From contig NZ_CP106798.1 in NCBI RefSeq assembly GCF_025642155.1, positions 496,001 through 560,000 on the forward strand: a DNA stretch of 64,000 nucleotides. The letters run 5' to 3'. This stretch comes from Streptomyces sp. HUAS 15-9 (GTDB lineage Bacteria; Actinomycetota; Actinomycetes; Streptomycetales; Streptomycetaceae). Under the pieces are notes generated by a model. The model had not been told where the DNA came from, did not search any database, and saw only the letters and a program-made list of their open reading frames with translations. The position numbers were made by a program, and so were the translations under genes. Positions 1 through 64,000 of this stretch are shown in pieces (position 1 is the stretch's first letter; each line of letters begins with the position of its first letter).

Positions 1-320
1 GCTCAGCTCGGCCGCCGACGCCTGAAACGCCCTGCAGGAGACGTGGTTGGGGTGGGTGGGCGTCGACCATCTCGCATCAGTTGCTCAGGTAAGTTCTGGC
101 GCCGTGCCTCCTCCTGCGCGGCAAAGAGTGGACTGAGGCGTCTCCCCGCAGGGACCGTGGCCCGAACTGATCTGGGCGGGAGTCGCTACGGCATCCCCGG
201 TTGATACATTCACTTGATCATTCGTGGGCCCTGACCTGCGGCTCGGCGGACGGACGTCGTCTGCGCTCCGAACCGCCGGCGTCCGCGAAGCACCATGCCG
301 TTTCGACAAGGACTCAGACT
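1..320. other. Leading intergenic stretch
   Basis: No convincing gene is visible. On the plus strand bases 2-25 could be the last codons of a gene that begins before the window (reading LSSAADA then TGA), but this is too short to assign. The region ends with the AAGG-type ribosome binding site (about 307-311) of the phospholipase D-like gene. The small ORFs on either strand have no recognisable content. Confidence 0.4.
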
Positions 321-1934
321 TTGGCTCGCACCCGGCCCCGTCGCCGTTTAGACCATCTCGTGGGAACCGCCACGCTCTCCGTGTTCATCAGCGCGACGCT
401 GCCCACGACCCCGGCCCTGGCCGACTCGCCGACTCCCCATCTCGACAGCGTCGAGAGCGCCCTTCGTGAGGTCTCGCCGGGCCTGGAGGGGCAGGTCTGG
501 GAGCGTACGAACGGGAACACGCTCGACGCGGGTGGCGGTGATCCGTCCGACTGGCTGTTGCAGACCCCGGGTTGCTGGGATGACGCCGCCTGCGCACAGC
601 GGCCCGGTACGCGGAAGCTGCTCGCCAAGATGGAAGAGAACATCTCCAAGGCCACTCGGACCGTCGACATATCGTCTCTGGCACCGTTCCCCGACGGCGC
701 GTTCCAGGACGCGATCGTCGCAGGCCTGAAGAAGTCGGCCGAGGCGGGCAACAGACTCAAGGTGCGCGTCCTCGTGGGAGCCGCACCGATCTACCACGTG
801 AACGTGGTGCCGTCGAAATACCGCGACGAACTGCGCACCGAACTCGGCGATGCCGCGAACAACGTGACGCTGAACGTCGCGTCGATGACGACCTCGAAGA
901 CCGGGTTCTCATGGAACCACTCCAAGCTCCTCGTCGTGGACGGCCAGTCGGTGATCACCGGGGGCATCAACAACTGGAAGAACGACTACGTCGACACCAC
1001 CCACCCGGTGTCCGACGTCGATCTGGCCCTGTCCGGCCCCGCCGCCCGCTCCGCGAGCCGGTACCTGGATCAGCTGTGGTCCTGGACCTGCGACAACCGG
1101 AGCAACTCCAGCAAGGTGTGGTTCGCCTCGTCCCAAGGCGCCGACTGCATGCCGTCGTTGGACGGCGACGTGCACCCGGGCGTCGCGAACGGGGATGTTC
1201 CGGTGATGGCGGTGGGCGGCCTCGGAGTCGGCATCAAGAACGTCGACCCGTCGTCCTCGTTCCGGCCGGCTCTCCCCACCGCTTCCGACACCAAGTGCCT
1301 GGTCGGCGTGCACGATTACACCAATGCCGACCGCGACTACGACACGGTGAACCCCGAAGAGAGCGCCCTGCGCGCGCTCATCGGCAGCGCCGAGGACCAT
1401 GTCGAGATCTCCCAGCAGGACATGAACGCCACCTGTCCGCCGCTGCCGCGCTACGACATCCGTCTGTACGACGCCCTCGCGGGGAAGTTGGCCGACGGTG
1501 TGAAGGTCCGCATCGTGGTCAGCGACCCCGCCAACCGCGGAGCCATCGGCAGTGGCGGCTACTCCCAGATCAAGTCGCTGAACGAGATCAGCGACGTGCT
1601 CCGCAAGCGGCTCGAGCTGGTCACCGGGGGCCTGCCGCAGGCCGAGGCAGCCATGTGTGCCAACCTGCAACTCGCCAGCAGCCGTTCCTCCGACAGCGCC
1701 ACATGGGCCGACGGAAAGCCGTACGCACAGCACCACAAGCTGGTGTCCGTGGACGGCTCGGCCTTCTACATCGGGTCCAAGAACCTGTACCCGGCGTGGC
1801 TGCAGGACTTCGGCTACATCGTGGAAAGCCCCACAGCTGCCGGACAGCTCAAGACGAATCTGCTCGACCCCCAGTGGACCTACTCCCGGGCAACAGCCAC
1901 GTACGACTACACGCGCGGCATCTGCCAAAGATGA
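321..1934 (+). CDS. Secreted phospholipase D-like protein
   Basis: The product is a phospholipase D superfamily protein, expected to act outside the cell on phosphodiester bonds. Two HxKxxxxD motifs are visible: HSKLLVVD at about residue 200 and HHKLVSVD at about residue 471, each followed by a G/S-rich stretch as in the family (GGINN, GSKN), so the bilobal active site looks complete. I chose the TTG at 321 rather than the upstream TTG at 201. It is preceded by AAGG at a suitable distance and begins a normal signal peptide: an Arg-rich N-region (RTRPRRR), a hydrophobic core and a probable ALA-D cleavage site. About 537 residues is a usual length for Streptomyces secreted PLD-like proteins. 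Substrate is unknown. It stands alone, with no operon partner. Confidence 0.85.
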
Positions 1935-2294
1935 CGCCGATGGAGTCCTGGAGGTTCGGCGACGACTCCGCTCCGGCGACCCTTCGGGAAAGGATATGCG
2001 CAGGCCGGCTTGAGACATGGCTGGCCGACTCATCCGGACACCGTGTTCGTCGCTGAGGCATTCAGGATCGTCGACCACATCCTCACAGCGGGCTCTTTGC
2101 CCGCTGATTCGGCCTGAGTGGTCGACCGCTGAACCAAGCGACGGCATCGCCGGGCCGAATCGGGGTCGGCGGCGAGGTGGGGGCGGTCCGGTCGGTGATC
2201 GCGAGCTTGTCGGTTCGCATGACCGGACCGCGCCACCGCTTCGGTCGCTTGTGGCCGCTTGCGGATCGCTCCTGAAGCGGGGCGTGACCTCCCC
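1935..2294. other. Intergenic region between convergent genes
   Basis: About 360 bases separate the PLD-like gene from the end of the LysR gene. Apart from the hairpin at 2086-2106, no feature could be recognised. A short open stretch around 2010-2120 on the plus strand reads like protein (HPDTVFVAEAFRIVDHILT) and may be a remnant of a lost gene, but I cannot name it. Confidence 0.4.
2086..2106. terminator. Hairpin, possible terminator
   Basis: CAGCGGGC (2086-2093), loop TCTTT, GCCCGCTG (2099-2106): a perfect 8-bp stem between two convergent genes. No T-run follows, which is common for Streptomyces terminators. It could serve either strand. Confidence 0.4.
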
Positions 2295-3254
2295 TCACCC
2301 GCCCCACAACGTGACATACACCGGCGGCCGGAACCGGGACGGTGGGACGCCCGCACCGGGTGCGCGCATGATGCGGGTTGCCGCGGGGGTGTGCAGGAAG
2401 TGCAGGAACGCGTCGGTGGCCGGGGAGCGGTGCTCGGGCGGCAGGACGGTGGCGTGCCAGGTGGCGTCCCAGGGCGTGGCCGGGGTCTCCAGGATGCGCA
2501 GGTCGTCGCGGCGGATGCGGGGCGACACCAGATGGGCCGGCGCGGGTGCCACGCCCGCGCCCTCGGCTGCGGCAGCCCAGGTCGCGGCCTGGTTGGGGAA
2601 CACCCACACATGCCCCTCGGCCACACCGAGGCGACGCAGCAGCCGCCCGGAGTCCGCGTCCGGATCGGTTCCGGAGGAGTCGACCAGCCACGACCACCGC
2701 GGCGGTGGACCGGGCGGGCGTGGCGACCTGGCGCCGGTCACCACGACGAGTTGGGTGCGGAACAGCGGCTCGCTGACCAGGTCGCCCCTGCGGGCGGCGC
2801 CGAGATACGGTCCGAGCGCGACATCGGCCAGCCGGTTCTCCACCAGCACCCGGATCTCGTTGCCGGCGGCCACCCCGAACGAGGTCTCGGTCCTGCGCCC
2901 GGAGCGGTCGGCGAAGGCCTCCACCAGCGACGGGAGGACGAATTCCGCCAGCGTGCTGGTCGCCACGACCCGTAGCTCGTCGGGCGCGCCCCGTGCCGCC
3001 CGCACCGCCGTCTCGGCGTCGGCGCTCAGCGCGACCATCCGGGACGCGACCGGCAGCAGTCGCGCCCCCGCGGGCGTCAGACGCATTCCACCGCCGCCGG
3101 TGCGCTGGATGAGCGGATCGCCGAAGTGGGTGCGCAGCGCGGTGAGCGCCTGTGACACCGCGGACTCGCTCACGTCCAGCGTCCGCGCCGCGGCACTCAC
3201 CGAACCGAGCCGGGCCACGAGCACGAAGGTGCTGAGCTGGGTGACGGTCACCAT
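2295..3254 (-). CDS. LysR-family transcriptional regulator
   Basis: A 319-residue LysR-type regulator. The N-terminal winged helix-turn-helix (residues about 3-62, with the pattern LGSVSAAARTLDVSESAVSQ) is followed by a substrate-binding effector domain. The ORF stays open upstream to 3596, but the ATG at 3254 starts exactly at the family N-terminus (MVTVTQLSTF). It is divergent from the carbon monoxide dehydrogenase operon, with only about 115 bases between the two starts. Regulators in this position usually control the divergent operon and themselves, so I infer it governs CO dehydrogenase expression. The effector is unknown. Confidence 0.88.
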   Translation of the reverse strand: MVTVTQLSTFVLVARLGSVSAAARTLDVSESAVSQALTALRTHFGDPLIQRTGGGGMRLTPAGARLLPVASRMVALSADAETAVRAARGAPDELRVVATSTLAEFVLPSLVEAFADRSGRRTETSFGVAAGNEIRVLVENRLADVALGPYLGAARRGDLVSEPLFRTQLVVVTGARSPRPPGPPPRWSWLVDSSGTDPDADSGRLLRRLGVAEGHVWVFPNQAATWAAAAEGAGVAPAPAHLVSPRIRRDDLRILETPATPWDATWHATVLPPEHRSPATDAFLHFLHTPAATRIMRAPGAGVPPSRFRPPVYVTLWGG

Positions 3255-3277
3255 CCGATTTTCCCGCGTTCGACGGG

Positions 3278-3293
3278 ATAAGTGAATGCTTAT
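3278..3293. promoter_or_regulatory. Candidate LysR operator between LysR gene and CODH operon
   Basis: ATAAG-N6-CTTAT is a perfect AT-rich 5-bp inverted repeat in an otherwise GC-rich divergent spacer, 24 bases upstream of the LysR start. LysR proteins bind dyads of this kind. Assignment is by position and symmetry only. Confidence 0.5.
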
Positions 3294-3369
3294 CGACCCA
3301 TTGCATGGCGGGTGAGGAAGAGCGCAGCATCGCTGCACAGCGGAGGGCACAGTGTTCCAGGAGGGCCTG

Positions 3370-4242
3370 ATGCAGGTTCCGGCTGCTTTCCAGTACGAGA
3401 CGGCCTCCAGCCTCGAGCATGCGATCGAGCTGCTCGCCCGGTACGGCAGCGAGGCCCGGGTGGTGGCGGGCGGACACAGCCTGCTGCCGATGATGAAGCT
3501 GCGGCTGGCCCAGCCCGAAGCCCTGATCGACATCAACGGCCTCGGGGAGCTGGCGTTGATCCGGGTGGACGGGCACGACCTGTCACTCGGGGCCATGGTC
3601 CGTCACGCCGAGCTGCTCGCCTCGCCGGTCGTCGGCGAGCACTTCCCCATCCTGCGGGACGCGGAACGGGTCATCGCCGATCCGCTCGTACGCAACCGCG
3701 GCACCGTGGGCGGCTCCCTGTGCCAGGCCGATCCGTCGGAGGACCTGTCCGCGGCGTTCTCTGCGCTGCGCGCGACCCTTGTCGCCCAGGGCCCCCGTGG
3801 CAGGCGCACCATCGGGATCAGGGAGTTCTTCCTCGGGCCGTACGAGACCGCGCTGGAAGAGGCGGAGCTGCTGGTGGAGGTCCGCGTGCCCATCCGTTCG
3901 CACGCCAGCGCCTACCGCAAGGTCGAGCGCCGGGTCGGCGACTGGGCGGTCGCCGCGGCGGGCGCGGTGCTGGAGATCTCCGAGGGGGTCATCACAGAGG
4001 CCGGGATCGGGCTGACGGCGGTGGGCGCCCCGCGGTTCGTGGCCGAGCAGGCCGAGGAGTTCCTGCGCGGCGGACGCCCGGACGACGAGGCCTTCGCGGA
4101 GGCGGGCCGGATCGCCTCGCAGGAGTGCCGGCCGACGGCGGACCAGCGCGGCCCCGCCGACTACAAGCGGCATCTGGCCGCTGAGCTCACCACCCGGGCG
4201 CTGCGCGCCGCCGCCGCACGCGCCCAGGGGCAGGAGGCGTGA
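3370..4242 (+). CDS. coxM: Carbon monoxide dehydrogenase medium (FAD) subunit
   Basis: FAD-binding subunit of the molybdenum hydroxylase family, transferring electrons from the 2Fe-2S subunit to the respiratory chain. The two FAD pyrophosphate-binding signatures are present: AGGHSLLP near residue 38 and RNRGTVGGSLCQADP near residue 115, followed by the C-terminal CO_deh_flav_C region. A GTG at 3352 is in frame, but the ATG at 3370 has AGGAGGG (3359-3365) four bases upstream and starts at the usual family N-terminus (MQVPAAFQY), giving 290 residues. It is the first gene of a tight operon with coxS and coxL in the canonical M-S-L order. Confidence 0.92.
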   Translation: MQVPAAFQYETASSLEHAIELLARYGSEARVVAGGHSLLPMMKLRLAQPEALIDINGLGELALIRVDGHDLSLGAMVRHAELLASPVVGEHFPILRDAERVIADPLVRNRGTVGGSLCQADPSEDLSAAFSALRATLVAQGPRGRRTIGIREFFLGPYETALEEAELLVEVRVPIRSHASAYRKVERRVGDWAVAAAGAVLEISEGVITEAGIGLTAVGAPRFVAEQAEEFLRGGRPDDEAFAEAGRIASQECRPTADQRGPADYKRHLAAELTTRALRAAAARAQGQEA

Positions 4243-4243
4243 C

Positions 4244-4782
4244 ATGCGGATCACCGTGACCGTCAACGGCGAGCAGCACACGAGGGACGTGGAGCCCAGG
4301 CTGCTCCTCGTCCACTTCCTGCGTGACGAACTCGGGCTCACCGGCACCCACTGGGGCTGCGACACCTCCAACTGCGGGGTGTGCGCCGTATGGCTGGACG
4401 GAACGCCGGTCAAGTCGTGCACCGTGCTCGCGGTCATGGCCGACGGCCATGAGGTGCGGACCGTCGAGGGCCTGGCGCACGGGGCCGAACTCGACCCGGT
4501 GCAGCAGGGATTCATCGCCTGCCACGGGTTGCAGTGCGGCTTCTGCACGCCGGGGATGATGATGACCGCCCGCTGGCTGCTCGACCACAACGCGGATCCG
4601 TCCGAGGAGGACATCCGCGAGGCGATCTCCGGACAGATGTGCCGCTGCACCGGATACGAGAACATCGTGCGCTCCATCCGCTGGGCCGCCGAGCACGGCG
4701 GCGGGGCGCGGACCGCGGACGCGGGCACCGAGCCGGCGCCCGCTCGCGAAGAGCCCGCGCCCGGCCGCGAGGAGGTGCGGGC

Positions 4783-4786
<4 letters not shown>
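4244..4786 (+). CDS. coxS: Carbon monoxide dehydrogenase small (2Fe-2S) subunit
   Basis: Iron-sulfur subunit carrying two 2Fe-2S clusters. The N-terminal plant ferredoxin-type cluster uses GCDTSNCGVC plus a later Cys (KSC). The C-terminal four-helix cluster uses CGFC and CRCTGYENI. The catalytic core ends near residue 150; a tail of about 25 residues rich in Ala, Pro, Glu and Arg is extra and probably disordered. It starts one base after the coxM stop, and its stop overlaps the coxL start (ATGA), so the three subunits should be made in equal amounts by translational coupling. Confidence 0.93.
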
Positions 4787-7155
<2,369 letters not shown>

Positions 7156-7165
7156 GGCGCCCGCG

Positions 7166-8092
7166 ATGACGAACACCGAACTGCTGACCCGGGCGGACGT
7201 GCTCCGGCACGGCCGGACCCCGTTCGTCCTGGCCACCGTCGTCCACGCGGAACGGCCCACGAGCGCCAAGCCCGGGGACAGCGCGCTGGTGCTGCCCGAC
7301 GGCACCATCGAGGGCTTCGTGGGCGGCACATGCGCCGAGACGACAGTGCAGTTGCAGGGCCTGCGGGTGCTGCAGACCGGCGAGTCGCTGCTGCTCAGGA
7401 TCACGCCCGGCGTGGACACCGGCCCCGAAGGCACGCAGGAGTCCGTCGAAGGCCTGGTCACGGTGGCCAACCCTTGCCTGTCGGGCGGGACGCTCGACAT
7501 CTTCCTGGAGGCCAACCTCCCCCCGGCGCTGGCGTACGTCTACGGACACGCCCCCATCGCCCGCGCTCTGCTCGACGTCGGTCGCGTCCTCGGCCTCGAC
7601 GCCCGGCCCGCCTCGCCCGGGGAGCCGCTGCCACCCGATCTGGGCGTCGTCGTCATCGCCACGCACGGCCGCGACGAGGAGACGGTACTGATCGAGGCCG
7701 CGCGCGCCGGGGTCCCGTACATCGGGCTGGTGGCCAGTCCGAAGCGGGGTGCGGCGGTGCTCGCCGGGCTGGATCTCACCGAGGAACAACGCGTGCGCGT
7801 CCACACCCCGGCCGGACTGGACATCGGCGCCCGGACCCCGGCGGAGATCGCGTTGTCGGTGTACGCCGAGATCATCGCCCTGCGGCCGCAGACGGCCCGA
7901 GCCGCGCGCCCCGGAACCGCCACCGCCGCGCCGCAGGCCGTGGCCGAGGACGTGGACCCCGTGTGCGGCATGACGGTACCGATCACGCCCGCCACCCTCT
8001 GCCTGGACCGGGCCGGCACCACGGTGTACTTCTGCGGGCCCGGGTGCCAGCACGCCTTCGCCGACGATCCCTCCCGGTACGCGCATGCCTGA
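7166..8092 (+). CDS. XdhC/CoxF-type maturation factor with C-terminal YHS domain
   Basis: A 308-residue protein with two parts. Residues about 1-245 are XdhC/CoxI family: the N-terminal XdhC motif region (GFVGGTCAET) and a Rossmann-like XdhC_C domain containing VYGHAPIARAL and VVIATHGRDEE. Family members insert or sulfurate the molybdenum cofactor. Residues about 266-308 form a YHS domain (DPVCGM, then YFCGPGC), a small metal-binding module seen with copper transport proteins. The fusion suggests it may also deliver copper to the Mo/Cu centre; that is inference. It begins 10 bases after coxL and its stop overlaps the next gene by 8 bases (ATGCCTGA). Confidence 0.86.
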   Translation: MTNTELLTRADVLRHGRTPFVLATVVHAERPTSAKPGDSALVLPDGTIEGFVGGTCAETTVQLQGLRVLQTGESLLLRITPGVDTGPEGTQESVEGLVTVANPCLSGGTLDIFLEANLPPALAYVYGHAPIARALLDVGRVLGLDARPASPGEPLPPDLGVVVIATHGRDEETVLIEAARAGVPYIGLVASPKRGAAVLAGLDLTEEQRVRVHTPAGLDIGARTPAEIALSVYAEIIALRPQTARAARPGTATAAPQAVAEDVDPVCGMTVPITPATLCLDRAGTTVYFCGPGCQHAFADDPSRYAHA

Positions 8093-8993
8093 CCTCGCCG
8101 CCCTCGTACCCGATGTCTCCGCCCTGCGCTCCCGGCTGGACACCGTCGGCTATCTGGCCGACGACGCCCTGGCCACGGCGCTGCTGCTGGCCGTGCGCAT
8201 GCGGCAGCCGATCCTGCTGGAGGGCGAGCCCGGGGTCGGCAAGACCGAGGCGGCCCGCGCGCTCGCCACCGTGCTCGAGACCCCGCTGATCCGGCTCCAG
8301 TGCTACGAGGGGCTGTCCTCGGCCGAGGCTCTCTACGAGTGGAACTATCCACGGCAGCTGCTGGCCATCCGGCTGGCCGAGTCCCGCGGGGAGCCCTTGC
8401 GGGACGCCGACCTGTTCACCGAGGACTACCTGCTGCCACGTCCGCTGCTCGCCGCGATCTGCCACCCCGGTCCGCGGCCCGCGGTACTGCTCATCGACGA
8501 GGTGGACCGCGCGGACGACGAATTCGAGGCCTTCCTGCTGGAGTTGCTCGCCGACGCCGCGGTCACCATCCCCGAACTGGGCACGCGGACGGCCGCGGTG
8601 CCACCGGTGGCCGTACTGACCTCCAACCGCACCCGGGATCTGCACGACGCGCTCAAACGCCGCTGCCTCTACCACTGGATCGACTACCCGGACACGGCAC
8701 GAGTCGCCGCGATCATCCGCAGACGGGTGCCGGAGTCGGCCGAGTGGCTGGCCCCGCACGTGGCACGCGGGGTGGCCCGCCTGCGCGCCCGGCAGGAGCT
8801 CACCAAGCCGCCCGGCATCGCCGAGGCGATCGACTGGGCCGGCGCGCTGCACACCCTGGGCCTGACCGTCCTCGACGCCGACGCCGCCGACCGCACCCTG
8901 GGGGCGGTACTCAAGTACGCCGAGGATCTGGAGGCCGTGCGCCGGGCCGGTTTGGCGGAGCTGATCGACGCGGAGGCGGGCTCCGATGCCTGA
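8085..8993 (+). CDS. coxD: MoxR-type AAA+ ATPase, CODH maturation (CoxD-like)
   Basis: A 302-residue MoxR-family AAA+ ATPase. Walker A is GEPGVGKTEAAR (about residues 47-58), Walker B is VLLIDEVDRAD, and sensor-like VLTSNRTRDLHDALKRR follows. In carboxidotrophs the CoxD ATPase acts with the vWA protein CoxE to convert apo-CODH into the active form with its S-Cu-Mo bridge. The gene lies directly before a vWA gene, as in other cox clusters, with 8-bp overlaps at both ends. Confidence 0.9.
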   Translation: MPDLAALVPDVSALRSRLDTVGYLADDALATALLLAVRMRQPILLEGEPGVGKTEAARALATVLETPLIRLQCYEGLSSAEALYEWNYPRQLLAIRLAESRGEPLRDADLFTEDYLLPRPLLAAICHPGPRPAVLLIDEVDRADDEFEAFLLELLADAAVTIPELGTRTAAVPPVAVLTSNRTRDLHDALKRRCLYHWIDYPDTARVAAIIRRRVPESAEWLAPHVARGVARLRARQELTKPPGIAEAIDWAGALHTLGLTVLDADAADRTLGAVLKYAEDLEAVRRAGLAELIDAEAGSDA

Positions 8994-10230
8994 TCTGCCG
9001 GAGCTGGCCGCCTCGTTCACCGCCGCCCTGCACGACGCGGGGATCCCGGTGGGCCCCGACCGTACCCGGAGCTTCGCCCGGGCACTCACCCTGCTCGCCC
9101 CGGCGACGACGCGCGAGTTGCGGCACTGTGCCCTCGCCACCCTGGTGTCCGACCGGGAGCAGATCGAGGCGTTCGACGCGGTCTTCCACGAGGTCTTCGG
9201 CGGCCAGGCCGACCGTGGAGCGCAGCGCGGGCAGCCCGGTGACCCGGCCCGATCGCTCCCGAAGACCATTCCTGGCCGCGTCCCGGGCGCCCGGCAGGCG
9301 ATGGCGGACAGACCTGGCCAGGAGGCCGACGGACAGCCGAGGGAGGCGCCTGTCCCCCTCGCCGCCAGTCCGCTCGACCGTCTCGCCACCCGCGACTTCG
9401 CGGACCTGTCCGCCGAGGAACTGGCGCGGCTCTCCGAAATGATGCGCACCCTGGTGCTCCGCACCCCGACCCGGCCCTCCCGCCGACGCCGGACCGCACA
9501 CCACGGTGCGCGCGTCGACGTACGCCGCACCCTCTCCGACAGCCGGCGCACCTGCGGATACCCGCTGCGACTGCGCCGTTTCGTGCCCCGCACCCGCCCC
9601 CGCGACCTCGTCGTGCTCTGCGACATCTCCGGCTCGATGGAGCCGTACGCCCGCGCGATGCTGCAACTGCTCTACTGTGCCGCCCGCGCCACCCACGCCG
9701 AGGTCTTCACCTTCGCCACCCGTCTCACCCGCCTCACACCCGTCCTCCGGCGGGCCGGGCCGGACGACGCCCTCGCACGGGCCGGACGGGCGGCTCCGGA
9801 CTGGTCCGGGGGGACCCGGATCGCGGAGTGCCTGGCGGAGTTCAACGAACGGTTCGGCCGGCGCGGCATGGCGCACGGCGCCGTGGTCGCCATCATCTCC
9901 GACGGCTGGGACACCGGCACGCCGACCGACCTCGCCGCCCACATGGCGCGACTCTCCCGGGTCGCCTACCGCGTCGTATGGGTCAACCCGCGCACGGCCA
10001 GCCCTCGTTACCGTCCACTCGTGGCCGGCATGGCCGCGGCACTGCCCTACTGCGACGCCGTCGTCAGCGCCCACAACCTTGCGGCCCTGGACGACTTCAC
10101 CACCGCGCTGTCCGCTCCGTCAAAGAAGGCGACGACCCGTCTCCGCGTCCGCGCAGTGCAGCCGGACTTCCTTCCGGTCCCGGCTTCGGGAGCGGAACAG
10201 TACGCGGTCGGTGCCGAGCGGCACCGGTGA
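8986..10230 (+). CDS. coxE: vWA-domain CODH maturation protein (CoxE-like)
   Basis: A 414-residue protein whose C-terminal half is a von Willebrand factor A domain with an intact MIDAS motif, DISGS, near residue 212. The N-terminal part is the VWA_CoxE region. It is the expected partner of the AAA+ ATPase just upstream. The last 40 or so residues (after about 10110) look atypical and overlap the opposite-strand PQQ gene by 111 bases, so the C-terminus may have been extended by the deletion that created the neighbouring scar. No coxG-type gene follows. Confidence 0.87.
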   Translation: MPDLPELAASFTAALHDAGIPVGPDRTRSFARALTLLAPATTRELRHCALATLVSDREQIEAFDAVFHEVFGGQADRGAQRGQPGDPARSLPKTIPGRVPGARQAMADRPGQEADGQPREAPVPLAASPLDRLATRDFADLSAEELARLSEMMRTLVLRTPTRPSRRRRTAHHGARVDVRRTLSDSRRTCGYPLRLRRFVPRTRPRDLVVLCDISGSMEPYARAMLQLLYCAARATHAEVFTFATRLTRLTPVLRRAGPDDALARAGRAAPDWSGGTRIAECLAEFNERFGRRGMAHGAVVAIISDGWDTGTPTDLAAHMARLSRVAYRVVWVNPRTASPRYRPLVAGMAAALPYCDAVVSAHNLAALDDFTTALSAPSKKATTRLRVRAVQPDFLPVPASGAEQYAVGAERHR

Positions 10231-11187
10231 CTCGTCGTACGGGAGCGTCGCCGCCGCCCAGAGCACTCGGCCGGCGCGGACCGCCGCGACGGTGTCGCCG
10301 TCGGCAACGAACAAGTGCTCCGGTCCGGCGGCGATCTCCGTCGGCCTCCGCACGGCCCGGCCGTCCGGGGCAGTCACCGTCAGCCGCCGCAGGCCGCGCC
10401 GCCCGCCGATCTCGGCCGCGTGGAGCCTGTTGCGCCAAGTGACCGCGTACACCCAGTCGCCGACGCAGACCGGCCGCTCCCTGAAAGAGGTGAAGCGCCA
10501 TCGTCCGAGCCGCCGGCCGGCCAGTGATTCGGCCTGTTCCCGCCCGCCATGGGCGAAGATCTGCACACGCCGCTCGAAAGCCCTGCCGAACACCACCCGG
10601 CCACCGTCGGCCGGTGCGGGCGGCCCGAAGAAATGCTTCAGCGCCCGCTTCGGGAAGCGGGTCGTGGTCAGTTGTCTGCCGGTGTCGGAGGAGCGCAGGG
10701 ACAGTTCGGGGCAGGAGCCGTCGTTCCAGCTCTGGAAGAACTCCGCGTCGCCCGGCACGCCCTGGCCGAGCAGGGTGCCGTACTGCTGGTGCCGGAGTTC
10801 GTCGCCGGTACGGGCGTCCTGGGCGCGGTGGCCCCCGGCGTCCAGGGTCACCCGGTCCCCGCACACCAGCAGGCCCCTGATCCGCTCGAACTCGTCTTCC
10901 CACAGGGGCTCGCCGGTGAGCGCGTCAAAACCGGCGCTCTTCCCTCGTTCGTCACTGGTGTCGTTCCAGAGCAGCACAGTCGCCCCGACGGCGGCGACCC
11001 GGTGCAGCCCGGACTTGCGGCGGGTCCACCGCACCTTGCCGGTCGCCGCGTCCAGGGCGGCGAATCCGCTGCGGTCGGACTCCCGTCGTGCCGTACTCCC
11101 GGACGCCAATGTGCCGACCTCGATCCGCAGCAACGGCATCCTCGTCGTACACGGATCCGCTTCGGACCTGATCTCGATCCTCGACAC
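10120..11187 (-). pseudogene. N-terminally truncated PQQ-like beta-propeller protein
   Basis: The reading frame encodes PQQ-like beta-propeller blades, for example GFAALDAATGKVRW, GFDALTGEPLWEDEF and ADGDTVAAVRAGRVLW. Such proteins are normally secreted lipoproteins or extracytoplasmic parts of kinases. Here recognisable homology begins only at about 11088. Upstream of that, the frame runs antisense through a helicase remnant and encodes no signal peptide or membrane anchor. The possible GTG start at 11187 therefore looks accidental. Its 3' end overlaps the vWA gene. I judge it a deletion remnant, though the surviving 320 codons are free of stops and could still be translated. Confidence 0.6.
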
Positions 11188-11439
11188 CTGGCTCGCCTCT
11201 CATGCCGACGGGATCGCCTGCGTCATCGGCGGTCCCGCATTCCGCGAACACCCCGTGTCCAGTCGCTGACCCCGGAAATGTCGAAGGGACTCGAGTTCGA
11301 CTTGGTCGTCCTCGTCGCCCCGGAGGGGTTCGGCGAGGGCATCGAAGGAGCGGTCGACCGTTATGTCGCGATGACCCGGGCGACCCGACAACTCGTCACC
11401 TCACGAGTGCCTGACGCCGGCCGCGGGCGTGGTGGCTAA
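11085..11439 (+). pseudogene. C-terminal remnant of a HelR/UvrD-like helicase
   Basis: Two pieces in different plus-strand frames resemble the C-terminal end of actinobacterial HelR/HelD-type RNA polymerase-associated helicases. Piece one (about 11085-11255) reads VPTSIRSNGILVVHG and ADGIACVIGGPAF. Piece two (about 11262-11439) reads SLTPEMSKGLEFDLVVLV and DRYVAMTRATRQLV, the superfamily I motifs V and VI. A frameshift near 11255 joins them. The Walker A half is absent. The 5' break coincides with the break of the opposite-strand PQQ gene, so one deletion probably truncated both. Confidence 0.7.
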
Positions 11440-12128
11440 GCCCGGTGGCCGGTGTGCTGCAGGACGGCGAACAGCCCCCGGCCGCGGGTGCCGTCCGGCG
11501 CGAGCCAGGATCCGGCGACGTGGCCGGTCGCTCGAAGCGGAGGGAGAGACGGGCTTTCAGGGGCAGGCCGCAGGACCCGCTGCAGGCGGAGGGTCGTGCT
11601 CTGCGGCGCAGACAGTCTGAGTTCGGTGCCGTCTTGATCGTCAGTGGTGATGGTGGTGCTGGTGCCGGCGCTGGTGAAGTCTGTGCAGGCGGAGCCCTCA
11701 CCGGTGAAAGAGCTGATCACCTCAAGGTCGGGGACGTCGCTGGTGTTTTGGTCCTGGGCCTGGACCCTGCCCTCGATGAGAGCCAGCAACTGGGCCACCA
11801 GCACAGCGTCGTGGCAGCCGTCATAGGCCCAACGCCGACCCAGCACGCCGTGCTCCATGGTGCCGACGAGGGCGTGCTCCGCCCCGTCGAGTGGAGCACC
11901 GCGATAGGTGAGCGGCACCAGGTAGGTGGTCGGGTGAGGGCCAAAGACATCGGCGACCACGATGAACTCGATCCCGACCTCGCCCTGAGGATCGTCCAGC
12001 CGGAAGCCGCCGGCCTTGGCCAACTTCGGTTCGGCCGAGCCACCGCGGTACCACGGACGGGAGGGCAGCCAGGAGGTGAGCAGCTCCAGCTTGGTGGGCT
12101 TGAGCTCGGTGTGATGGATGACAGCCAT
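11436..12128 (-). CDS. Maltokinase N-terminal cap-like domain protein
   Basis: A 230-residue protein resembling the N-terminal cap domain of maltokinase, without the kinase domain. Typical features are the opening IHHTELKPTKLELLTSWLPS, the strand pattern EFIVVADVFGPHPTTYLVPLTYR, and GTMEHGVLGRRWAYDGCHD. Databases often call such stand-alone copies 1,4-alpha-glucan branching proteins, but no glucan-branching catalytic machinery is visible. The ATG at 12128 fits the family start. Its stop overlaps the stop of the helicase remnant on the other strand. Function is unknown. Confidence 0.75.
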   Translation of the reverse strand: MAVIHHTELKPTKLELLTSWLPSRPWYRGGSAEPKLAKAGGFRLDDPQGEVGIEFIVVADVFGPHPTTYLVPLTYRGAPLDGAEHALVGTMEHGVLGRRWAYDGCHDAVLVAQLLALIEGRVQAQDQNTSDVPDLEVISSFTGEGSACTDFTSAGTSTTITTDDQDGTELRLSAPQSTTLRLQRVLRPAPESPSLPPLRATGHVAGSWLAPDGTRGRGLFAVLQHTGHRA

Positions 12129-12196
12129 GCCGAAGGTTGCCTTTCCCAGTCATCGCGGACGGTGGGTACCGGGGCACCGGCCTGGTCGGAGGATGC

Positions 12197-12631
12197 TCAG
12201 TCGAGACAGAACTCGTTGCCCTCGACGTCCTGCATCACGATGCACGACTCGTTGTCGTCATCGGCGAGCAGCAGTTGCACGCGTACCGCGCCGAGCGCGA
12301 TCAGCCGTGCGCACTCGGCCTCGAGCGTGGCGAGGCGCTCTTCACCCACGAGCCCGGTGCCGACCCGCACGTCAAGATGCACCCGATTCTTGACGACCTT
12401 CCCTTCGGGAACGCGCTGGAAGTACAGCCGCGGGCCCACGCCTGAGGGATCACTGCAGGCGAACGCCGCCCCCTGCCGCTCAGGGGGCAGCGAGCGATCG
12501 AAATCGTCCCACGTGGCAAACCCCTCCGGTGGCGGCGGTACGACGTACCCCAACACCTCGCACCAGAAGCGGGCGACGCGCTCAGGTTCCGCGCAGTCGA
12601 AGGTGACTTGGAACTTCTTGATCGATGACAT
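12197..12631 (-). CDS. VOC-family (glyoxalase-like) protein
   Basis: A 144-residue single-module VOC superfamily protein of the small actinobacterial type: FDCAEPERVARFWCEVLGY at the N-terminus, a central RVHLDVRV strand, and the C-terminal VMQDVEGNEFCLD. The metal/substrate positions are not conserved enough to name a reaction. It lies 68 bases upstream of the maltokinase-cap gene on the same strand and may be co-transcribed with it. Confidence 0.85.
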   Translation of the reverse strand: MSSIKKFQVTFDCAEPERVARFWCEVLGYVVPPPPEGFATWDDFDRSLPPERQGAAFACSDPSGVGPRLYFQRVPEGKVVKNRVHLDVRVGTGLVGEERLATLEAECARLIALGAVRVQLLLADDDNESCIVMQDVEGNEFCLD

Positions 12632-12670
12632 CGGCGCACCATAGCAGGGGGACTGCGTTGCTCAGGCCCC

Positions 12671-12960
12671 GATCCGGTAGACGCCTCCGAGCACTGGACT
12701 CACCGGCAGCAGATCCGCCATGCCATCGGCCACAGCACCGACCCGGAGCCGGGTGCCCTGGCCATGGTCCTCGATACCTTCATGCGGGCCCTGCCCCACA
12801 CACTCCGACGCACGTCAGCACCCATCGGCGCGCAGGTCCAGGTGCCTGTCGAGGGCCCCGCCGGCGGCAGCTGTACGGCGAGTGCCACTGTGGACCGATG
12901 GTCGTTGACCGAAGCGCCGACCGGCCACCCAACCGCGGCTGTACTGCTGGGATACAGAGA
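12671..12960 (+). pseudogene. C-terminal fragment of a mycothiol-dependent maleylpyruvate isomerase-family protein
   Basis: One plus-strand frame without its own start reads ASEHWTHRQQIRHAIG, VLDTFMRALPHTLR and VQVPVEGPAGGSCTASATVD. This matches the C-terminal part of TIGR03083/maleylpyruvate isomerase-family mycothiol-dependent proteins, where WVHHQDIR is the metal-binding helix. The N-terminal DinB-like half is missing and the frame dissolves after about 12960. It sits directly behind the VOC gene in a run of broken genes. Confidence 0.6.
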
Positions 12961-13116
12961 CCCTCACCGGCCTCCTCCCTGCCTGGCACCAACAGCGCCG
13001 GCGGCAGCCTGCCGATCCGGGACCGCACGTCCGGAGCGAAGTCCCGGATGGACGGCCCCCGTTGGGGCAAGAATCAGCTGAGTGCACCGGGGAACGTGCG
13101 GCTGTCTGGGGGGACG

Positions 13117-13786
13117 ATGGATGCTGGTGCGATCGCGACTCGCCTCGCCTCTGGTGTCATCACCCCCTTGGTCAAGAAGATGTTCGTCAGCGAAGGTCCG
13201 GGGGCCGGCCTCGTCGACCGGCCTGTGCGGATCTCCTCGCTGGTGTCGTTCACCGGTGAGAAGCGTCGGCTGACGGACGCGGACCTGCACAAGCTCACCC
13301 GGGCCCTGCTCCGCAGTGCGATGGGGTCCGCCCCCGTCGGTGAGCGGCCCGTCGCGCCGGACGAGGAGGATGCGGTCGCGCCGGCCCTGGCCCGGACCCT
13401 GATGCATCTCGGCGAGCTGGAGATGGACGACGTACAGGCCGTTCAGATGGGCCCGCAGGCGCTGCTCCAGGCATTGAAGGCCGCGGGACCGGACGCTACG
13501 CGCGACCTGTCCGCCGACGCCGCCCAACTCCACGACGCCCTCTTGGCAACGGCGTGCGTGCACATTCTCCATTTCTTCACCCAGCGCTCGACATTTGTCG
13601 CACGTACGCTCGTCGAGCACAGCAGCCGCCGCCCGGGCCGTGGACATTTCCTCGCTGGCCGCCCACCCCAGCCTGCGCCAACTGCGCGTTCCGTCGCACC
13701 AGCCGGTCACGAGCGAGGAGTCGCTCCATGGCAGGGTGCAACTCGCGTCGTACGTACCTGATCCGGGGACGGGCCTCGGCGTGTGA
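13117..13786 (+). pseudogene. Remnant of a NACHT-type NTPase (N-terminal helical domain plus possible LRR-like tail)
   Basis: From the ATG at 13117 (GGGGGGAC just upstream) about 168 codons encode an alpha-helical domain: MDAGAIATRLASGVITPLVKK, GLVDRPVRISSLVSF, HILHFFTQRSTFVARTLVE. I recognise this as the N-terminal helical domain that precedes NACHT NTPase modules in Streptomyces NLR-like proteins. The NACHT Walker motifs do not follow. After about 13620 the frame becomes noise, while the frame beginning at 13595 gives VDISSLAAHPSLRQLRV, like one leucine-rich C-terminal repeat. An internal deletion joining the two ends would explain this. Confidence 0.6.
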
Positions 13787-13788
13787 GC

Positions 13789-14238
13789 TCAGCGTTGGCC
13801 TTCGACAAAGTCCTTGAACTGTTCGAGATCCTGCTGGATCAGATGCTGGATCCTGTCGGACTGGGCGAACCCTTTGGGGCCGCCGAAGGTCTCGCGGGTC
13901 TTCTCCGGGTCGTACTCGACGCGAAGCTGTATCTGCGTGTGCTCGTCGTCGATCGCCCGTACGGTGAACGCGCCCTTGAGATCGGCGCCCTCACCCTTGG
14001 CGGTGTGCCACATCATCACGCTGCCCTGCGCACCGCCCTTGGCACGGTCGGTGAACTCGGCATCGAGTTCTCGCGGTCCCGCCGCCGATTCCAGGGCCAG
14101 ATGTGCTCGGCGCTTGCCCTCTGGTCGCGCTTCCCGGACGCCGTCCACGAACTGCGGAAGGCTCTCCACGCTGTGCAGGTAGTCCCAGGCCACCTCGGCG
14201 GGTACAGCAACGTCGATCTGGTTCTCGATCGTGGACAT
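13789..14238 (-). CDS. SRPBCC-family (polyketide cyclase/START-like) protein
   Basis: A 149-residue helix-grip-fold protein. The N-terminal pattern IDVAVPAEVAWDYLHSVESLPQFVDGV and the C-terminal helix DRIQHLIQQDLEQFKDFVEG are typical of small SRPBCC/cyclase-dehydrase proteins that bind hydrophobic ligands in a cavity. The ATG at 14238 is preceded on the minus strand by GGAGGTG; the longer ORF start at 14286 is less likely. No polyketide genes lie nearby, so a biosynthetic role is not supported. Confidence 0.85.
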   Translation of the reverse strand: MSTIENQIDVAVPAEVAWDYLHSVESLPQFVDGVREARPEGKRRAHLALESAAGPRELDAEFTDRAKGGAQGSVMMWHTAKGEGADLKGAFTVRAIDDEHTQIQLRVEYDPEKTRETFGGPKGFAQSDRIQHLIQQDLEQFKDFVEGQR

Positions 14239-14421
14239 GTGCGACACCTCCGTGATCATCCGCACAGGTAACGGGCCGGTCCCCACCTCCCACCATCGGC
14301 CGTCCGGGGGATGCCCGCACCCGGAGGGCGCCCACGACCACGCGGGGAGCCGCGAAATGCGGTTCGCCGTCAGGCCGGGTGAGGCAGTTGTGCCCTCATG
14401 TCACGCCTTCGCGGTCTCGGA

Positions 14422-15084
14422 TCACGTCGGCCGCACCGCCTGCACATGGCGCAGCCACGGCCGTACGTCGCCGCTGCCGCGCACCTCGAAGCCCGCGTCG
14501 GTGATCAGTCCCTCCAGCAGGTCCACGCGATGGTGTGCCATGGCGTGGCCCGCCCCGCCATGCACCAGGTGGCGGCCGAGCCTGGACTTCGGCGGGCGGA
14601 ACTCGACGACCAGCAGGCGCCCGCCGGGCCGCAGAACCCGGCGCATCTCACGCAGTGCGGCAGGCCGGATCTCCTCCGGCAGGTGGTGCAGCATCAGGCT
14701 GGTGACGACCGTGTCGAAGGCGGCATCGGGCAGGTCGAGGGACTCGGCGATGCCCTCCCGATAGGTGCAGGCGGCACTGCCCGGCCGTGGCTTGCGCCTG
14801 CGGGCGTAGTCGAGGACCGGCGGTGACGCGTCGACACCGGTCACCGCGCCCTCGGGGCCGACCCGCGTGGCCATGTGCCGGGTGAGGTAGCCGGTGCCGC
14901 AGCCCACGTCCAGGACGCGGTCACCGGGCTCGGCTCCGCTGAGCTCGGCGAGGCGGGTGAAAGCGCGGTTACGGCGACCGGCGAAGCACAGGGCGCCGAA
15001 GACTTCGTACGCGCGCGGGGTTGCGATCGTCACGCCAGGTGTGTCCGGGCGCGGCTTGCCTTGCATGAGGTGACCGAGGGACAT
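14422..15084 (-). CDS. Class I SAM-dependent methyltransferase
   Basis: A 220-residue Rossmann-fold methyltransferase. Motif I is VLDVGCGTGYLTRH, followed by the acidic ribose-binding VTGVDASP, motif IV-like FDTVVTSLMLHHLP and the post-motif LRPGGRLLVVEF. A strong GGAGGAGGG site precedes its ATG. It is divergent from a TetR regulator, with two near-identical operators between the starts, so it is very probably that regulator's target. The substrate cannot be told from sequence; ubiquinone/menaquinone or small-molecule O-methylation are both possible. Confidence 0.9.
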   Translation of the reverse strand: MSLGHLMQGKPRPDTPGVTIATPRAYEVFGALCFAGRRNRAFTRLAELSGAEPGDRVLDVGCGTGYLTRHMATRVGPEGAVTGVDASPPVLDYARRRKPRPGSAACTYREGIAESLDLPDAAFDTVVTSLMLHHLPEEIRPAALREMRRVLRPGGRLLVVEFRPPKSRLGRHLVHGGAGHAMAHHRVDLLEGLITDAGFEVRGSGDVRPWLRHVQAVRPT

Positions 15085-15100
15085 GGACCCTCCTCCATAA

Positions 15101-15144
15101 CTTAGTCGCGACTAAGTACCGCTCCTAACTTAGTCGCAACTAAG
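15101..15144. promoter_or_regulatory. Twin TetR operators
   Basis: CTTAGTCGCGACTAAG (15101-15116) is a perfect 16-bp palindrome. CTTAGTCGCAACTAAG (15129-15144) is the same with one change. Their centres are 28 bases apart, between the divergent methyltransferase and TetR genes, as expected for autoregulated TetR repressors. Confidence 0.88.
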
Positions 15145-15168
15145 AGAAACGGCAAGGGGCGGCATAGG

Positions 15169-15831
15169 ATGACGGGCGTGACCGAGCCCCGAGCCCGTAC
15201 CCGGACGCGCCTGCCCGCGGCGCAGCGGCGCGCGTCCATCCTCATGGCCGCCACGGAGGTCTTCTCCGAGACCGGCTACCAGCGGGGCAAGGTCTCCGAC
15301 ATCGCCAGGCGCGTCGGCGTCACCGAGCCGGTGGTGTTCCAGAACTTCGGATCCAAGGCCGCGCTGTACCGGGCGGCCCTCGACCACGCCACCTCAGCAG
15401 TGTCCGAACTCCTCAACCGGGCCGCCGACGCCGGACGCCCGGTCCCCGAGGTCCTGGCGGCCTTCCTCGATCCGGCCCACATGGACCGCTTCCACCAGCC
15501 CGGATCCCACGGGTTCCTCTTCGCCGACGCCACGGCCCTGTCCCACGACCCGGAACTCGGAGACGCCCTCCGCCAGGTCCACCAGCACTTCGCCGACTTG
15601 CTCGCCGACCTGCTCCGCCGCGGCCAGGACGCGGGCGACATCCGCCACGACATCGACCCGCACACCGCGGCCTGGTGGCTCATCTCGCTCTTGGCGGGCC
15701 GTTCCTTCCGTGCGGCAGTGGTCTCCGACCGGGAGACCGTGGAGGCCGCGGTGACGGACATGGCGCTGCGGTCGTTGCTGCCGGAGAGGCACGAAGAGCC
15801 GGAAGCGCCGGAGGAGCCGGACGGCCCCTGA
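15169..15831 (+). CDS. TetR-family transcriptional regulator
   Basis: A 220-residue TetR regulator. The N-terminal helix-turn-helix (RRASILMAATEVFSETGYQ, then VSDIARRVGVTEPVVFQNFGSKAAL) is followed by an all-helical ligand-binding domain. The ATG at 15169 is followed by a possible GTG at 15178; either gives a full DNA-binding domain. It most likely represses itself and the divergent methyltransferase through the twin operators. The C-terminal tail is rich in Glu and Pro. Confidence 0.92.
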   Translation: MTGVTEPRARTRTRLPAAQRRASILMAATEVFSETGYQRGKVSDIARRVGVTEPVVFQNFGSKAALYRAALDHATSAVSELLNRAADAGRPVPEVLAAFLDPAHMDRFHQPGSHGFLFADATALSHDPELGDALRQVHQHFADLLADLLRRGQDAGDIRHDIDPHTAAWWLISLLAGRSFRAAVVSDRETVEAAVTDMALRSLLPERHEEPEAPEEPDGP

Positions 15832-15900
15832 CCCCGCGATCGTCGGCAGCAATGGGACTGCCACCGAGGTGCCCCGTCCCGCCGCCGGGAGAGACCATGG

Positions 15901-15942
15901 AGGCGGGGTACCTGGAGGCGGGGTACCTGGAGGCGGGGGTAC
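15901..15942 (+). repeat. 15-bp tandem repeat
   Basis: The unit AGGCGGGGTACCTGG occurs twice exactly (15901-15915, 15916-15930), followed by a partial third copy with an extra G. It lies just upstream of the PAS/SpoIIE phosphatase gene. No function can be assigned. Confidence 0.8.
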
Positions 15943-16018
15943 GTGCGGTCGCGGCCGGGTTTCGGCCCGGTCCCGGGAGCGGGTCGTACGGCACCATCGG
16001 CTGGAAGGAGGGCCGGCG

Positions 16019-18142
16019 ATGAGCGCCAGCTCATCCGGGCAGCCTCCTGCCGACCTCGGACTGGAGAACAGCGGCCGGCCGGAGGACCGAACGCCGGCGC
16101 CGAGCGGGTTGATGGACCTGCTGGGTGTCGCCGCGGTGCTGCTGGACGCCGAGGGCCGCATCGTCCTGTGGAGTCCGCAGGCCGAGGCGCTCTACGGCTA
16201 CACCGCCGAGCAAGCACTCGGCCAGTTCGCGGCACAGCTGCTCGTCCACGAAGACAACTGGGACTGGGTGATCAAGACATTCGCCGAGGTCATGGAGACG
16301 GGCCAGCCCTGGGCGGGCACGTTCCCCATCCGTTGTGCGGACGGCGGCACACGTCTGGTGGAGCTGCGCAACATGCGCCTGCTCAACGACCACGGCGACT
16401 TCTACGCCCTTGGCCTGGGCGCCGACTCCCCCACGCTGCGCGAGCTCGAGAAGAACGTCGCCCTGTCCACGCGGCTGGTCTCCCAGTCCCCCATCGGCGT
16501 GGCCATCCTGGACACCGACCTGCGGTACGTGACCGTCAACCCGGCTCTGGAGCGCATGCACGGACTTGCCGCGAAGCATCACCTCGGGCGCCACTACCGC
16601 GAGGTCCTGAAGTCCTCGGAGTTCGAGACGGCCGAGGCGGCGATGCGGCGGGTCCTGGAGACCGGGATCCCGCTGGTGGAGGAGTCGACCGTCGTCGGGC
16701 GCACACCTTCCGACCCCGGGCGCACGCATGCGTGGTCGATCTCGGTGTACCGGCTGGAGGACACCCGGGGCCAGGTTCTCGGGGTGGCCGAGTGGGTGGT
16801 CGACGTCACCGAGCGCTACGAATCCGCGCTGGCGGCCACCGAGACACGCCGGCGTCTGGCTCTCATCGCCGCCGGTTCCATCCGCATCGGCACGACGTTG
16901 GAGGTCGACCAGACGGCCCGGGAGCTGGCTGACGTCACCGTGCCCGACTTCGCCGACGTGGTCTCCGTCGACGTACTCGACTCGGTCCTGGACGAGCACC
17001 GCCCCCGGTCCCATACCGGTCCGGAGGTCTTCCGTGCCCTGGCGGTGAAGGTGGCCTATCCCACCGACGCCGAGCTGGCCGCCGACCCACCCGGTGAGCT
17101 CGCGGCGTACGGTGCCGACCGGCTGGCCACGCAGTGCGTGCGCACGGGCCGCCCCATCCTGGTCAGCCACGCCGAGGGCGGTGACCTCAGGCGCATGGCC
17201 CGTGACGACCACGCGGCCACTCTGCTGGCGCGCGCAGGGGTGCACTCGTACCTCGCCGTTCCGCTCACCGCCCGCGGCAACACGCTCGGCTTCCTCGGCC
17301 TCACCCGTGCCCGCGACCCACGTCCCTTCGACGAGGACGACCTCGCCATCGCCGTGGAACTTGCCTCCCGCACCGGGGTGTGCATCGACAACGCCCGCAC
17401 GCACCAGAGCGTGCGCAGCGCCGCCGAGACCCTGCAGCGCAGTCTGCTCCCCGACCTGCCGACGGATCTTCCCGGTCTGCAGGTCGCCGCGCGTTACCGG
17501 CCCGCGCAGGCCGCGTACGAGATCGGCGGTGACTGGTACGACGTGCTGCCGCTGCACAATGCCAGGACGGCGCTCGTCGTGGGCGACGTCATGGGCAGCG
17601 GCATCGACGCCGCCGCCACGATGGGCCGCCTGCGCACCGCCACCGCGGCCTACGCCGACCTGGACCTCGAACCCGCCCAGGTTCTGCAGCACCTCGACGC
17701 GATCACCGGCCGGCTGGAGCAGTACATCGCCACGTGCCTCTACGCCGTGTACGACCCCCACCGCGGTGAATGCCGCATCGCCAGCGCCGGACATCTGCCC
17801 CCGGTCCTCGTACGCGTCGGTCGACGCCCCGCGCTCCTCGACCTGCCCACCGGCGCTCCTCTGGGAGTGGGCGGCGTCCCGTTCGAGAGCACCGCCATCG
17901 AACTCGCCCCCCACGATCAACTGGTGCTGTACACCGACGGACTGGTCGAGACCCGCGACCACCCCATCGACGAGCGCCTCGACACCCTCCTGCACCTCCT
18001 CGAGGAACCAGGCCCACTGGAGGACACCTGCGACCGCCTCCTCCACCGCCTCCGCCACCCCGGCGCCCCCGACGACGTAGCCCTGCTCATCGCCTGCGCA
18101 CGCCCTCTCGGTCCGGATGACCCCGGGCAGGAAGGCCGGTGA
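16019..18142 (+). CDS. PAS-GAF-SpoIIE protein serine phosphatase
   Basis: A 707-residue multi-domain signalling phosphatase. Order: PAS domain (about 25-135, GVAAVLLDAEGRIVLWSP), second PAS (about 150-275, GVAILDTDLRYVTVN), GAF domain (about 290-470) and C-terminal SpoIIE/PP2C domain (about 480-700). The last contains the metal-binding EIGGDWYDV and VGDVMGSGIDAA motifs and LYTDGLVETR. Such proteins dephosphorylate anti-anti-sigma factors. The ATG at 16019 has GGAAGGAGGG upstream; the longer frame from 15869 only reads through the tandem repeat. No HATPase anti-sigma domain or sigma factor lies nearby, so its target is unknown. Confidence 0.92.
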   Translation: MSASSSGQPPADLGLENSGRPEDRTPAPSGLMDLLGVAAVLLDAEGRIVLWSPQAEALYGYTAEQALGQFAAQLLVHEDNWDWVIKTFAEVMETGQPWAGTFPIRCADGGTRLVELRNMRLLNDHGDFYALGLGADSPTLRELEKNVALSTRLVSQSPIGVAILDTDLRYVTVNPALERMHGLAAKHHLGRHYREVLKSSEFETAEAAMRRVLETGIPLVEESTVVGRTPSDPGRTHAWSISVYRLEDTRGQVLGVAEWVVDVTERYESALAATETRRRLALIAAGSIRIGTTLEVDQTARELADVTVPDFADVVSVDVLDSVLDEHRPRSHTGPEVFRALAVKVAYPTDAELAADPPGELAAYGADRLATQCVRTGRPILVSHAEGGDLRRMARDDHAATLLARAGVHSYLAVPLTARGNTLGFLGLTRARDPRPFDEDDLAIAVELASRTGVCIDNARTHQSVRSAAETLQRSLLPDLPTDLPGLQVAARYRPAQAAYEIGGDWYDVLPLHNARTALVVGDVMGSGIDAAATMGRLRTATAAYADLDLEPAQVLQHLDAITGRLEQYIATCLYAVYDPHRGECRIASAGHLPPVLVRVGRRPALLDLPTGAPLGVGGVPFESTAIELAPHDQLVLYTDGLVETRDHPIDERLDTLLHLLEEPGPLEDTCDRLLHRLRHPGAPDDVALLIACARPLGPDDPGQEGR

Positions 18143-18170
18143 GTCGGAGTCCGGTACCGCCCTTCTTTTC

Positions 18171-18613
18171 TCACACCCGCTCGTCCGCCGAGGCTTCGTC
18201 GTCGCTCATTGCGGTGTAGACGGTCACGATCGATGCGATGACGTCCGCCTCGACCGGGCCGATGATCTGCAGCCACGCCAACTCACTCAATCCGTCGAAT
18301 CGGCCGACTCCGCCGGCTGCCCCCTCGGGCCAGGGGTGTGGCGCCCTCGGCAGGTACGTCAGGGAAATCTCGTCGATGAGCAGCCGGAGATCTCCGGGGG
18401 CTTGGACACCGTGGCGTAAGAGAGGCCGGAGAGGGAGATCACGACATCGGGCTTCGACGGCCCTTCCCTGAGCGTGATCTCCGGCGAGTCGTCCTCGTCG
18501 AATGCCTCGAACGAGATCCGGCTGATGAAGTAGCCGACGAGCGGCGCGAGCACCCGCGCGGTGTTCGCGCACCGATTCCTGAACGCGCCTTCCGACTCGC
18601 TGGGATCAGTCAC
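18171..18613 (-). pseudogene. Frameshifted hypothetical protein
   Basis: Two overlapping minus-strand frames make one sensible protein when joined. The first part starts at 18613 (MTDPSESEGAFRNRCANTARVL, then YFISRISFEAFDE and SLSGLSYATVSKPP). The second resumes near 18390 as GDLRLLIDEISLTYLP and ends at 18171. The break falls at a run of five Gs near 18395. It may be a real mutation or a sequencing error. The restored protein would have about 147 residues. I do not recognise a family; no membrane segment or catalytic motif is visible. Confidence 0.6.
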
Positions 18614-18701
18614 AGGCGGAGACCATGAGTCTGGCCGCCACGCGTCGACCAGGTTTGCCGGCGCGGCAGTTGCGCTCCCGCATCAGCTGCCTTGCCGATG
18701 G

Positions 18702-19292
18702 TCAGTGGGACCGGCGCAGCCCCGTGATGAGGATGTCGACCAGTCGGCGTGCGTCGTAGTGGGGGTCGTTCTCCGCGCCGATGCAGAGGTTGCCGACGCC
18801 ACGCATGAGCTCGTAGGCCTTCAGGTCGGAGCGGATCTCGCCGGTGGCGGCCGCTGCTTCGAGCAGTTGGGTGCACACGGGCAGGAGGCGGTCGAGGAAG
18901 TAGGCGTGCAGGGCGTCGAAGCCGACGTTGTCGGACTGCAGCACGGCGGCGAGTCCGTGCTTGGTGACGAGGAAGTCGACGAAGCGGTTGATCCATCGGC
19001 CCAGTGCCGCGTAGGGAGTTGGGCCGGCAGCCAGTAGCGCCGGACCCGCCTCGGCGCAGGCGTCGACCTGGTGCCGGTAGACGGCGATGATGAGATCCGC
19101 TCGCGTCGGGAAATGCCGGTAGATCGTGCCGAGCCCGACGCCTGCCTCGGCCGCGATGTCGCGTACCGGCGCTTCCACGCCTGACGCGACGAAGACCGCG
19201 GCAGCCGCGTCGAGCAGGGTCTCCTTGTTGCGCCGGGCGTCCTTCCGCTGGGCCGGGGCCGCGTGCCCTGCGCCCTCGTCGCCGTCGCTCAT
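18702..19292 (-). CDS. TetR-family transcriptional regulator
   Basis: A 196-residue TetR regulator with a typical helix-turn-helix (RNKETLLDAAAAVFVASG, then VRDIAAEAGVGLGTIYRHFPTRADLI) and a C-terminal domain of the kind often named SbtR-like/TetR_C_33. The ATG at 19292 (MSDGDEG) is preferred over 19376, because the longer form would overlap the operators. It is divergent from an aldo/keto reductase, and I infer that it represses that gene and itself. Confidence 0.92.
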   Translation of the reverse strand: MSDGDEGAGHAAPAQRKDARRNKETLLDAAAAVFVASGVEAPVRDIAAEAGVGLGTIYRHFPTRADLIIAVYRHQVDACAEAGPALLAAGPTPYAALGRWINRFVDFLVTKHGLAAVLQSDNVGFDALHAYFLDRLLPVCTQLLEAAAATGEIRSDLKAYELMRGVGNLCIGAENDPHYDARRLVDILITGLRRSH

Positions 19293-19324
19293 CGCACCAT
19301 TCCTCCGTTGTCGGGCTTGCAAAA

Positions 19325-19365
19325 ACGGAACAGGGTTCCGTATCGTTACCGGAACAAGGTTCCGT
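19325..19365. promoter_or_regulatory. Twin TetR operators
   Basis: ACGGAACAGGGTTCCGT (19325-19341) and CCGGAACAAGGTTCCGT (19349-19365) are two copies of a CGGAAC-N3-GTTCCG dyad, 24 bases apart centre to centre. They lie between the divergent TetR and aldo/keto reductase genes. Confidence 0.85.
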
Positions 19366-19448
19366 TTGCTCATCATGCCAGAGCGGCGAACCCGGCACCT
19401 ACTTCACGCATTGTCACCACGTTTCACCCGCAATGGAGGAACACGGTC

Positions 19449-20468
19449 ATGCAGTACCGCACCTTGGGCCGCACCGGTGTGCAGGTCAGCTCGCTCGCGC
19501 TCGGCGCGATGAACTTCGGCAAGATCGGGCGCACCACCCAGGACGAGGCCACCGCCATCGTCGATGCCGCTCTCGAGGCCGGCATCAACGTCATCGACAC
19601 CGCCGACAGGTACAGCGAGGGCGAGTCGGAAGAGATGGTCGGCAAAGCCATCGCCGGCCGCCGCGACGACATCGTGCTGGCCACGAAGGCATCCATGCCC
19701 ATGGGCGACGAGCGCAACCATCAGGGCAGCTCGCGCCGTTGGCTGATCACCGAGCTGGACAACAGCCTGCGCCGTCTCGGTGTCGACCATGTCGACCTCT
19801 ACCAGATCCACCGGTGGGACCCGAGCACCAGCGACGAGGAGACGCTGTCGGCGTTGACCGACCTGCAACGCGCGGGAAAGATACGCTACTTCGGCTCCTC
19901 GACCTTCCCCGCCTACCGCATCGTTCAGGCCCAGTGGGCCGCCCGCGAACACCACCTGAGCCGTTACGCCACAGAACAGCCCGGCTACTCGATCCTGCAG
20001 CGCGCCATCGAGACGCACGTGCTGCCCGTGACCGAGGAGTACGGTCTCGGTGTGCTGGTGTGGAGCCCGCTGGCCTCGGGCTGGCTGTCGGGTGCGATCC
20101 GCGCGGGACAGGAAGTCGCCACCAACCGCTCGGCGTTGCTGCCGGAGCGCTTCGACCTCACCATCCCGTCCAACCGGACCAGGCTCGACGCGGTCGAGCG
20201 GCTGGCCGGAGTCGCCGACGAGGCCGGTCTCACGATGATCCAGCTCGCGCTCGGATTCGTGACCGCGCACCCCGCCGTGACCAGCGCGCTCATCGGTCCC
20301 CGCACGCTAGACCACCTGCACTCCCAACTCGCCGCCGCGGACACCGTGCTCTCCGCAGACGTACTCGACGCGATCGACGCCATCGTCGCCCCCGGCACCG
20401 ACCTGGCCCCGCACGAGAAGTACGACACCCCGCCCGCGCTGCTCGACCCGTCACTGCGGCGCCGCTGA
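19449..20468 (+). CDS. Aldo/keto reductase
   Basis: A 339-residue NADPH-dependent aldo/keto reductase. The catalytic tetrad is visible in order: Asp/Tyr in DTADRYSEGESE, Lys in LATKASM, His in YQIHRWDP. The C-terminal cofactor loop appears as SALIGPRTLDHL. The ATG at 19449 has GGAGG 11 bases upstream. It resembles the general stress AKRs often placed under TetR control in Streptomyces. The physiological carbonyl substrate is unknown; a quinone or aldehyde detoxification role is plausible. Confidence 0.93.
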   Translation: MQYRTLGRTGVQVSSLALGAMNFGKIGRTTQDEATAIVDAALEAGINVIDTADRYSEGESEEMVGKAIAGRRDDIVLATKASMPMGDERNHQGSSRRWLITELDNSLRRLGVDHVDLYQIHRWDPSTSDEETLSALTDLQRAGKIRYFGSSTFPAYRIVQAQWAAREHHLSRYATEQPGYSILQRAIETHVLPVTEEYGLGVLVWSPLASGWLSGAIRAGQEVATNRSALLPERFDLTIPSNRTRLDAVERLAGVADEAGLTMIQLALGFVTAHPAVTSALIGPRTLDHLHSQLAAADTVLSADVLDAIDAIVAPGTDLAPHEKYDTPPALLDPSLRRR

Positions 20469-20528
20469 TCGCCCAAGGGGCACGTCCACGGCTGCCGAGC
20501 CCGCTAAATCGCCGCCTGCCCCTGCCGC

Positions 20529-22409
20529 CTACCGCGGCCGCAGAATCGTCCGGAGGTTGTCGAGCGCCCCGGGGTCTTCGATGGTGGAGGGCATCGGCAC
20601 GTCCCGGCCGTCGGCGATGCCGCGCATCGCCTTGCGGAGGATCTTGCCGGAGCGGGTCTTGGGCAGGGCGTCGACCACGGTCACGTCGCGGAAGGCCGCC
20701 ACCGGTCCGATGTCTCTGCGTACCGCTGCGACAAGCTCTTCACGGAGAGTGGCTTCGTCCGGATGCATACCGGACTTGAGCACGACCAGTCCGCGCGGCA
20801 GTTGGCCCTTCACCTCGTCGTGGACACCGATCACCGCGCATTCGGCGACCGCGGGATGCGCCGCGAGCACGGCTTCGATCGCGCCGGTGGACAAGCGGTG
20901 CCCGGCGACATTGATGACGTCGTCGGTGCGGCCCATCACGAAGAGATAGCCGTCCTCGTCGAAGAAGCCGGAGTCGCCCGTGGTGTAGTAGCCGTCGTGC
21001 TCGGCCAGGTAGGCGTCGATGTACCGCTGGTCGTCGCCCCAGAGCGTGGGCAGCGAGCCGGGTGGCAGCGGAAGCCGGACGACGACCGCTCCCTCCTGCC
21101 CCTGGGGCATCCGCTCGCTGGTGGCCGGGTCCAGGACCTGGACGTCGAACCCGGGTACGGGCATGGTGGCCGACCCGGGTTTGGCGGGCATCAGTTCCAG
21201 TCCGCGCAGGTTGGCCGCGATGGGCCAGCCCGTCTCGGTCTGCCACCAGTGGTCGATGACGGGCACGCCCAGGGTGTCGTGGGCCCAGCGGTAGGTGTCC
21301 GGGTCGAGGCGCTCTCCGGCGAGGAAGAGGGCGTCGAACGCGGAGAGGTCGTATCGCGACAGCTCGGTGGCATCCGGGTCGGCCTTGCGGATGGCCCGTA
21401 GCGCGGTCGGTGCGGTGAACAGTGCTTTCACTCCGTACTCGGAGATCACTCGCCAGAACGCGCCGGCATCCGGTGTCCCGACGGGTTTGCCTTCGTACAG
21501 GACCGTGGTCGCGCCGATCAGCAGTGGCGCGTAGACGATGTAGGAGTGGCCGACGACCCAGCCGACGTCGGACGCCGCCCACCAGGTGTCGCCGGGACCG
21601 ATGCCGTAGATGTTGCTCATCGACCAGGCCAGCGCGACAGCGTGACCGCCGTTGTCGCGCAGTACGCCTTTGGGCCTGCCGGTGGTTCCGGACGTGTAGA
21701 GGATGTAGAGCGGATCGGTTGCCGACACGGGCACGGGGTCGACCGGCTTCGCGGTGGCGACCAGCTCGTGCCAGTCGAGGTCCCGGTCGTTCAACTCGGC
21801 CCGTGCGACGTCGCGTTGCAGGATCACGGTGTGCTCCGGCTGGTGCCGGGTCATCTGCAGCGCCTGGTCGATGATCGCCTTGTAGTCGATGACACGGGTC
21901 GGTTCGATTCCGCAGGACGCCGCCACGATCACCTTCGGCTGGGCGTCCTCGATGCGGGCGGCGAGTTCCTTGGGTGCGAATCCGCCGAACACGACCGAGT
22001 GAACGGCGCCGATGCGCGCGCAGGCGAGCATGGCGATGACGGCTTCCGGCACCATCGGCATGTAGATGATCACGCGGTCGCCCTTGGTGACGCCGAGCGC
22101 GGACAGCGCCCCGGCGAAGACGGCCACGGCATCACGCAGTTCGGTGTAGGTGTACGACGTCTTGGTGCCGGTCACCGGAGAGTCGTGGACGAGTGCCGTC
22201 TGCGCGCCGCGCCCGGAAGCCACGTGCCGGTCCAGGGCGTTGTGGGCCGTGTTCAGTTCACCGTCGGGGAACCAGCCGTACAACGGCGCCCGCGAGGCAT
22301 CCAGGGCCCTGGTCGGTTTGCGGGACCATTCGATGGCCTCGGCCGCCTCCAGCCAGAACCCCTCCGGGTCGGTCAGGCTTCGGCGGTGGACATCCGTGTA
22401 CTTCCCCAT
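20529..22409 (-). CDS. prpE: Propionyl-CoA synthetase (acetyl-CoA synthetase family)
   Basis: A 626-residue ATP-dependent short-chain acyl-CoA synthetase. The P-loop is YTSGTTGRPKG, followed by the acyl-pocket/AMP region DHWWQTETGWPI and the C-terminal PKTRSGKILRK, whose Lys is the conserved acetylation-controlled residue. The length, the N-terminal DPEGFWLEAAEAIEWSR and the conserved segment SYIVYAPLLIGATTVLYEGKP match PrpE propionate-CoA ligases better than acetyl-CoA synthetases. The ATG at 22409 starts the family N-terminus MGKYTDVH. It is convergent with the aldo/keto reductase and stands alone. Confidence 0.88.
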   Translation of the reverse strand: MGKYTDVHRRSLTDPEGFWLEAAEAIEWSRKPTRALDASRAPLYGWFPDGELNTAHNALDRHVASGRGAQTALVHDSPVTGTKTSYTYTELRDAVAVFAGALSALGVTKGDRVIIYMPMVPEAVIAMLACARIGAVHSVVFGGFAPKELAARIEDAQPKVIVAASCGIEPTRVIDYKAIIDQALQMTRHQPEHTVILQRDVARAELNDRDLDWHELVATAKPVDPVPVSATDPLYILYTSGTTGRPKGVLRDNGGHAVALAWSMSNIYGIGPGDTWWAASDVGWVVGHSYIVYAPLLIGATTVLYEGKPVGTPDAGAFWRVISEYGVKALFTAPTALRAIRKADPDATELSRYDLSAFDALFLAGERLDPDTYRWAHDTLGVPVIDHWWQTETGWPIAANLRGLELMPAKPGSATMPVPGFDVQVLDPATSERMPQGQEGAVVVRLPLPPGSLPTLWGDDQRYIDAYLAEHDGYYTTGDSGFFDEDGYLFVMGRTDDVINVAGHRLSTGAIEAVLAAHPAVAECAVIGVHDEVKGQLPRGLVVLKSGMHPDEATLREELVAAVRRDIGPVAAFRDVTVVDALPKTRSGKILRKAMRGIADGRDVPMPSTIEDPGALDNLRTILRPR

Positions 22410-22875
22410 CAGGCATCTCCTCGTCGCATCGCCTCGGCACCACGTCTGCTCCGCGCCCGGCCGCACCGGTCACCACGTCGGGACGTTTCCGTCCTGTCCG
22501 ATCAGCATCCCACTCCATGGGCGTCCCGCACCGGCGGAACATCGACAAGTCGATGACTCTCACTCGCCGTGCGAGGGTGGCCGCATGTGTTCCGGGTGCC
22601 ACTGGGAGTCATCGAGGAGTCATCGAACCGGCGCTGCCACCGACGCTCCTCCGGCCGGTGGACGCCGAGGAGAAGGCGCTTCACGTCCCGGCCCAGGGTG
22701 AAGCCGTGCGGTGGCACGCATGAGGAGAAAGCGCATCCGAACCTTGGAGCACAAAAGCGGACCCGGCCGACGGTGGCACGGGTATTGACATGCTCCAGAC
22801 AGGCCGCTGGGATGTGGTGACTTTCGTTCGCCCGCGTTTGATCGTGTGCACCACTCACCCTCCTGGGAGCCGCAC
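22410..22875. other. Divergent intergenic region
   Basis: This 460-base stretch separates prpE from the GH27 gene. ORFs on both strands look like noise. The only structure I can support is the promoter candidate listed separately and the GGGAG ribosome binding site (22865-22869) for the GH27 gene. Confidence 0.4.
22785..22813 (+). promoter_or_regulatory. Candidate promoter for the alpha-galactosidase gene
   Basis: TTGACA (22785-22790), a 17-base spacer, then a weak -10-like TGGGAT (22808-22813), about 60 bases before the chosen start. The -35 is a perfect consensus; the -10 is poor, so confidence is limited. Confidence 0.4.
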
Positions 22876-25014
22876 GTGTCTGTCGAACGACGCCTTCGCA
22901 GAAAGCAGTTCGCCGTGGCCATGGCCGCCCTGGGCCTGGCCGTCCCGGCCCTTGTCGCGGCCGGGCCCGCGTCGGGCACGGTGACGATACCGGTCGCCGG
23001 ACCCGCCGTGGACAACGGTCTCGCCCGCACCCCGCCGATGGGCTTCAACAACTGGAACTCGACGCACTGCCGGGCCGAGTTCAACGAGGACATGGTCGAG
23101 GGCATCGCCGATTCCTTCGTGTCCCTGGGACTCAAGGACGCGGGCTACACATATGTCAACATCGACGACTGCTGGGCACTGCCGAACCGGGACACGAACG
23201 GCAACCTCGTGCCCGACCCGGTCCGGTTCCCGCACGGGATCAAGGCCGTCGCGGACTACGTCCACTCCAAGGGCCTCAAGTTCGGGCTCTACTCCAGCGC
23301 CGGCACCAAGACCTGCGACACACAGGGCTTTCCCGGCGGGCTCGGACACGAGCGGCAGGACGCCGACCTGTGGGCCTCCTGGGGGGTGGACTACCTCAAG
23401 TACGACAACTGCAACAACAACGCCGTGGATGCCAAGCAGCGGTACAAGGCCATGGGAGACGCGCTCAAGGCCACCGGCCGCCCGATCCTCTACAGCATCT
23501 GCGAGTGGGGCGAGAACCAGCCCTGGAACTGGGCGGCGCAGTACGGGAATTCATGGCGTACGACCGGGGACATCTCCGACTCCTGGTCCAGCATGATCGG
23601 AATCGCCCACAAGAACCAGTCCCTGGCCCCGTACGCCGCGCCGGGGGGCTGGAACGACCCCGACATGCTGGAGGTCGGCAACGGCGGCATGACCGACACC
23701 GAATACCGCACCCACTTCAGCCTCTGGGCGCAGATGGCGGCGCCGCTCCTGATCGGCACGGATCTGCGCAGCGTGTCGTCGGCCTCGCTGGACATCCTGA
23801 AGAACACCGACGTCATCGGCGTCGACCAGGACCCGCTCGGGCGACAGGGCACGGTGGTGTCCTCGTCCGGCGGTCTCGTCGTGATGTCCAAGCCGCTTGC
23901 CGACGGCGGACGGTCGGTGACACTGACGAACGAGAACACGACCGCACGAACGGTGTCGACGACCGCGGAGGCCGTCGGCCTGGGCGGTTCGACGTCGTAC
24001 TCCCTCAAGGACCTCTGGTCCAAGCAGCGGTCCACCACGACCGGTGCGATCAGCGCGTCCGTGCCCGCACACGGCACGGTGATGTACCGCGTGACGCCCG
24101 GCACGCCGGTTCCGCCGCCGACGGGCATCCATCAGCTCAGCGACCTGCCGTGGACCTCGGCGGTGAACGGCTGGGGCCCGGTCGAGCGCGACCGCAGCAA
24201 CGGCGAACAGGCCGCCGGCGACGGCCGCACCCTCACCATCGACGGCACCACCTACGCCAAGGGCCTCGGCACCCACGCGAGCGGCGACATCACGTACCAC
24301 CTGGGCGGCACCTGCGAGTCCCTGCGCGTGGACGTCGGTGTCGACGACGAGTCGACGGCGGGCGGGTCCGTCGCCTTCCGGATCTACCGGGACACGACCG
24401 AGGTCGCCGACAGCGGCGTACGGACGGCCGCCGACCCGCCGCTGCGCCTCACGGCGGATCTGACCGGCGGGACGACGCTGCGGCTCGTCGTGACCGACGG
24501 CGGCGACGGGATCGACTACGACCACGCGGACTGGGCCGATGCCCGGCTCGCGTGCGGCAGCGGCCCGACGGCCGGCACGCACGCGCTCAGTGACCTGACG
24601 TGGGCCTCGGCGACCAACGGCTGGGGCCCGGTCGAGCGCGACCGCAGCAACGGCGAACAGGCCGCCGGAGACGGCCACACCCTCACCATCGACGGCACCA
24701 CCTACGCCAAGGGCCTCGGCACCCACGCGACGAGCGAGGTGACGTACTACCTCGGCCGCACCTGCTCACACCTGACCGTGAACGTGGGCGTGGACGACGA
24801 GGCCGGCGGGAGCAACGGGTCCGTCGTCTTCCGCCTCTACCGGGATGACACGCTCGTCGCGGCCAGCGGCCGCATGACGGGCGCGGACGCGGCCAGGACG
24901 CTCTCCGCGGACCTCACCGGAGGGCTGGAACTCCGCCTCTCCGTCACCGACTCCGGAGACGGCGTCGACTACGACCACGCCGACTGGGCAGCACCACAGC
25001 TGACCTGCGCCTGA
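22876..25014 (+). CDS. Secreted GH27 alpha-galactosidase with two NPCBM domains
   Basis: A secreted family GH27 retaining enzyme hydrolysing alpha-galactosides. After a Sec signal peptide (VSVERRLRRKQFAVAMAALG, ending near PASG) comes the TIM barrel, opening with TPPMGFNNWN. The nucleophile Asp lies in LKYDNC (about residue 177) and the acid/base Asp in WNDPDM (about residue 263). A beta-sandwich follows, then two NPCBM modules (about 418-560 and 570-712). The GTG at 22876 is preferred over the one at 22846, because GGGAG sits 6 bases before it and the signal peptide starts cleanly. The NPCBM copies share long near-identical DNA. Confidence 0.92.
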   Translation: MSVERRLRRKQFAVAMAALGLAVPALVAAGPASGTVTIPVAGPAVDNGLARTPPMGFNNWNSTHCRAEFNEDMVEGIADSFVSLGLKDAGYTYVNIDDCWALPNRDTNGNLVPDPVRFPHGIKAVADYVHSKGLKFGLYSSAGTKTCDTQGFPGGLGHERQDADLWASWGVDYLKYDNCNNNAVDAKQRYKAMGDALKATGRPILYSICEWGENQPWNWAAQYGNSWRTTGDISDSWSSMIGIAHKNQSLAPYAAPGGWNDPDMLEVGNGGMTDTEYRTHFSLWAQMAAPLLIGTDLRSVSSASLDILKNTDVIGVDQDPLGRQGTVVSSSGGLVVMSKPLADGGRSVTLTNENTTARTVSTTAEAVGLGGSTSYSLKDLWSKQRSTTTGAISASVPAHGTVMYRVTPGTPVPPPTGIHQLSDLPWTSAVNGWGPVERDRSNGEQAAGDGRTLTIDGTTYAKGLGTHASGDITYHLGGTCESLRVDVGVDDESTAGGSVAFRIYRDTTEVADSGVRTAADPPLRLTADLTGGTTLRLVVTDGGDGIDYDHADWADARLACGSGPTAGTHALSDLTWASATNGWGPVERDRSNGEQAAGDGHTLTIDGTTYAKGLGTHATSEVTYYLGRTCSHLTVNVGVDDEAGGSNGSVVFRLYRDDTLVAASGRMTGADAARTLSADLTGGLELRLSVTDSGDGVDYDHADWAAPQLTCA
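24166..24280 (+). repeat. NPCBM direct repeat, copy 1
   Basis: 115 bases that are nearly identical to 24616-24730, exactly 450 bases away; I count two mismatches. They encode the conserved front of the NPCBM module (NGWGPVERDRSNGEQAAGDG). Confidence 0.9.
24616..24730 (+). repeat. NPCBM direct repeat, copy 2
   Basis: Second copy of the repeat at 24166-24280. The flanking parts of the two modules have diverged much more, which points to gene conversion or selection acting on this segment. Confidence 0.9.
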
Positions 25015-25031
25015 ACAAGAACACACGCCCC

Positions 25032-25058
25032 GCCCCCGGCAGTACGCGTGCCGGGGGC
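25032..25058 (+). terminator. Terminator hairpin after alpha-galactosidase gene
   Basis: GCCCCCGGCA (25032-25041), 7-base loop, TGCCGGGGGC (25049-25058): a perfect 10-bp GC stem starting 18 bases after the stop codon. Confidence 0.8.
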
Positions 25059-25119
25059 CCGGACCCACCGCTTCCTGGTCTGGGGACCTGCTCGAGAACA
25101 CCGGCCCTATATTGCTGGC

Positions 25120-25917
25120 ATGTTCCGGTCAGACAACCCCGCACGGCTTCGACGCCGGGCCGCCCTCACCGTTGCCCTCGCCCTGACGGGCGCCGCGCTC
25201 GGCGTGCCGGCTCCCGGCTCCGCCGCGTTGACGAGCGGAGACTGGGGCCACTACATCACCGACGACTGGAGCCAGTGCGATCTCGGCACCAAGTGGAACG
25301 GGGTCCGGGACAACCTGACCGAGGCGGCATCCGACTCGTCGGGCGCGATGTACGTGTCGTACACCTCGGCCAACTGCGCGCCGTCCGGGGCGACTCCGGC
25401 CGACATGGCCAGCGGATACGGCGGTGGCACCGGGCTGAACCAACGCACGCTGGACTTCCTCGGCGCAGGCCTTTCCGCCCGCACCGGCATCGTCATGACC
25501 GACTTCCCGGGACACGCCCTCGTCGCGGCACTCAACCGTCACCAGCCCGGCGGTCTGTCCGGCTACGTGTCCTTCGGGCTGTCCGGCAAGTGCCTGGACG
25601 CCTACGGCGGTTCGGGGGTCAACGGCACCGAGGCCGATCTGTGGACGTGCAATTCCAGCGCCGCCCAGTACGGGACCGCCGCACCCGACGGCACCCCGGT
25701 GGTGCTGTGGACCTGCACCGGCGGTGCGAACCAGCGCTGGACGCAGGGCGCCGGGGGCCGACTGGTCTCGGAGCAGTCCGGCAAGTGCCTCGAGGCTCCG
25801 GGGTCGTCCACGACCGACGGGACCCATCTGGTGATCTGGACCTGCAACGGCGGCACCAACCAGCAGTGGTTCCCGCACTCCTGGGTGACGGCACAGGTCA
25901 CAGCGGCGTCGGTACGG
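25120..25917 (+). pseudogene. Secreted PI-PLC-like/ricin-lectin protein lacking its catalytic half and stop codon
   Basis: The ATG at 25120 begins an intact signal peptide (about residues 1-36, with LRRRAALTVALALTGAALG). Directly after it comes sequence like the C-terminal part of bacterial phosphatidylinositol-specific phospholipase C: DWGHYITDDW, MYVSYTSANC, RTGIVMTDFPGHALV. The N-terminal X-domain with the catalytic histidines is absent, so it cannot be an active PLC. A ricin B lectin segment follows, with two QxW-type repeats (GANQRW, GTNQQW). No stop codon occurs at the expected end near 25890. The frame stays open, antisense through the next genes, to 27162. I end the feature where recognisable sequence stops. 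Confidence 0.7.
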
Positions 25918-26988
25918 TCACCCGTGCCGGCGCAGGTCGTGGAAGAAGTCCTCGACGACATGGAGTTGCCCGGAGCGCGCCGTCTCGTCGTACACGTACT
26001 TGCCGACGGCGAGGTCGAGTACGCCGAGGCCGAACGGCGAGAACACCACAGGCCGGTCGGTGGGGGGCGTCACGCGTCCGGTCATGACGTCGGCGAGTGT
26101 GCCGTGCAGGAAGTCTCGGTTGCCGGTGAGCTGTTCGGCCAGATGCGGGGAGGTGTCGGCCTTGAGGCAGTGGTCGACGTCGTCGACGATGTTGGTCGAG
26201 GCGAGGATGATCCGGGGCGCCAGGTCGCGCAGGGACACATGCAGGACCAGCGGATTGTGGTGGAACCAAGCCGGGTCGCTGACGTGCGGCTCGCCCGCGA
26301 TGGTGGCGAACACGACGAGGTCACTGGAGCGGATGAGTTCCTCGGGGTCGTCGTGCACGGTGATCTGTCCGGCGCTGCCGGTCCGTCGAAGGTGGTCCCC
26401 GAACCCCGCGGCGCTCTGCTGGGACAGGTCATGGACGCCGGTCTCGTCGAAGGACCAGCCCACGGCGGTCAGGAAGGTGTGGATGTAGCGGGCGATCAGG
26501 CCCGTGCCGAAGAACCCGATGCGGGTGGGCCGTTGCCGGTTGCGGGTGAGGTGGTCGGCCGCCAGTGCCGCGGACGCGGCGGTTCTGGTGGCGCTGATGA
26601 TGGAGCTTTCCAGGCAGGCGAAGGGATAGCCGGTGTCGTGATCGTTGAGGATCAGGACGGCGGAGGCCCTGGGGATACCCGCCTGGACGTTGTCGGGGAA
26701 ACTGGAGATCCATTTGAGGCCGTCCACCCGGTCCTGCCCGCCGATCGAGGCGGGCAGGGCGATGATCCGGGAGGTGGGGCGGTCGGGGAACCGCAGGAAG
26801 TAGGACGGCGGGTTGACCGACTCTCCGGCGGCGTGCAGCAGATAGGTGGCCTCGACGAGGTCCACGATCTGCGGTTCCCGGCCCCGCAGGGCGTGCTGGA
26901 CCTGTGCTCCGGCGATCACTGCGAACGATGGCACGGTGTACGGCTGGGACATGGCGGGCTCCATTGCCGTGGAAGGGGCGTTGGTCAT
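25918..26988 (-). CDS. sbnB: 2,3-diaminopropionate biosynthesis protein SbnB-like
   Basis: A 356-residue ornithine cyclodeaminase/mu-crystallin family enzyme. In the SbnB branch it oxidatively cleaves N-(1-amino-1-carboxyl-2-ethyl)-glutamate to 2-oxoglutarate and L-2,3-diaminopropionate. Visible are the opening IAGAQVQHALRGREPQIVDLVEATYLL pattern, the Rossmann motif IGFFGTGLIARYI, and the catalytic/substrate stretch SFPDNVQAGIPRASAVLILND typical of SbnB. The ATG at 26988 overlaps the dioxygenase stop (ATGA), indicating translational coupling. Its partner SbnA is encoded at 33577, across the NRPS genes. It is the last gene of the minus-strand operon. Confidence 0.9.
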   Translation of the reverse strand: MTNAPSTAMEPAMSQPYTVPSFAVIAGAQVQHALRGREPQIVDLVEATYLLHAAGESVNPPSYFLRFPDRPTSRIIALPASIGGQDRVDGLKWISSFPDNVQAGIPRASAVLILNDHDTGYPFACLESSIISATRTAASAALAADHLTRNRQRPTRIGFFGTGLIARYIHTFLTAVGWSFDETGVHDLSQQSAAGFGDHLRRTGSAGQITVHDDPEELIRSSDLVVFATIAGEPHVSDPAWFHHNPLVLHVSLRDLAPRIILASTNIVDDVDHCLKADTSPHLAEQLTGNRDFLHGTLADVMTGRVTPPTDRPVVFSPFGLGVLDLAVGKYVYDETARSGQLHVVEDFFHDLRRHG

Positions 26989-27989
26989 CGGCTGCTCATC
27001 TCGGCGGGCGGCGCGCACGGGGCCGGCGTGAGCGGCTCGGCCATGGCGACGAGTACGTCACGTGGTCCCTGGAATGCCTCCCTGCTGTGTGCCGTGCGCA
27101 CATTGTCGACGAGCATGAGGTCGCCGGCCCGCCACGGCGCGCGGGCCGTGTGGGCGGCGTAGATGTCGTTGAGGAGCTGGACGATGTCCGGGCCGATGGG
27201 GTCGCCGCTTCCGAAGCGGGTGTTGAACGGCAGCGAGTCGGCGCCGTGGACGTCGATGAGGTAGTCGCGGATCTCGGGTTCGATCGTCCATTCGTTGAGG
27301 AAGGCGATCTGGTTGAACCAGCAGCGGCGGCCGGTGACCGGGTGGACCGTCACGGCGGGGCGGCGCTGTCGCGTGCGCAGACTGCCGTCGGTTTGCCAGG
27401 CGAACGCGATGCCGGCGCTGCGGCAGTAGTCCTCGACGGCACCGCGGTCATCGGTGCCGAAGGCCTCGCTGTAGGGGGCGCCGATCTCGTCGTTGTAGGT
27501 ACGGGTGAGCAGCCAGCCTTCCCGCTCGAAGCGCTCGACCAGTTCGTCCGGCAGCGCCTCCAGGACGGCGCAGGCATCGGCGATGGCGGTGGCTCCGCCG
27601 GTGGCGGGTGCGGTCAGACAGGCGAACAGCATCAGGCCAGGCGGCCGGAGTGTGTAGCTGAGTTCGTGGTGCATGCACATCGGCTGGGTCGGTGGCCAGG
27701 CCGAGGAGGAGTACACGCCCGGGGCGTACGTCCTGCGGGGAGCGAAGGACTCCCTGTCGGTCATCAGGGCCGGGGCCAGCCGGTGGAGGACGACGCCGGC
27801 CTGGTTCGCGTCACGCAGGCGCAGGCCACGGACGAGGACCGCGCCGTGTTCGGTGACCAGGGTGCGCAGTGCGTGACGGTGGTCGGCCGCCCACGCCGGG
27901 GCGTCGCCGGGGGTGTCCACGTACAGGACCGGGGGCTTGCCGGGGTTCAGGTCCACCTTGAGGAGGGACGCCGGCGTCGCGTAGGACAT
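26985..27989 (-). CDS. TauD/SyrP-like Fe(II)/2-oxoglutarate dioxygenase
   Basis: A 334-residue TauD/TfdA-family dioxygenase. The iron facial triad appears as HxE (MHHELSY, near residue 103) plus a distal His in VRTAHSREAF; HxE rather than HxD is usual in the SyrP/clavaminate synthase-like branch. Such enzymes often beta-hydroxylate amino acids bound to NRPS carrier proteins. Lying between the NRPS gene and SbnB, it may hydroxylate a carrier-bound or free diaminopropionate unit; this is inference. The ATG at 27989 has GGAAAG upstream; the open frame to 28412 is a shadow of the NRPS gene. Confidence 0.87.
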   Translation of the reverse strand: MSYATPASLLKVDLNPGKPPVLYVDTPGDAPAWAADHRHALRTLVTEHGAVLVRGLRLRDANQAGVVLHRLAPALMTDRESFAPRRTYAPGVYSSSAWPPTQPMCMHHELSYTLRPPGLMLFACLTAPATGGATAIADACAVLEALPDELVERFEREGWLLTRTYNDEIGAPYSEAFGTDDRGAVEDYCRSAGIAFAWQTDGSLRTRQRRPAVTVHPVTGRRCWFNQIAFLNEWTIEPEIRDYLIDVHGADSLPFNTRFGSGDPIGPDIVQLLNDIYAAHTARAPWRAGDLMLVDNVRTAHSREAFQGPRDVLVAMAEPLTPAPCAPPAEMSSR

Positions 27990-28004
27990 GGTGGCTTTCC
28001 TTTC

Positions 28005-28064
28005 GATGTGGCTCATGTGGATGTGGTTCATGTTGATGTGGTTCGGTTCGATGTGGTTCAGCAA
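28005..28064. repeat. Four imperfect 15-bp tandem repeats
   Basis: Units start at 28005, 28020, 28035 and 28050, each beginning GATGTGG(C/T)TC. They fill the spacer between the NRPS stop and the dioxygenase start and run a few bases into the NRPS 3' end. On the minus (coding) strand each reads as a repeated AACCACATC element just before the dioxygenase ribosome binding site. Confidence 0.85.
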
Positions 28065-30571
28065 GCGGTCATCGGTTCGGGCGCTTGGCGCTCGGTTCGG
28101 TCGTCGACCAGGGCGGCCAGGTCGGTGAGGACCGGGTGTGCCATGACGTCCTTGAGGGACACGGTGCGGTCCAGGGCTATGGCGAGCTTCACCGCCGAGA
28201 GGGAGTTGCCGCCGCGGTCGAAGAAGTGGTCGCGGCGTCCGATGCGCTCTTCCGGCACGCCGAGGACATGGCCCCAGGCGGCGGCCAGCCGCTGCTCGGT
28301 CGGAGTGGCCGGTGGCTCGTGAGCGTCCTCGCTGCCGGCGCACTCGGTGGCGAGCACCGTCAGCGCCTTCTTGTCGATCTTGCTGTTGGCGGTCAGCGGA
28401 AGGCTTTCGCACCAGTGGAAGGCGGCCGGGACCATGTAGGCGGGCAGCGAGGCACCCAGCCGGTCGGCGAGGCTCCCGGAGTCGACGGGGTTCTGAGCGG
28501 AGTAGAAGGCGACCAGGTGCTTGCCGCGATCGGCGCGCTCGGTGACCACCACCGCGCCGTCGCGGACACCGGGCAGGCCCAGCAGGGCGTTCTCGATCTC
28601 GCCGATCTCGATCCGGAACCCGCGGATCTTGACCTGCGCATCGCGTCGGCCGAGGAACTCCAGCTTGCCCGAAGGATGCCAGCGGCCGTAGTCACCGCCG
28701 AGATAGAGCCGTGTGCCGGTCCGGTGCGGATCGTCGAGATAGGCCGCTCGGGTGCGTTCGGGATCGTTGATGTAGCCGCGGCCGACACACACTCCGGAGA
28801 ACGCGATCAGGCCCGGCGCACCGAGTGGCACCGGTGCGAGGTGTTCGTCGACGACGTAGATGCGCACGTTGTTGACCGCCCGGCCGAGCAGGATGCGTTC
28901 CGGTGCCCGGTGCATGATCTCGTGGTTGGTGTCGTCCGAGGTCTCGGTGAGCCCGTAGGCGTTGACCAGCCTGATCCGGGGCTGGGCGGTGAACCAGCGC
29001 TCGGCGAGTTCCTTCTTCAGCGCTTCCCCGGTGACGGACACGTACCGCAGATCGGGCAGCGCGCGGGGGCGCTGTTCGAGCTCGGTAAGAACGGCTTCGA
29101 GGTAGGACGGCACGACCTGGACGACGGTGGCCCTGCCCTCGGTGACGGTGTCGAGGAATCGGGGGACGTCAAGGATGGCGTCCTGCTCGACCAGCAGGGC
29201 TCGCCCACCGGTCAGCAGGGCGCAGAGCAGTTGCCACAGGGAGATGTCGAAGCACTGCGGCGCGGTCTGGGCCACCACATGTCCTTCACCGATCTCGAGG
29301 TCGTCGATCTTGGCGTAGAGGTGGTTGAGCAGACCGGCGTGTTCACACATGGCGCCTTTCGGCTCACCGGTGGAGCCGGAGGTGAAGTAGATGTAGGCCA
29401 GTTGGCCGGGCGTGACCGGGATGCCGAGATCGTCGTCCGCGTGGTCTTCCTCGTACGCCGCCTCGACGAAGAGCCTCTCGACTCCGGGCAGCGAGTCGAC
29501 GGCCCGGTCGAGGGTGGTGGTGCTGCCGGGTTCGGTCAGCGCCAGGGCGCAGTCGGCGCGGGAGAGCATGGCGGCGATGCGTTCGGCCGGGAAGTGCGGC
29601 TCGATGGGCAGGTAGGCAGCTCCGGACTTGAAGACCGCGAGGACCGCAGTCAGCCAGTCCAGGTTGCGTTCGGTCACCACCGCGACGACGCCTTCGCGAA
29701 CCTGCCCACGGGCGGCAAGGGCGCGGGCCACCCGGTTCGCCCGGGCGTTGAGCTCCGCATAGGTCCACTGCCGGCCGGCGTGCACGGCGGCGACGGCATC
29801 CGGATGCATCCGCACCCGTTCCTCGAACAGCTCATGCACCCTCGCGTTCGGCAACTCTCGTTCGGGTCCTGCGAGTTGCTCCAACTGAAGGCGTTTTTCC
29901 GCGGCGGACAGCAGGCTCTGGCGGGCGTGTTCGGCATCGGGGTCGGCGGTCATCAGCGCCAGCGCGGTCAGGTGGTAGCCGGCGATGCGGGCGGCGCTCG
30001 TGGAGTCGAGCATGTCGGTGCGGTAACGCAGTCGCAGCACGAGCCGGCCGCCGTGGTGCCGGATGCCCACGCGCAGCGCGGTGTCCTCGGTGAGGTCCCC
30101 GTCGACCGCGGTGAGATCGAGGACGGTCTCGAACACCGGCCCGGTGAGGCGGAGTTCGCGCCGCAGCTGGTCGAGGTCCTCGGCCGGAACGGCCTGGTGC
30201 GCCCGCAGTGCAGCGACCGTCTGATGGCTTATGTGCGCCAGTTCCCACCAGGAGGCGGGTACCGTGGTGAGCCGGCACGGCAGCGGGCGGCCGTTCTCGG
30301 TGACGTAGCCGGTGGTGATCTCGCGCTCCGCGGACAGTGCCGCGAGGACCTTGGCGTGCGCCGCCAGCAGAAGCGAATCGATCGGTACCGCCAGTTCGTC
30401 CGCCAGTCGGCGCAGCCCGGCCACGGTACCGTCGGGGGCTTGTGCCTCGTACTGGCCGACGCCGGGCGTCGGGTGAGGGGTCCAGCGTGGTGCGGGGGTG
30501 AATCCGCCGGCTGTCAACACGCCGCGCCAGTACTCCAGGCCGTCGCGGGTGTGGTTCGGATGCGTTGTCAT
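28058..30571 (-). CDS. NRPS: truncated condensation, adenylation and carrier domains
   Basis: An 837-residue synthetase. Residues about 1-230 are only the C-terminal lobe of a condensation-like domain, without HHxxxDG, so it is not expected to condense. Residues about 245-735 are a complete adenylation domain: YFTSGSTGEPKG (A3), NAYGLTE (A5), YLGGDYGRW (A7) and NSKIDKK (A10, active Lys). Read by alignment to GrsA, the specificity residues are D-I-W-Q-S-T-A-D-D-K; the two Asp at positions 330/331 suit a basic amino acid. A carrier domain follows (GGNSLS, Ser near residue 790). No thioesterase, epimerase or second module exists. With SbnA/SbnB present I infer activation of diaminopropionate. 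Confidence 0.9.
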   Translation of the reverse strand: MTTHPNHTRDGLEYWRGVLTAGGFTPAPRWTPHPTPGVGQYEAQAPDGTVAGLRRLADELAVPIDSLLLAAHAKVLAALSAEREITTGYVTENGRPLPCRLTTVPASWWELAHISHQTVAALRAHQAVPAEDLDQLRRELRLTGPVFETVLDLTAVDGDLTEDTALRVGIRHHGGRLVLRLRYRTDMLDSTSAARIAGYHLTALALMTADPDAEHARQSLLSAAEKRLQLEQLAGPERELPNARVHELFEERVRMHPDAVAAVHAGRQWTYAELNARANRVARALAARGQVREGVVAVVTERNLDWLTAVLAVFKSGAAYLPIEPHFPAERIAAMLSRADCALALTEPGSTTTLDRAVDSLPGVERLFVEAAYEEDHADDDLGIPVTPGQLAYIYFTSGSTGEPKGAMCEHAGLLNHLYAKIDDLEIGEGHVVAQTAPQCFDISLWQLLCALLTGGRALLVEQDAILDVPRFLDTVTEGRATVVQVVPSYLEAVLTELEQRPRALPDLRYVSVTGEALKKELAERWFTAQPRIRLVNAYGLTETSDDTNHEIMHRAPERILLGRAVNNVRIYVVDEHLAPVPLGAPGLIAFSGVCVGRGYINDPERTRAAYLDDPHRTGTRLYLGGDYGRWHPSGKLEFLGRRDAQVKIRGFRIEIGEIENALLGLPGVRDGAVVVTERADRGKHLVAFYSAQNPVDSGSLADRLGASLPAYMVPAAFHWCESLPLTANSKIDKKALTVLATECAGSEDAHEPPATPTEQRLAAAWGHVLGVPEERIGRRDHFFDRGGNSLSAVKLAIALDRTVSLKDVMAHPVLTDLAALVDDRTERQAPEPMTAC

Positions 30572-30614
30572 CGGGTCATTTCCTCTGCTTGTTGCCGGTG
30601 TCGGTGTCGTGGGA

Positions 30615-33227
30615 TCAGTCGCCGCAGGCTCCGGCGGCGAGGGCGGCGTCGGTCTCCCGGCGGCTCTCGGGCTGGGTCTTGGGGCCGGGCATGTCCCGGG
30701 CCGGGTTGCCGGCCCACTGGGCGTGCGGGGAGACTTCCTCGCCCTTCATGAGGAAGGAGTCGGGGGCGAGCACGGCACCGTCGCCGATCGTCACGCCGTA
30801 GTGGACGAAGGCACCGACCCCGAGGGTGCAGCCGCTGCCGAGGGTGCTGCGGTCGGACTTGAAGGCGCCGTCCTCCTGCGAGTGGCACTGGACCACGGTC
30901 CCGGCGTTCAGCGTGGTGTCGTCGCCGATGGTCACGAGGGTGCGCTCAGGGAAGAAGCAGCCGTCGTCGAAGACCCGCTTGCCGATCCGGGCTCCCAGGA
31001 GCCGCCAGATCATGCTCTTGAAGGGGGTGCCGTCGAACACCTGGATGTAGTCGACCGAGGCCAGCTTCCAGAAGCGCTCGTGGCGCCAGAAAGGGGGCTC
31101 GTAGATCGAGCAGTACAGCGGCTTCTGTGTCCTGAATCCGGTGGAGGCCCGTTCGATCAGCGCGAAGTAGACGACGGTGAACGTGAGCGTGAGGACACCG
31201 GCCAGGGCGATCGCCGGTGCGCCGAGCGAGGGATAGAGGCCGGCCGCGCCCATGGTGATGAGGGTGATCACGAAGAGGTGGAGGAACCGCGCCGACAGGT
31301 ACAGGCCGGCGGTCACGGCATTGTGCCTGTTCTTGGCGGCCAGGCGGCGGCGCCGTTCGTCGCCGGTCTCCAGGTGGCTGAACCTGTTGTCCCGCATCAC
31401 CGTGCGCGGGATCTCGAAACTGGGTGAGCCCAGCAGGCCCACGCCCTCACGCACCGGACCGTCGATCGGGACCATGACCTTCGTGGCGAGCAGACAGTTG
31501 TCGCCGGTCTTGCCCTGGGAGGGGTAGGCGATGCGGTTCCCGAGGAAGTTCCGGGGGCCGATCGACGTGCGGGACACACGGAAGGACGTGCTGGAGAAGT
31601 CGGCGTTCATGAGGGACAGTCCGTCGGCGATCATGGTGCCGGTGCCGACAGAGCTCAGGTAGGGGTTGTCGTGCTGTACTTCGGTGCCGAAGTTGGACCC
31701 GGTCTGCTCGACTCGCGACAGGTCGTATCCGAGGTAGCGCAGGTAGTGCACGATGGCGGAGCTGTCGCCGAAGAGCGCGGTGAAGAACTTCCTGTTGGTC
31801 ATCAGCGCGATCGCCCGGTGGATGCCGTAGTGGAAGCCGTACAGCGGATAGACCTTGCCGGGCTTGATGGCCCGGTTGAGGACGCGCGGCACGGTGCCCA
31901 CGACGAGGAGGCCGGCGAGGAGGGAGCCGAAGAAGACCACCAGGGACGCGGTCAGCGCTTCGACGTAGAAAGCCGGGCTGCCCACCGGCCGGGGCTCCAG
32001 GAATGCGTGCAGCTCCGGGACGCCGGCCAGCAGGGCGCTCGCGCCGCCCATCGTCAACGGCAGCCACACCACCAGCAGGCTCAGCAACTGCATGGCGCCG
32101 TATGCGGTCCTCGTGCGGGTGGGGCAGTCGGCGGGGCCGACGGTCCGGTAGTCCACGTCGGCCGGCTGCGCCGGGGAGCCGTGCCAACGCGCGCCGGCGG
32201 GCACTGCCTGGCCGGCGTGCAGCGAGGAGGCGTGGCCCAGCTGGGAGCCGTCGCCCATCGAGGTGTCGATGTCGAGGACCGTGTGCTCGCTGACGAGCAC
32301 CTTGCTGCCGAGCGTGACCCGGCCGGTCTGGATCAGGCCGCCGCGTGCGCGGTAGCAGGACAACTGCACGTCCTTGCGGATGACCGTGCCGTCCCCGACC
32401 GTGAACAGATCAGTACAGACCGGGGCCGTACGCGTGAGGATCGTGACGCCCCTGCCGATCCGCGCACCCAGCGCCCTGAGGTAGAGCACGTAGAGCGGTG
32501 AACCGACGAACAGGCGCACGGGGCTGGTGCGGATCAGGGTCTTGACGATCCAGAAGCGCAGATAGGCCGTGCCCCACAAGGGAAACTCGCCGCATCGCCA
32601 ACGGCCGACGAGTGTCCACTTCGCCACGATCGGGAAGGTGCACAGGCCGAGAAAGGCCACGGCAGCGAACAGGACCGACCGCAGGTAGAGGTCGAACAGC
32701 CCCGAGCCTGCGGAGATCCAGTCATAGCCTTCGGCGACAGCGAAGGCGGCGAGGCAGGAATAGGCCAGGAAGACCAGGAACTGCACCATTCCGCAGACGA
32801 CGAATCGCCGGGTGGCGGCCGCGGTCCCCGCGTCGGCCGGCGGACGTGCCTGTGCCTGTGCTGTCGATTCCTCCGGCGGCGGCTGGGACGGGACGGAAGC
32901 GGGCGCGGTGTCGGAGAGTGCGACGGCCAGGCTCCGGATAGTGGGGTACCGGTAGATGTCCTTCATGGACACCGTCGGCAGATCCTCCCGCTTCCTCACC
33001 CGCGCACAGAACCGCGCCATCACCATGGAATCGGCGCCCAGGTCGTTGAAGAAGTGACTGTCGGCCGCCACCTGCTCGACTTGTACGACGCCGGCCAGCA
33101 CCTCGGCCAGAAGCCTCTCCATGACGGTCGTCATGCCGGTCGAGGTACCGGTAGATCTGCCGGTGTATCCACCAGTGGAGACGTCACTCGGAGCGGCCGC
33201 ACATACGCCCGCGGTTCTATCCAGCAC
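30615..33227 (-). CDS. Carrier domain plus Pls/PosA-type membrane terminal domain
   Basis: An 870-residue protein. Residues about 32-110 are a peptidyl carrier domain with LGADSM (Ser about 67). From about 142 it matches the C-terminal region of Pls/PosA-family synthetases (TIGR02353): three pairs of membrane helices (about 142-205, 385-453, 640-700) separating three soluble parts with left-handed beta-helix hexapeptide turns. In epsilon-poly-L-lysine synthase this region carries tandem condensation-like domains that elongate the chain. Here it is detached from its adenylation domain, which is the preceding separate protein. The GTG start at 33227 has GAGGAG upstream. It is the first gene of the minus-strand operon, 43 bases before the NRPS gene. 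Confidence 0.87.
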   Translation of the reverse strand: MLDRTAGVCAAAPSDVSTGGYTGRSTGTSTGMTTVMERLLAEVLAGVVQVEQVAADSHFFNDLGADSMVMARFCARVRKREDLPTVSMKDIYRYPTIRSLAVALSDTAPASVPSQPPPEESTAQAQARPPADAGTAAATRRFVVCGMVQFLVFLAYSCLAAFAVAEGYDWISAGSGLFDLYLRSVLFAAVAFLGLCTFPIVAKWTLVGRWRCGEFPLWGTAYLRFWIVKTLIRTSPVRLFVGSPLYVLYLRALGARIGRGVTILTRTAPVCTDLFTVGDGTVIRKDVQLSCYRARGGLIQTGRVTLGSKVLVSEHTVLDIDTSMGDGSQLGHASSLHAGQAVPAGARWHGSPAQPADVDYRTVGPADCPTRTRTAYGAMQLLSLLVVWLPLTMGGASALLAGVPELHAFLEPRPVGSPAFYVEALTASLVVFFGSLLAGLLVVGTVPRVLNRAIKPGKVYPLYGFHYGIHRAIALMTNRKFFTALFGDSSAIVHYLRYLGYDLSRVEQTGSNFGTEVQHDNPYLSSVGTGTMIADGLSLMNADFSSTSFRVSRTSIGPRNFLGNRIAYPSQGKTGDNCLLATKVMVPIDGPVREGVGLLGSPSFEIPRTVMRDNRFSHLETGDERRRRLAAKNRHNAVTAGLYLSARFLHLFVITLITMGAAGLYPSLGAPAIALAGVLTLTFTVVYFALIERASTGFRTQKPLYCSIYEPPFWRHERFWKLASVDYIQVFDGTPFKSMIWRLLGARIGKRVFDDGCFFPERTLVTIGDDTTLNAGTVVQCHSQEDGAFKSDRSTLGSGCTLGVGAFVHYGVTIGDGAVLAPDSFLMKGEEVSPHAQWAGNPARDMPGPKTQPESRRETDAALAAGACGD

Positions 33228-33576
33228 GATGGCTCCTCGAAGTCGATTCGGTGCGTGTCGATCGGTGCGTACGGATTCGTGACGCCCGCCTCTCCAGTAG
33301 GCCCGAGCGGGGAATTCCTGTCCCGTCCCTGAATTTCGGGTCTTGACACCGAACGCCGGTCTTGTTACTCGACCGCTCCCCCGCCCCAGCGGCGCCGCCT
33401 ACGCGCACACGAAGCGCATGTCAAGCCCCGAATTTCGGTGGCATGACACAACCGCTCCGAATTGGGCGTACTGGAGACGTTCCGGCGAGTCGAAACTCAC
33501 CGCCGAATTCCCCTCCCCCCTGCGGCACCGAGACGGATCAGCGGCCTGAAGGCCTCCCCTGATCGAGGAGACGAGC
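33228..33576. promoter_or_regulatory. Divergent promoter region of the diaminopropionate/NRPS cluster
   Basis: This 349-base spacer separates the Pls-like operon from the SbnA gene and is visibly richer in A and T than its surroundings. TTGACA at 33343-33348 with TTACTC at 33365-33370 (16-base spacer) is a possible promoter toward SbnA. Two related elements, TGAATTTCGGG (33330-33340) and the perfect dyad CCGAATTTCGG (33428-33438), may be operators. No regulator gene is next to them. Confidence 0.45.
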
Positions 33577-34575
33577 ATGCCTGTCATATCCGCCCCCCAG
33601 GCCTTCAATCAGGACGACCTCTACGTCGACCTCGAGGGAATCTTCGAGCACCCCTTGTTCCTCAAATGCGAGGGATTCAATTTCGCGGGCTCGATCAAAC
33701 TCAAGGCCGCCACCGAAATGGTCGAGGCCGCCGAACGCGACGGCCGGCTGACGCCGGACTCGATTCTGGTGGAGTCGTCCTCGGGCAACCTGGGCGTGGC
33801 CCTGAGCATGATCGCGGCCAACAAGGGATACCGGTTCGTGTGCGTGACCGACTCCCGCTGCAACCTGGCGACCCGGATGATGATGGAGGCCCTGGGCAGC
33901 CAGGTCCACATCGTCACCGAGCCCGATCCGGTCGGCGGCCTGCTCGGCGCACGCATCGGACACGTCCACGAACTGTGCGAGTCCGACGACCGGTATGTAT
34001 GGCTCAACCAGTACGCCAACCCCAGCAACGGCACGGCCCACTACCGAAGGACAGCCCCGGCGATCGCCCGGCAGTTCCCGGACCTGGAAGTGCTGTTCGT
34101 CGGGGCCGGGACCACCGGGACGCTGATGGGCTGCGCACGCTATTTCCGCGAGTGGCACCGGCCGGTGCGCATCGTGGCCGTCGACGCCATCGGCTCGGTG
34201 ACCTTCGGCGGCGCACCTGGCCGACGGATGATTCCCGGTCTGGGCACCAGCAGGCGCCCGCCGTTGCTGGACGAGTCGTATGTCGACGATGTGGTGCGTG
34301 TGGCGGAGGCCGACACCGTTCGGGCCTGCCACCGGCTGGCCAGGCGTGGGTTTCTGTTCGGGGGTTCCACCGGCACCGTGGTCAGCGGCGCGATGGCCTG
34401 GCTGGCTCGTCAGGAGGAGCGGGAACTGACCGCGGTGGCCATCGCCCCGGATCTTGGTGAGCGGTATCTGGAGACCATCTACCAGACCGCCTGGGTGGAG
34501 GACCTGTACGGCGATGACGTCCTCGACTCCGTCCCCGACTCCCGGCCGCTGAGCATCCCGTCCCAGGCAGCCTGA
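33577..34575 (+). CDS. sbnA: 2,3-diaminopropionate biosynthesis protein SbnA-like
   Basis: A 332-residue PLP-dependent fold-type II enzyme of the cysteine synthase family, SbnA branch, which joins O-phosphoserine and glutamate to make the precursor that SbnB cleaves to L-2,3-diaminopropionate. The PLP lysine is in FAGSIKLK (about residue 41), the phosphate/substrate loop is SSSGNLG, and the glycine-rich PLP phosphate loop is GAGTTGTLMG. It is transcribed away from the Pls-like operon, so both halves of the pathway flank the synthetase genes. No cysteine biosynthesis gene is near, which supports SbnA over CysK. Confidence 0.9.
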   Translation: MPVISAPQAFNQDDLYVDLEGIFEHPLFLKCEGFNFAGSIKLKAATEMVEAAERDGRLTPDSILVESSSGNLGVALSMIAANKGYRFVCVTDSRCNLATRMMMEALGSQVHIVTEPDPVGGLLGARIGHVHELCESDDRYVWLNQYANPSNGTAHYRRTAPAIARQFPDLEVLFVGAGTTGTLMGCARYFREWHRPVRIVAVDAIGSVTFGGAPGRRMIPGLGTSRRPPLLDESYVDDVVRVAEADTVRACHRLARRGFLFGGSTGTVVSGAMAWLARQEERELTAVAIAPDLGERYLETIYQTAWVEDLYGDDVLDSVPDSRPLSIPSQAA

Positions 34576-34771
34576 CCCCGGGTGGGACCGACTCGCCCAC
34601 GACAGCCTGCGAGCGGCCCCACCCCGCGTACTTACCGGCCGGAATGGCGAACCCGTGACGGCCCCGGCACCGCACCGCAACCGTGGTGGCCGAAAATGTG
34701 TCTCTCAAAGCGTGCCCGAAGCCTTGGAGTGAACGGGATTCCGGTGGCACGGCGGATCGGGGGGGGACGGA

Positions 34772-36418
34772 ATGAACGCATGGGCGGTGCCCGGATACAC
34801 CGAGTCGCTGGAGCTCGGTTCGGGGGCGAGCGGACGGGTCGTACTGGCCGTGCACGAGGAGACCGGCGTTCCGGTCGCGGTGAAGTACCTCAGCGACTCA
34901 CTGCGCACCCGACCGGACTTCGTACACGAGTTCAGGGCTGAGGCGCGACTGCTCGGCGGACTGGAAAGCCCGTACGTCGCCGAACTGTATGAATACGTCG
35001 AGAGCCCGGACGGCGCCGCCATCGTGATGGAGCTGGTGGACGGAGTCTCGTTGCGGACCCTGCTGACCAGGGAGGGTCCGCTGGATCCCGAGGCCGCGCT
35101 CGTCGTCCTCAAGGGATCGCTGCTCGGCCTGGCCGACGCGCACCACGTCGGCGTCGTGCACCGCGACTACAAGCCGGAGAACGTCCTGGTCGTACCGGAC
35201 GGATCGTCCAAGCTCGTCGACTTCGGGATCGCCGTGGACACCGGCACGAGTGTCGGCATCGCGGGCACCCCTTCCTACATGGCTCCGGAACAGTGGACCG
35301 GCGCCCCCGCCTCGCCCACCGCCGATGTGTACGCGGCCACGGCCACGTTCTTCGAGTGCCTGACGGGCCACAAGCCGTACGCGGGTGACAACCTCGCCGA
35401 ACTCGCCCTGCGGCACGTGGACGCGCCCATCCCCACGGACGAGGTCCCCGAGGCGGTACGGGAACTGGTACGGCGCGGACTGGCCAAGGACCCGGGGGAA
35501 CGGCCCACCCACGCCGAGGCGTTCGTCTCGGAACTGGAGGCGGCCGCCGACGCCGCCTATGGGCCGGACTGGGAGGAACGCGGCCGCGGCCGGCTCGCCG
35601 CCCTGGTGGCACTGCTGCCGCTGCTGCTGCCCTCCGCGCGCCACACCCCGCACACCACCACGGACATCGCACGCACGGTCCTGGCTCAAGAGGCGGGCCA
35701 CCACGGCCGGATCGGGTCGTGGCTCCCCGGCCGGCCCGGGATGCTGGTGACCGCCGCGGCGGTGCTCCTGGGCATCCTCCTGGCCTACGGCGCCCAGCAC
35801 ACCGCGGCACCGGATCCGCAGCAGGCGGCGCAGGCGCTGGCCACCACCAGCGCCCGGCCCGGCATGACATCGCCCGGGCCCACCGCACCGACTTCGCCGG
35901 CCCATCCGTCCTCGTCCCCGACGCCCACCACATCCTCCAGTGCGTCGCCCTCGGACGCGGAGACCTCGGGGACCCCCGGCACCGACAACCCCTCGGCATC
36001 GGCCACCACGGCTCCGTCCGAGGCGACGACGACCGGCGGGACGACCACCGATCCGGCGCCGACGACCACCTCCCCCGCCCCGCCGGCCGCTCCCGCCGTC
36101 AAGGACGTCGCCGTGTCGGCCTTCCGGCAGACGGGTCCGTCCACGGGCACGGCGACGGTCGACATCACCACGGACGGCACCGGGCCGGTCTCCATCACCG
36201 TCTCGTGGTTCACGAGCAATGTCCCAGGCGCGCTCGGCGCCCCGGACGGCGCGTCCCAGACCTTCCAGCGCAATGGCGCCACCCACTACACGATCCCCGT
36301 CGACCACACCTTCCAGAGCACGGGCTGCTACTGGGCGGTGCGGGCCACGACGGCCCCGGCCTCCGCCGACGGCGGCGCCTCTCAGCAGCTACTGACCAGG
36401 CAGTGTGAGCTCCGATGA
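34772..36418 (+). CDS. Membrane serine/threonine protein kinase
   Basis: A 548-residue Hanks-type kinase. The kinase domain (about 8-265) has the glycine loop LGSGASGRVV, catalytic Lys at 38 (VAVKYL), HRDYKPEN with Asp at about 132, VDFG and GTPSYMAPEQ. One membrane helix lies near residues 323-342. The extracellular part is a long Ser/Thr/Pro/Ala linker (about 355-450) and a small beta-rich domain of about 95 residues ending in ...TRQCELR. A GGGGGGAC site precedes the ATG. There are no PASTA repeats. The stop overlaps the next gene's start (ATGA), so the two probably work together. Confidence 0.92.
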   Translation: MNAWAVPGYTESLELGSGASGRVVLAVHEETGVPVAVKYLSDSLRTRPDFVHEFRAEARLLGGLESPYVAELYEYVESPDGAAIVMELVDGVSLRTLLTREGPLDPEAALVVLKGSLLGLADAHHVGVVHRDYKPENVLVVPDGSSKLVDFGIAVDTGTSVGIAGTPSYMAPEQWTGAPASPTADVYAATATFFECLTGHKPYAGDNLAELALRHVDAPIPTDEVPEAVRELVRRGLAKDPGERPTHAEAFVSELEAAADAAYGPDWEERGRGRLAALVALLPLLLPSARHTPHTTTDIARTVLAQEAGHHGRIGSWLPGRPGMLVTAAAVLLGILLAYGAQHTAAPDPQQAAQALATTSARPGMTSPGPTAPTSPAHPSSSPTPTTSSSASPSDAETSGTPGTDNPSASATTAPSEATTTGGTTTDPAPTTTSPAPPAAPAVKDVAVSAFRQTGPSTGTATVDITTDGTGPVSITVSWFTSNVPGALGAPDGASQTFQRNGATHYTIPVDHTFQSTGCYWAVRATTAPASADGGASQQLLTRQCELR

Positions 36419-37212
36419 CCACACGCGACGACAGCACCCCCGCGCCCGCCGAGGACAGCGAGCCCACGCGCGTGCTCGGCTCCGGCGACGAGCACGCCCC
36501 GACCGTCCACCTCCCCGCCACCGGGGAACGCCCACCGGCCGACGAACCCGGCCCGGCCGACGCCGAGTACAGCGCCACCGTCCTCGGCAGCCACTGGATC
36601 CAGCGGCCCGAACGCGACGACACCAAGACCCTCGCCGAGAACACCGCCACCCTCGTGGAGCCGGAGCCGACCGTTACGAAGACGGCGTCGACCGCACCGG
36701 CGCAACCGGACCGTGTCGAGGGGACCGTGCTGCGTTTCGGCCCGGGAGTGACGGCCGCTGTCGCCCATCGCACGCACAGAACGCTGCCCGCCGTGCCACA
36801 GGCCCCGACGACGCCTCGGCGGCGCCGCCTGCGCAGACACGCCCTGCCGGCACTGGTGCTGATCTGCGTCGTCGCGTTCCTGCTCTGGCAGCGCCTCGGT
36901 CCGTCGGTGGAGGTGCGCACGGTGGCGGTCACGGCTCGGCCGACGGCTGTCGGGTGCGACGACACCGCGGACGTCGTCGGCGTCGTCACCACGAACGGCC
37001 GACCGGGCAAGCTCTCCTACCGCTGGATCCGCAGCGACGGCACCACTTCGGGCGTCCTGCGCGAAACGGTGGTCCGAGGCCAGAAGCGCGCACGGCTGCA
37101 CCTCCTGTGGACCTTCCAGGGCATGGGCCACTACCGGGCACGGGCCGAACTACTCATCCTCTCCCCCACACACCGCACGGTCGCCACCCACCTCACATAC
37201 GACTGCCCCTGA
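36415..37212 (+). CDS. Single-pass membrane protein coupled to the kinase gene
   Basis: A 265-residue protein. Residues 1-140 are a cytoplasmic, disordered, Thr/Pro/Glu-rich segment, with TVLGSHW- and TATLVEPEPTVT-like stretches that could be phosphorylated. One membrane helix follows (about 143-160, LPALVLICVVAFLLW after a run of Arg). The external C-terminal domain of about 100 residues is beta-rich with two Cys (VGCDD and YDCP) and resembles in layout the kinase's own external domain. It overlaps the kinase stop. I infer a substrate or partner of the kinase; no known family was recognised. Confidence 0.8.
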   Translation: MTTRDDSTPAPAEDSEPTRVLGSGDEHAPTVHLPATGERPPADEPGPADAEYSATVLGSHWIQRPERDDTKTLAENTATLVEPEPTVTKTASTAPAQPDRVEGTVLRFGPGVTAAVAHRTHRTLPAVPQAPTTPRRRRLRRHALPALVLICVVAFLLWQRLGPSVEVRTVAVTARPTAVGCDDTADVVGVVTTNGRPGKLSYRWIRSDGTTSGVLRETVVRGQKRARLHLLWTFQGMGHYRARAELLILSPTHRTVATHLTYDCP

Positions 37213-37245
37213 CCGTCGTGCTCCGGCGAGCTCGGCTCGTGGAGG

Positions 37246-37998
37246 TCAGCAGTCTTCGGCCGCCTGGTCGTCGTCTGCGCTGCTGCTGGGACCGAGCCGG
37301 ACGCAGCACTCCCCCGGCTCGGGGGCCAGTACGGCTTGGACTCCGTTGACCTCAAGGCCGTTCAGATAGCCGCTGAGAAAGGCCTGGTTCATGCCGCACA
37401 CCAGGTCGGGGGCCTTCTCTGCCAGCGGGTGGAAGGGACAGTTGCGCAGTCGAAGGCGGGTCGGGGTTTCACGAACGGGCTCGTAGCCGTACCCGTCCAG
37501 CAGGCGCTCACAGGCGGTCAACCCGCGCTCCGGGCCGAGGCGCCCCGGGCGGGTCTCCTCCCGCGCGGCCTCCCCCATCCGTCGGCCTCGCTGCTCGGCG
37601 GTCCGTACCGCTGCCTGCGCGGCGTTCTCGTCCGCACGCTCGGTCAGCACGGCATCCAGGAGAAGGTCCGCCAGGAGTTCATGGCGCCGCTCGGGGATGC
37701 TGACGCTGATCTGGGCGTCAGTGGGTTCGTACACCTTCGGCTGTCTGCCGACCTTGCGGATCCCGCCCGGAGTTTCGTACCGCGCGCACAGCAGGCCGGC
37801 TTCGACGAGCTTGTCGAGGTGGAAGGCCGCGAGCTTGCGCGAGATGCCGACGCTGGCGGCGGCCTCGTCGCGGGTGACGGCGCGGCGGGCACGCCGGATG
37901 AACATGAACATGCGCCGCCGTGAGTCCTCGCTCAGGACGCTGACGGAGTCTATGGCGGCGCCAGCCGCGCCGACCTGCGGAGTCGAGTCAGGAGTCAC
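37246..37998 (-). CDS. ArsR-like HTH regulator with C-terminal cysteines
   Basis: A 250-residue regulator. The N-terminal winged helix (about 20-75) reads RAVTRDEAAASVGISRKLAAFHLDKLVEAGLL. The C-terminal half has conserved-looking Cys positions (LRNCPFH, LVCGM, GECCVRLG) that recall iron-sulfur or metal-sensing regulators of the SufR-like group; this is not proven. The start codon is GTG at 37998. It is divergent from two DUF2231-type membrane protein genes, about 120 bases away, which are its likely targets. Confidence 0.86.
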   Translation of the reverse strand: MTPDSTPQVGAAGAAIDSVSVLSEDSRRRMFMFIRRARRAVTRDEAAASVGISRKLAAFHLDKLVEAGLLCARYETPGGIRKVGRQPKVYEPTDAQISVSIPERRHELLADLLLDAVLTERADENAAQAAVRTAEQRGRRMGEAAREETRPGRLGPERGLTACERLLDGYGYEPVRETPTRLRLRNCPFHPLAEKAPDLVCGMNQAFLSGYLNGLEVNGVQAVLAPEPGECCVRLGPSSSADDDQAAEDC

Positions 37999-38120
37999 GA
38001 GAACACGGTAACTCCAGCTTGGATGGGCACAACCATTCTTTCTGGTCTTCTGTCCTGCATGCCTTGACGCGCGTCATCAATAAGTCCAAGTATTGTTGGT
38101 GAAACCGGTGGGAGGTTGCA

Positions 38121-38663
38121 ATGGCCACTGAGTCTCAGCTCCAGGCGAAGCGACCGGTCACTGCCGCGCTCGCCGGACCGTACGGCCACCCGTTCCACCC
38201 GATCCTGGTGACGGTGCCGATCGGTGCGTGGGTGGCCAGTCTGGTCTTCGACATCGCTTCCCGTTTCGTCCACCGGCCGGGGTTCCTGACCCAGGGCTCG
38301 GAGTGGTTGATCGCGGTGGGGGTGATCGGTGCCCTGCTGGCGGCCATGGTCGGGTTCCTCGACCTGTTCGCGATTCCCGTCGGCAGCAGGGCCTTTCGTA
38401 CGGCCCTGGTCCATATGACGCTGAACCTGCTGGTGACCGCCGCCTACGTCGTCAACTTCCTGTGGCGGTACAGCGACTACGCCGACGGCGGGAGTGTCGG
38501 CGTCGGCAGGCTCGTCCTGTCCGCGGTCAGCCTGGCGGTCCTGGGCGTCTCGGGATTTCTGGGCGGCAAGCTCGCCTACCGCTACGGCGTACGGGTCGCC
38601 GACGAGAGCACCCAGGCCGAGGGATTCACGCCCGGCCCACGTCGCCCGACGTCGTCCGGCTGA
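38121..38663 (+). CDS. DUF2231 membrane protein
   Basis: A 180-residue protein with four predicted membrane helices, beginning with the DUF2231 hallmark HPFHPILVTVPIGAWVASLVFD. Family members are thought to be haem- or redox-related membrane proteins, but no activity is established. GTGGGAGG precedes the ATG by a few bases. Probably co-transcribed with the next gene and controlled by the divergent HTH regulator. Confidence 0.88.
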   Translation: MATESQLQAKRPVTAALAGPYGHPFHPILVTVPIGAWVASLVFDIASRFVHRPGFLTQGSEWLIAVGVIGALLAAMVGFLDLFAIPVGSRAFRTALVHMTLNLLVTAAYVVNFLWRYSDYADGGSVGVGRLVLSAVSLAVLGVSGFLGGKLAYRYGVRVADESTQAEGFTPGPRRPTSSG

Positions 38664-38694
38664 CATCGATCTCGTCCTCACTCGGGAGTTCCCC

Positions 38695-39129
38695 ATGGAC
38701 ATCGCCGCATTGATCGCCTGGGTGGTCACCGCCTCCGGTGGCTTCTACATGCTCGGCACCTGGATCCAACGAGGCGGAATCCGGCAGCAGCAGTCCGGCA
38801 GCAGCCGTATGCCCGCGCCGGTGGTCTTCGGACACTTCGCCCTGGCCGCGGTCGGCCTGGTGGTGTGGATCATCTATGTCGTGGCCGACAAGAGCGCCCT
38901 GGCCTGGACCGCGTTCGGTCTGCTGCTACCGGTCGCCCTGCTGGGCTTCGTGATGCTGGCCCGCTGGATCCCCGTCCATCGCGAGCGTGCCGCGGCGGCT
39001 TACGGCGCCGAGGTGGACGTCCCCGCCGAGCGGCACTTCCCGCTGCCGGTGGTGCTGGCCCATGGGCTGTTCGCCGTGGTGACCCTCGTTCTGGTCCTGC
39101 TCACCGCCGTGGGCATCGGCGGCAGCTGA
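38695..39129 (+). CDS. Four-helix membrane protein, unknown function
   Basis: A 144-residue integral membrane protein with four hydrophobic helices (MDIAALIAWVVTASGGFYML; FGHFALAAVGLVVWIIYVV; FGLLLPVALLGFVMLARWI; LPVVLAHGLFAVVTLVLVLL). A single His in the second helix (FGHF) and another in the fourth (LAHG) could bind haem, but this is speculative. GGGAG lies upstream of the ATG at 38695. It follows the DUF2231 gene by 31 bases and is followed by a strong hairpin. Confidence 0.8.
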   Translation: MDIAALIAWVVTASGGFYMLGTWIQRGGIRQQQSGSSRMPAPVVFGHFALAAVGLVVWIIYVVADKSALAWTAFGLLLPVALLGFVMLARWIPVHRERAAAAYGAEVDVPAERHFPLPVVLAHGLFAVVTLVLVLLTAVGIGGS

Positions 39130-39144
39130 CTCGACCTGCCAGGT

Positions 39145-39168
39145 CGGCGCCGGTCTCGCCCGGCGCCG
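39145..39168 (+). terminator. Terminator hairpin
   Basis: CGGCGCCGG (39145-39153), short loop, CCGGCGCCG (39160-39168), 15 bases after the membrane protein stop. It separates this pair from the MerR operon. Confidence 0.75.
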
Positions 39169-39176
39169 AGGGGAGC

Positions 39177-39207
39177 TTGCATCCGGTACCTGGGTACAGG
39201 TTTACCG
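39177..39207 (+). promoter_or_regulatory. Candidate MerR-type promoter/operator
   Basis: A -35-like TTGCAT (39177-39182) and a -10-like TTTACC (39201-39206) are separated by 18 bases. Between and over them lies the dyad ACCTG-GGTA-CAGGT (39188-39201). A dyad inside an over-long spacer is the hallmark of MerR-regulated promoters. The MerR gene is the second gene downstream. Confidence 0.55.
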
Positions 39208-39262
39208 TCAGTGGTGTCCCGGGCTGCGGTTGCTCGGGGACGCTGTGACGGGAGTGAGCGCG

Positions 39263-39604
39263 ATGACCGATCTGGGATGGGTGCCCCGGTCCTGCACTCT
39301 GCCGACGACGGAGCGGCCCCTGCGGGTGGCGGAGTGGGACACGCTGTTCGGCGAGCGGCTGACGGACGTGTCCCGGCCTGAGCCGTTGCTCCTGCGCCTG
39401 GAGTTGTCAGGCGGCGGTGTTCAGGAGCGGGTCCGCGACCTGGCCGAGCGGGAAAGCGGCTGCTGCTCGTTCTTCACGTTCAGCGTTGCGGGCGAAGGCT
39501 CCCGAGTGCGCTTGGACATCGCGGTGGATCAGGTGCACGCGCCGGTCCTGGACGCACTCGCCGACCGGACCGGAGCCCTGGCCGGAGCGGGGGAACAGGC
39601 GTGA
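39263..39604 (+). CDS. Small protein of a metal-responsive operon
   Basis: A 113-residue soluble protein. The C-terminal half contains a Cys pair in ERESGCCSFFTFSV and alternating hydrophobic strands. Similar small proteins are found beside MerR genes in actinobacterial mercury/arsenic-type clusters, where they may bind metal, but the activity is unknown. GGGAG (39250-39254) supports the ATG at 39263 over the GTG at 39245. Its last four bases overlap the MerR start (GTGA). Confidence 0.72.
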   Translation: MTDLGWVPRSCTLPTTERPLRVAEWDTLFGERLTDVSRPEPLLLRLELSGGGVQERVRDLAERESGCCSFFTFSVAGEGSRVRLDIAVDQVHAPVLDALADRTGALAGAGEQA

Positions 39605-40047
39605 GCGAGGAGCTGCGCAGCGGTCAGGTCGCCGAGGCTGCCGGTGTGAACATCCAGACCCTGCGTTATTACGAACGTCGCGGCCTGCTGGCCGAGCCGC
39701 AGCGCAGTCCCGGCGGACACCGGCTGTACGGCGACGACGCGGTCACCGCGCTGCGCGTGATCAAGGCAGCCCAGCGCCTCGGCTTCACCCTGGACGAGGT
39801 CGCCGAGTTGCTGGAGACCGGCCGCCACCGCCACGGCCGACCCGTAGCCGGGCTGCAGGAGCGCGCGAAGGCGAAGATCGCCGAGGTCGACGCGAAGATC
39901 GCGGACCTGACCACCATCCGCACGGCCCTGACCACCGCCGTCGACGCGGGCTGTGACGACCTGACCGCGTGCGCCGACAGTGCTCACTGTCCCATCCCCT
40001 TCACCGACCTCGCCGAGGAGCATCGTCATGCCGGACCCTGTTGCTGA
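39601..40047 (+). CDS. MerR-family metal-responsive regulator
   Basis: A 148-residue MerR regulator. The N-terminal HTH reads RSGQVAEAAGVNIQTLRYYERRGLL, followed by the long dimerisation helix. The C-terminal metal loop contains Cys (GCDDLTACADSAHCPIPF) and a terminal HRHAGPCC. Cysteine content and position resemble mercury- or soft-metal-sensing members. The GTG start overlaps the previous gene by four bases and its end overlaps the next by 20, so all three are one transcription unit. Confidence 0.9.
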   Translation: MSEELRSGQVAEAAGVNIQTLRYYERRGLLAEPQRSPGGHRLYGDDAVTALRVIKAAQRLGFTLDEVAELLETGRHRHGRPVAGLQERAKAKIAEVDAKIADLTTIRTALTTAVDAGCDDLTACADSAHCPIPFTDLAEEHRHAGPCC

Positions 40048-40345
40048 CCCGCGCGTCCGCCGGACACCGAAGACGTTGGCGGGCCTCGCCGGGCTGGCCT
40101 GCCTGGCCTGTTGTCTGCTGCCCGTCCTGATAACGGCGGGAGTGGTAGGCGCCGGGGCCTCCGCCGTCGTGGGCCCGCTGCCCGCTCTCGCCCTCGCTCT
40201 GGCCGCGCTGGCCGGGGCCACGTGGTGGTTCGGCCGACGCCGCTCCGCATGCTCTTGCGGGTCCGCGGCCAGGAACGAACACGGATGCGGCTGCAAGGCC
40301 GACAACGACCCCCTGAAGATCACCGGTCCCGTCCGTAGTCCGTAG
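40028..40345 (+). CDS. Small Cys-rich membrane protein (MerT/MerC-like)
   Basis: A 105-residue protein with two membrane helices (about 17-38 and 42-65). The first contains CLACCLLP, a vicinal Cys pair inside the membrane, as in the mercury transporters MerT and MerC. The cytoplasmic tail is Cys-rich (ACSCGS, HGCGCK). The layout suggests soft-metal uptake or binding, though no mercuric reductase (merA) or organomercurial lyase gene is present in the window. It starts inside the MerR gene. Confidence 0.75.
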   Translation: MPDPVADPRVRRTPKTLAGLAGLACLACCLLPVLITAGVVGAGASAVVGPLPALALALAALAGATWWFGRRRSACSCGSAARNEHGCGCKADNDPLKITGPVRSP

Positions 40346-40588
40346 GCAGGGCCGGCCGCGCCCAGGCCCGTCACTCTTCGCACGGCTCTCGAGCAGGCCG
40401 CGGGACGAGCTCCGTCGGCGCGGCCTTCATGCCGGAAGGGGCTTGGTCCGTTCGGCCGTCATGAGCTGGCGTGCCGTGTCCGACCACGGTGTTGTTGAAG
40501 CGGATGCGCAACGGCACAAGGGGCGCTGGTGACGTGAGGCGCTTGGCTGCGCGGGGCGGAGCTGAGGGACAGAGCTGAAGGACTGAGC

Positions 40589-42205
40589 ATGGCCATATCC
40601 GGCTCCATAGCCGTCCGAGCGCGTCGTGCCGCTGCCGTCGCCACGGCGGTGAGCTGCTTGGCGGTCGTAGGCACCGCACAGAACGTCAGCGCGGCCGACG
40701 GACCGGCGCCGTCGGTGCCTCCGCGGTTGGAGTGGAAACCCTGCGCTCGGGGCCCGGAGTTCGACTGCGCGACCGTGAAGGTGCCGCTGGACTACCTCCA
40801 CCCCGGTCGTCGCACCATCGAACTGGCGGTCGTCAAGCGGAAGGCGACCGGCCACGGCCGGCGTATCGGCACCCTGTTCTTCAACCCCGGCGGTCCCGGC
40901 GGCCCCGGAACGGTGGAGATGCCGCAGAACTACCAGTTCTTCCCGCAGGAGATACGGGAGCGGTTCGACATCGTCAGCTGGGATCCACGCGGAGTCGGCA
41001 ACAGCACCGCCGTGAACTGCTTCGCGAGTCCCGAGGCAGCCAAGGCCTGGATGTCGGGCAGGCCGGCCGGCTTCCCCGTGGGCGAGCGGCAGCGGGCGGC
41101 CTGGATCGCCGCGTACAAGGATCTGTCCCGGCGCTGCCGGCAGCGCGACCCCGAGCTTCTGCGCCATGTGTCGACCGCGGACAGCGCCCGCGACCTCGAC
41201 CAGCTGCGCCGGGCGGTGGGTGAACCACAACTGACCTACCTGGGCATCTCCTACGGCACGTTCCTCGGCGCCACTTATGCCAACCTCTTTCCCGGCCAGG
41301 TCCGCGCCATGGTTCTCGACAGCAACATCGATCCGCAGGCCTGGACGAACCACGCCTCCGACGAGGAACCCGAACTACCGGTGTTCCTGCGCATGGGTTC
41401 GGACCGCGGCGCGGCGGCAACCCTGGACCAGTTCCTCACCCTGTGCGGATCGACCACCACCGACGGCTGCGCCTTCTCGGCCGGCAGCCCCAGAGCGACG
41501 CGGGACAAGTTCGACGAGCTGACGCGGCGTCTTCGGACACATCCCGTGGGCGCGTGGACCTACGGCCGGTCGATCGGTGACGTGGTGAGCGCCCTCAACG
41601 TCGTCCACCCCGGCTGGACGGAGCTCGCCGGCAAGTTGCAGGACCTGTGGCAGGGACGCGTACCGAAGCCGTCCGCGCCCCAGCCCGCACCGCCCGTACC
41701 GGTCCCGTACCTGGGCGAGGAACAGGGTGGTGCCGTGCTCTGCTCCGACAGCCCCAATCCACGCGACCCCGGTGTCTACCACGCACTGGAGGAGGCAGCC
41801 GCCATCAGCGCGGGCGATGCCGGGCGCTTCTGGACCTGGGCGGCGGAGCCGTGTGCCACCTGGCCGGCGGTCGCCACGAACCGCTATCGAGGCCCGTGGA
41901 ACCGGCCGACGGCCCACCCGGTGCTGGTGGTCGGCACCAGATACGACCCCGCCACGCCCTACCGGGCAGCGCAGGCCATGGCCGAGGATCTGGCCGACGC
42001 CCGCCTGCTCACCAACGACGGGTACGGGCACACCACCATGCTCAATCCCAGCAGTTGCGTCGACGCGTACGAGAGCCGCTACCTCATCGACGGCACCCTC
42101 CCGCCGGCCGGAGCGACGTGCCGTCCGGACAGGGCCCCGTTCACCGCACCCGAGCCGCGGGGCGGCGTCGCCACGGGCGGCGGCGGGCTGGCCGCCGCCT
42201 CTTGA
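40589..42205 (+). CDS. Secreted tripeptidyl aminopeptidase-like alpha/beta hydrolase
   Basis: A 538-residue secreted hydrolase resembling Streptomyces tripeptidyl aminopeptidases (SlpD/SlpE type). The signal peptide spans residues 1-35 (ARRAAAVATAVSCLAVVGTAQNVSA). The oxyanion region FFNPGGPGGPG, DPRGVGNS and the nucleophile elbow GISYGTFLG are followed by an inserted lid and a C-terminal TAP-like domain carrying GTRYDPATPY (Asp) and GYGHTT (His), so the triad is complete. There is no lipobox Cys, so it is probably released. Its stop codon abuts the stop of the convergent symporter gene (TGATCA). Confidence 0.9.
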   Translation: MAISGSIAVRARRAAAVATAVSCLAVVGTAQNVSAADGPAPSVPPRLEWKPCARGPEFDCATVKVPLDYLHPGRRTIELAVVKRKATGHGRRIGTLFFNPGGPGGPGTVEMPQNYQFFPQEIRERFDIVSWDPRGVGNSTAVNCFASPEAAKAWMSGRPAGFPVGERQRAAWIAAYKDLSRRCRQRDPELLRHVSTADSARDLDQLRRAVGEPQLTYLGISYGTFLGATYANLFPGQVRAMVLDSNIDPQAWTNHASDEEPELPVFLRMGSDRGAAATLDQFLTLCGSTTTDGCAFSAGSPRATRDKFDELTRRLRTHPVGAWTYGRSIGDVVSALNVVHPGWTELAGKLQDLWQGRVPKPSAPQPAPPVPVPYLGEEQGGAVLCSDSPNPRDPGVYHALEEAAAISAGDAGRFWTWAAEPCATWPAVATNRYRGPWNRPTAHPVLVVGTRYDPATPYRAAQAMAEDLADARLLTNDGYGHTTMLNPSSCVDAYESRYLIDGTLPPAGATCRPDRAPFTAPEPRGGVATGGGGLAAAS

Positions 42206-43822
42206 TCACTCCGCCGCGGCGAGCAGCCGTGCCTCGTTCTCCTCGTACAGCCGCTGGTTCTCCTGGCTCTGGGCGGCGTTGCGTCGGTGGTCCAGACGGC
42301 TGCCCAGCCAGCCCGCCAGATAGCCGACCGGGATGGAGACCAGGCCGGTGGACTGCATGGGGAACCAGCCGAAGTCCGCGTTCGGGAAGACCGAGGCCGG
42401 CGTGCCCGAGACGGCCTTGGAGAAGACCATCAGCACGAGGGCGCTGGCAGCGCCTCCGTAGAGACTCGCGAGCAGGCCGGTACGGGTGAATCCTCGCCAG
42501 AAGAGGGAGTAGGTCAACGCGGGGGCCACGGCCGACGCCCCGATGCAGATCGCCAGTGTCGTCAGCACGCCGACGTCCCAGTTCTGGACCAGGGTGGAGA
42601 GCGCGATGGCGGCGGCTCCCACGGCCACGCTCGCCCAGGCCGCCACCGTCATCTCCGTACGCGGCGCCGCCTGTCCGCGCCGCGCCGCGTGGGTGAACAG
42701 GTCGTGGGCGAGCGACGAGGCCGCGGCCAGGGTCATCCCCGCGACCGAGGACAGCAGGGTGATGAACACCGTGCCGGCGACGGCCGCGTAGAGGATCGTC
42801 GAGCCCGCGGAGCCGGGGCCGCCGCCGAGCATCCGGGACAGTATGAGCACCGACGTCCTGCCGTGCGGGTCGGCCGCGGTGATGTAGCGGGATCCCACCA
42901 GGGCCGCCGCACCGGTCCCCAGGATGATCACGATCAGGCAGAAGGTCGTGACCGTGCCGACCGCCCACGACATGGAGCGGCGCACGGCGGGTACGTCGCG
43001 TGCGGAGTACAGGCGCATCGTGATGTGCGGCAGGCAGGCCGCGCCGAGGATCACGGTGATCTGGAGACTGGCGAAGTCCAGCCGGTCACCGGCGGAGGTG
43101 CCCAGTTGCAGACCCTGCTGGAGGTAGGCGGAGCCGGCGCCGCTGCCGTGCTGGGCGGCCCGGAGGATGTCGCCGGGGTTCCAGTCGAAGCGGTTCAGGA
43201 CCAGGACGGCGACGACGAGACTGGTGCCCAGCAGGATCACGATCTTGATCATCTGGATGAGGGCGGTGCCGCGCATGCCGCCGATCGCCGCGTAAATGAT
43301 CATCAGGCTGCCGACGAGGACGATGCATGTCGTCCTGGCGCCCCCCGAGTGCGGGATGCCCAGGATGAAGGTGAGCAGCGACCCGGCCCCGGAGAGCTGG
43401 ACGACCAGGAAGGGGAGGGTCGCCGCCAGGGTCACCACGCAGGAGGCGATACGGACGGCCCGCCCGGGCATGTTGCGGGCCAGGACGTCGCCCATGGTGA
43501 ACTTGCCGGCGTTGCGCAGGGGTTCGGCCAGCAGGAACATCAGCAGCACCAGCGACATGGCGGTGCTGACCGCCAGGACATAGCCGTCGTATCCGGCGAG
43601 CGCGACGATGCCGGTGGTGCTCAGCACCGTGGCCGCGGAAATGTAGTCACCGGCGATCGCCAGGCCGTTCCTGAGCGGCGTGAGCGAGAGATAGCCGGTG
43701 TAGAAGTTCGTCAGGTCGTCGCGGTCCGGTCCGGCCATCACGCACATGAGAAGGGTGAGGGTGACCAGGACGGTGAACAGGATCAGGACGGTGGCCTGCG
43801 TCCCGGAGCCGAAGTCGGTCAT
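42206..43822 (-). CDS. ActP-like sodium:solute symporter
   Basis: A 538-residue member of the SSS family with about 13 membrane helices, closest in layout to the acetate/monocarboxylate permease ActP: GDYISAATVLSTTGIVALAGYDG in helix 2 and LTYSLFWRGFTRTGLLASLYGG near the C-terminus. The ATG at 43822 overlaps the stop of the DUF485 gene, the usual partner of ActP. The much longer ORF to 44245 is a shadow. Substrate probably acetate, propionate or pyruvate. Propionyl-CoA synthetase elsewhere in the window could use the same acids, but it is not linked. Confidence 0.9.
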   Translation of the reverse strand: MTDFGSGTQATVLILFTVLVTLTLLMCVMAGPDRDDLTNFYTGYLSLTPLRNGLAIAGDYISAATVLSTTGIVALAGYDGYVLAVSTAMSLVLLMFLLAEPLRNAGKFTMGDVLARNMPGRAVRIASCVVTLAATLPFLVVQLSGAGSLLTFILGIPHSGGARTTCIVLVGSLMIIYAAIGGMRGTALIQMIKIVILLGTSLVVAVLVLNRFDWNPGDILRAAQHGSGAGSAYLQQGLQLGTSAGDRLDFASLQITVILGAACLPHITMRLYSARDVPAVRRSMSWAVGTVTTFCLIVIILGTGAAALVGSRYITAADPHGRTSVLILSRMLGGGPGSAGSTILYAAVAGTVFITLLSSVAGMTLAAASSLAHDLFTHAARRGQAAPRTEMTVAAWASVAVGAAAIALSTLVQNWDVGVLTTLAICIGASAVAPALTYSLFWRGFTRTGLLASLYGGAASALVLMVFSKAVSGTPASVFPNADFGWFPMQSTGLVSIPVGYLAGWLGSRLDHRRNAAQSQENQRLYEENEARLLAAAE

Positions 43823-44358
43823 CGCGCCACCCCGGCGTTCCGGGCCGCCGACGCGTCCGTCCGTTCCCTGACGAGCCGTGCCAGCGGGTCCACGGAGCGT
43901 CGTGCGCTGCGTCCGTACCAGAGGATCGCCGCGAAGGTGACGACGAGCTGGAAGACGCCCAGCGCCATGCCCAGGCTCACCTCTCCGGCGATGGCGGATC
44001 CCATCAGGTCCGGCGCGAAGCAGGACAGCAGCACGTACAGCACGAAGGAGCCGAGCGCGGTCAGCGTGGAGACCCGGCGCAGCACGCGGTAGGCCGAGCG
44101 CAGGGCAACGAGGTCGGCGTTCTGGCGCCCGGTCTCGCGCGCGTACGGTTCCTGCCGGGGAGCGCGTCCGTACGGGTCGTACGGCAGGGCGTCGTATCCG
44201 TACGAGTCGTACCGGGGGACGTCGCGTCCGTACGACTGCTGCCACGGATCCCGCGCATACGACTCGTGCTGAGGAGTGTGGCCATGGGACCGGTCCTGCG
44301 GCCGCGACCAGCCCGTCGGTGCGGGTGGCGGATGCCGGTGGTCGTCGGCGTATGTCAT
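43819..44358 (-). CDS. DUF485 membrane protein with Tyr-rich N-terminus
   Basis: A 179-residue protein whose C-terminal 95 residues are DUF485 (two membrane helices: LTALGSFVLYVLLSCFAP and LGVFQLVVTFAAILWYG), the small companion (YjcH-like) of ActP symporters. The N-terminal 80 residues are an unusual hydrophilic extension of near-repeats: YARDPWQQSYGRD, YDSYGYD, YDPYGRAPRQEPYARE. The ATG at 44358 is preferred; other starts lie 1-2 codons away. The extension is probably disordered. Confidence 0.86.
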   Translation of the reverse strand: MTYADDHRHPPPAPTGWSRPQDRSHGHTPQHESYARDPWQQSYGRDVPRYDSYGYDALPYDPYGRAPRQEPYARETGRQNADLVALRSAYRVLRRVSTLTALGSFVLYVLLSCFAPDLMGSAIAGEVSLGMALGVFQLVVTFAAILWYGRSARRSVDPLARLVRERTDASAARNAGVAR

Positions 44359-44601
44359 CGCATGGCCTTCCGGTACGGCTCTGATCCGTGGGGACGGGCA
44401 GGGAGAGCGGGCGTGACCGCGCACGTTACCGACCGGTTGGAATGCCTGATAACCCTGTTGGGCGTTACGTTTTCGGCTCGATCCGGCATCCGGTCGGGCG
44501 CCTGAGAACAAGATCACCGAGGCGATGTGGCGAAGATCACGCATCGCCACGTACCTACTGGTCGGTATGGTCACCAGGAGCCGTGAGCGACAGGAGGCAG
44601 G

Positions 44602-45609
44602 ATGTCTGCGACCAACCGTCAGATCCGTCTGGCAGCGCGCCCCGTGGGTGACGTGAAACCCGAGGACTGGGAGCACTGTTCCGGGCTCGTCGAGGAACCG
44701 GGCCCGGGGCGGTTCGCTGGCCGGACGCGCGTCATCTCCCTGGACCCGGCCATGCGGGGGTGGCTGGACGACCGCCCCTCCTATCTGCCGCCGGTGGGCA
44801 TCGGTGAGGTGATGCGCGCCGGATCGGTCATCGAGGTCACCGCGTCCAACCATCCCGACTACCAGCCGGGCGACCACGTGGTCGGCACGTTCGGCGTCCA
44901 GGAGTACGTGGTCTCCGACGCCCGGGGCGCCATGAAGATCGACACCTCCCTCGCCCCGCCCTCCACCTATCTGGGGGCGCTGGGCATGCCCGGCATGACC
45001 GCCTATTTCGGCCTGCTGGACGTAGGGGCACTGAAGGACGGCGAGACCGTGGTGGTGTCCGGGGCGGCCGGCGCGGTGGGAACCATCGTGGGTCAGATCG
45101 CGAAGGCCAAGGGCTGCCGGGTCGTGGGCATCGCCGGAGGGCCGGAGAAGTGCGCGCTGCTCACCGACGAGCTGGGATTCGACGCGGCGATCGACTACCG
45201 CGCCGAGGACGTCAGGAAGGCGCTGCGCCTTCACGCCCCTGACGGCATCGACGTCTACTTCGACAACGTCGGAGGGGAGATCCTCGACGCCGCCCTGACC
45301 CGTCTGGCGATGCACGCGCGCGTCGTGGTCTGCGGCGCGATCAGCCAGTACAACAACGACACGCCGGTCCACGGCCCGTCCAACTACCTCTCGCTGCTGG
45401 TGCGTCGCGCCCGCATGGAGGGCTTCGTCGTCTTCGACTACGCCAAGCGCTACGCGGAGGCCGCACAGGAGATCTCCGCCCTGATCGGCGCCGGCCGCAT
45501 CAAGGTCAAGGAACACGTGGTGAGGGGCACTCTGGACGACTTCCCCGAGACGCTGCAGATGCTCTTCCGCGGCGAGAACGTCGGCAAGCTCGTGCTGGAG
45601 CTGTCGTGA
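44602..45609 (+). CDS. curA: NADP-dependent medium-chain oxidoreductase (CurA-like)
   Basis: A 335-residue zinc-independent MDR enzyme of the leukotriene B4 dehydrogenase/curcumin reductase group. Features are the N-terminal VISLDPAMRGWL, the nucleotide-binding VSGAAGAVGTIVGQIAK, and YFDNVGGEILDAAL. It reduces activated C=C bonds using NADPH. CAGGAGG precedes the ATG. Its stop overlaps the GTG of the following SDR gene (4 bases), so the two likely act on related substrates. Confidence 0.9.
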   Translation: MSATNRQIRLAARPVGDVKPEDWEHCSGLVEEPGPGRFAGRTRVISLDPAMRGWLDDRPSYLPPVGIGEVMRAGSVIEVTASNHPDYQPGDHVVGTFGVQEYVVSDARGAMKIDTSLAPPSTYLGALGMPGMTAYFGLLDVGALKDGETVVVSGAAGAVGTIVGQIAKAKGCRVVGIAGGPEKCALLTDELGFDAAIDYRAEDVRKALRLHAPDGIDVYFDNVGGEILDAALTRLAMHARVVVCGAISQYNNDTPVHGPSNYLSLLVRRARMEGFVVFDYAKRYAEAAQEISALIGAGRIKVKEHVVRGTLDDFPETLQMLFRGENVGKLVLELS

Positions 45610-46433
45610 CCGCCGGCGAGAGCGCGACCGTCGCCGCACGGAGCGCACAGGCGGACGGCGGCCCGCTCCAGGGCAAGGTGGCCATCGTCACCGGCGGTGC
45701 CAGCGGGCTGGGCCGGGCCTCGGCGCTGGCGCTCGCCGAGGCCGGGGCCCAGGTGGTCGTCGCCGACCTCGACGCGCGGGGCGGCCAGGAGGTCGCCGAC
45801 CTGGTCGGCGGCCGGTTCCGCGCCTGTGACGTCTCGGACCTCGACGCCAACCGCGCCCTGGTCGACTTCGCCCAGGAGCAGTACGGCGGCGTCGACATCG
45901 CGTTGCTCAACGCGGGGGTGGCGACCGGCTGCGGGGTCGGCGAGGACTTCGACCCGGCGCGCTACCGCCGTGCGATGGGCGCCAACCTCGACGGCGTCGT
46001 CTTCGGTGCCCACGCGGTGCTGCCGGCACTGCGGGCGCGCGGTGGCGGCTCGATCGTGGCGACCGCGTCCCTGGCGGGCCTGGCGGCGGTGCCGCTCGAT
46101 CCCCTGTATGCGGCCAACAAGCACGCCGTCGTCGGACTCGCACGCTCTCTGGGACCGGCCCTCGCGCCGGACAACGTGCGCTTCAACGCCGTCTGCCCGG
46201 GGTTCGCCGAGTCGCGGATCATCGACCCGCTGCGCGACATGCTCTCCGAGCAGGGACTGCCGGTCATCCCGGCTCAGGTCGTCGCGGACACGGTGCTGCG
46301 GATCGTCACCGGCGACGGCACCGGGGAGTGCTGGTTCATCCAGGCCGGCCGCGAGCCGGAGCCGTTCCGCTTCCGCAATGTGCCCGGTCCCGGTTCCAGT
46401 TCCGGTTCCGGCAAGGTCGCCACCGGTATCTGA
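45606..46433 (+). CDS. SDR-family oxidoreductase
   Basis: A 275-residue classical short-chain dehydrogenase. Cofactor motif VTGGASGLGRA, acidic VADLDA (NAD(H) preference), NAG motif LLNAGVA, Ser in VATASLAG and the catalytic YxxxK as YAANK. The C-terminal tail is low complexity (GPGSSSGSG). It is translated from a GTG overlapping the upstream reductase stop and ends just before a strong terminator. Substrate unknown. Confidence 0.9.
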   Translation: MTAGESATVAARSAQADGGPLQGKVAIVTGGASGLGRASALALAEAGAQVVVADLDARGGQEVADLVGGRFRACDVSDLDANRALVDFAQEQYGGVDIALLNAGVATGCGVGEDFDPARYRRAMGANLDGVVFGAHAVLPALRARGGGSIVATASLAGLAAVPLDPLYAANKHAVVGLARSLGPALAPDNVRFNAVCPGFAESRIIDPLRDMLSEQGLPVIPAQVVADTVLRIVTGDGTGECWFIQAGREPEPFRFRNVPGPGSSSGSGKVATGI

Positions 46434-46847
46434 GAGCGCACACGGCAAGCTCGGCTGGGCGCGGGGTACTTCTGCCCCGCGCCCAGCGCTGCCGCTCGGC
46501 CGACGGTCGGCCTGGAGGGAACCTGGGAGGCTGGTCCTTCGCCTCGAACGGCAACCTCGTCGTCACCTTCGGCGGCACCGTGGTGACGCCGTAACCGGCC
46601 GCCCCCCGGCCTTCATCCCCGGCGCCGGCGCCCCTTGCGCAGTTGGACGACCGCCGCAGTGACACTGTCGGCGCGTGCTGCGCTGTATGGGATGACCCCG
46701 CCACGGGGCACGCGGTACCCCTTTCGACACTGGCTTCCCGGAGGGGTATCACCCACCGCGGCAGGCAGGCGTACCCTCCCCCCGTCGCCTGCCTGCCCCG
46801 GGCCTTCACCTGCGCTCCGGCGTCGGGTAGGAGGGCGTGACAGATGT
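46434..46847. other. Intergenic region with terminator and a possible gene remnant
   Basis: Besides the hairpin at 46455-46486, the plus strand at about 46525-46594 reads GNLGGWSFASNGNLVVTFGG then TAA, which looks like the C-terminal strands of a lost secreted protein. It has no start and is not assignable. Nothing else was recognised. Confidence 0.35.
46455..46486 (+). terminator. Terminator hairpin after SDR gene
   Basis: CTGGGCGCGGGG (46455-46466), 8-base loop, CCCCGCGCCCAG (46475-46486): perfect 12-bp stem about 20 bases after the SDR stop. Confidence 0.85.
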
Positions 46848-47297
46848 TCAGCGAGTCACAGTGAAGTCCGCCGCCCTGGGCACGAACACCGTGTCGCCGT
46901 CCTTCGCGGTGACAAGGACCGCGACGTGCCACGACCCGCGCGGTGCTGTGGCGGCGTCCGTGCCGGAGACCTTCGCGGTGTACCGGCACGTAGCGGCTCC
47001 GTCCCCGGCTGCCGTGCACGTGGCGGACTCGACGGCGGACATCTCCTTCGCCGTCGGAGCCGGCTTCATACTCCCCGGCCAGGCCAGAACCTTCACGCTC
47101 CGCACTCCCGAGTCATCGGTCACCCGGGTCGTGAAGGAGATCGAGCCGTCGTGGCCGGTGGCCGGCGCCATGTAGTCGGCGGAGCTGTCCTTCACCACCG
47201 GTCCGTCCTCGGACGCCTGCGCCACGAAGGCGTAGGCACCGGCCGCCCCCAGTACGGCAACAGCGGCGAGCCCGGAAACAATGATGCGCCTGGACAT
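46848..47297 (-). CDS. Secreted DUF5707 protein
   Basis: A 149-residue secreted protein. The signal peptide MSRRIIVSGLAAVAVLGAAG ends near residue 28. The mature part (KDSSADYMAPATGHDG, then TRVTDDSGVRSVKVLAWPGS, ending in DGDTVFVPRAADFTVTR) matches the Streptomyces DUF5707 family of beta-sandwich exported proteins of unknown function. Two Cys (ESATC and ATCRY) probably form a disulfide. The ATG at 47297 starts the signal peptide. Confidence 0.85.
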   Translation of the reverse strand: MSRRIIVSGLAAVAVLGAAGAYAFVAQASEDGPVVKDSSADYMAPATGHDGSISFTTRVTDDSGVRSVKVLAWPGSMKPAPTAKEMSAVESATCTAAGDGAATCRYTAKVSGTDAATAPRGSWHVAVLVTAKDGDTVFVPRAADFTVTR

Positions 47298-47464
47298 GAA
47301 ACCAGCCCCCGTAAACAGGTCAATCACCTTGTGTGTCCACCGCGTTCGCGGCGTCGGCTTCATGCTCGCGCAGCGGTGGCCCCCACGGCATGAGCACACC
47401 TACTCATGCCACATACTCAGGTCGCGCACGAGTTGCCGGTACGACGTGGCGGGGCTCGACGCCC

Positions 47465-47805
47465 TCACCAAGTGGACGTCGTACACCACTCCGGCGGACG
47501 TGCGCCCCATGGCTTCCCCCATGGACACAGTGCCGCGCGGACGGCGGCCTCGACGTGGGCCGCCAGGTTCGCGTGGCCGGCAGCGTTGGGGTGCACGATC
47601 GTGGCCCGGTTCCCCTCGGAGCACTCCATCGTGATGTGAACCAGCGTCAATTCCGTCGGCCAGTACGGGGCTGCCTGCCCGCAGAAGCCTTCCACCCACT
47701 TCGTCGCCCGGGGCCGGCACGCGTCGTGGCCGACGCTGGAGGTGGCGGTGTCGGTATCTCGGATCGACTCGCGGTCCAGCAGCAGGCGTGCGATGTCGTC
47801 GACCA
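47465..47805 (-). pseudogene. C-terminal remnant of an SGNH/GDSL hydrolase
   Basis: In frame with the end of the permease remnant, the minus strand reads SVGHDACRP, KWVEGFC and then HPNAAGHANLAAHV, the block containing the catalytic Asp/His (HPNxxGH) of secreted SGNH-fold lipases. The N-terminal GDS nucleophile block is absent. Junction with the permease lies near 47800. Confidence 0.6.
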
Positions 47806-48480
47806 CCAGGAGATGGGGGACGACCAGCCCGACCCAGCCGATCAGTCCGCCCACGCAGACGCTGGCGGTGGTCAGCAACGTCGCACTGACGACAAGGACG
47901 ACCCGCAGCGCCTTCACCGGCACGCCCAGGGCCTGGGCCTCCTCGTCGCCGAACGTCAGGACGTTCAGCCTGGAGCGCAGCAGCCAGACGACGGCCAGCC
48001 TGGTCCCCGGTCACCCTGTTGAGCCCGCCCATCAGCCAGAAGGTGATCGCCGGCAGGGTGTCGTCCGGATCGGCCATGTACTTCAGGAGACTCGTCCCGG
48101 CACTGAACAGGGCCCCGATGACCACGCCTGACAGAACCAGCCCCAGCACTTGGTCCCGCCTGAGCGCTTGGCCGATCGACCAGGCCACCAGGACCGCCAC
48201 CATCCCGCACGCGAAGGCGAACGACTGGATGCCCGTGCTGCCGAGTCCCAGGGTGATGGCCAGACTTGCTCCAAAACCGGCGCCCGCGGAGGCTCCGACA
48301 GGGGCCGGCGGGTTCTTGAACATGCCCCGGTAAACGGCGCCCGCTGTGGACAGCGCCAGCCCGATGGCCAGTGCGGCGACGAGCCGGGGCAGCCGGATGC
48401 CGAAGATCACGTGCTGCGCCACCGGGTCGACCCCGCCACTGCCGAGCAGCTTCGCCTGCAGCGCGCCGGGCCCTCCCGCG
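47800..48480 (-). pseudogene. Truncated, frameshifted FecCD iron-siderophore permease
   Basis: About 160 codons (48480-48000) encode the first membrane helices of a FecCD-type ABC permease: IRLPRLVAALAIGLALSTAG, PAPVGASAGAGFGASL, VLSGVVIGALFS, FWLMGGLNRV. After a frameshift near 48000 the next frame gives ALRVVLVVSATLLTTASV and GLIGWVGLVVPHLL, then breaks into hydrolase sequence. The N-terminal signal/first helix is missing too: homology begins right after the histidine kinase stop. No binding protein or ATPase gene remains. Confidence 0.72.
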
Positions 48481-48492
48481 TGATCGGCCCTG

Positions 48493-49605
48493 TCACCCGT
48501 TCTGTTCGACGGGCAGTTCCAGGTGGAGTTCGTAGCCGCCCTCGGCCGTGGGGCCGGAGGTGACGCGGCCGCCGAGGAGTTCGGCGCGTTGGCGCAGGCC
48601 GGCGAGGCCGTGGTGGGCGCTGGGCAGGGCGAGTACGGGCCGGGTGGGTGCATCGTTGGTGATGAGGGTGTGGACGGTGCCGTCCTCTTGGCGGATCTGG
48701 ACGCTTGCCGAGGCGCCGGGAGCGTGTTTGCGGACGTTGGTGAGGGCTTCCTGCACCGTGCGGTAGACGGCGCGCTGGACGGTGGGCGGAAGGGAGGTCG
48801 GCAGGTCCGTCTTCAGCTCTGTTTCGATACCGCTGCTGTCGACGAGGCTCTGCAGGTCGGCCAGGGACGGCTGGGGGGTGAGTTCTGTGGGGCGGCTGCC
48901 GGAGGCGCGCAGCACGCTGACCATGTGCCGCAGTTCGTCGAGCGTCTGCACACTGAGCTGCCGGATCGTGGCCGCGGCCTTTCTGGTCTGCGCGTCCTGG
49001 CTGCCCACCTGGAGCGCTCCGGCCTGTACGGCGATCAGGCTGACCTGGTGGGAGACCACGTCGTGCATCTCGCGGGCCAGTTGGGCGCGTTCCTGGGCGA
49101 GGATGCTCTGGGCGGCCAGCTGCCGTTCCTGCTCGCGTGCCTCGGTGATCTCGGCGAGCCGCAGGGACAGGTCGCGTCGGGCCTGCACGAGCTGGCCCAG
49201 GAAGACGGGTGCCGCCGCGGTGGCCAGGGTGTAACTGATGTGCAGGAGGGTGTCGATCTGGTCGAGTTCGGCGGCCTCCAGGGACGACCAGGGCCAGGGC
49301 AGGAAGTCGATGACCCCGTAGGTCAGGGCGCAGCCGGCCAGCAGGACGCGGTGGCGGCTGAGCGAGGAGAGCGTGTACAGCGCGGCGATCGTGGCGAACA
49401 CCGCGTCGGAGAGCATGGCCGTGGGCAGGGTGAGGACGAAGGTTGCCAGTGGTGCGCGACGACGCAGGGACAGGGCTCCGGCGGCGAGCAACGCGCAGGC
49501 CATGGGCAACGGCGAGTCGAAGCCGACACGGCCCCACGCGTCCACCAGCGCGAGCAGCACGAGGACGGCGTCCACCAGCGGAGCCGGCACCCCTCGGCGG
49601 CTCAC
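48493..49605 (-). CDS. Sensor histidine kinase (HisKA_3 type)
   Basis: A 370-residue NarL-type sensor kinase. Four to five N-terminal membrane helices (about 8-150) sense an unknown signal. The HisKA_3 dimerisation/phosphoacceptor motif is REMHDVVSHQVSLI (His near 180), and the HATPase_c domain has VQEALTNVRKHA and GLAGLRQRAELLGG. The start overlaps the response regulator stop by four bases. Its own stop abuts a broken permease gene, so its original downstream neighbour has been lost. Confidence 0.92.
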   Translation of the reverse strand: MSRRGVPAPLVDAVLVLLALVDAWGRVGFDSPLPMACALLAAGALSLRRRAPLATFVLTLPTAMLSDAVFATIAALYTLSSLSRHRVLLAGCALTYGVIDFLPWPWSSLEAAELDQIDTLLHISYTLATAAAPVFLGQLVQARRDLSLRLAEITEAREQERQLAAQSILAQERAQLAREMHDVVSHQVSLIAVQAGALQVGSQDAQTRKAAATIRQLSVQTLDELRHMVSVLRASGSRPTELTPQPSLADLQSLVDSSGIETELKTDLPTSLPPTVQRAVYRTVQEALTNVRKHAPGASASVQIRQEDGTVHTLITNDAPTRPVLALPSAHHGLAGLRQRAELLGGRVTSGPTAEGGYELHLELPVEQNG

Positions 49606-50267
49606 CCGGCGTCCTCGTCCTGCGACGGCGTGAGCAGGCCCGCTCGCTCGGCGACCAGCACCGCCTGCACGCGGCTGCTCACGCGCAGTTTGCTGAGTAC
49701 GGCGCTGACATGGCCCTTCACCGTGCCGGTGCTCAGGTGCAGCCGTTCACCGATGTCTGTGTTGGCCAGGCCCCGGGCCATGAGCACGAGGACGGCGCGC
49801 TCGCGCTCGGTCAGCCGGGCCGTGAGGTGGACGGCGGGCTCACGCACGTCCTTGTCGAGGTAGGCGTCCACCACCGTACGTGTGACCTTGGACGACAGCA
49901 CGGTCCCGCCCTCGGCCAGGGCTCGTACGAGGTAGGGCAGCTGCTCCGGGTCGGTGTCCTTGAGCAGAAAGCCGGCCGCGCCCGAGCGCAGGGCGGTCGC
50001 CACGTATTCGTCGGCGTCGAACGTGGTGAGCATGGCCACCACCGGGGGGTCCGGCATACGGCGCAGGTCGGCCAGCACGCTGAGCCCGTCCACGTCCGGC
50101 ATCCGGATGTCCAGCAGAACGACGTCGGGGTGTGACTCGCGCACCGTTCGGACGGCCTCGCCGCCGGGGACGGCTGCCACGACCTCGATGTCGTCCGCCG
50201 CGTTGAGGATGTGCGTGAAGCCCCCGCGGACCAGGGCTTCGTCGTCGACCACCAGGACCCGGATCAC
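49602..50267 (-). CDS. LuxR/NarL-type response regulator
   Basis: A 221-residue response regulator. The receiver domain (1-120) has the acidic pair VVDDE, the phosphoacceptor Asp in VVLLDIRMP (about 53) and Lys in LLKD. The C-terminal LuxR HTH (about 150-210) reads LTERERAVLVLMARGLANTDIGERLHLSTGTVKGHVSAVL. The GTG at 50267 fits the family N-terminus (IRVLVVDDE); the longer ORF upstream is noise. Cognate of the overlapping histidine kinase. Confidence 0.92.
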   Translation of the reverse strand: MIRVLVVDDEALVRGGFTHILNAADDIEVVAAVPGGEAVRTVRESHPDVVLLDIRMPDVDGLSVLADLRRMPDPPVVAMLTTFDADEYVATALRSGAAGFLLKDTDPEQLPYLVRALAEGGTVLSSKVTRTVVDAYLDKDVREPAVHLTARLTERERAVLVLMARGLANTDIGERLHLSTGTVKGHVSAVLSKLRVSSRVQAVLVAERAGLLTPSQDEDAG

Positions 50268-50484
50268 GTGCGCTCCGCTCGTCGCATACTCCCGTTCGAT
50301 CCGTACCACGGCGGGGGCCGTTCGTCGGCAGGCCGAAGGCGATTCCCGCCGATTGGCGGCGCCGCTCCGGCCGGTCGACCGGGGTGGCTTCGGTCGCTCG
50401 GCGGGGTGGTTCAGGCCGTTCGGGAGGGTGTCTTCGGATATGTGCCCTGTGAGCGGGGTGCGGTATTCGGCACACTCTGGAGAC

Positions 50485-51759
50485 ATGGCCCAGAACGCAT
50501 CGCCGGACGTACCGGCGGCGGTGTCACGTCCGCTCGAGACGCAGCGCGCCTCCGCCCCGGCCGATGCGCCGTCGCGCGGACGACTGTCGCCCGGACGACT
50601 GATCGGCATAGACCTGGCTCGCGGCCTCGCGGTCTTCGGCATGTACTCCGCTCATGTCGGCCCGGACGTGTCGATCGGCGGACCCCTGGGGTTTCTGCTG
50701 GAGACGGCGCGGGGCCGCTCGTCCGCGCTCTTCGCGCTGCTCGCCGGGTTCTCGCTGGTCATCATCACCGGACGGCCCCGCTCCCGGACCGGGCGCGCCG
50801 GCCGCCAGGCGGTCGGCCGAGTCGTGATCCGTGCCGCCGTCCTCCTGGTGCTCGGATACGCCCTGACCGCGCTGGGCACCGACGTCGACGTGATCCTCAG
50901 CTTCTACGCGCTGCTCTTCGTGACCGTCCTGCCGCTGTACCGGCTGCGGGCGGGAACGCTGGCGCTCGTCGCCGCCGCGGGGGCGCTGATCCTGCCGCAG
51001 GCGCTGCATGTGATCCGGAATTCGATCGAGGAGGGGAACTGGGCGGACACCGTCACCGCCTGGGACCCACTGGCGCGGATGACCGGCACCGACGGCATCA
51101 CCGAACTGATGTTCATCGGCGCGTATCCGGTCCTCACCTGGATACCGTTCCTGCTCGTCGGCATGGCAGTGGCCAAACTCGATATCACCCGGCCCGGCGT
51201 CCGGGCCCGACTGGCCATCACCGGTGCGATGCTCGGCCTCCTCGGCTACGGCGGCTCCTGGCTGGCCCTGCGTCTGGTCCCGCACGCCCTGACGGCCGTC
51301 GCGGACGCCACGGGCAGTTCGGCAGCGTCGGCATGGTGGTCGGACACCGTGGGCGAACCCGACGGTCACGCCCCGCTGGCCTGGCTGCTGGTGGCCGCGC
51401 CGCACAGCCAGACGACGTTCTCCATACTCGGCAACACCGGTGTCGCCCTGCTGGTCGTGGTCGTCTGTCTGACCGTCGCGGACCGGATGCCACGGCTCAC
51501 GCGTCTGGCCACACCCGTCTCGGCGGTCGGCATGATGGCGCTGACGGTCTACGTCCTGCACATCGTCGCCCTCTGGTTCTTCACCGACGTCTGGTACGTG
51601 GCCGCGGTCCAGGACAACACGATGGCCGCGCTCCCCGCTCTGCTCGCCTTCATAGGGGCCGCAGCCCTCCTCGCAACCGTGTGGACCCGCCTGTTCCGCC
51701 GAGGCCCCTTCGAGCACCTGCTCCACCTCGCCACCCGGCCCGTACAGCACATCAAGTAG
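50485..51759 (+). CDS. DUF418/HGSNAT-like polytopic membrane protein
   Basis: A 424-residue protein with about ten membrane helices. The opening GRLIGIDLARGLAVFGMYSAHVGP is the hallmark of the heparan-alpha-glucosaminide acetyltransferase-like/DUF1624 and DUF418 group, in which a membrane enzyme transfers acyl groups to sugars or lipids. The C-terminal LTVYVLHIVALWFF fits the same fold. GGAG precedes the ATG at 50485. The acceptor is unknown. It is divergent from the two-component genes. Confidence 0.85.
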   Translation: MAQNASPDVPAAVSRPLETQRASAPADAPSRGRLSPGRLIGIDLARGLAVFGMYSAHVGPDVSIGGPLGFLLETARGRSSALFALLAGFSLVIITGRPRSRTGRAGRQAVGRVVIRAAVLLVLGYALTALGTDVDVILSFYALLFVTVLPLYRLRAGTLALVAAAGALILPQALHVIRNSIEEGNWADTVTAWDPLARMTGTDGITELMFIGAYPVLTWIPFLLVGMAVAKLDITRPGVRARLAITGAMLGLLGYGGSWLALRLVPHALTAVADATGSSAASAWWSDTVGEPDGHAPLAWLLVAAPHSQTTFSILGNTGVALLVVVVCLTVADRMPRLTRLATPVSAVGMMALTVYVLHIVALWFFTDVWYVAAVQDNTMAALPALLAFIGAAALLATVWTRLFRRGPFEHLLHLATRPVQHIK

Positions 51760-51810
51760 GCACCGCCGCCCAGAACTGCGGAGATCCGAGTCGGCGACAC
51801 CGTCGTGCTC

Positions 51811-52383
51811 TCACCGGTGTGCGGGTGGGCCCTGTCGCCGCGAGAGGGTCAGTCTGCGTTGCTCCCGGTCGATCGCCGCGACGACGACCGTGATCTCGTC
51901 GCCGGACTGGACGGCATCCGACGGGTATTCGACCGGCTCCGGGGTGAGTTCGCGCAGGTGGACCAGTCCCTCGATGCCATCGGCGACCTGGACGAAGACA
52001 CCGAACGGGACCAACTTGGTTATACGTCCACGTAGTTCCTGTCCTACGGCGGTGCGGTCGGCGAACGTCTGGAAGGGGTCCGGCCGCGTCGCCCGCAAGG
52101 ACATTCTGGCCTCCAGATTCCATGTGTCGAACTGAAGGAACTCACCGGAAACGCGCTGGCCGACCTGTACGACGTCCGAAGCCGCTTCGAAACGCGTCCA
52201 GGACAGTTCGGGGACCGTGATGATCGCCTCCGCCCAGGGGCCCGGTGTGCGCCCGTCCCAGCCGATTTCACGCTCCCGCTCCGGGCGCCGGGTCAACACC
52301 ACGACCTCATGCCCGGCGGCCGTCATCGCACGGTCCAGGACCGTACCCACCTGCCCGGTTCCCCCGGGTAGCACTACCTTCAT
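51811..52383 (-). CDS. Chimera of an epimerase N-terminus and S1 RNA-binding domains
   Basis: A 190-residue continuous ORF made of two unrelated parts. Residues 1-52 are the start of an NAD-dependent TIGR01777-type epimerase (MKVVLPGGTGQVGT, then EVVVLTRRP and WDGRTPGPWAEAI). From about 53 the sequence is that of a two-S1-domain RNA-binding protein: VQVGQRVSGEFLQFDTWN, ARMSLRATRPDPF, then a full S1 motif (GQELRGRITKLVPFGVFVQV, VHLRELTPEPVE). The junction is in frame near 52228. The gene keeps the epimerase ribosome binding site (GAGGGGGCG). A deletion probably made it; the S1 part may still be functional. Confidence 0.75.
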   Translation of the reverse strand: MKVVLPGGTGQVGTVLDRAMTAAGHEVVVLTRRPEREREIGWDGRTPGPWAEAIITVPELSWTRFEAASDVVQVGQRVSGEFLQFDTWNLEARMSLRATRPDPFQTFADRTAVGQELRGRITKLVPFGVFVQVADGIEGLVHLRELTPEPVEYPSDAVQSGDEITVVVAAIDREQRRLTLSRRQGPPAHR

Positions 52384-52426
52384 CGCGCCCCCTCGACTTC
52401 GGTGGGCACAAGCGTAGCCGCCAAAT

Positions 52427-52440
52427 TTGAACGCGTTCAA
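52427..52440. promoter_or_regulatory. Orphan palindromic operator
   Basis: TTGAACGCGTTCAA is a perfect 14-bp palindrome flanked by further A/T bases (AAAT...TTGG). TetR-type regulators recognise TTGAACG-type dyads. It lies 44 bases upstream of the chimeric gene, and no regulator gene remains beside it. Confidence 0.6.
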
Positions 52441-52486
52441 TTGGGGGGTCGCGGGAGAGCAGTACTGCCCGAACGCGCTGCTCGGG

Positions 52487-52742
52487 TTACTCGTGGACGA
52501 CGGCGGCGCTCAACGCGCGGGCGAAGAACGTCCAGTCGCCGTGCTCGGGCATCTCCTGGTGGAAGTTCCCGTACCAGCCGGGGGCGTCGTTGATCCAGGC
52601 GGCCAGCGCATCCAAGAAGCGATCCAGGGTGGCGTTCTCGCACTGCGCGCCCCCGCACCCCCTGGTTCCGACGTGGCGGAAGCCGAAGCCCTCGTGCAGA
52701 CGGATCGACGCGGTGTTGCCGGCCTCCATATCCGCGATCATC
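52487..52742 (-). pseudogene. Fused fragments of a GNAT acetyltransferase and a DUF7660-like protein
   Basis: An 85-codon frame. The first 26 residues (IADMEAGNTASIRLHEGFGF, then RHVGT) are the acetyl-CoA-binding end of a phosphinothricin-type GNAT acetyltransferase. The remainder (LDRFLDALAAWINDAPGWY, then FHQEMPEHGDWTFFARAL) resembles the small DUF7660 family. Neither part has its full domain. There is no convincing start. Confidence 0.6.
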
Positions 52743-52861
52743 ACGTCAGGTTCCCCAGCCCGGGTGAAAGGGTCGGGACATTCGGGCCGTTACGCCGGGC
52801 GCCGCCCGGGGGGGGCGGCATAGTGACGAGGGCTCAGCACCGGACGCGCAGGAGGAAACGT

Positions 52862-53635
52862 ATGCTCGGCACCGACTTCCGCGCCGGGTCACCCGTCTGG
52901 ATCGACCTCGGCAGCCCGGACCTGGACGTGGCCGCCGCCTTCTACAGCGCCGTCTTCGGCTGGCGGTTCATGTCCCTCGGGCCCGAAGCGGGCGGGTACG
53001 GGCTCTTCCAGAAGGACGGGAAGACCGTCGCCGCCCTCGGGCCGCTGACCGAGGAGGACGCCCAGCCGGCCTGGACGACGTACTTCCGCAGCGACGACAT
53101 CCAGGCCACCGCCCGTGATGTGGTCACCGGCGGCGGCCGGGTGCGCGTCGAGCCGATGAGCGTGGGCGAGGGGCGACTGGCCCAGTTCACCGATCCCCGG
53201 GGCGCGGAGTTCGCCGTGTTCGAAGCCGGGGCGGGCCTGGAGAAGACGTCCGAGGACAACACGCTGGTGTGGGTCGAGCTGCAGGTCGCGGACCCGGAAG
53301 CGGCCATCCGCTTCTACCACGGGCTGTTCGGCTGGCGTACTCGGGAGATGCGGGCGCCCGGCATGACGTACCGGGTCCTGAGCATCAGGGACGGCGACCA
53401 GGAGGAGGGGTCCTTCGGCGGCGTGGCTCCGCTTCAGGGGGAGCACGAAGTGGCGCGCTGGGTGCCGTACTTCGCCGTTGCCGATGCGGATGCCGTCGTC
53501 GCCGCGGTTCAGGGAAACGGCGGGACGGTGCTCATGCCGGCCGCGGACGTACCGGACGTCGGGCGTATCGCCTGGCTGGCGGACCCGGCCCAGGCGGTGT
53601 TCGCCGTACTGAAGCCGAACCCGCGCCAGAGCTGA
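52862..53635 (+). CDS. Tandem VOC-domain protein
   Basis: A 257-residue protein with two glyoxalase/VOC modules (about 8-122 and 132-252), each opening with a PVWIDLGSPDLDVAAAFYSAVFGWR-like or WVELQVADPEAAIRFYHGLFGWR-like pattern. It belongs to the CFP32/Rv0577-like group of two-module VOC proteins common in Streptomyces. AGGAGG (about 52848-52853) supports the ATG at 52862. No reaction can be assigned. Confidence 0.9.
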   Translation: MLGTDFRAGSPVWIDLGSPDLDVAAAFYSAVFGWRFMSLGPEAGGYGLFQKDGKTVAALGPLTEEDAQPAWTTYFRSDDIQATARDVVTGGGRVRVEPMSVGEGRLAQFTDPRGAEFAVFEAGAGLEKTSEDNTLVWVELQVADPEAAIRFYHGLFGWRTREMRAPGMTYRVLSIRDGDQEEGSFGGVAPLQGEHEVARWVPYFAVADADAVVAAVQGNGGTVLMPAADVPDVGRIAWLADPAQAVFAVLKPNPRQS

Positions 53636-53767
53636 CGGCCGTCAAAGAGTGCTCGCCCGCGTCTGACATGCGGTGATAGCGTCCAGCCGGAGGCGCACAC
53701 GCGTGTCTCCCCGGACGAGATGTGCGCCGTACCCGGTCCGCCAAGACGACGCACTTCGGGAGGCGTC

Positions 53768-54637
53768 ATGTCCGGTGCGGGCGAGTTGGGTGGCCGGAGG
53801 TTCAGCGCGGAGCCGCTGGGTGTGGACTGGATTCACGGGTCGCCGTCGGCCAAGCACAACACCGATCCGGATCTTCAGGTGCACCGGTACGACGAGCACA
53901 CGGTGGTGCTGCGGCAGAACAAGGCGATCGACTACGAGGCGCCGTTTCTGTATCTGCTGTTCGGGGAGCGCCGGGCGGTCCTGATCGACACCGGTGCCAC
54001 GGCGTCGCCGGAGTTCTTTCCGGTGCGCCGGACCGTCGATGATCTTGTCGAGACGTGGCTGGCTCGTCATCCGCGCCGTCACTATCGGCTGCTCGTGCTC
54101 CACACGCACGCGCACGGCGATCACGTCGCGGGCGACGGCCAGTTCCTCGATCGGCCGGACACTGTCGTGGTCGGTGCCGATCGGGACGCGGCATGGGCCT
54201 TCCTCGGCTTCGCCGACGACCCGGACGCGGTGCGGCCGCTCGATCTCGGGGGCCGGGTCCTGGAGACGCTCGCGACACCGGGCCATGACGCCGCGGCGAT
54301 CACCTTCTACGACCCGTGGACCGGGTTCCTGCTGACCGGAGACACCGTCTACCGAGGTCGGCTGTACATCGAGGACTGGCCGGCGTTCTCGCGGACGATC
54401 GACCGGATGATCGCATTCGCCGGCCGACGTCCGGTCACGCATGTGCTGGGCTGCCACATCGAGATGACGCGCCGGCCCGGCGTCGACTATCCGATCCGGA
54501 CCACCTATCAGCCGGACGAACCCGCGCTGGAGATGACCCCGGACCACCTGCACGCCGTGCGCGCGGCCCTGGACGAGGTCGGGCCCGAGCCCACTCGGCG
54601 GGCGTTCGCCGACTTCGTCCTGTGGCCCAAGGGCTGA
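53768..54637 (+). CDS. MBL-fold metallo-hydrolase
   Basis: A 289-residue metallo-beta-lactamase fold hydrolase. Metal ligands are HTHAHGDH (about residues 115-122), His in ATPGHD, Asp in LLTGDTVY and a late His in VLGCHIEM, so both zinc sites are complete. The ATG at 53768 has GGGAGGCG upstream; the longer frame from 53720 is less likely. General class of lactonase/phosphodiesterase-like enzymes; substrate unknown. Convergent with the nar operon. Confidence 0.9.
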   Translation: MSGAGELGGRRFSAEPLGVDWIHGSPSAKHNTDPDLQVHRYDEHTVVLRQNKAIDYEAPFLYLLFGERRAVLIDTGATASPEFFPVRRTVDDLVETWLARHPRRHYRLLVLHTHAHGDHVAGDGQFLDRPDTVVVGADRDAAWAFLGFADDPDAVRPLDLGGRVLETLATPGHDAAAITFYDPWTGFLLTGDTVYRGRLYIEDWPAFSRTIDRMIAFAGRRPVTHVLGCHIEMTRRPGVDYPIRTTYQPDEPALEMTPDHLHAVRAALDEVGPEPTRRAFADFVLWPKG

Positions 54638-54639
54638 CG

Positions 54640-54657
54640 GTCGGACCCGTGTCCGAC
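54640..54657. terminator. Bidirectional terminator hairpin
   Basis: GTCGGAC (54640-54646), loop CCGT, GTCCGAC (54651-54657), inside the 28-base gap between the convergent MBL hydrolase and narI stops. Confidence 0.6.
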
Positions 54658-54665
54658 AGGGCTCG

Positions 54666-55433
54666 CTATCCGACGCGTTCCCAGCCACGGCGCGGCGCCC
54701 GGGCGCCGAGGCCGACATCGCGGCTGCGGTAGACGATGTAGGGGCGGGTGAGGTAGCCCAGGGGCGCGGTGAGCATATGGACCAGACGGGTGAAGGGCCA
54801 GGCGGCGAAGAGCAGCAGGGCGCTGATCGCATGGAGCTGGAAGAGGATCGGCGCTCCCGCCATCAGGGCCGGGTCGGGCCGGACGTAGAAGATGGAACGG
54901 AACCAGGGGGAGATGGTCTCGCGGTAGTCGTAGCCGCCGCCGACGATGTTGGCGGCGACGGTGGCCGCCAGGCCGAGCACGATGGTCGCGGTGAGCGAGA
55001 CGTACATGGCCTTGTCGTTGCGGGTGGTGGCGGAGAAGACCGGGCCGACGGTGCGGCGCCGGTAGATGAGGATGGCGAGTCCACCCAGGGTGCACACGCC
55101 CGCCGCGGTACCGAGCGTGACGGCCGTGACATGGTAGGTGTGCTCGCTGACGCCTGCCGCCTCGGTCCAGCTCTTGGGAATGAGCAGCCCTCCGATGTGG
55201 CCGACGAGCACCAGGAGGATGCCGAAGTGGAACAGCGGGCTGCCGATGCGTAGCAGCCGGTTCTCGTACAGCTGGGAGGAGCGGGTGGTCCAGCCGAACT
55301 TGTCGTAGCGGTAGCGCCAGATATGGCCCAGGACGAAGACGGCGAGGGACAGGTACGGCAGGACGACCCACAGCAGGATCGCGCCGGTACTGGTCTCGGC
55401 CGCCAGGGTCAGATCGGGTGAGGGTGCGGTCAT
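54666..55433 (-). CDS. narI: Respiratory nitrate reductase gamma subunit
   Basis: A 255-residue membrane cytochrome b subunit of NarGHI, passing electrons from menaquinol to NarH. Five membrane helices are visible. Haem-ligand histidines lie in FGHI/FHFG (VLGHIWRYR, PLFHFGILLVLVGHIGG) and in the C-terminal helices (LFQLHAISALLLF, RLVHMLTAPLGYLTRPYIVYR). Its ATG overlaps the narJ stop (ATGA). It is last in the narGHJI operon. Confidence 0.93.
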   Translation of the reverse strand: MTAPSPDLTLAAETSTGAILLWVVLPYLSLAVFVLGHIWRYRYDKFGWTTRSSQLYENRLLRIGSPLFHFGILLVLVGHIGGLLIPKSWTEAAGVSEHTYHVTAVTLGTAAGVCTLGGLAILIYRRRTVGPVFSATTRNDKAMYVSLTATIVLGLAATVAANIVGGGYDYRETISPWFRSIFYVRPDPALMAGAPILFQLHAISALLLFAAWPFTRLVHMLTAPLGYLTRPYIVYRSRDVGLGARAPRRGWERVG

Positions 55434-56089
55434 CGCGGGCCTCCCGCGGGGTCGGGCAGGTACTGCGCGGGTGTGTACGGGTCGAGGCCGACCTGTTCTT
55501 CGGGCGGGCCTTCGGCGGCGAGGCGGGCGACTGCCTCACGGTCGTCGCCCGCGAGCTGGGGAAGGGTGGCGGAGACGGACCGCAGGACGTCGGCCCAGGC
55601 GGAGCCCTCGTCCTGCAGGGCCAGGCGCAGCAGTTCCAGTCCCGCGCGATGGTCGGTGAGCAGGCCGAGTCCGGTGGTGGGGTCGGTGGCGGCGAACTCG
55701 AGGACGACGGCGAGGTGGTCCGGCAGTTCGTCGTCGGCCAGGCGCCAGCCGGCGGCGGCGTACGTCTGCTTCAGGCGGAGCAGTGCGAGGCCGCGTTTGC
55801 GGGTGTCGCCGTGGGCGTAGTAGGTGAGGTAGGGGCAGCAGCGTTTGCGGTGGTCGAAGGTGGCGACGTAGGCGGTGGCCAGGTCGGCGGGGGCGGTCCG
55901 GTCGGCGTGTGCCACGAACTCCAGGAGGGGTTCGGCGACGGGCCGCGGAAGGTGGGTGGCGACCTGGCGGGCCAGTTCGAGCCGGGCGGGGAACTGGTCG
56001 TCGGGGTAGGCGAGCAGCAGGGACTGGGTCTGCCAGGCGTGCGGCTGCCAGGGCTCGGTGCGCGGTGTGGCTCTGTTCTTCTTTCTCAC
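55430..56089 (-). CDS. narJ: Nitrate reductase molybdenum cofactor assembly chaperone
   Basis: A 219-residue NarJ/TorD-type chaperone that binds NarG and allows insertion of the Mo-bisMGD cofactor before membrane attachment. Typical sequences are SLLLAYPDDQFPARLELAR, YVATFDHRKRCCPYLTYYAHGDTRKRG and LPDHLAVVLEFAA. The start is a GTG (VRKKNRATP) overlapping the narH stop (GTGA); the longer ORF upstream is a shadow. Both ends overlap neighbours by four bases. Confidence 0.92.
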   Translation of the reverse strand: MRKKNRATPRTEPWQPHAWQTQSLLLAYPDDQFPARLELARQVATHLPRPVAEPLLEFVAHADRTAPADLATAYVATFDHRKRCCPYLTYYAHGDTRKRGLALLRLKQTYAAAGWRLADDELPDHLAVVLEFAATDPTTGLGLLTDHRAGLELLRLALQDEGSAWADVLRSVSATLPQLAGDDREAVARLAAEGPPEEQVGLDPYTPAQYLPDPAGGPR

Positions 56090-57819
56090 GGCTTCGGTTC
56101 GACCTCCCCGCCCGCATCGGGCTCCTCGCCGCCGGAGGCGGCCCCACCGTTGGATGGTGGGAAGAGGCCCGGTGGGGTGCCCTTGCCGTCCCAGTTGAGG
56201 AGGTTGACGCGGGTGGCCTTGTCGGTGGGGGTGGCGGGTGTGTCGGCGGACTGGCGGTCGCGCAGGGCCTGGTAGTTCTCCACCGCGATCGGAGCGGCTC
56301 CGCCGGAGGTCTCGCCGAAGGGGCCGGAGCCTCCCATGCCGGGCCCGCCCTCGTAGTCCAGGCTGCACTCGGTGGCGAGTTCCTCCAGGTTGTGGGCCTG
56401 TTCGGCGTGGGCGGGCGGGATGACGTACCGCTCGTCGTACTTGGCCAGGGCCAGCAGCCGGTACATGTCGTACATCTGCTGCTCGCTCATGCCGACCTGT
56501 TCGGGGATGGCGGCGTCGGGTTCCCGGCCGAGGTTGATGTCGCGCATGTAGGAGCGCATGGCGGCCAGGCGTCTGAGCACGGCGTCGACGGGTGCGGGGT
56601 CGCCCGCGGTGAAGAGCTGGGCGAGGTAGTCGACGGGGATGCGCAGGGCGTCGACGGCCGCGAACAGGTTGCGGTGGTTCTCGCTGTCGTGGCCGGTCTC
56701 ACGGACGGCGTCGACGACCGGGGAGAGCGGCGGGATGTACCAGACCATGGGCATGGTGCGGTACTCGGGGTGCAGCGGCAGCGCCACCTTGTAGGTGTTG
56801 ATCAGTGCGTGGATGGGTGACCGCTGGGCGGCCTCGACCCAGTCGCGGGGGATGCCGTCGCGTTCGGCGGCGGCGATGACCTCGGGGTCGTTCGGGTCGA
56901 GGAAGACGCCGCGCTGCGCCTCGTACAGCTCGGTGTCGTCGGGGGTGCAGGCGGCGTCCAGGACGCGGTCGACGTCGTAGAGGACGAGTCCGATGTAGCG
57001 CAGCCGGCCGACGCAGGTCTCGGAGCAGACGGTGGGCAGGCCGACCTCGACGCGCGGGAAGCAGAACGTGCACTTCTCGGCCTTGCCGGTGCGGTGGTTG
57101 AAGTAGACCTTCTTGTACGGGCATCCGGTCACGCACATCCGCCAGCCCCGGCAGCGGTCCTGGTCGACGAGGACGATGCCGTCCTCGGTGCGCTTGTAGA
57201 TGGCGCCGGAGGGGCAGGAGGCCGCGCACGACGGGTTGAGGCAGTGCTCGCAGATGCGCGGCAGATAGAACATGAAGGTCTGCTCGAACTCGAGCTTGAT
57301 CTTCTCCGAGACCTCGCTCAGCAACACGTCCTTGCGGCCGTGATCGGACGAGCCGCCGAGGCTGTCGTCCCAGTTGGCCGACCAGGAGATCTTCATGTCC
57401 TTGCCGGTGATGAGCGACTTGGGGCGGGCGACGGGGGTGTGCTCCTGCAGCGGGGCGTTGGTCAGCGTCGCGTAGTCGTAGGTCCAGGGCTCGTAATAGT
57501 CGTCGAGCGTGGGCAGTTTGGGGTTGGAGAAGATACTGGCGAGCTTCTTGAAGCGGCCGCCGGCCTTGAGGGTGAGGCGGCCGCGGCTGTTGAGGATCCA
57601 ACCACCCTGCCAGGTGTCCTGGTCCTCGTATCGGCGCGGGTAGCCCTGGCCGGGGCGGGTCTCGACGTTGTTGAACCACACGTACTCGACACCGGTGCGG
57701 TTGGTCCAGGCCTGTTTGCAGGTGACCGAGCACGTGTGGCAGCCGATGCACTTGTCGAGATTCATGACCATCGCCATCTGGGCCATCACGCGCCCGATGG
57801 AGCTGTCGCCGCGGGTCAT
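56086..57819 (-). CDS. narH: Respiratory nitrate reductase beta subunit
   Basis: A 577-residue iron-sulfur subunit. Four cluster-binding Cys groups are visible: CIGCHTCSVTCKQ, CEHCLNPSCAASCPSG, CRGWRMCVTGCPYKK and CTFCFPR. The Trp in CRGWRMC replaces a Cys, as expected for the [3Fe-4S] cluster of NarH. The last 80 residues are Gly/Pro/Glu-rich, longer than in enteric NarH. The ATG at 57819 overlaps the narG stop (TGATG). A second Met (RVMAQMAMVM) is possible but lacks a better ribosome binding site. Confidence 0.93.
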   Translation of the reverse strand: MTRGDSSIGRVMAQMAMVMNLDKCIGCHTCSVTCKQAWTNRTGVEYVWFNNVETRPGQGYPRRYEDQDTWQGGWILNSRGRLTLKAGGRFKKLASIFSNPKLPTLDDYYEPWTYDYATLTNAPLQEHTPVARPKSLITGKDMKISWSANWDDSLGGSSDHGRKDVLLSEVSEKIKLEFEQTFMFYLPRICEHCLNPSCAASCPSGAIYKRTEDGIVLVDQDRCRGWRMCVTGCPYKKVYFNHRTGKAEKCTFCFPRVEVGLPTVCSETCVGRLRYIGLVLYDVDRVLDAACTPDDTELYEAQRGVFLDPNDPEVIAAAERDGIPRDWVEAAQRSPIHALINTYKVALPLHPEYRTMPMVWYIPPLSPVVDAVRETGHDSENHRNLFAAVDALRIPVDYLAQLFTAGDPAPVDAVLRRLAAMRSYMRDINLGREPDAAIPEQVGMSEQQMYDMYRLLALAKYDERYVIPPAHAEQAHNLEELATECSLDYEGGPGMGGSGPFGETSGGAAPIAVENYQALRDRQSADTPATPTDKATRVNLLNWDGKGTPPGLFPPSNGGAASGGEEPDAGGEVEPKP

Positions 57820-60800
57820 CAGTACGTCACCTCCTGGTCGCTGCGGCGGCGGACGACGGTGACCTCGTCGCGCTGGTTGCCGGTCGGGCCGAGGTAGTTG
57901 AAGGCGTAGGACAGTTGGGCGTAGCCGCCGATCAGATGGCTCGGTTTGATCAGCAGTCGGGTGAGGGAGTTGTGGATGCCGCCGCGCCGTCCGGTGGTCT
58001 CGGTGCGGGGCACGTCGATGAGCCGGTCCTGGGCGTGGTGCATATAGACGGTGCCCTCGGGCATGCGGTGGGAGACGATGGCGCGGGCGGCGACGACGCC
58101 GTTGCGGTTGACCGCCTCGATCCAGTCGTTGTCGTGGACGCCGATCTTCGCCGCGTCGGCGGTGGACATCCAGATCGTCGGGCCGCCCCGGGACAGCGAC
58201 AGCATGAACAGGTTGTCCTGGTACTCGGAGTGGATGGACCACTTGTTGTGCGGGGTCAGATAGCGCACGGTCACGCCGAGTTCGCCGGTGTCCCCGATGC
58301 GTGGCTCGCCGAACAGGGCGTGCATGTTCAACGGGGGCCGGTAGACCGGTAGTTGCTCGCCGAGGGCACTCATCCAGTCGTGGTCGAGGTAGAAGTGCTG
58401 GCGGCCGGTGAGGGTGTGCCAGGGTTTGCTGCGTTCGACGTTGACGGTGAACGGCGAGTAGCGGCGCCCGCCCGTCTCCGAGCCGGACCACTCGGGGCTG
58501 GTGATGACCGGCACCGGGGCCGCCTGGGTGTCGGCGAAGGTGACCTGCTTGCCCTCGTGCTCGGCGGCCAGGTCCGCGAGCCGGGTGCCCGTGCGGGATT
58601 CGAGGGTGTGGAAGCCCTGTGTGGCCAGGTGCCCGTTGGTGGTGCCGGACAGCGCGAGGATCGCCTCGCAGGCGTGCACGTCACGGGCGATCACCGGGCG
58701 GCCGTCGGCCACTCCCCCGCGCGCGGTGCCGTTCTTGTGCCGCAGGTACTCCAGTTCCCGGTCGACCTTGAAGGTGATGCCCTTGGTGGTGGCGCCGAGC
58801 GTGTCGAGCAGGGGGCCGAGTGCGGTCATCTTCTCCGCGACGGCGCCGTAGTCACGCTCGACGGTGAGCAGTTTGGGCATGGTGCGGCCGGGTACGGGCT
58901 CGCACTCGCCGGCCTTCCAGTCCCGCACGCGGCCGTGCGGGTTGGCCAGTTCGTCCGGTGTGTCGTGCAGCAGGGGGGCGGCCACCACGTCCTTGCGCAC
59001 TCCCAGGTGGTCCGCGGCGAGCCGGCTGAACTCCTTGGCGATGCTGTTGAAGGTGTCCCAGTCGGTGCGGGTCTGCCACGGTGGGGCGATGGCCGGGTTG
59101 AACGCGTGCACATAGGGGTGCATGTCGGTGCTGGACAGGTCGTGCTTCTCGTACCAGGTGGCGGCCGGCAGCACCACGTCGGAGAACACGGTGGTGCTGG
59201 TCATCCTGAAGTCCAGGGTGAGCAGGAGGTCCAGCTTGCCCACCGGTGCCTCCTCCCGCCACACCACGTCCCGGGGCCGTTCCCCGGGCGCGGCCTCCGT
59301 GGCGTTCACCGAGGAGTCGGCGCCGAGGAGGTGCTTGAGGAAGTACTCGTTGCCCTTGGCCGAGGAGCCGAGCAGGTTGGCCCGCCAGATGGTCAGTACG
59401 CGGGGGAAGTTCTCCGGTGCGTCCGGGTCCTCTCCCGCGAACCGCAGCCGTCCGGCCTTCAGTTCGTCCACCACGTGCTCGCCGACGCCCCGGCCGGCGG
59501 CCTCGGCCTCGTCGGCCAGGTCGAGCGGGTTGCGGTCGAAGGTGGGATAGGAGGGCATCCAGCCCATGCGCGCCGAGGCGGCGATGACATCGGCGGTGGT
59601 CATGCCCGCGAACGGCCCGCCGGAGCCGGCCGCGGCGAGGGTGTCGGCGGAGAACGGGTCGTAGCGGTACTGGTCGGCGTGCAGATACCAGTACGCCGTC
59701 TGGATCATCTGCCGTGCCGGACGGTTCCAGTCGGCCGCGGTCGCGATCGCCGAGTAGCCGGTGATGGGGCGGACCTTCTCCTGTCCGACGTAGTGCGCCC
59801 AGCCGCCGCCGTTGACGCCCTGGCAGCCCGTCAGCGTCGTCAGGGTGAGGAACGCCCGGTAGATGGTGTCGGAGTGGAACCAGTGGTTGGTGCCCGCCCC
59901 CATGATGATCATCGAACGGCCGTGGGACTCCTCGGCGTTGGCGGCGAACTCGCGCGCGATCCGGGCCGCCCGGTCCGCATCGACGCCGGTGATCCCGGCC
60001 TGCCAGGCGGGGGTGTACGGCTCGTTCGCGTCGTCGTAGCCGGAGGGCCACCGGCCGGGCAGGCCGTCGCGGGCCACCCCGTACTGGGCCAGCAGCAGGT
60101 CGTACACGGTGGTCACCAGCCGTCCGGCCACGCGCCGCACCGGGACCCCGCGCCGCAGTTGCCGTGCGCTGCCGTCGGGGGCGTCGAAGCACGGCAGTTC
60201 CACCTCCACCGGCTCCTCGCCCCCGCCGTCGGCGGACAGCAGCGGGTCGACGTCGTCGAGGTCCAGGTTCCACTTTCCGGTGCCGGACTCCCCGAACCGG
60301 TCGCCGAGCGTGCCGTTCGGCACCGTCGGTCGGCCGGTGGCGGCGTCCAGCAGGACGGTGCGGAACTCCGCGTGCTCAAAGGCGGCATGCTCACCGTCGA
60401 GGTCCGCGGCGGTCAGGAACTTCCCCGGCGCGTAGCTGCCCGGCTCGCGCTCGTCGAGCGTGACCAGGAACGGCAGATCGGTGAACCGCTTGACGTAGTC
60501 CTCGAAGTACGGGGTCCGGCGGTCGACGAAGAACTCCTTGAGGACCACATGCCCCATGGCCATGGCCAGCGCCCCGTCGGTGCCGGGGTGGGCGGGCAGC
60601 CACTCGTCGGCGAACTTCACGTTGTCCGCGTAGTCCGGGGAGACCGCGACCACCTTCTGGCCCCGGTAGCGGGCCTCGGCCATCCAGTGCGCGTCCGGGG
60701 TCCGGGTCACGGGCAGGTTCGAGCCCCACATGATCAGATAGCCGGCGTCCCACCAGTCCCCGGACTCCGGTACGTCGGTCTGGTCGCCGAAGACCTGCGG

Positions 60801-61553
60801 AGAGGCGACCGGCAGATCGGCGTACCAGTCGTAGAACGACAGCATCACGCCGCCGAGCAGCGAGTAGAAGCGGGCGCCGGAGGCGTGCGAGACCATCGAC
60901 ATCGCCGGGATGGGCGAGAATCCGGCCAGCCGGTCGGGGCCGTACTCCTTGATGGTGTGCACATGGGCGGCGGCGATCATCTCCAGCGCCTCGTCCCAGC
61001 TCGCCCGCACCAGGCCGCCCTTGCCGCGCACCGACTTGTAGCGCCGGGCGCGCTCGGGGTCGGAGACGATGTCCGCCCAGGCCGCGACCGGGTCGCCCAG
61101 CCGGGCCTTCGCCTCGCGGTACATCTGGAGCAGCACGCCGCGCACATACGGGTAGCGCACCCGGGTCGGCGAGTAGGTGTACCAGGAGAAGGCCGCGCCG
61201 CGCGGGCAGCCGCGGGGCTCGTACTCGGGGCGGTCGGGGCCGACGGAGGGATAGTCGGTCTGCTGGGCCTCCCAGGTGATGATGCCGTCCTTGACGTACA
61301 CCTTCCACGAGCAGGATCCGGTGCAGTTCACACCGTGGGTGGAGCGCACGACCTTGTCGTGCGACCAGCGGTCCCGGTAGAAGTCGTCCGCCTGGCGGCC
61401 GCCGGCTCTGCGCAGCGTGCGCAGATCGCCTGACACCTCCGCCCGGGTGAAGTACCGGCGGGAGCGCACCAACGCCTCCGTCAGCTCACCGTCCAGCCCC
61501 GCCGGGTGGGCAGGGCTCGTCTGTTGGGTGCGGGAACCGGTGCGGTCGGCCAC
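57819..61553 (-). CDS. narG: Respiratory nitrate reductase alpha subunit
   Basis: A 1244-residue molybdopterin enzyme reducing nitrate to nitrite on the cytoplasmic side. The N-terminal [4Fe-4S] cluster site is HGVNCTGSCSWKVY, followed by PRGCPRGA. The Mo-ligand Asp lies in the NarG-specific SFYDWYADLP. Bis-MGD binding stretches include WGSNLPVTRTPD and TGCQGVNGGG. There is no twin-Arg signal, consistent with a cytoplasmic NarG. A GAGGTGAG site precedes the ATG. About 180 bases separate it from narK, so it may have its own promoter. It is a complete first gene of narGHJI. Confidence 0.95.
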   Translation of the reverse strand: MADRTGSRTQQTSPAHPAGLDGELTEALVRSRRYFTRAEVSGDLRTLRRAGGRQADDFYRDRWSHDKVVRSTHGVNCTGSCSWKVYVKDGIITWEAQQTDYPSVGPDRPEYEPRGCPRGAAFSWYTYSPTRVRYPYVRGVLLQMYREAKARLGDPVAAWADIVSDPERARRYKSVRGKGGLVRASWDEALEMIAAAHVHTIKEYGPDRLAGFSPIPAMSMVSHASGARFYSLLGGVMLSFYDWYADLPVASPQVFGDQTDVPESGDWWDAGYLIMWGSNLPVTRTPDAHWMAEARYRGQKVVAVSPDYADNVKFADEWLPAHPGTDGALAMAMGHVVLKEFFVDRRTPYFEDYVKRFTDLPFLVTLDEREPGSYAPGKFLTAADLDGEHAAFEHAEFRTVLLDAATGRPTVPNGTLGDRFGESGTGKWNLDLDDVDPLLSADGGGEEPVEVELPCFDAPDGSARQLRRGVPVRRVAGRLVTTVYDLLLAQYGVARDGLPGRWPSGYDDANEPYTPAWQAGITGVDADRAARIAREFAANAEESHGRSMIIMGAGTNHWFHSDTIYRAFLTLTTLTGCQGVNGGGWAHYVGQEKVRPITGYSAIATAADWNRPARQMIQTAYWYLHADQYRYDPFSADTLAAAGSGGPFAGMTTADVIAASARMGWMPSYPTFDRNPLDLADEAEAAGRGVGEHVVDELKAGRLRFAGEDPDAPENFPRVLTIWRANLLGSSAKGNEYFLKHLLGADSSVNATEAAPGERPRDVVWREEAPVGKLDLLLTLDFRMTSTTVFSDVVLPAATWYEKHDLSSTDMHPYVHAFNPAIAPPWQTRTDWDTFNSIAKEFSRLAADHLGVRKDVVAAPLLHDTPDELANPHGRVRDWKAGECEPVPGRTMPKLLTVERDYGAVAEKMTALGPLLDTLGATTKGITFKVDRELEYLRHKNGTARGGVADGRPVIARDVHACEAILALSGTTNGHLATQGFHTLESRTGTRLADLAAEHEGKQVTFADTQAAPVPVITSPEWSGSETGGRRYSPFTVNVERSKPWHTLTGRQHFYLDHDWMSALGEQLPVYRPPLNMHALFGEPRIGDTGELGVTVRYLTPHNKWSIHSEYQDNLFMLSLSRGGPTIWMSTADAAKIGVHDNDWIEAVNRNGVVAARAIVSHRMPEGTVYMHHAQDRLIDVPRTETTGRRGGIHNSLTRLLIKPSHLIGGYAQLSYAFNYLGPTGNQRDEVTVVRRRSDQEVTY

Positions 61554-61733
61554 CGTCTCACCTCTTTCCGGGCGTGAGCCCGACGGTGTTCTCTGTCAGC
61601 CGGCACGTGGCCGAGCAAGCCGCACGCGTTCCCTCATGCGGAACATCCGCACCAAAGTGCGCAGGCCTGTTCGCATTCTTGCCCTCACCCGGCAGAGGCG
61701 CCAGGGGAACGATCAGATCCGGTAGGAACGCGG

Positions 61734-62978
61734 TTACCGCTCCTGTGGCTGGCCGACCTGAGTGCGCCGGGCGACGGCGTGGCGGACAACGGTGGCAGTG
61801 AACACCAGCAAGGCGGCGGCGACCAGACCGAGCAGGATCAGGCCCACCGCGTAGGAGCCGTAGGCGCCGTACAGCGAGCCCATGACCAGGGGCGGCAGGA
61901 ATCCGCCCAGCCCGCCGGCCGCGCCGACGACTCCGGTGACCGAGCCGACCTGGTTCGCCGGGGCCAGCAGGGCCACCAGGGCGAAGACCGCTCCGCTGGC
62001 CGCGCCGAGCGCGGCGGCCATGGCGAGGAAGGCGATCGTGCCGACCGGCGCCAGGGAGGGGGTCGGGGACTGCAGGAACGCGCCGACGACCACCACGCCC
62101 AGCGCCCCGACGAGGACGCGCACCGCCCCCACGCGGTCCGACAGCCAGCCGCCGAGGGGCCGCATCGCCACCGCGAGCAGCACGAACCCGGCCATCCGGT
62201 TCGCCGCGTCGGCCTGGGTCAGCCCGTAGGCCGTCCTCAGATACGCCGGCAGATAGACCGAGAAGGCGACATATCCGCCGAAGGTCACCGCGTACAGGGC
62301 AGCGGCCTGCCAGGTGACGCCGAGCTTGAGCGTGGCGGCCAGGCGACGGGAGAGCGCCTCCGTCGGCACCACCCGTCCGGGGGCGTCGCGCAGCACCAGC
62401 GCCGCCACGACCGCGTACACCGCCAGCACGGCGGCGGTGATCAGGAAGGGGGTGGCCATGCCATGGGCGTCCACCAGCTTCACCGTGGTCAGCGCGCTGA
62501 TCGCGGTGCCGCCCATGCCCATGCCGAAGATCCCGATGGCGAACCCTCGCCGCTCGGGCGGGAACCAGGCGTTGACATGGGGCACGCCGACGGCGAAGGC
62601 GGTGCCGCCGATACCGAGGAAGAACCCGCCCACCAGCAGGGTTGCCAGGGAGGAGTGGCCCGCGAGCCCGAGGTAGAGGACGGGGACGATGGTGGCCGCG
62701 GAGACCAGTGGGAACATCACCCGTCCGCCGAACCGGTCCGTGAGCGCCCCGACCGGAATGCGGCCCAGCGAGCCCACCACGACCGGCACCGCCACCAGCA
62801 GCGACTGCTCGAAGGAGGTCAGGTCCAGGGATTCCTTGAACCGGGGGCCGAGCGGGCTGAGCAGCGCCCACGCCCAGAAATTGACGGCGAAGCCGATCGT
62901 GGCCAGCGCCAGCATCAGCCACGCCCGGCCGGGAACCGGTGCCGGCCCTGCCTCCTGCTGAGTCGGTACCTGCGCCAT
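61734..62978 (-). CDS. narK: Nitrate/nitrite MFS transporter
   Basis: A 414-residue major facilitator protein with 12 membrane helices, NNP (nitrate/nitrite porter) family. It shows RFKESLDLTSFEQSLLVAVPVVVGSLGRIPVGALTDRFGGR in helices 1-2 (substrate Arg in the second part), the family glycine-rich GIFGMGMGGTAISALTT and the second nitrate signature GAAGGLGGFLPPLVMG. Located just upstream of narG on the same strand, it imports nitrate and/or exports nitrite for the reductase. Confidence 0.92.
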   Translation of the reverse strand: MAQVPTQQEAGPAPVPGRAWLMLALATIGFAVNFWAWALLSPLGPRFKESLDLTSFEQSLLVAVPVVVGSLGRIPVGALTDRFGGRVMFPLVSAATIVPVLYLGLAGHSSLATLLVGGFFLGIGGTAFAVGVPHVNAWFPPERRGFAIGIFGMGMGGTAISALTTVKLVDAHGMATPFLITAAVLAVYAVVAALVLRDAPGRVVPTEALSRRLAATLKLGVTWQAAALYAVTFGGYVAFSVYLPAYLRTAYGLTQADAANRMAGFVLLAVAMRPLGGWLSDRVGAVRVLVGALGVVVVGAFLQSPTPSLAPVGTIAFLAMAAALGAASGAVFALVALLAPANQVGSVTGVVGAAGGLGGFLPPLVMGSLYGAYGSYAVGLILLGLVAAALLVFTATVVRHAVARRTQVGQPQER

Positions 62979-63049
62979 CCTGTCTGCTCCTTCGCTCTCA
63001 CCGATCCGATACGGCTCACCCGGCGGAGTGAACCGATGCGGCCGTGGCC

Positions 63050-64000
63050 TCAGGGCCGTGCGGGTGCACGCGGGGTCCGGCCGCCCTCCGGGCCGTATCC
63101 GAAGCGGATCAGCAGCTGCGGACTGCAGCGCCGCTCAGGTCCATTGCGCATCGCCCACCGCAGATCCGGCCACTCCAGCGCCTGGTGCAGCATCGACGTG
63201 CGCACTCCGTGCGCGGTGGCCACCAGCAGCACACGCTGCAGCGCCTGACCCGCGCGGAGCCAGTCCACACGCCGGTCCCGAGCGGTACACAGCAGGGCCA
63301 GTTGGGTGTGACGCTCGAAGCGGAGCCCGGGCAGGTGCCGCGACCGCTGGGTGCCGACGAAGTCCCGCATGGGTAGCCGTCCGGCCGAGTCCCGCGGCCC
63401 CAGCGCTGTCACCGGAATGCCGTACTGGCCTTCACCCGGTGCGGTGATCCAGGCCCTGGTCTCGGCCGCACGCCCCGCGTCGGCGTGGTTGCGCGCCTCT
63501 CCCGCCGCGGTCAGATGCAGCAGCCGCCGGGTCCCGGCGAAGTCCGGTACCCGCAGTCTCGCGCCTTCGAGCCGGGCGGCCTCGGTCATCTGCGCCACCA
63601 CGGACTCCGGCACCGGACGCCCGGTGAACGGCATACGACTCGTGTGGCGCCGCGCGATGGCCCCGTACAGATCGAGTTCCCGCCACTGCGCGAGCGAGAG
63701 GAAGTCGGAGCGGCCGCACGGCCATACGGCGGCCAGCAGCCCGGGGTCGGAGGGGTCCGGCAGCAGCCGCACCATCGCCTGCAGACCCAGGTGATCCACG
63801 GCGACGCGAAGGTTGAACAGCGCCGCGCCCACCGACAGATACTGGGCCCGGAACTCCGGATCGGTCAGCGAGAGCGCCTTCTGCGCTACGGCGCGGACCT
63901 GCAGCACACCGGTGGCGGAGTCCAGCCGGAACCGCCAGGGCTGGGTGTTGTGGATCGAGGGTGCCGCCGTCGCGGCCGCCAACAGCGTCTCCAGGGCGGT
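63050..64000 (-). CDS. Acg-family nitroreductase-like protein (5' end outside window)
   Basis: The frame remains open through the window edge (TALETLLAAATAAPSIHNTQP at its visible start), so the true start lies beyond 64000; a TTG at 63982 is unlikely to be it. About 317 residues are seen. APSIHNTQPWRF and the double nitroreductase half-domains mark the actinobacterial Acg family, FMN-binding proteins lacking normal nitroreductase activity that are induced by hypoxia through DevR/DosR-type regulators in mycobacteria. It lies 71 bases upstream of narK on the same strand and may share its transcript. Confidence 0.88.
   Translation of the reverse strand, partial: TALETLLAAATAAPSIHNTQPWRFRLDSATGVLQVRAVAQKALSLTDPEFRAQYLSVGAALFNLRVAVDHLGLQAMVRLLPDPSDPGLLAAVWPCGRSDFLSLAQWRELDLYGAIARRHTSRMPFTGRPVPESVVAQMTEAARLEGARLRVPDFAGTRRLLHLTAAGEARNHADAGRAAETRAWITAPGEGQYGIPVTALGPRDSAGRLPMRDFVGTQRSRHLPGLRFERHTQLALLCTARDRRVDWLRAGQALQRVLLVATAHGVRTSMLHQALEWPDLRWAMRNGPERRCSPQLLIRFGYGPEGGRTPRAPARP

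What the first reader, a model, noticed from the sequence alone, without database searches (positions are those of the whole stretch)
25918..34575. Split Pls/PosA-type synthetase cluster with its own diaminopropionate supply and a dioxygenase
Seen: SbnA-like and SbnB-like genes at opposite ends of a cluster with a (half-C)-A-T protein, a separate T-plus-three-pairs-of-TM-helices protein like the C-terminal half of Pls/PosA, and an HxE-type Fe(II)/2OG dioxygenase. Known: Pls/PosA synthetases are single chains (A-T-TM/C-like) making epsilon-poly-lysine-type polymers; SbnA/SbnB make L-2,3-diaminopropionate. Inference: the locus makes a diaminopropionate homopolymer or short isopeptide, possibly beta-hydroxylated, by a synthetase divided over two polypeptides with two carrier domains. 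No thioesterase, exporter, MbtH or regulator is in the cluster.
Basis: partly seen in the sequence, partly recalled or inferred. Interest (0 to 1): 0.92.

Follow-up and report, generated by a model that had tools for sequence, protein, structure and literature searches.

The report
Trans-loaded membrane polymerase for diaminopropionate
Many Streptomyces-like bacteria carry a small gene set that appears to make the amino acid diaminopropionate, load it onto a carrier, oxidise it, and hand it to a separate membrane enzyme of the kind that joins such units into antimicrobial polymers; the product itself is unknown.

Summary
The five genes are real: SbnB, a TauD-type dioxygenase, (half-C)-A-T, T plus a complete Pls/PosA terminal domain (T-TM), and SbnA. 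They form a family: 64 of 80 named relatives of T-TM have all five, and none of the 69 with the A-T gene beside it fuses the two. In 199 same-genus genomes, 66 have a free T-TM protein and all 66 also have the A-T protein. It is not simply a Pls cut in two: gene order is reversed, there are two carriers, and the A-domain code (DIWQSTADDK) lacks the Pls/PosA signature. T-TM proteins form one clade inside single-chain synthetases of poly-Dap/Dab type, so one such synthetase seems to have lost its A domain. The A-T protein resembles trans-acting A-T-TE proteins of friulimicin and laspartomycin; 46 of 69 relatives have a fused thioesterase. Its cassette also occurs without T-TM, in two cases beside NRPS modules lacking an A domain. 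One natural 2323-residue fusion joins T-TM, A-T and dioxygenase. Best reading: a Pls/PosA-type polymerase loaded in trans with diaminopropionate, probably oxidised on the carrier. Substrate and product are untested.

The parts
25918..27018 (-). SbnB-family dehydrogenase (Dap supply, second half)
   Evidence: TIGR03944 430 bits, above cut-off 327; PF02423
26985..27989 (-). TauD-type Fe(II)/2OG dioxygenase, 334 aa; presumed metal and 2OG residues H107, E109, H301, R310 of this protein
27990..28057 (-). 68-bp gap where 46 of 69 relatives have a thioesterase domain fused to the A-T protein; none here
   Evidence: tblastn with the L013 thioesterase: hits in relatives, none in the window
28058..30571 (-). 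(half-C)-A-T protein, 837 aa, PstA/LpmA-like trans-acting adenylation protein
   Evidence: Pfam/NCBIfam domains; TIGR01733 371 bits; best 120 of 4990 relatives listed, 93% identity and below, with and without TE
29882..30532 (-). C-terminal lobe of a condensation domain only (aa about 14-230); no HHxxxDG
   Evidence: mean identity 57.1% over 80 family members
28367..29827 (-). A domain (aa about 249-735); ten-residue code DIWQSTADDK, read by motif placement on recalled PheA positions
28097..28294 (-). carrier domain T1 (aa about 760-825), phosphopantetheine Ser in GGNSL
   Evidence: PF00550 39 bits; Ser in 81 of 81 members with a residue there, 2 gaps
30615..33227 (-). T-TM protein, 870 aa: carrier plus Pls/PosA terminal domain without an A domain
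   Evidence: TIGR02353 798 bits over 1-695/695
32910..33110 (-). carrier domain T2 (aa about 40-106), Ser in DLGADS
   Evidence: PF00550 34.7 bits; S67 invariant in 13 of 13 aligned; motif DL[GNC]A[DN]S in 86 of 110 loci with a T-TM hit, the 110 including 16 single-chain loci and gapped ones
30699..32798 (-). Pls/PosA terminal domain: three helix hairpins, each followed by a left-handed beta-helix
33577..34575 (+). SbnA-family PLP enzyme (Dap supply, first half), divergent from the other four genes
   Evidence: TIGR03945 395 bits, above cut-off 350
33419..33448 (.). 30-bp palindrome TGTCAAGCCCCGAATTTCGGTGGCATGACA in the divergent promoter region, SbnA side (operator-like)
   Evidence: conserved in the 6 aligned loci
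33319..33348 (.). second, inverted copy of the same element, T-TM side
   Evidence: inverted pair I1, 30 nt, 77% complementary; conserved in the 6 aligned loci

Best explanation
A Pls/PosA-type membrane polymerase that has lost its own A domain and is loaded in trans. Steps: (1) SbnA and SbnB make L-2,3-diaminopropionate (Dap) [inferred from family; both models above cut-off]. (2) The (half-C)-A-T protein activates Dap and holds it on T1 [inferred from gene linkage and from the A-code class]. (3) The dioxygenase oxidises the carrier-bound Dap, most likely at C-beta [inferred]. (4) The aminoacyl unit reaches T2 of the membrane protein in trans, either because the A domain loads T2 directly or by transfer from T1; the fused thioesterase of many relatives may serve transfer or editing, and is dispensable [inferred; precedent: trans A-T-TE proteins of friulimicin and laspartomycin]. 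(5) The three hairpin/beta-helix units join the units through side-chain amines, as Pls/PosA do, giving a short cationic isopeptide or polymer, perhaps extruded by the same domain [inferred from homology; extrusion is a guess]. Shown here: gene set, domain content, conservation, single clade of the A-less membrane protein, and occurrence of the same cassette with other acceptors. Rough odds for the single steps: Dap as monomer 0.8; trans loading 0.8; oxidation of the carrier-bound monomer 0.65; isopeptide oligomer or polymer as product 0.65.
For: Gene set: 64 of 80 named loci have all five genes, 69 have the A-T gene; no fusion of the two synthetases in 69 of 69; no other gene family lies near the set in more than 7 of 92 loci. 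Co-occurrence: of 199 same-genus genomes 70 have a T-TM-type domain at E up to 1e-200; 4 of these are in frames of 1388-1441 aa (single chains); all 66 others also have the A-T protein, which 79 of 199 have. Origin: 26 cluster and 7 stand-alone T-TM proteins form one clade (SH-aLRT 100) inside single-chain A-T-TM proteins, whose A code is DFECLSVV[TS]K in all 121 rows read: L098 plus the best 120 of 6016 hits to it, one of them L098 itself; Phe at position 2 is the PDAP/PDAB mark in the PosA paper. Trans loading: of 12 loci with T-TM alone examined (11 of the 80 plus L016, which looks like a copy of L055), 10 have no A-domain hit in the stretch held, yet 8 of 10 such genomes hold the A-T protein elsewhere, against 79 of 199 (Fisher p 0.018). 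Portable cassette: A-T, dioxygenase, SbnB and SbnA in 9 of 14 more distant loci, only 3 of the 9 with T-TM; two NRPS clusters with the cassette have a C-T module with no AMP-binding domain (G036, G140); code DIWQSTADDK in 14 of 14. Joint work: one 2323-aa ORF T-TM + A-T + dioxygenase in a single-contig genome; a partial A-T-dioxygenase protein P0016. Precedent: PMC9113097 passages.
Against: No activity was measured. The code DIWQSTADDK was not found in print, and its likeness to Dab codes is partly recalled; one paper gives DVWQMIGDDK for a beta-hydroxylated residue among Dab-activating domains. The A domain lacks the Glu at position 3 that PosA-class A domains share. Beta-hydroxylation of Dap with a free beta-amine would give an unstable hemiaminal (chemical reasoning), so the oxidation may be something else or come after acylation. 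The dioxygenase is missing in one relative not cut by a contig end (L043), and SbnB was not found in two (L032, L088). A fused thioesterase in 46 of 69 relatives fits release of a defined product as well as a polymer. In five distant loci (L126-L129, L131) the same A code occurs without SbnB in the stretch held, beside a weaker SbnA-like enzyme in four of them. In G122 the A-less carrier could also be served by a free A domain; in the part of the G103 NRPS held no A-less module was seen; the G171 NRPS was not examined for this. L042 has a weak A-like hit about 9 kb from its T-TM gene. Stand-alone T-TM genomes: 2 of 10 have no A-T protein at the strict cut-off. 13 of the 79 genomes with the A-T protein have no free T-TM protein.
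Confidence: 0.6

Rival explanations
1. The membrane protein does not polymerise: it makes one or a few bonds (for example Dap-Dap, or Dap onto another acceptor), and the fused thioesterase of relatives releases a small defined molecule. The cluster makes a small Dap-derived antibiotic or metallophore.
For: Thioesterase fused to the A-T protein in 46 of 69 relatives, GHSSG in 51 of the 53 loci with a thioesterase hit. The same cassette sits beside ordinary NRPS lines, two of them with an A-less module, so its product is probably used as a single unit there.
Against: The terminal domain is a complete TIGR02353 domain and groups inside poly-Dap/Dab-type synthetases. The thioesterase is absent from this copy; its presence changes at least 3 times on the A-T tree by well supported branches, 7 on the best tree, so it is not needed for the basic reaction.
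Confidence: 0.2
2. The product is the branched comb-like Dap polymer (Dap side units on a poly-Dap chain) known from a Streptomyces: the two carrier domains would supply two kinds of Dap unit.
For: Such a polymer is cited in PMC9606270 and PMC10522769 (passages), and no gene set for it came up in the listings. Two carrier domains and a separate A-T protein could present two donors.
Against: Nothing links this cluster to that producer here. The dioxygenase, in 66 of 69 loci (2 of the other 3 are cut by contig ends), has no role in it. [quoted passage not shown]
Confidence: 0.07
3. The A domain activates another small amino acid (2,4-diaminobutyrate or 2,3-diaminobutyrate) and SbnA/SbnB-like enzymes make that one.
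For: The code resembles Dab-type codes (DVWQMIGDDK in PMC12283262; others recalled). DabA/DabB, which make a diaminobutyrate from threonine, resemble SbnA/SbnB (PMC4052310 passage). Single-chain kin include fusions with PF00202 (class III aminotransferase, name recalled), P0353 and P0360, as for 2,4-Dab supply.
Against: Both supply enzymes pass the NCBIfam equivalog cut-offs for Dap synthesis. A 3-phosphoglycerate dehydrogenase lies next to SbnA in L123, which fits O-phosphoserine as precursor.
Confidence: 0.1
4. Chance neighbours or a decayed Pls locus: an old synthetase broken in two.
For: This copy lacks the thioesterase that many relatives have.
Against: Reversed gene order, two carrier domains, 0 fusions in 69 loci, conserved catalytic residues, same code in 83 of 97 A-domain sequences, the other 14 being from single-chain or unrelated proteins, and the A-T protein in 66 of 66 genomes with a free T-TM protein.
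Confidence: 0.03

Closest known systems
Pls/PosA family cationic homopoly(amino acid) synthetases (epsilon-poly-lysine Pls, delta-poly-ornithine PosA, PDAP synthetase)
   Same: Complete terminal domain (TIGR02353, 798 bits) behind a carrier domain; same predicted build of three helix pairs and three left-handed beta-helices as described for PosA; nearest kin outside the clade are single chains with the PDAP/PDAB-type code.
   Different: No A domain in the chain; A domain of another type in a separate protein with its own carrier; dioxygenase and Dap supply in the same cluster. In S. albulus PD-1 the Dap genes are not close to the PDAP synthetase gene (PMC4668381).
Trans-acting A-T-TE tri-domain proteins PstA (friulimicin), LpmA (laspartomycin) and that of malacidin
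   Same: Free-standing A-T(-TE) protein, SbnA/SbnB-like supply genes, and acceptors without an A domain (known systems: passages). Here the acceptor is T-TM; in G036 and G140 a C-T module.
   Different: Acceptor is a Pls/PosA terminal domain; an N-terminal half-C is present; a dioxygenase is part of the cassette. No direct sequence comparison with PstA or LpmA was made.
Streptothricin ORF18/ORF19
   Same: Isopeptide oligomers of a diamino acid made by divided NRPS parts, the scaffold sitting on ORF18 (PMC9606270 passage).
   Different: There a stand-alone A domain mediates chain growth; no Pls/PosA terminal domain is mentioned in the passage seen.
TauD/SyrP-type carrier-dependent beta-hydroxylases
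   Same: PF02668 fold with H-x-E...H...R residues; fused or adjacent to the A-T protein.
   Different: The SyrP likeness is recalled; substrate and reaction of this branch are unknown.

Membership tests
Pls/PosA (CHPA) synthetase | Terminal domain TIGR02353 above its curated cut-off | tested here: met
   798.2 bits against 423.1, positions 1-695/695
Pls/PosA (CHPA) synthetase | Three TM-helix pairs, each followed by a left-handed beta-helix | tested here: met
   AlphaFold2 model, helices 139-207, 370-451, 622-695 and strand-rich repeats after each; first unit matches hexapeptide acyltransferases
Pls/PosA (CHPA) synthetase | A, T and terminal domain in one chain | tested here: not met
   Separate genes here and in 69 of 69 named loci with both; one reversed-order fusion, L134
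Pls/PosA (CHPA) synthetase | A-domain code with Asp at 1 and Glu at 3 | tested here: not met
   DIWQSTADDK: Trp at 3, against the rule in PMC10522769
Pls/PosA (CHPA) synthetase | Makes an isopeptide homopolymer of a diamino acid | not testable with these tools
   needs product analysis
PstA/LpmA-type trans A-T-TE protein | Free-standing A-T with C-terminal TE | tested here: not met
   A-T present, TE absent in this copy; present in 46 of 69 relatives
PstA/LpmA-type trans A-T-TE protein | Acceptor with a carrier but no A domain | tested here: met
   T-TM protein has PF00550 and TIGR02353, no AMP-binding; C-T modules without AMP-binding in G036 and G140
PstA/LpmA-type trans A-T-TE protein | Common descent with PstA/LpmA | not tested
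   their sequences were not fetched
Dap synthesis by SbnA/SbnB | Both proteins above their equivalog cut-offs | tested here: met
   TIGR03945 395 against 350; TIGR03944 430 against 327
Fe(II)/2OG dioxygenase, TauD superfamily | PF02668 plus conserved H-x-D/E...H...R | tested here: met
   155 bits; H107, E109, H301, R310 invariant in 25 of 25; HHE in 77 of 77
Carrier-dependent amino acid beta-hydroxylase | Acts on carrier-bound amino acid | not testable with these tools
   only indirect: fusion and co-travel with the A-T protein

The most novel reading that the evidence does not exclude
A modular pathway type: one portable cassette (SbnA, SbnB, A-T(-TE), dioxygenase) makes an oxidised diaminopropionate on a carrier and delivers it in trans to different acceptors, here an A-less Pls/PosA polymerase. 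The product would be a cationic poly(amino acid) whose monomer is oxidised before polymerisation (beta-hydroxylated, dehydro, or an aldehyde after loss of ammonia), a kind I found no report of.
Probability: 0.35. Interest if true: 0.8.

Novelty: new variant of a known kind. Interest (0 to 1): 0.62.

Why it matters
Pls/PosA enzymes make poly-lysine-type preservatives and antimicrobials, but their substrate step is welded to the polymerase. Here nature has detached it and put a tailoring oxidase beside it, apparently once, in a lineage found in 66 of 199 sampled genomes of the window's genus. If the mechanism holds, the polymerase domain accepts units from a partner protein, which makes its chemistry separately testable, and a large set of uncharacterised clusters gains a definite prediction.

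Tried and rejected
Rejected: decayed or split Pls (reversed order, two carriers, 0 fusions in 69). Rejected: half-C as a local truncation (present throughout the family). Long open frames suggested more fusions; in the G141, G181 and G222 loci checked, the frames only overlap or the match holds a stop, leaving L134 as the one full fusion seen. Searched for the code DIWQST and recalled Dab codes in print: nothing. Looked for a further conserved neighbour (exporter, regulator, MbtH): none in more than 7 of 92 loci. Looked for other genes with the palindrome in the own genome: of 5 pattern matches (1 with the backward control) two are the cluster's own; the third I read (C1:8715322) lies before a short secreted-protein-like ORF, not a polymerase; two weaker ones were not followed. 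Coprisamide and cinnamoyl-peptide lead for the L123-type clusters: recalled, not confirmed. Friulimicin and laspartomycin primary papers are not held; the review PMC9113097 was used instead.

Papers, what I saw: PMC4668381 parts 1-3 of 5; PMC10522769, PMC9606270, PMC9113097, PMC4052310, PMC11479980, PMC11162802, PMC12298158 and PMC6510318 passages; PMC12283262 passages and one section; others only in search listings. That I found no description of this cluster type rests in that library alone.

Limits: the ten-residue codes were read by motif placement on recalled PheA positions. Trees were quick ones (SH-aLRT, no bootstrap). For one search I used 49 of the 110 loci with a T-TM hit plus 40 of 120 single chains. 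One search kept 80 of 497 confirmed relatives, the nearest ones, so its counts favour close kin; sampled 199 genomes evenly. The gene calls come from a simple composition-based caller of mine. That the window's genus is Streptomyces is inferred from its nearest named relatives.

The count of same-genus genomes was mended from 11 to 10.

Full report
The dioxygenase really starts at 27989, judged by its homologues. The (half-C)-A-T protein carries only the C-terminal lobe of a condensation domain; this lobe is present throughout the family, at 57% mean identity to the window over 80 members, and none of 83 has the HHxxxDG motif. The membrane protein has its own carrier domain and a full-length TIGR02353 domain (798 bits). 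Its AlphaFold2 model (mean pLDDT 77, 33 aligned sequences) shows three helix hairpins, each followed by a left-handed beta-helix, the layout that the PosA paper predicts for this domain (passages).

It is a family. In 61 genomes (the own one and 60 relatives) the membrane protein has near-full-length relatives at 58-69% identity in 10 same-genus genomes besides the own one, and there is a second copy in the own genome (flanks). A scan of named genomes gave 497 confirmed relatives, of which the best 80 were kept. Of these 80, 64 have all five genes, 69 have the A-T gene, and 11 show only the membrane protein; one of those 11 (L098) is a single chain with its own A domain. The common arrangement is T-TM, A-T, [TE], dioxygenase, SbnB, SbnA on one strand (44 with and 12 without the thioesterase); the window's arrangement with SbnA divergent is seen in 5 loci that have all the other genes and no thioesterase. 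No other gene family is found near the cluster in more than 7 of 92 loci, so a linked exporter, regulator or MbtH is not a rule. In 199 same-genus genomes, 79 have the A-T protein and 70 a T-TM-type domain, each at E up to 1e-200. Four of the 70 lie in frames of 1388-1441 residues and are single chains (G094, G130, G183, G198); all 66 others also have the A-T protein, and 13 genomes have the A-T protein without a free T-TM protein.

It is not a Pls cut in two. Pls-type chains run A-T-TM. Here the gene order is T-TM then A-T, and both parts have a carrier domain. In 69 of 69 named loci with both genes they are separate. The A code is DIWQSTADDK or DIWQSTTDDK in 83 of 97 A-domain sequences found (2 of the 83 incomplete), the other 14 belonging to single-chain or unrelated proteins. 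The PosA paper says that A domains of this enzyme class keep Asp at position 1 and Glu at 3, with Phe at 2 for Dap and Dab (passages); the window's A domain has Trp at 3. The tree of terminal domains puts 26 cluster and 7 stand-alone proteins in one clade (SH-aLRT 100) inside single-chain A-T-TM proteins. All 121 single-chain rows read (L098 and the best 120 of 6016 hits to it, one of them L098 itself) have DFECLSVV[TS]K, the Dap/Dab-type code. So a Dap/Dab-type single-chain synthetase seems to have lost its A domain once and gained a new partner.

The partner looks like a trans-acting A-T-TE protein. In 46 of 69 named relatives a thioesterase is fused behind T1, with GHSSG in 51 of the 53 loci with a thioesterase hit; its presence changes at least 3 times on the A-T tree, 7 on the best one. 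The review PMC9113097 (passages) describes trans A-T-TE proteins in friulimicin, laspartomycin and malacidin that serve C-T modules without an A domain, and PMC4052310 (passage) describes SbnA/SbnB-like supply genes for friulimicin and laspartomycin. I did not compare sequences with PstA or LpmA.

Distant relatives of the A-T protein support this. In 14 loci with an A-T protein at 46 to 61% identity (the code is DIWQSTADDK in 14 of 14), 9 have SbnA and SbnB next to it, all 9 have the dioxygenase, and only 3 of the 9 have the membrane protein in the stretch held. Of the 6 without it, G122, G171, G036 and G140 sit beside large NRPS genes, and G103 has one within about 17 kb. G103 and G006 (L123, L124) have similar gene lengths around the cassette; in L123 the neighbours include ketosynthase-like genes and a 3-phosphoglycerate dehydrogenase. 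G036 and G140 each have a module in which the A domain is reduced to a stub between C and T; Pfam finds Condensation and PP-binding there and no AMP-binding. In G122 the second NRPS begins with a carrier without an A domain, but a free A domain is also present, so that case is open. In the part of the G103 NRPS held I saw no A-less module, and G171 was not examined for one. The remaining 5 of the 14 (L126-L129, L131) have the A-T-TE protein in other surroundings, four of them with an SbnA-like enzyme at 32-33% identity and three with a dioxygenase nearby. These results separate the two halves of the window's cluster: a cassette that makes and loads the monomer, and an acceptor.

The parts work together. 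In G138 a single open frame of 2323 residues holds the membrane protein, the A-T protein and the dioxygenase, in that order, with SbnB and SbnA following. A partial protein from Streptomyces sp. NPDC005407 joins A-T and dioxygenase. Of 12 loci with the membrane protein alone that I examined (11 of the 80, plus L016, which looks like a copy of L055), 10 have no A-domain hit in the stretch held; L098 is a single chain, and L042 has a weak hit about 9 kb away. Several of these proteins have two carriers. Of the 10 named genomes with such a stand-alone protein, 8 have the A-T protein elsewhere at E up to 1e-200, against 79 of 199 (Fisher p 0.018).

Regulation. Two inverted copies of a 30-bp palindrome lie between SbnA and the membrane-protein gene. 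Both are conserved in five close relatives. Matches with up to 6 mismatches occur in 14 of 93 loci, among them stand-alone membrane-protein loci (L016, L031, L055). In 2.03 Mb of loci, 15 sites have up to 5 mismatches against 0 in three simulations; the 15 include the window's own site, from which the consensus was taken, and close kin. In the own genome the two best of five pattern matches are the cluster's own. This suggests a shared, unidentified regulator.

Verdict. I found no description of this arrangement in the library searched. It is a new variant of a known kind; the product remains to be shown.

Noticed in passing
L013 (G000:C1:8136000-8155000), 7887-16889: The own genome has a second complete cluster of the same kind, all genes on one strand, with a thioesterase fused to the A-T protein.
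   Followed up: partly
P0353, P0360, P0257, P0271, P0279, P0282, P0301: Single-chain Dap/Dab-type A-T-TM proteins whose Pfam listing adds PF00202 (P0353, P0360), PF00696 with PF22468 (P0257) or PF01648 (the rest); by recall these are class III aminotransferase, aspartokinase with ACT domain, and phosphopantetheinyl transferase. The first two would fit a Dab supply in the same chain.
   Followed up: no
L126, L127, L128, L129, L131, L152: Clusters with the same A code (read in five of them) in an A-T-TE protein, without SbnB in the stretches held; SbnA-like PLP enzyme in five of six; GHMP kinase-like gene (L126), ATP-grasp ligase (L128) or extra thioesterase (L127); dioxygenase on the opposite strand in four of six. 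Probably another Dap-like pathway.
   Followed up: partly
L016, L031, L042, L051, L069, L090 and others: Stand-alone carrier plus Pls/PosA terminal domain proteins, several with two carriers, with no closely linked A gene. A family of about 408-aa proteins, not identified, lies near 7 of 92 loci, for example L016.
   Followed up: partly
window 33319-33448: Inverted pair of 30-bp palindromes in the divergent promoter, with similar sites near stand-alone T-TM genes in other genomes.
   Followed up: partly
L025, L026 (G053): A more distant genome of the same class has tandem, partly broken or gapped copies of T-TM with up to three carriers, and two A-T genes.
   Followed up: no
PMC11479980: S. 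scabies protein C9YUJ1 (SbnB-like), encoded near an sbnA homologue and an NRPS gene, is reported overproduced with potato tuber (passage). Whether it belongs to this cluster type was not tested.
   Followed up: no
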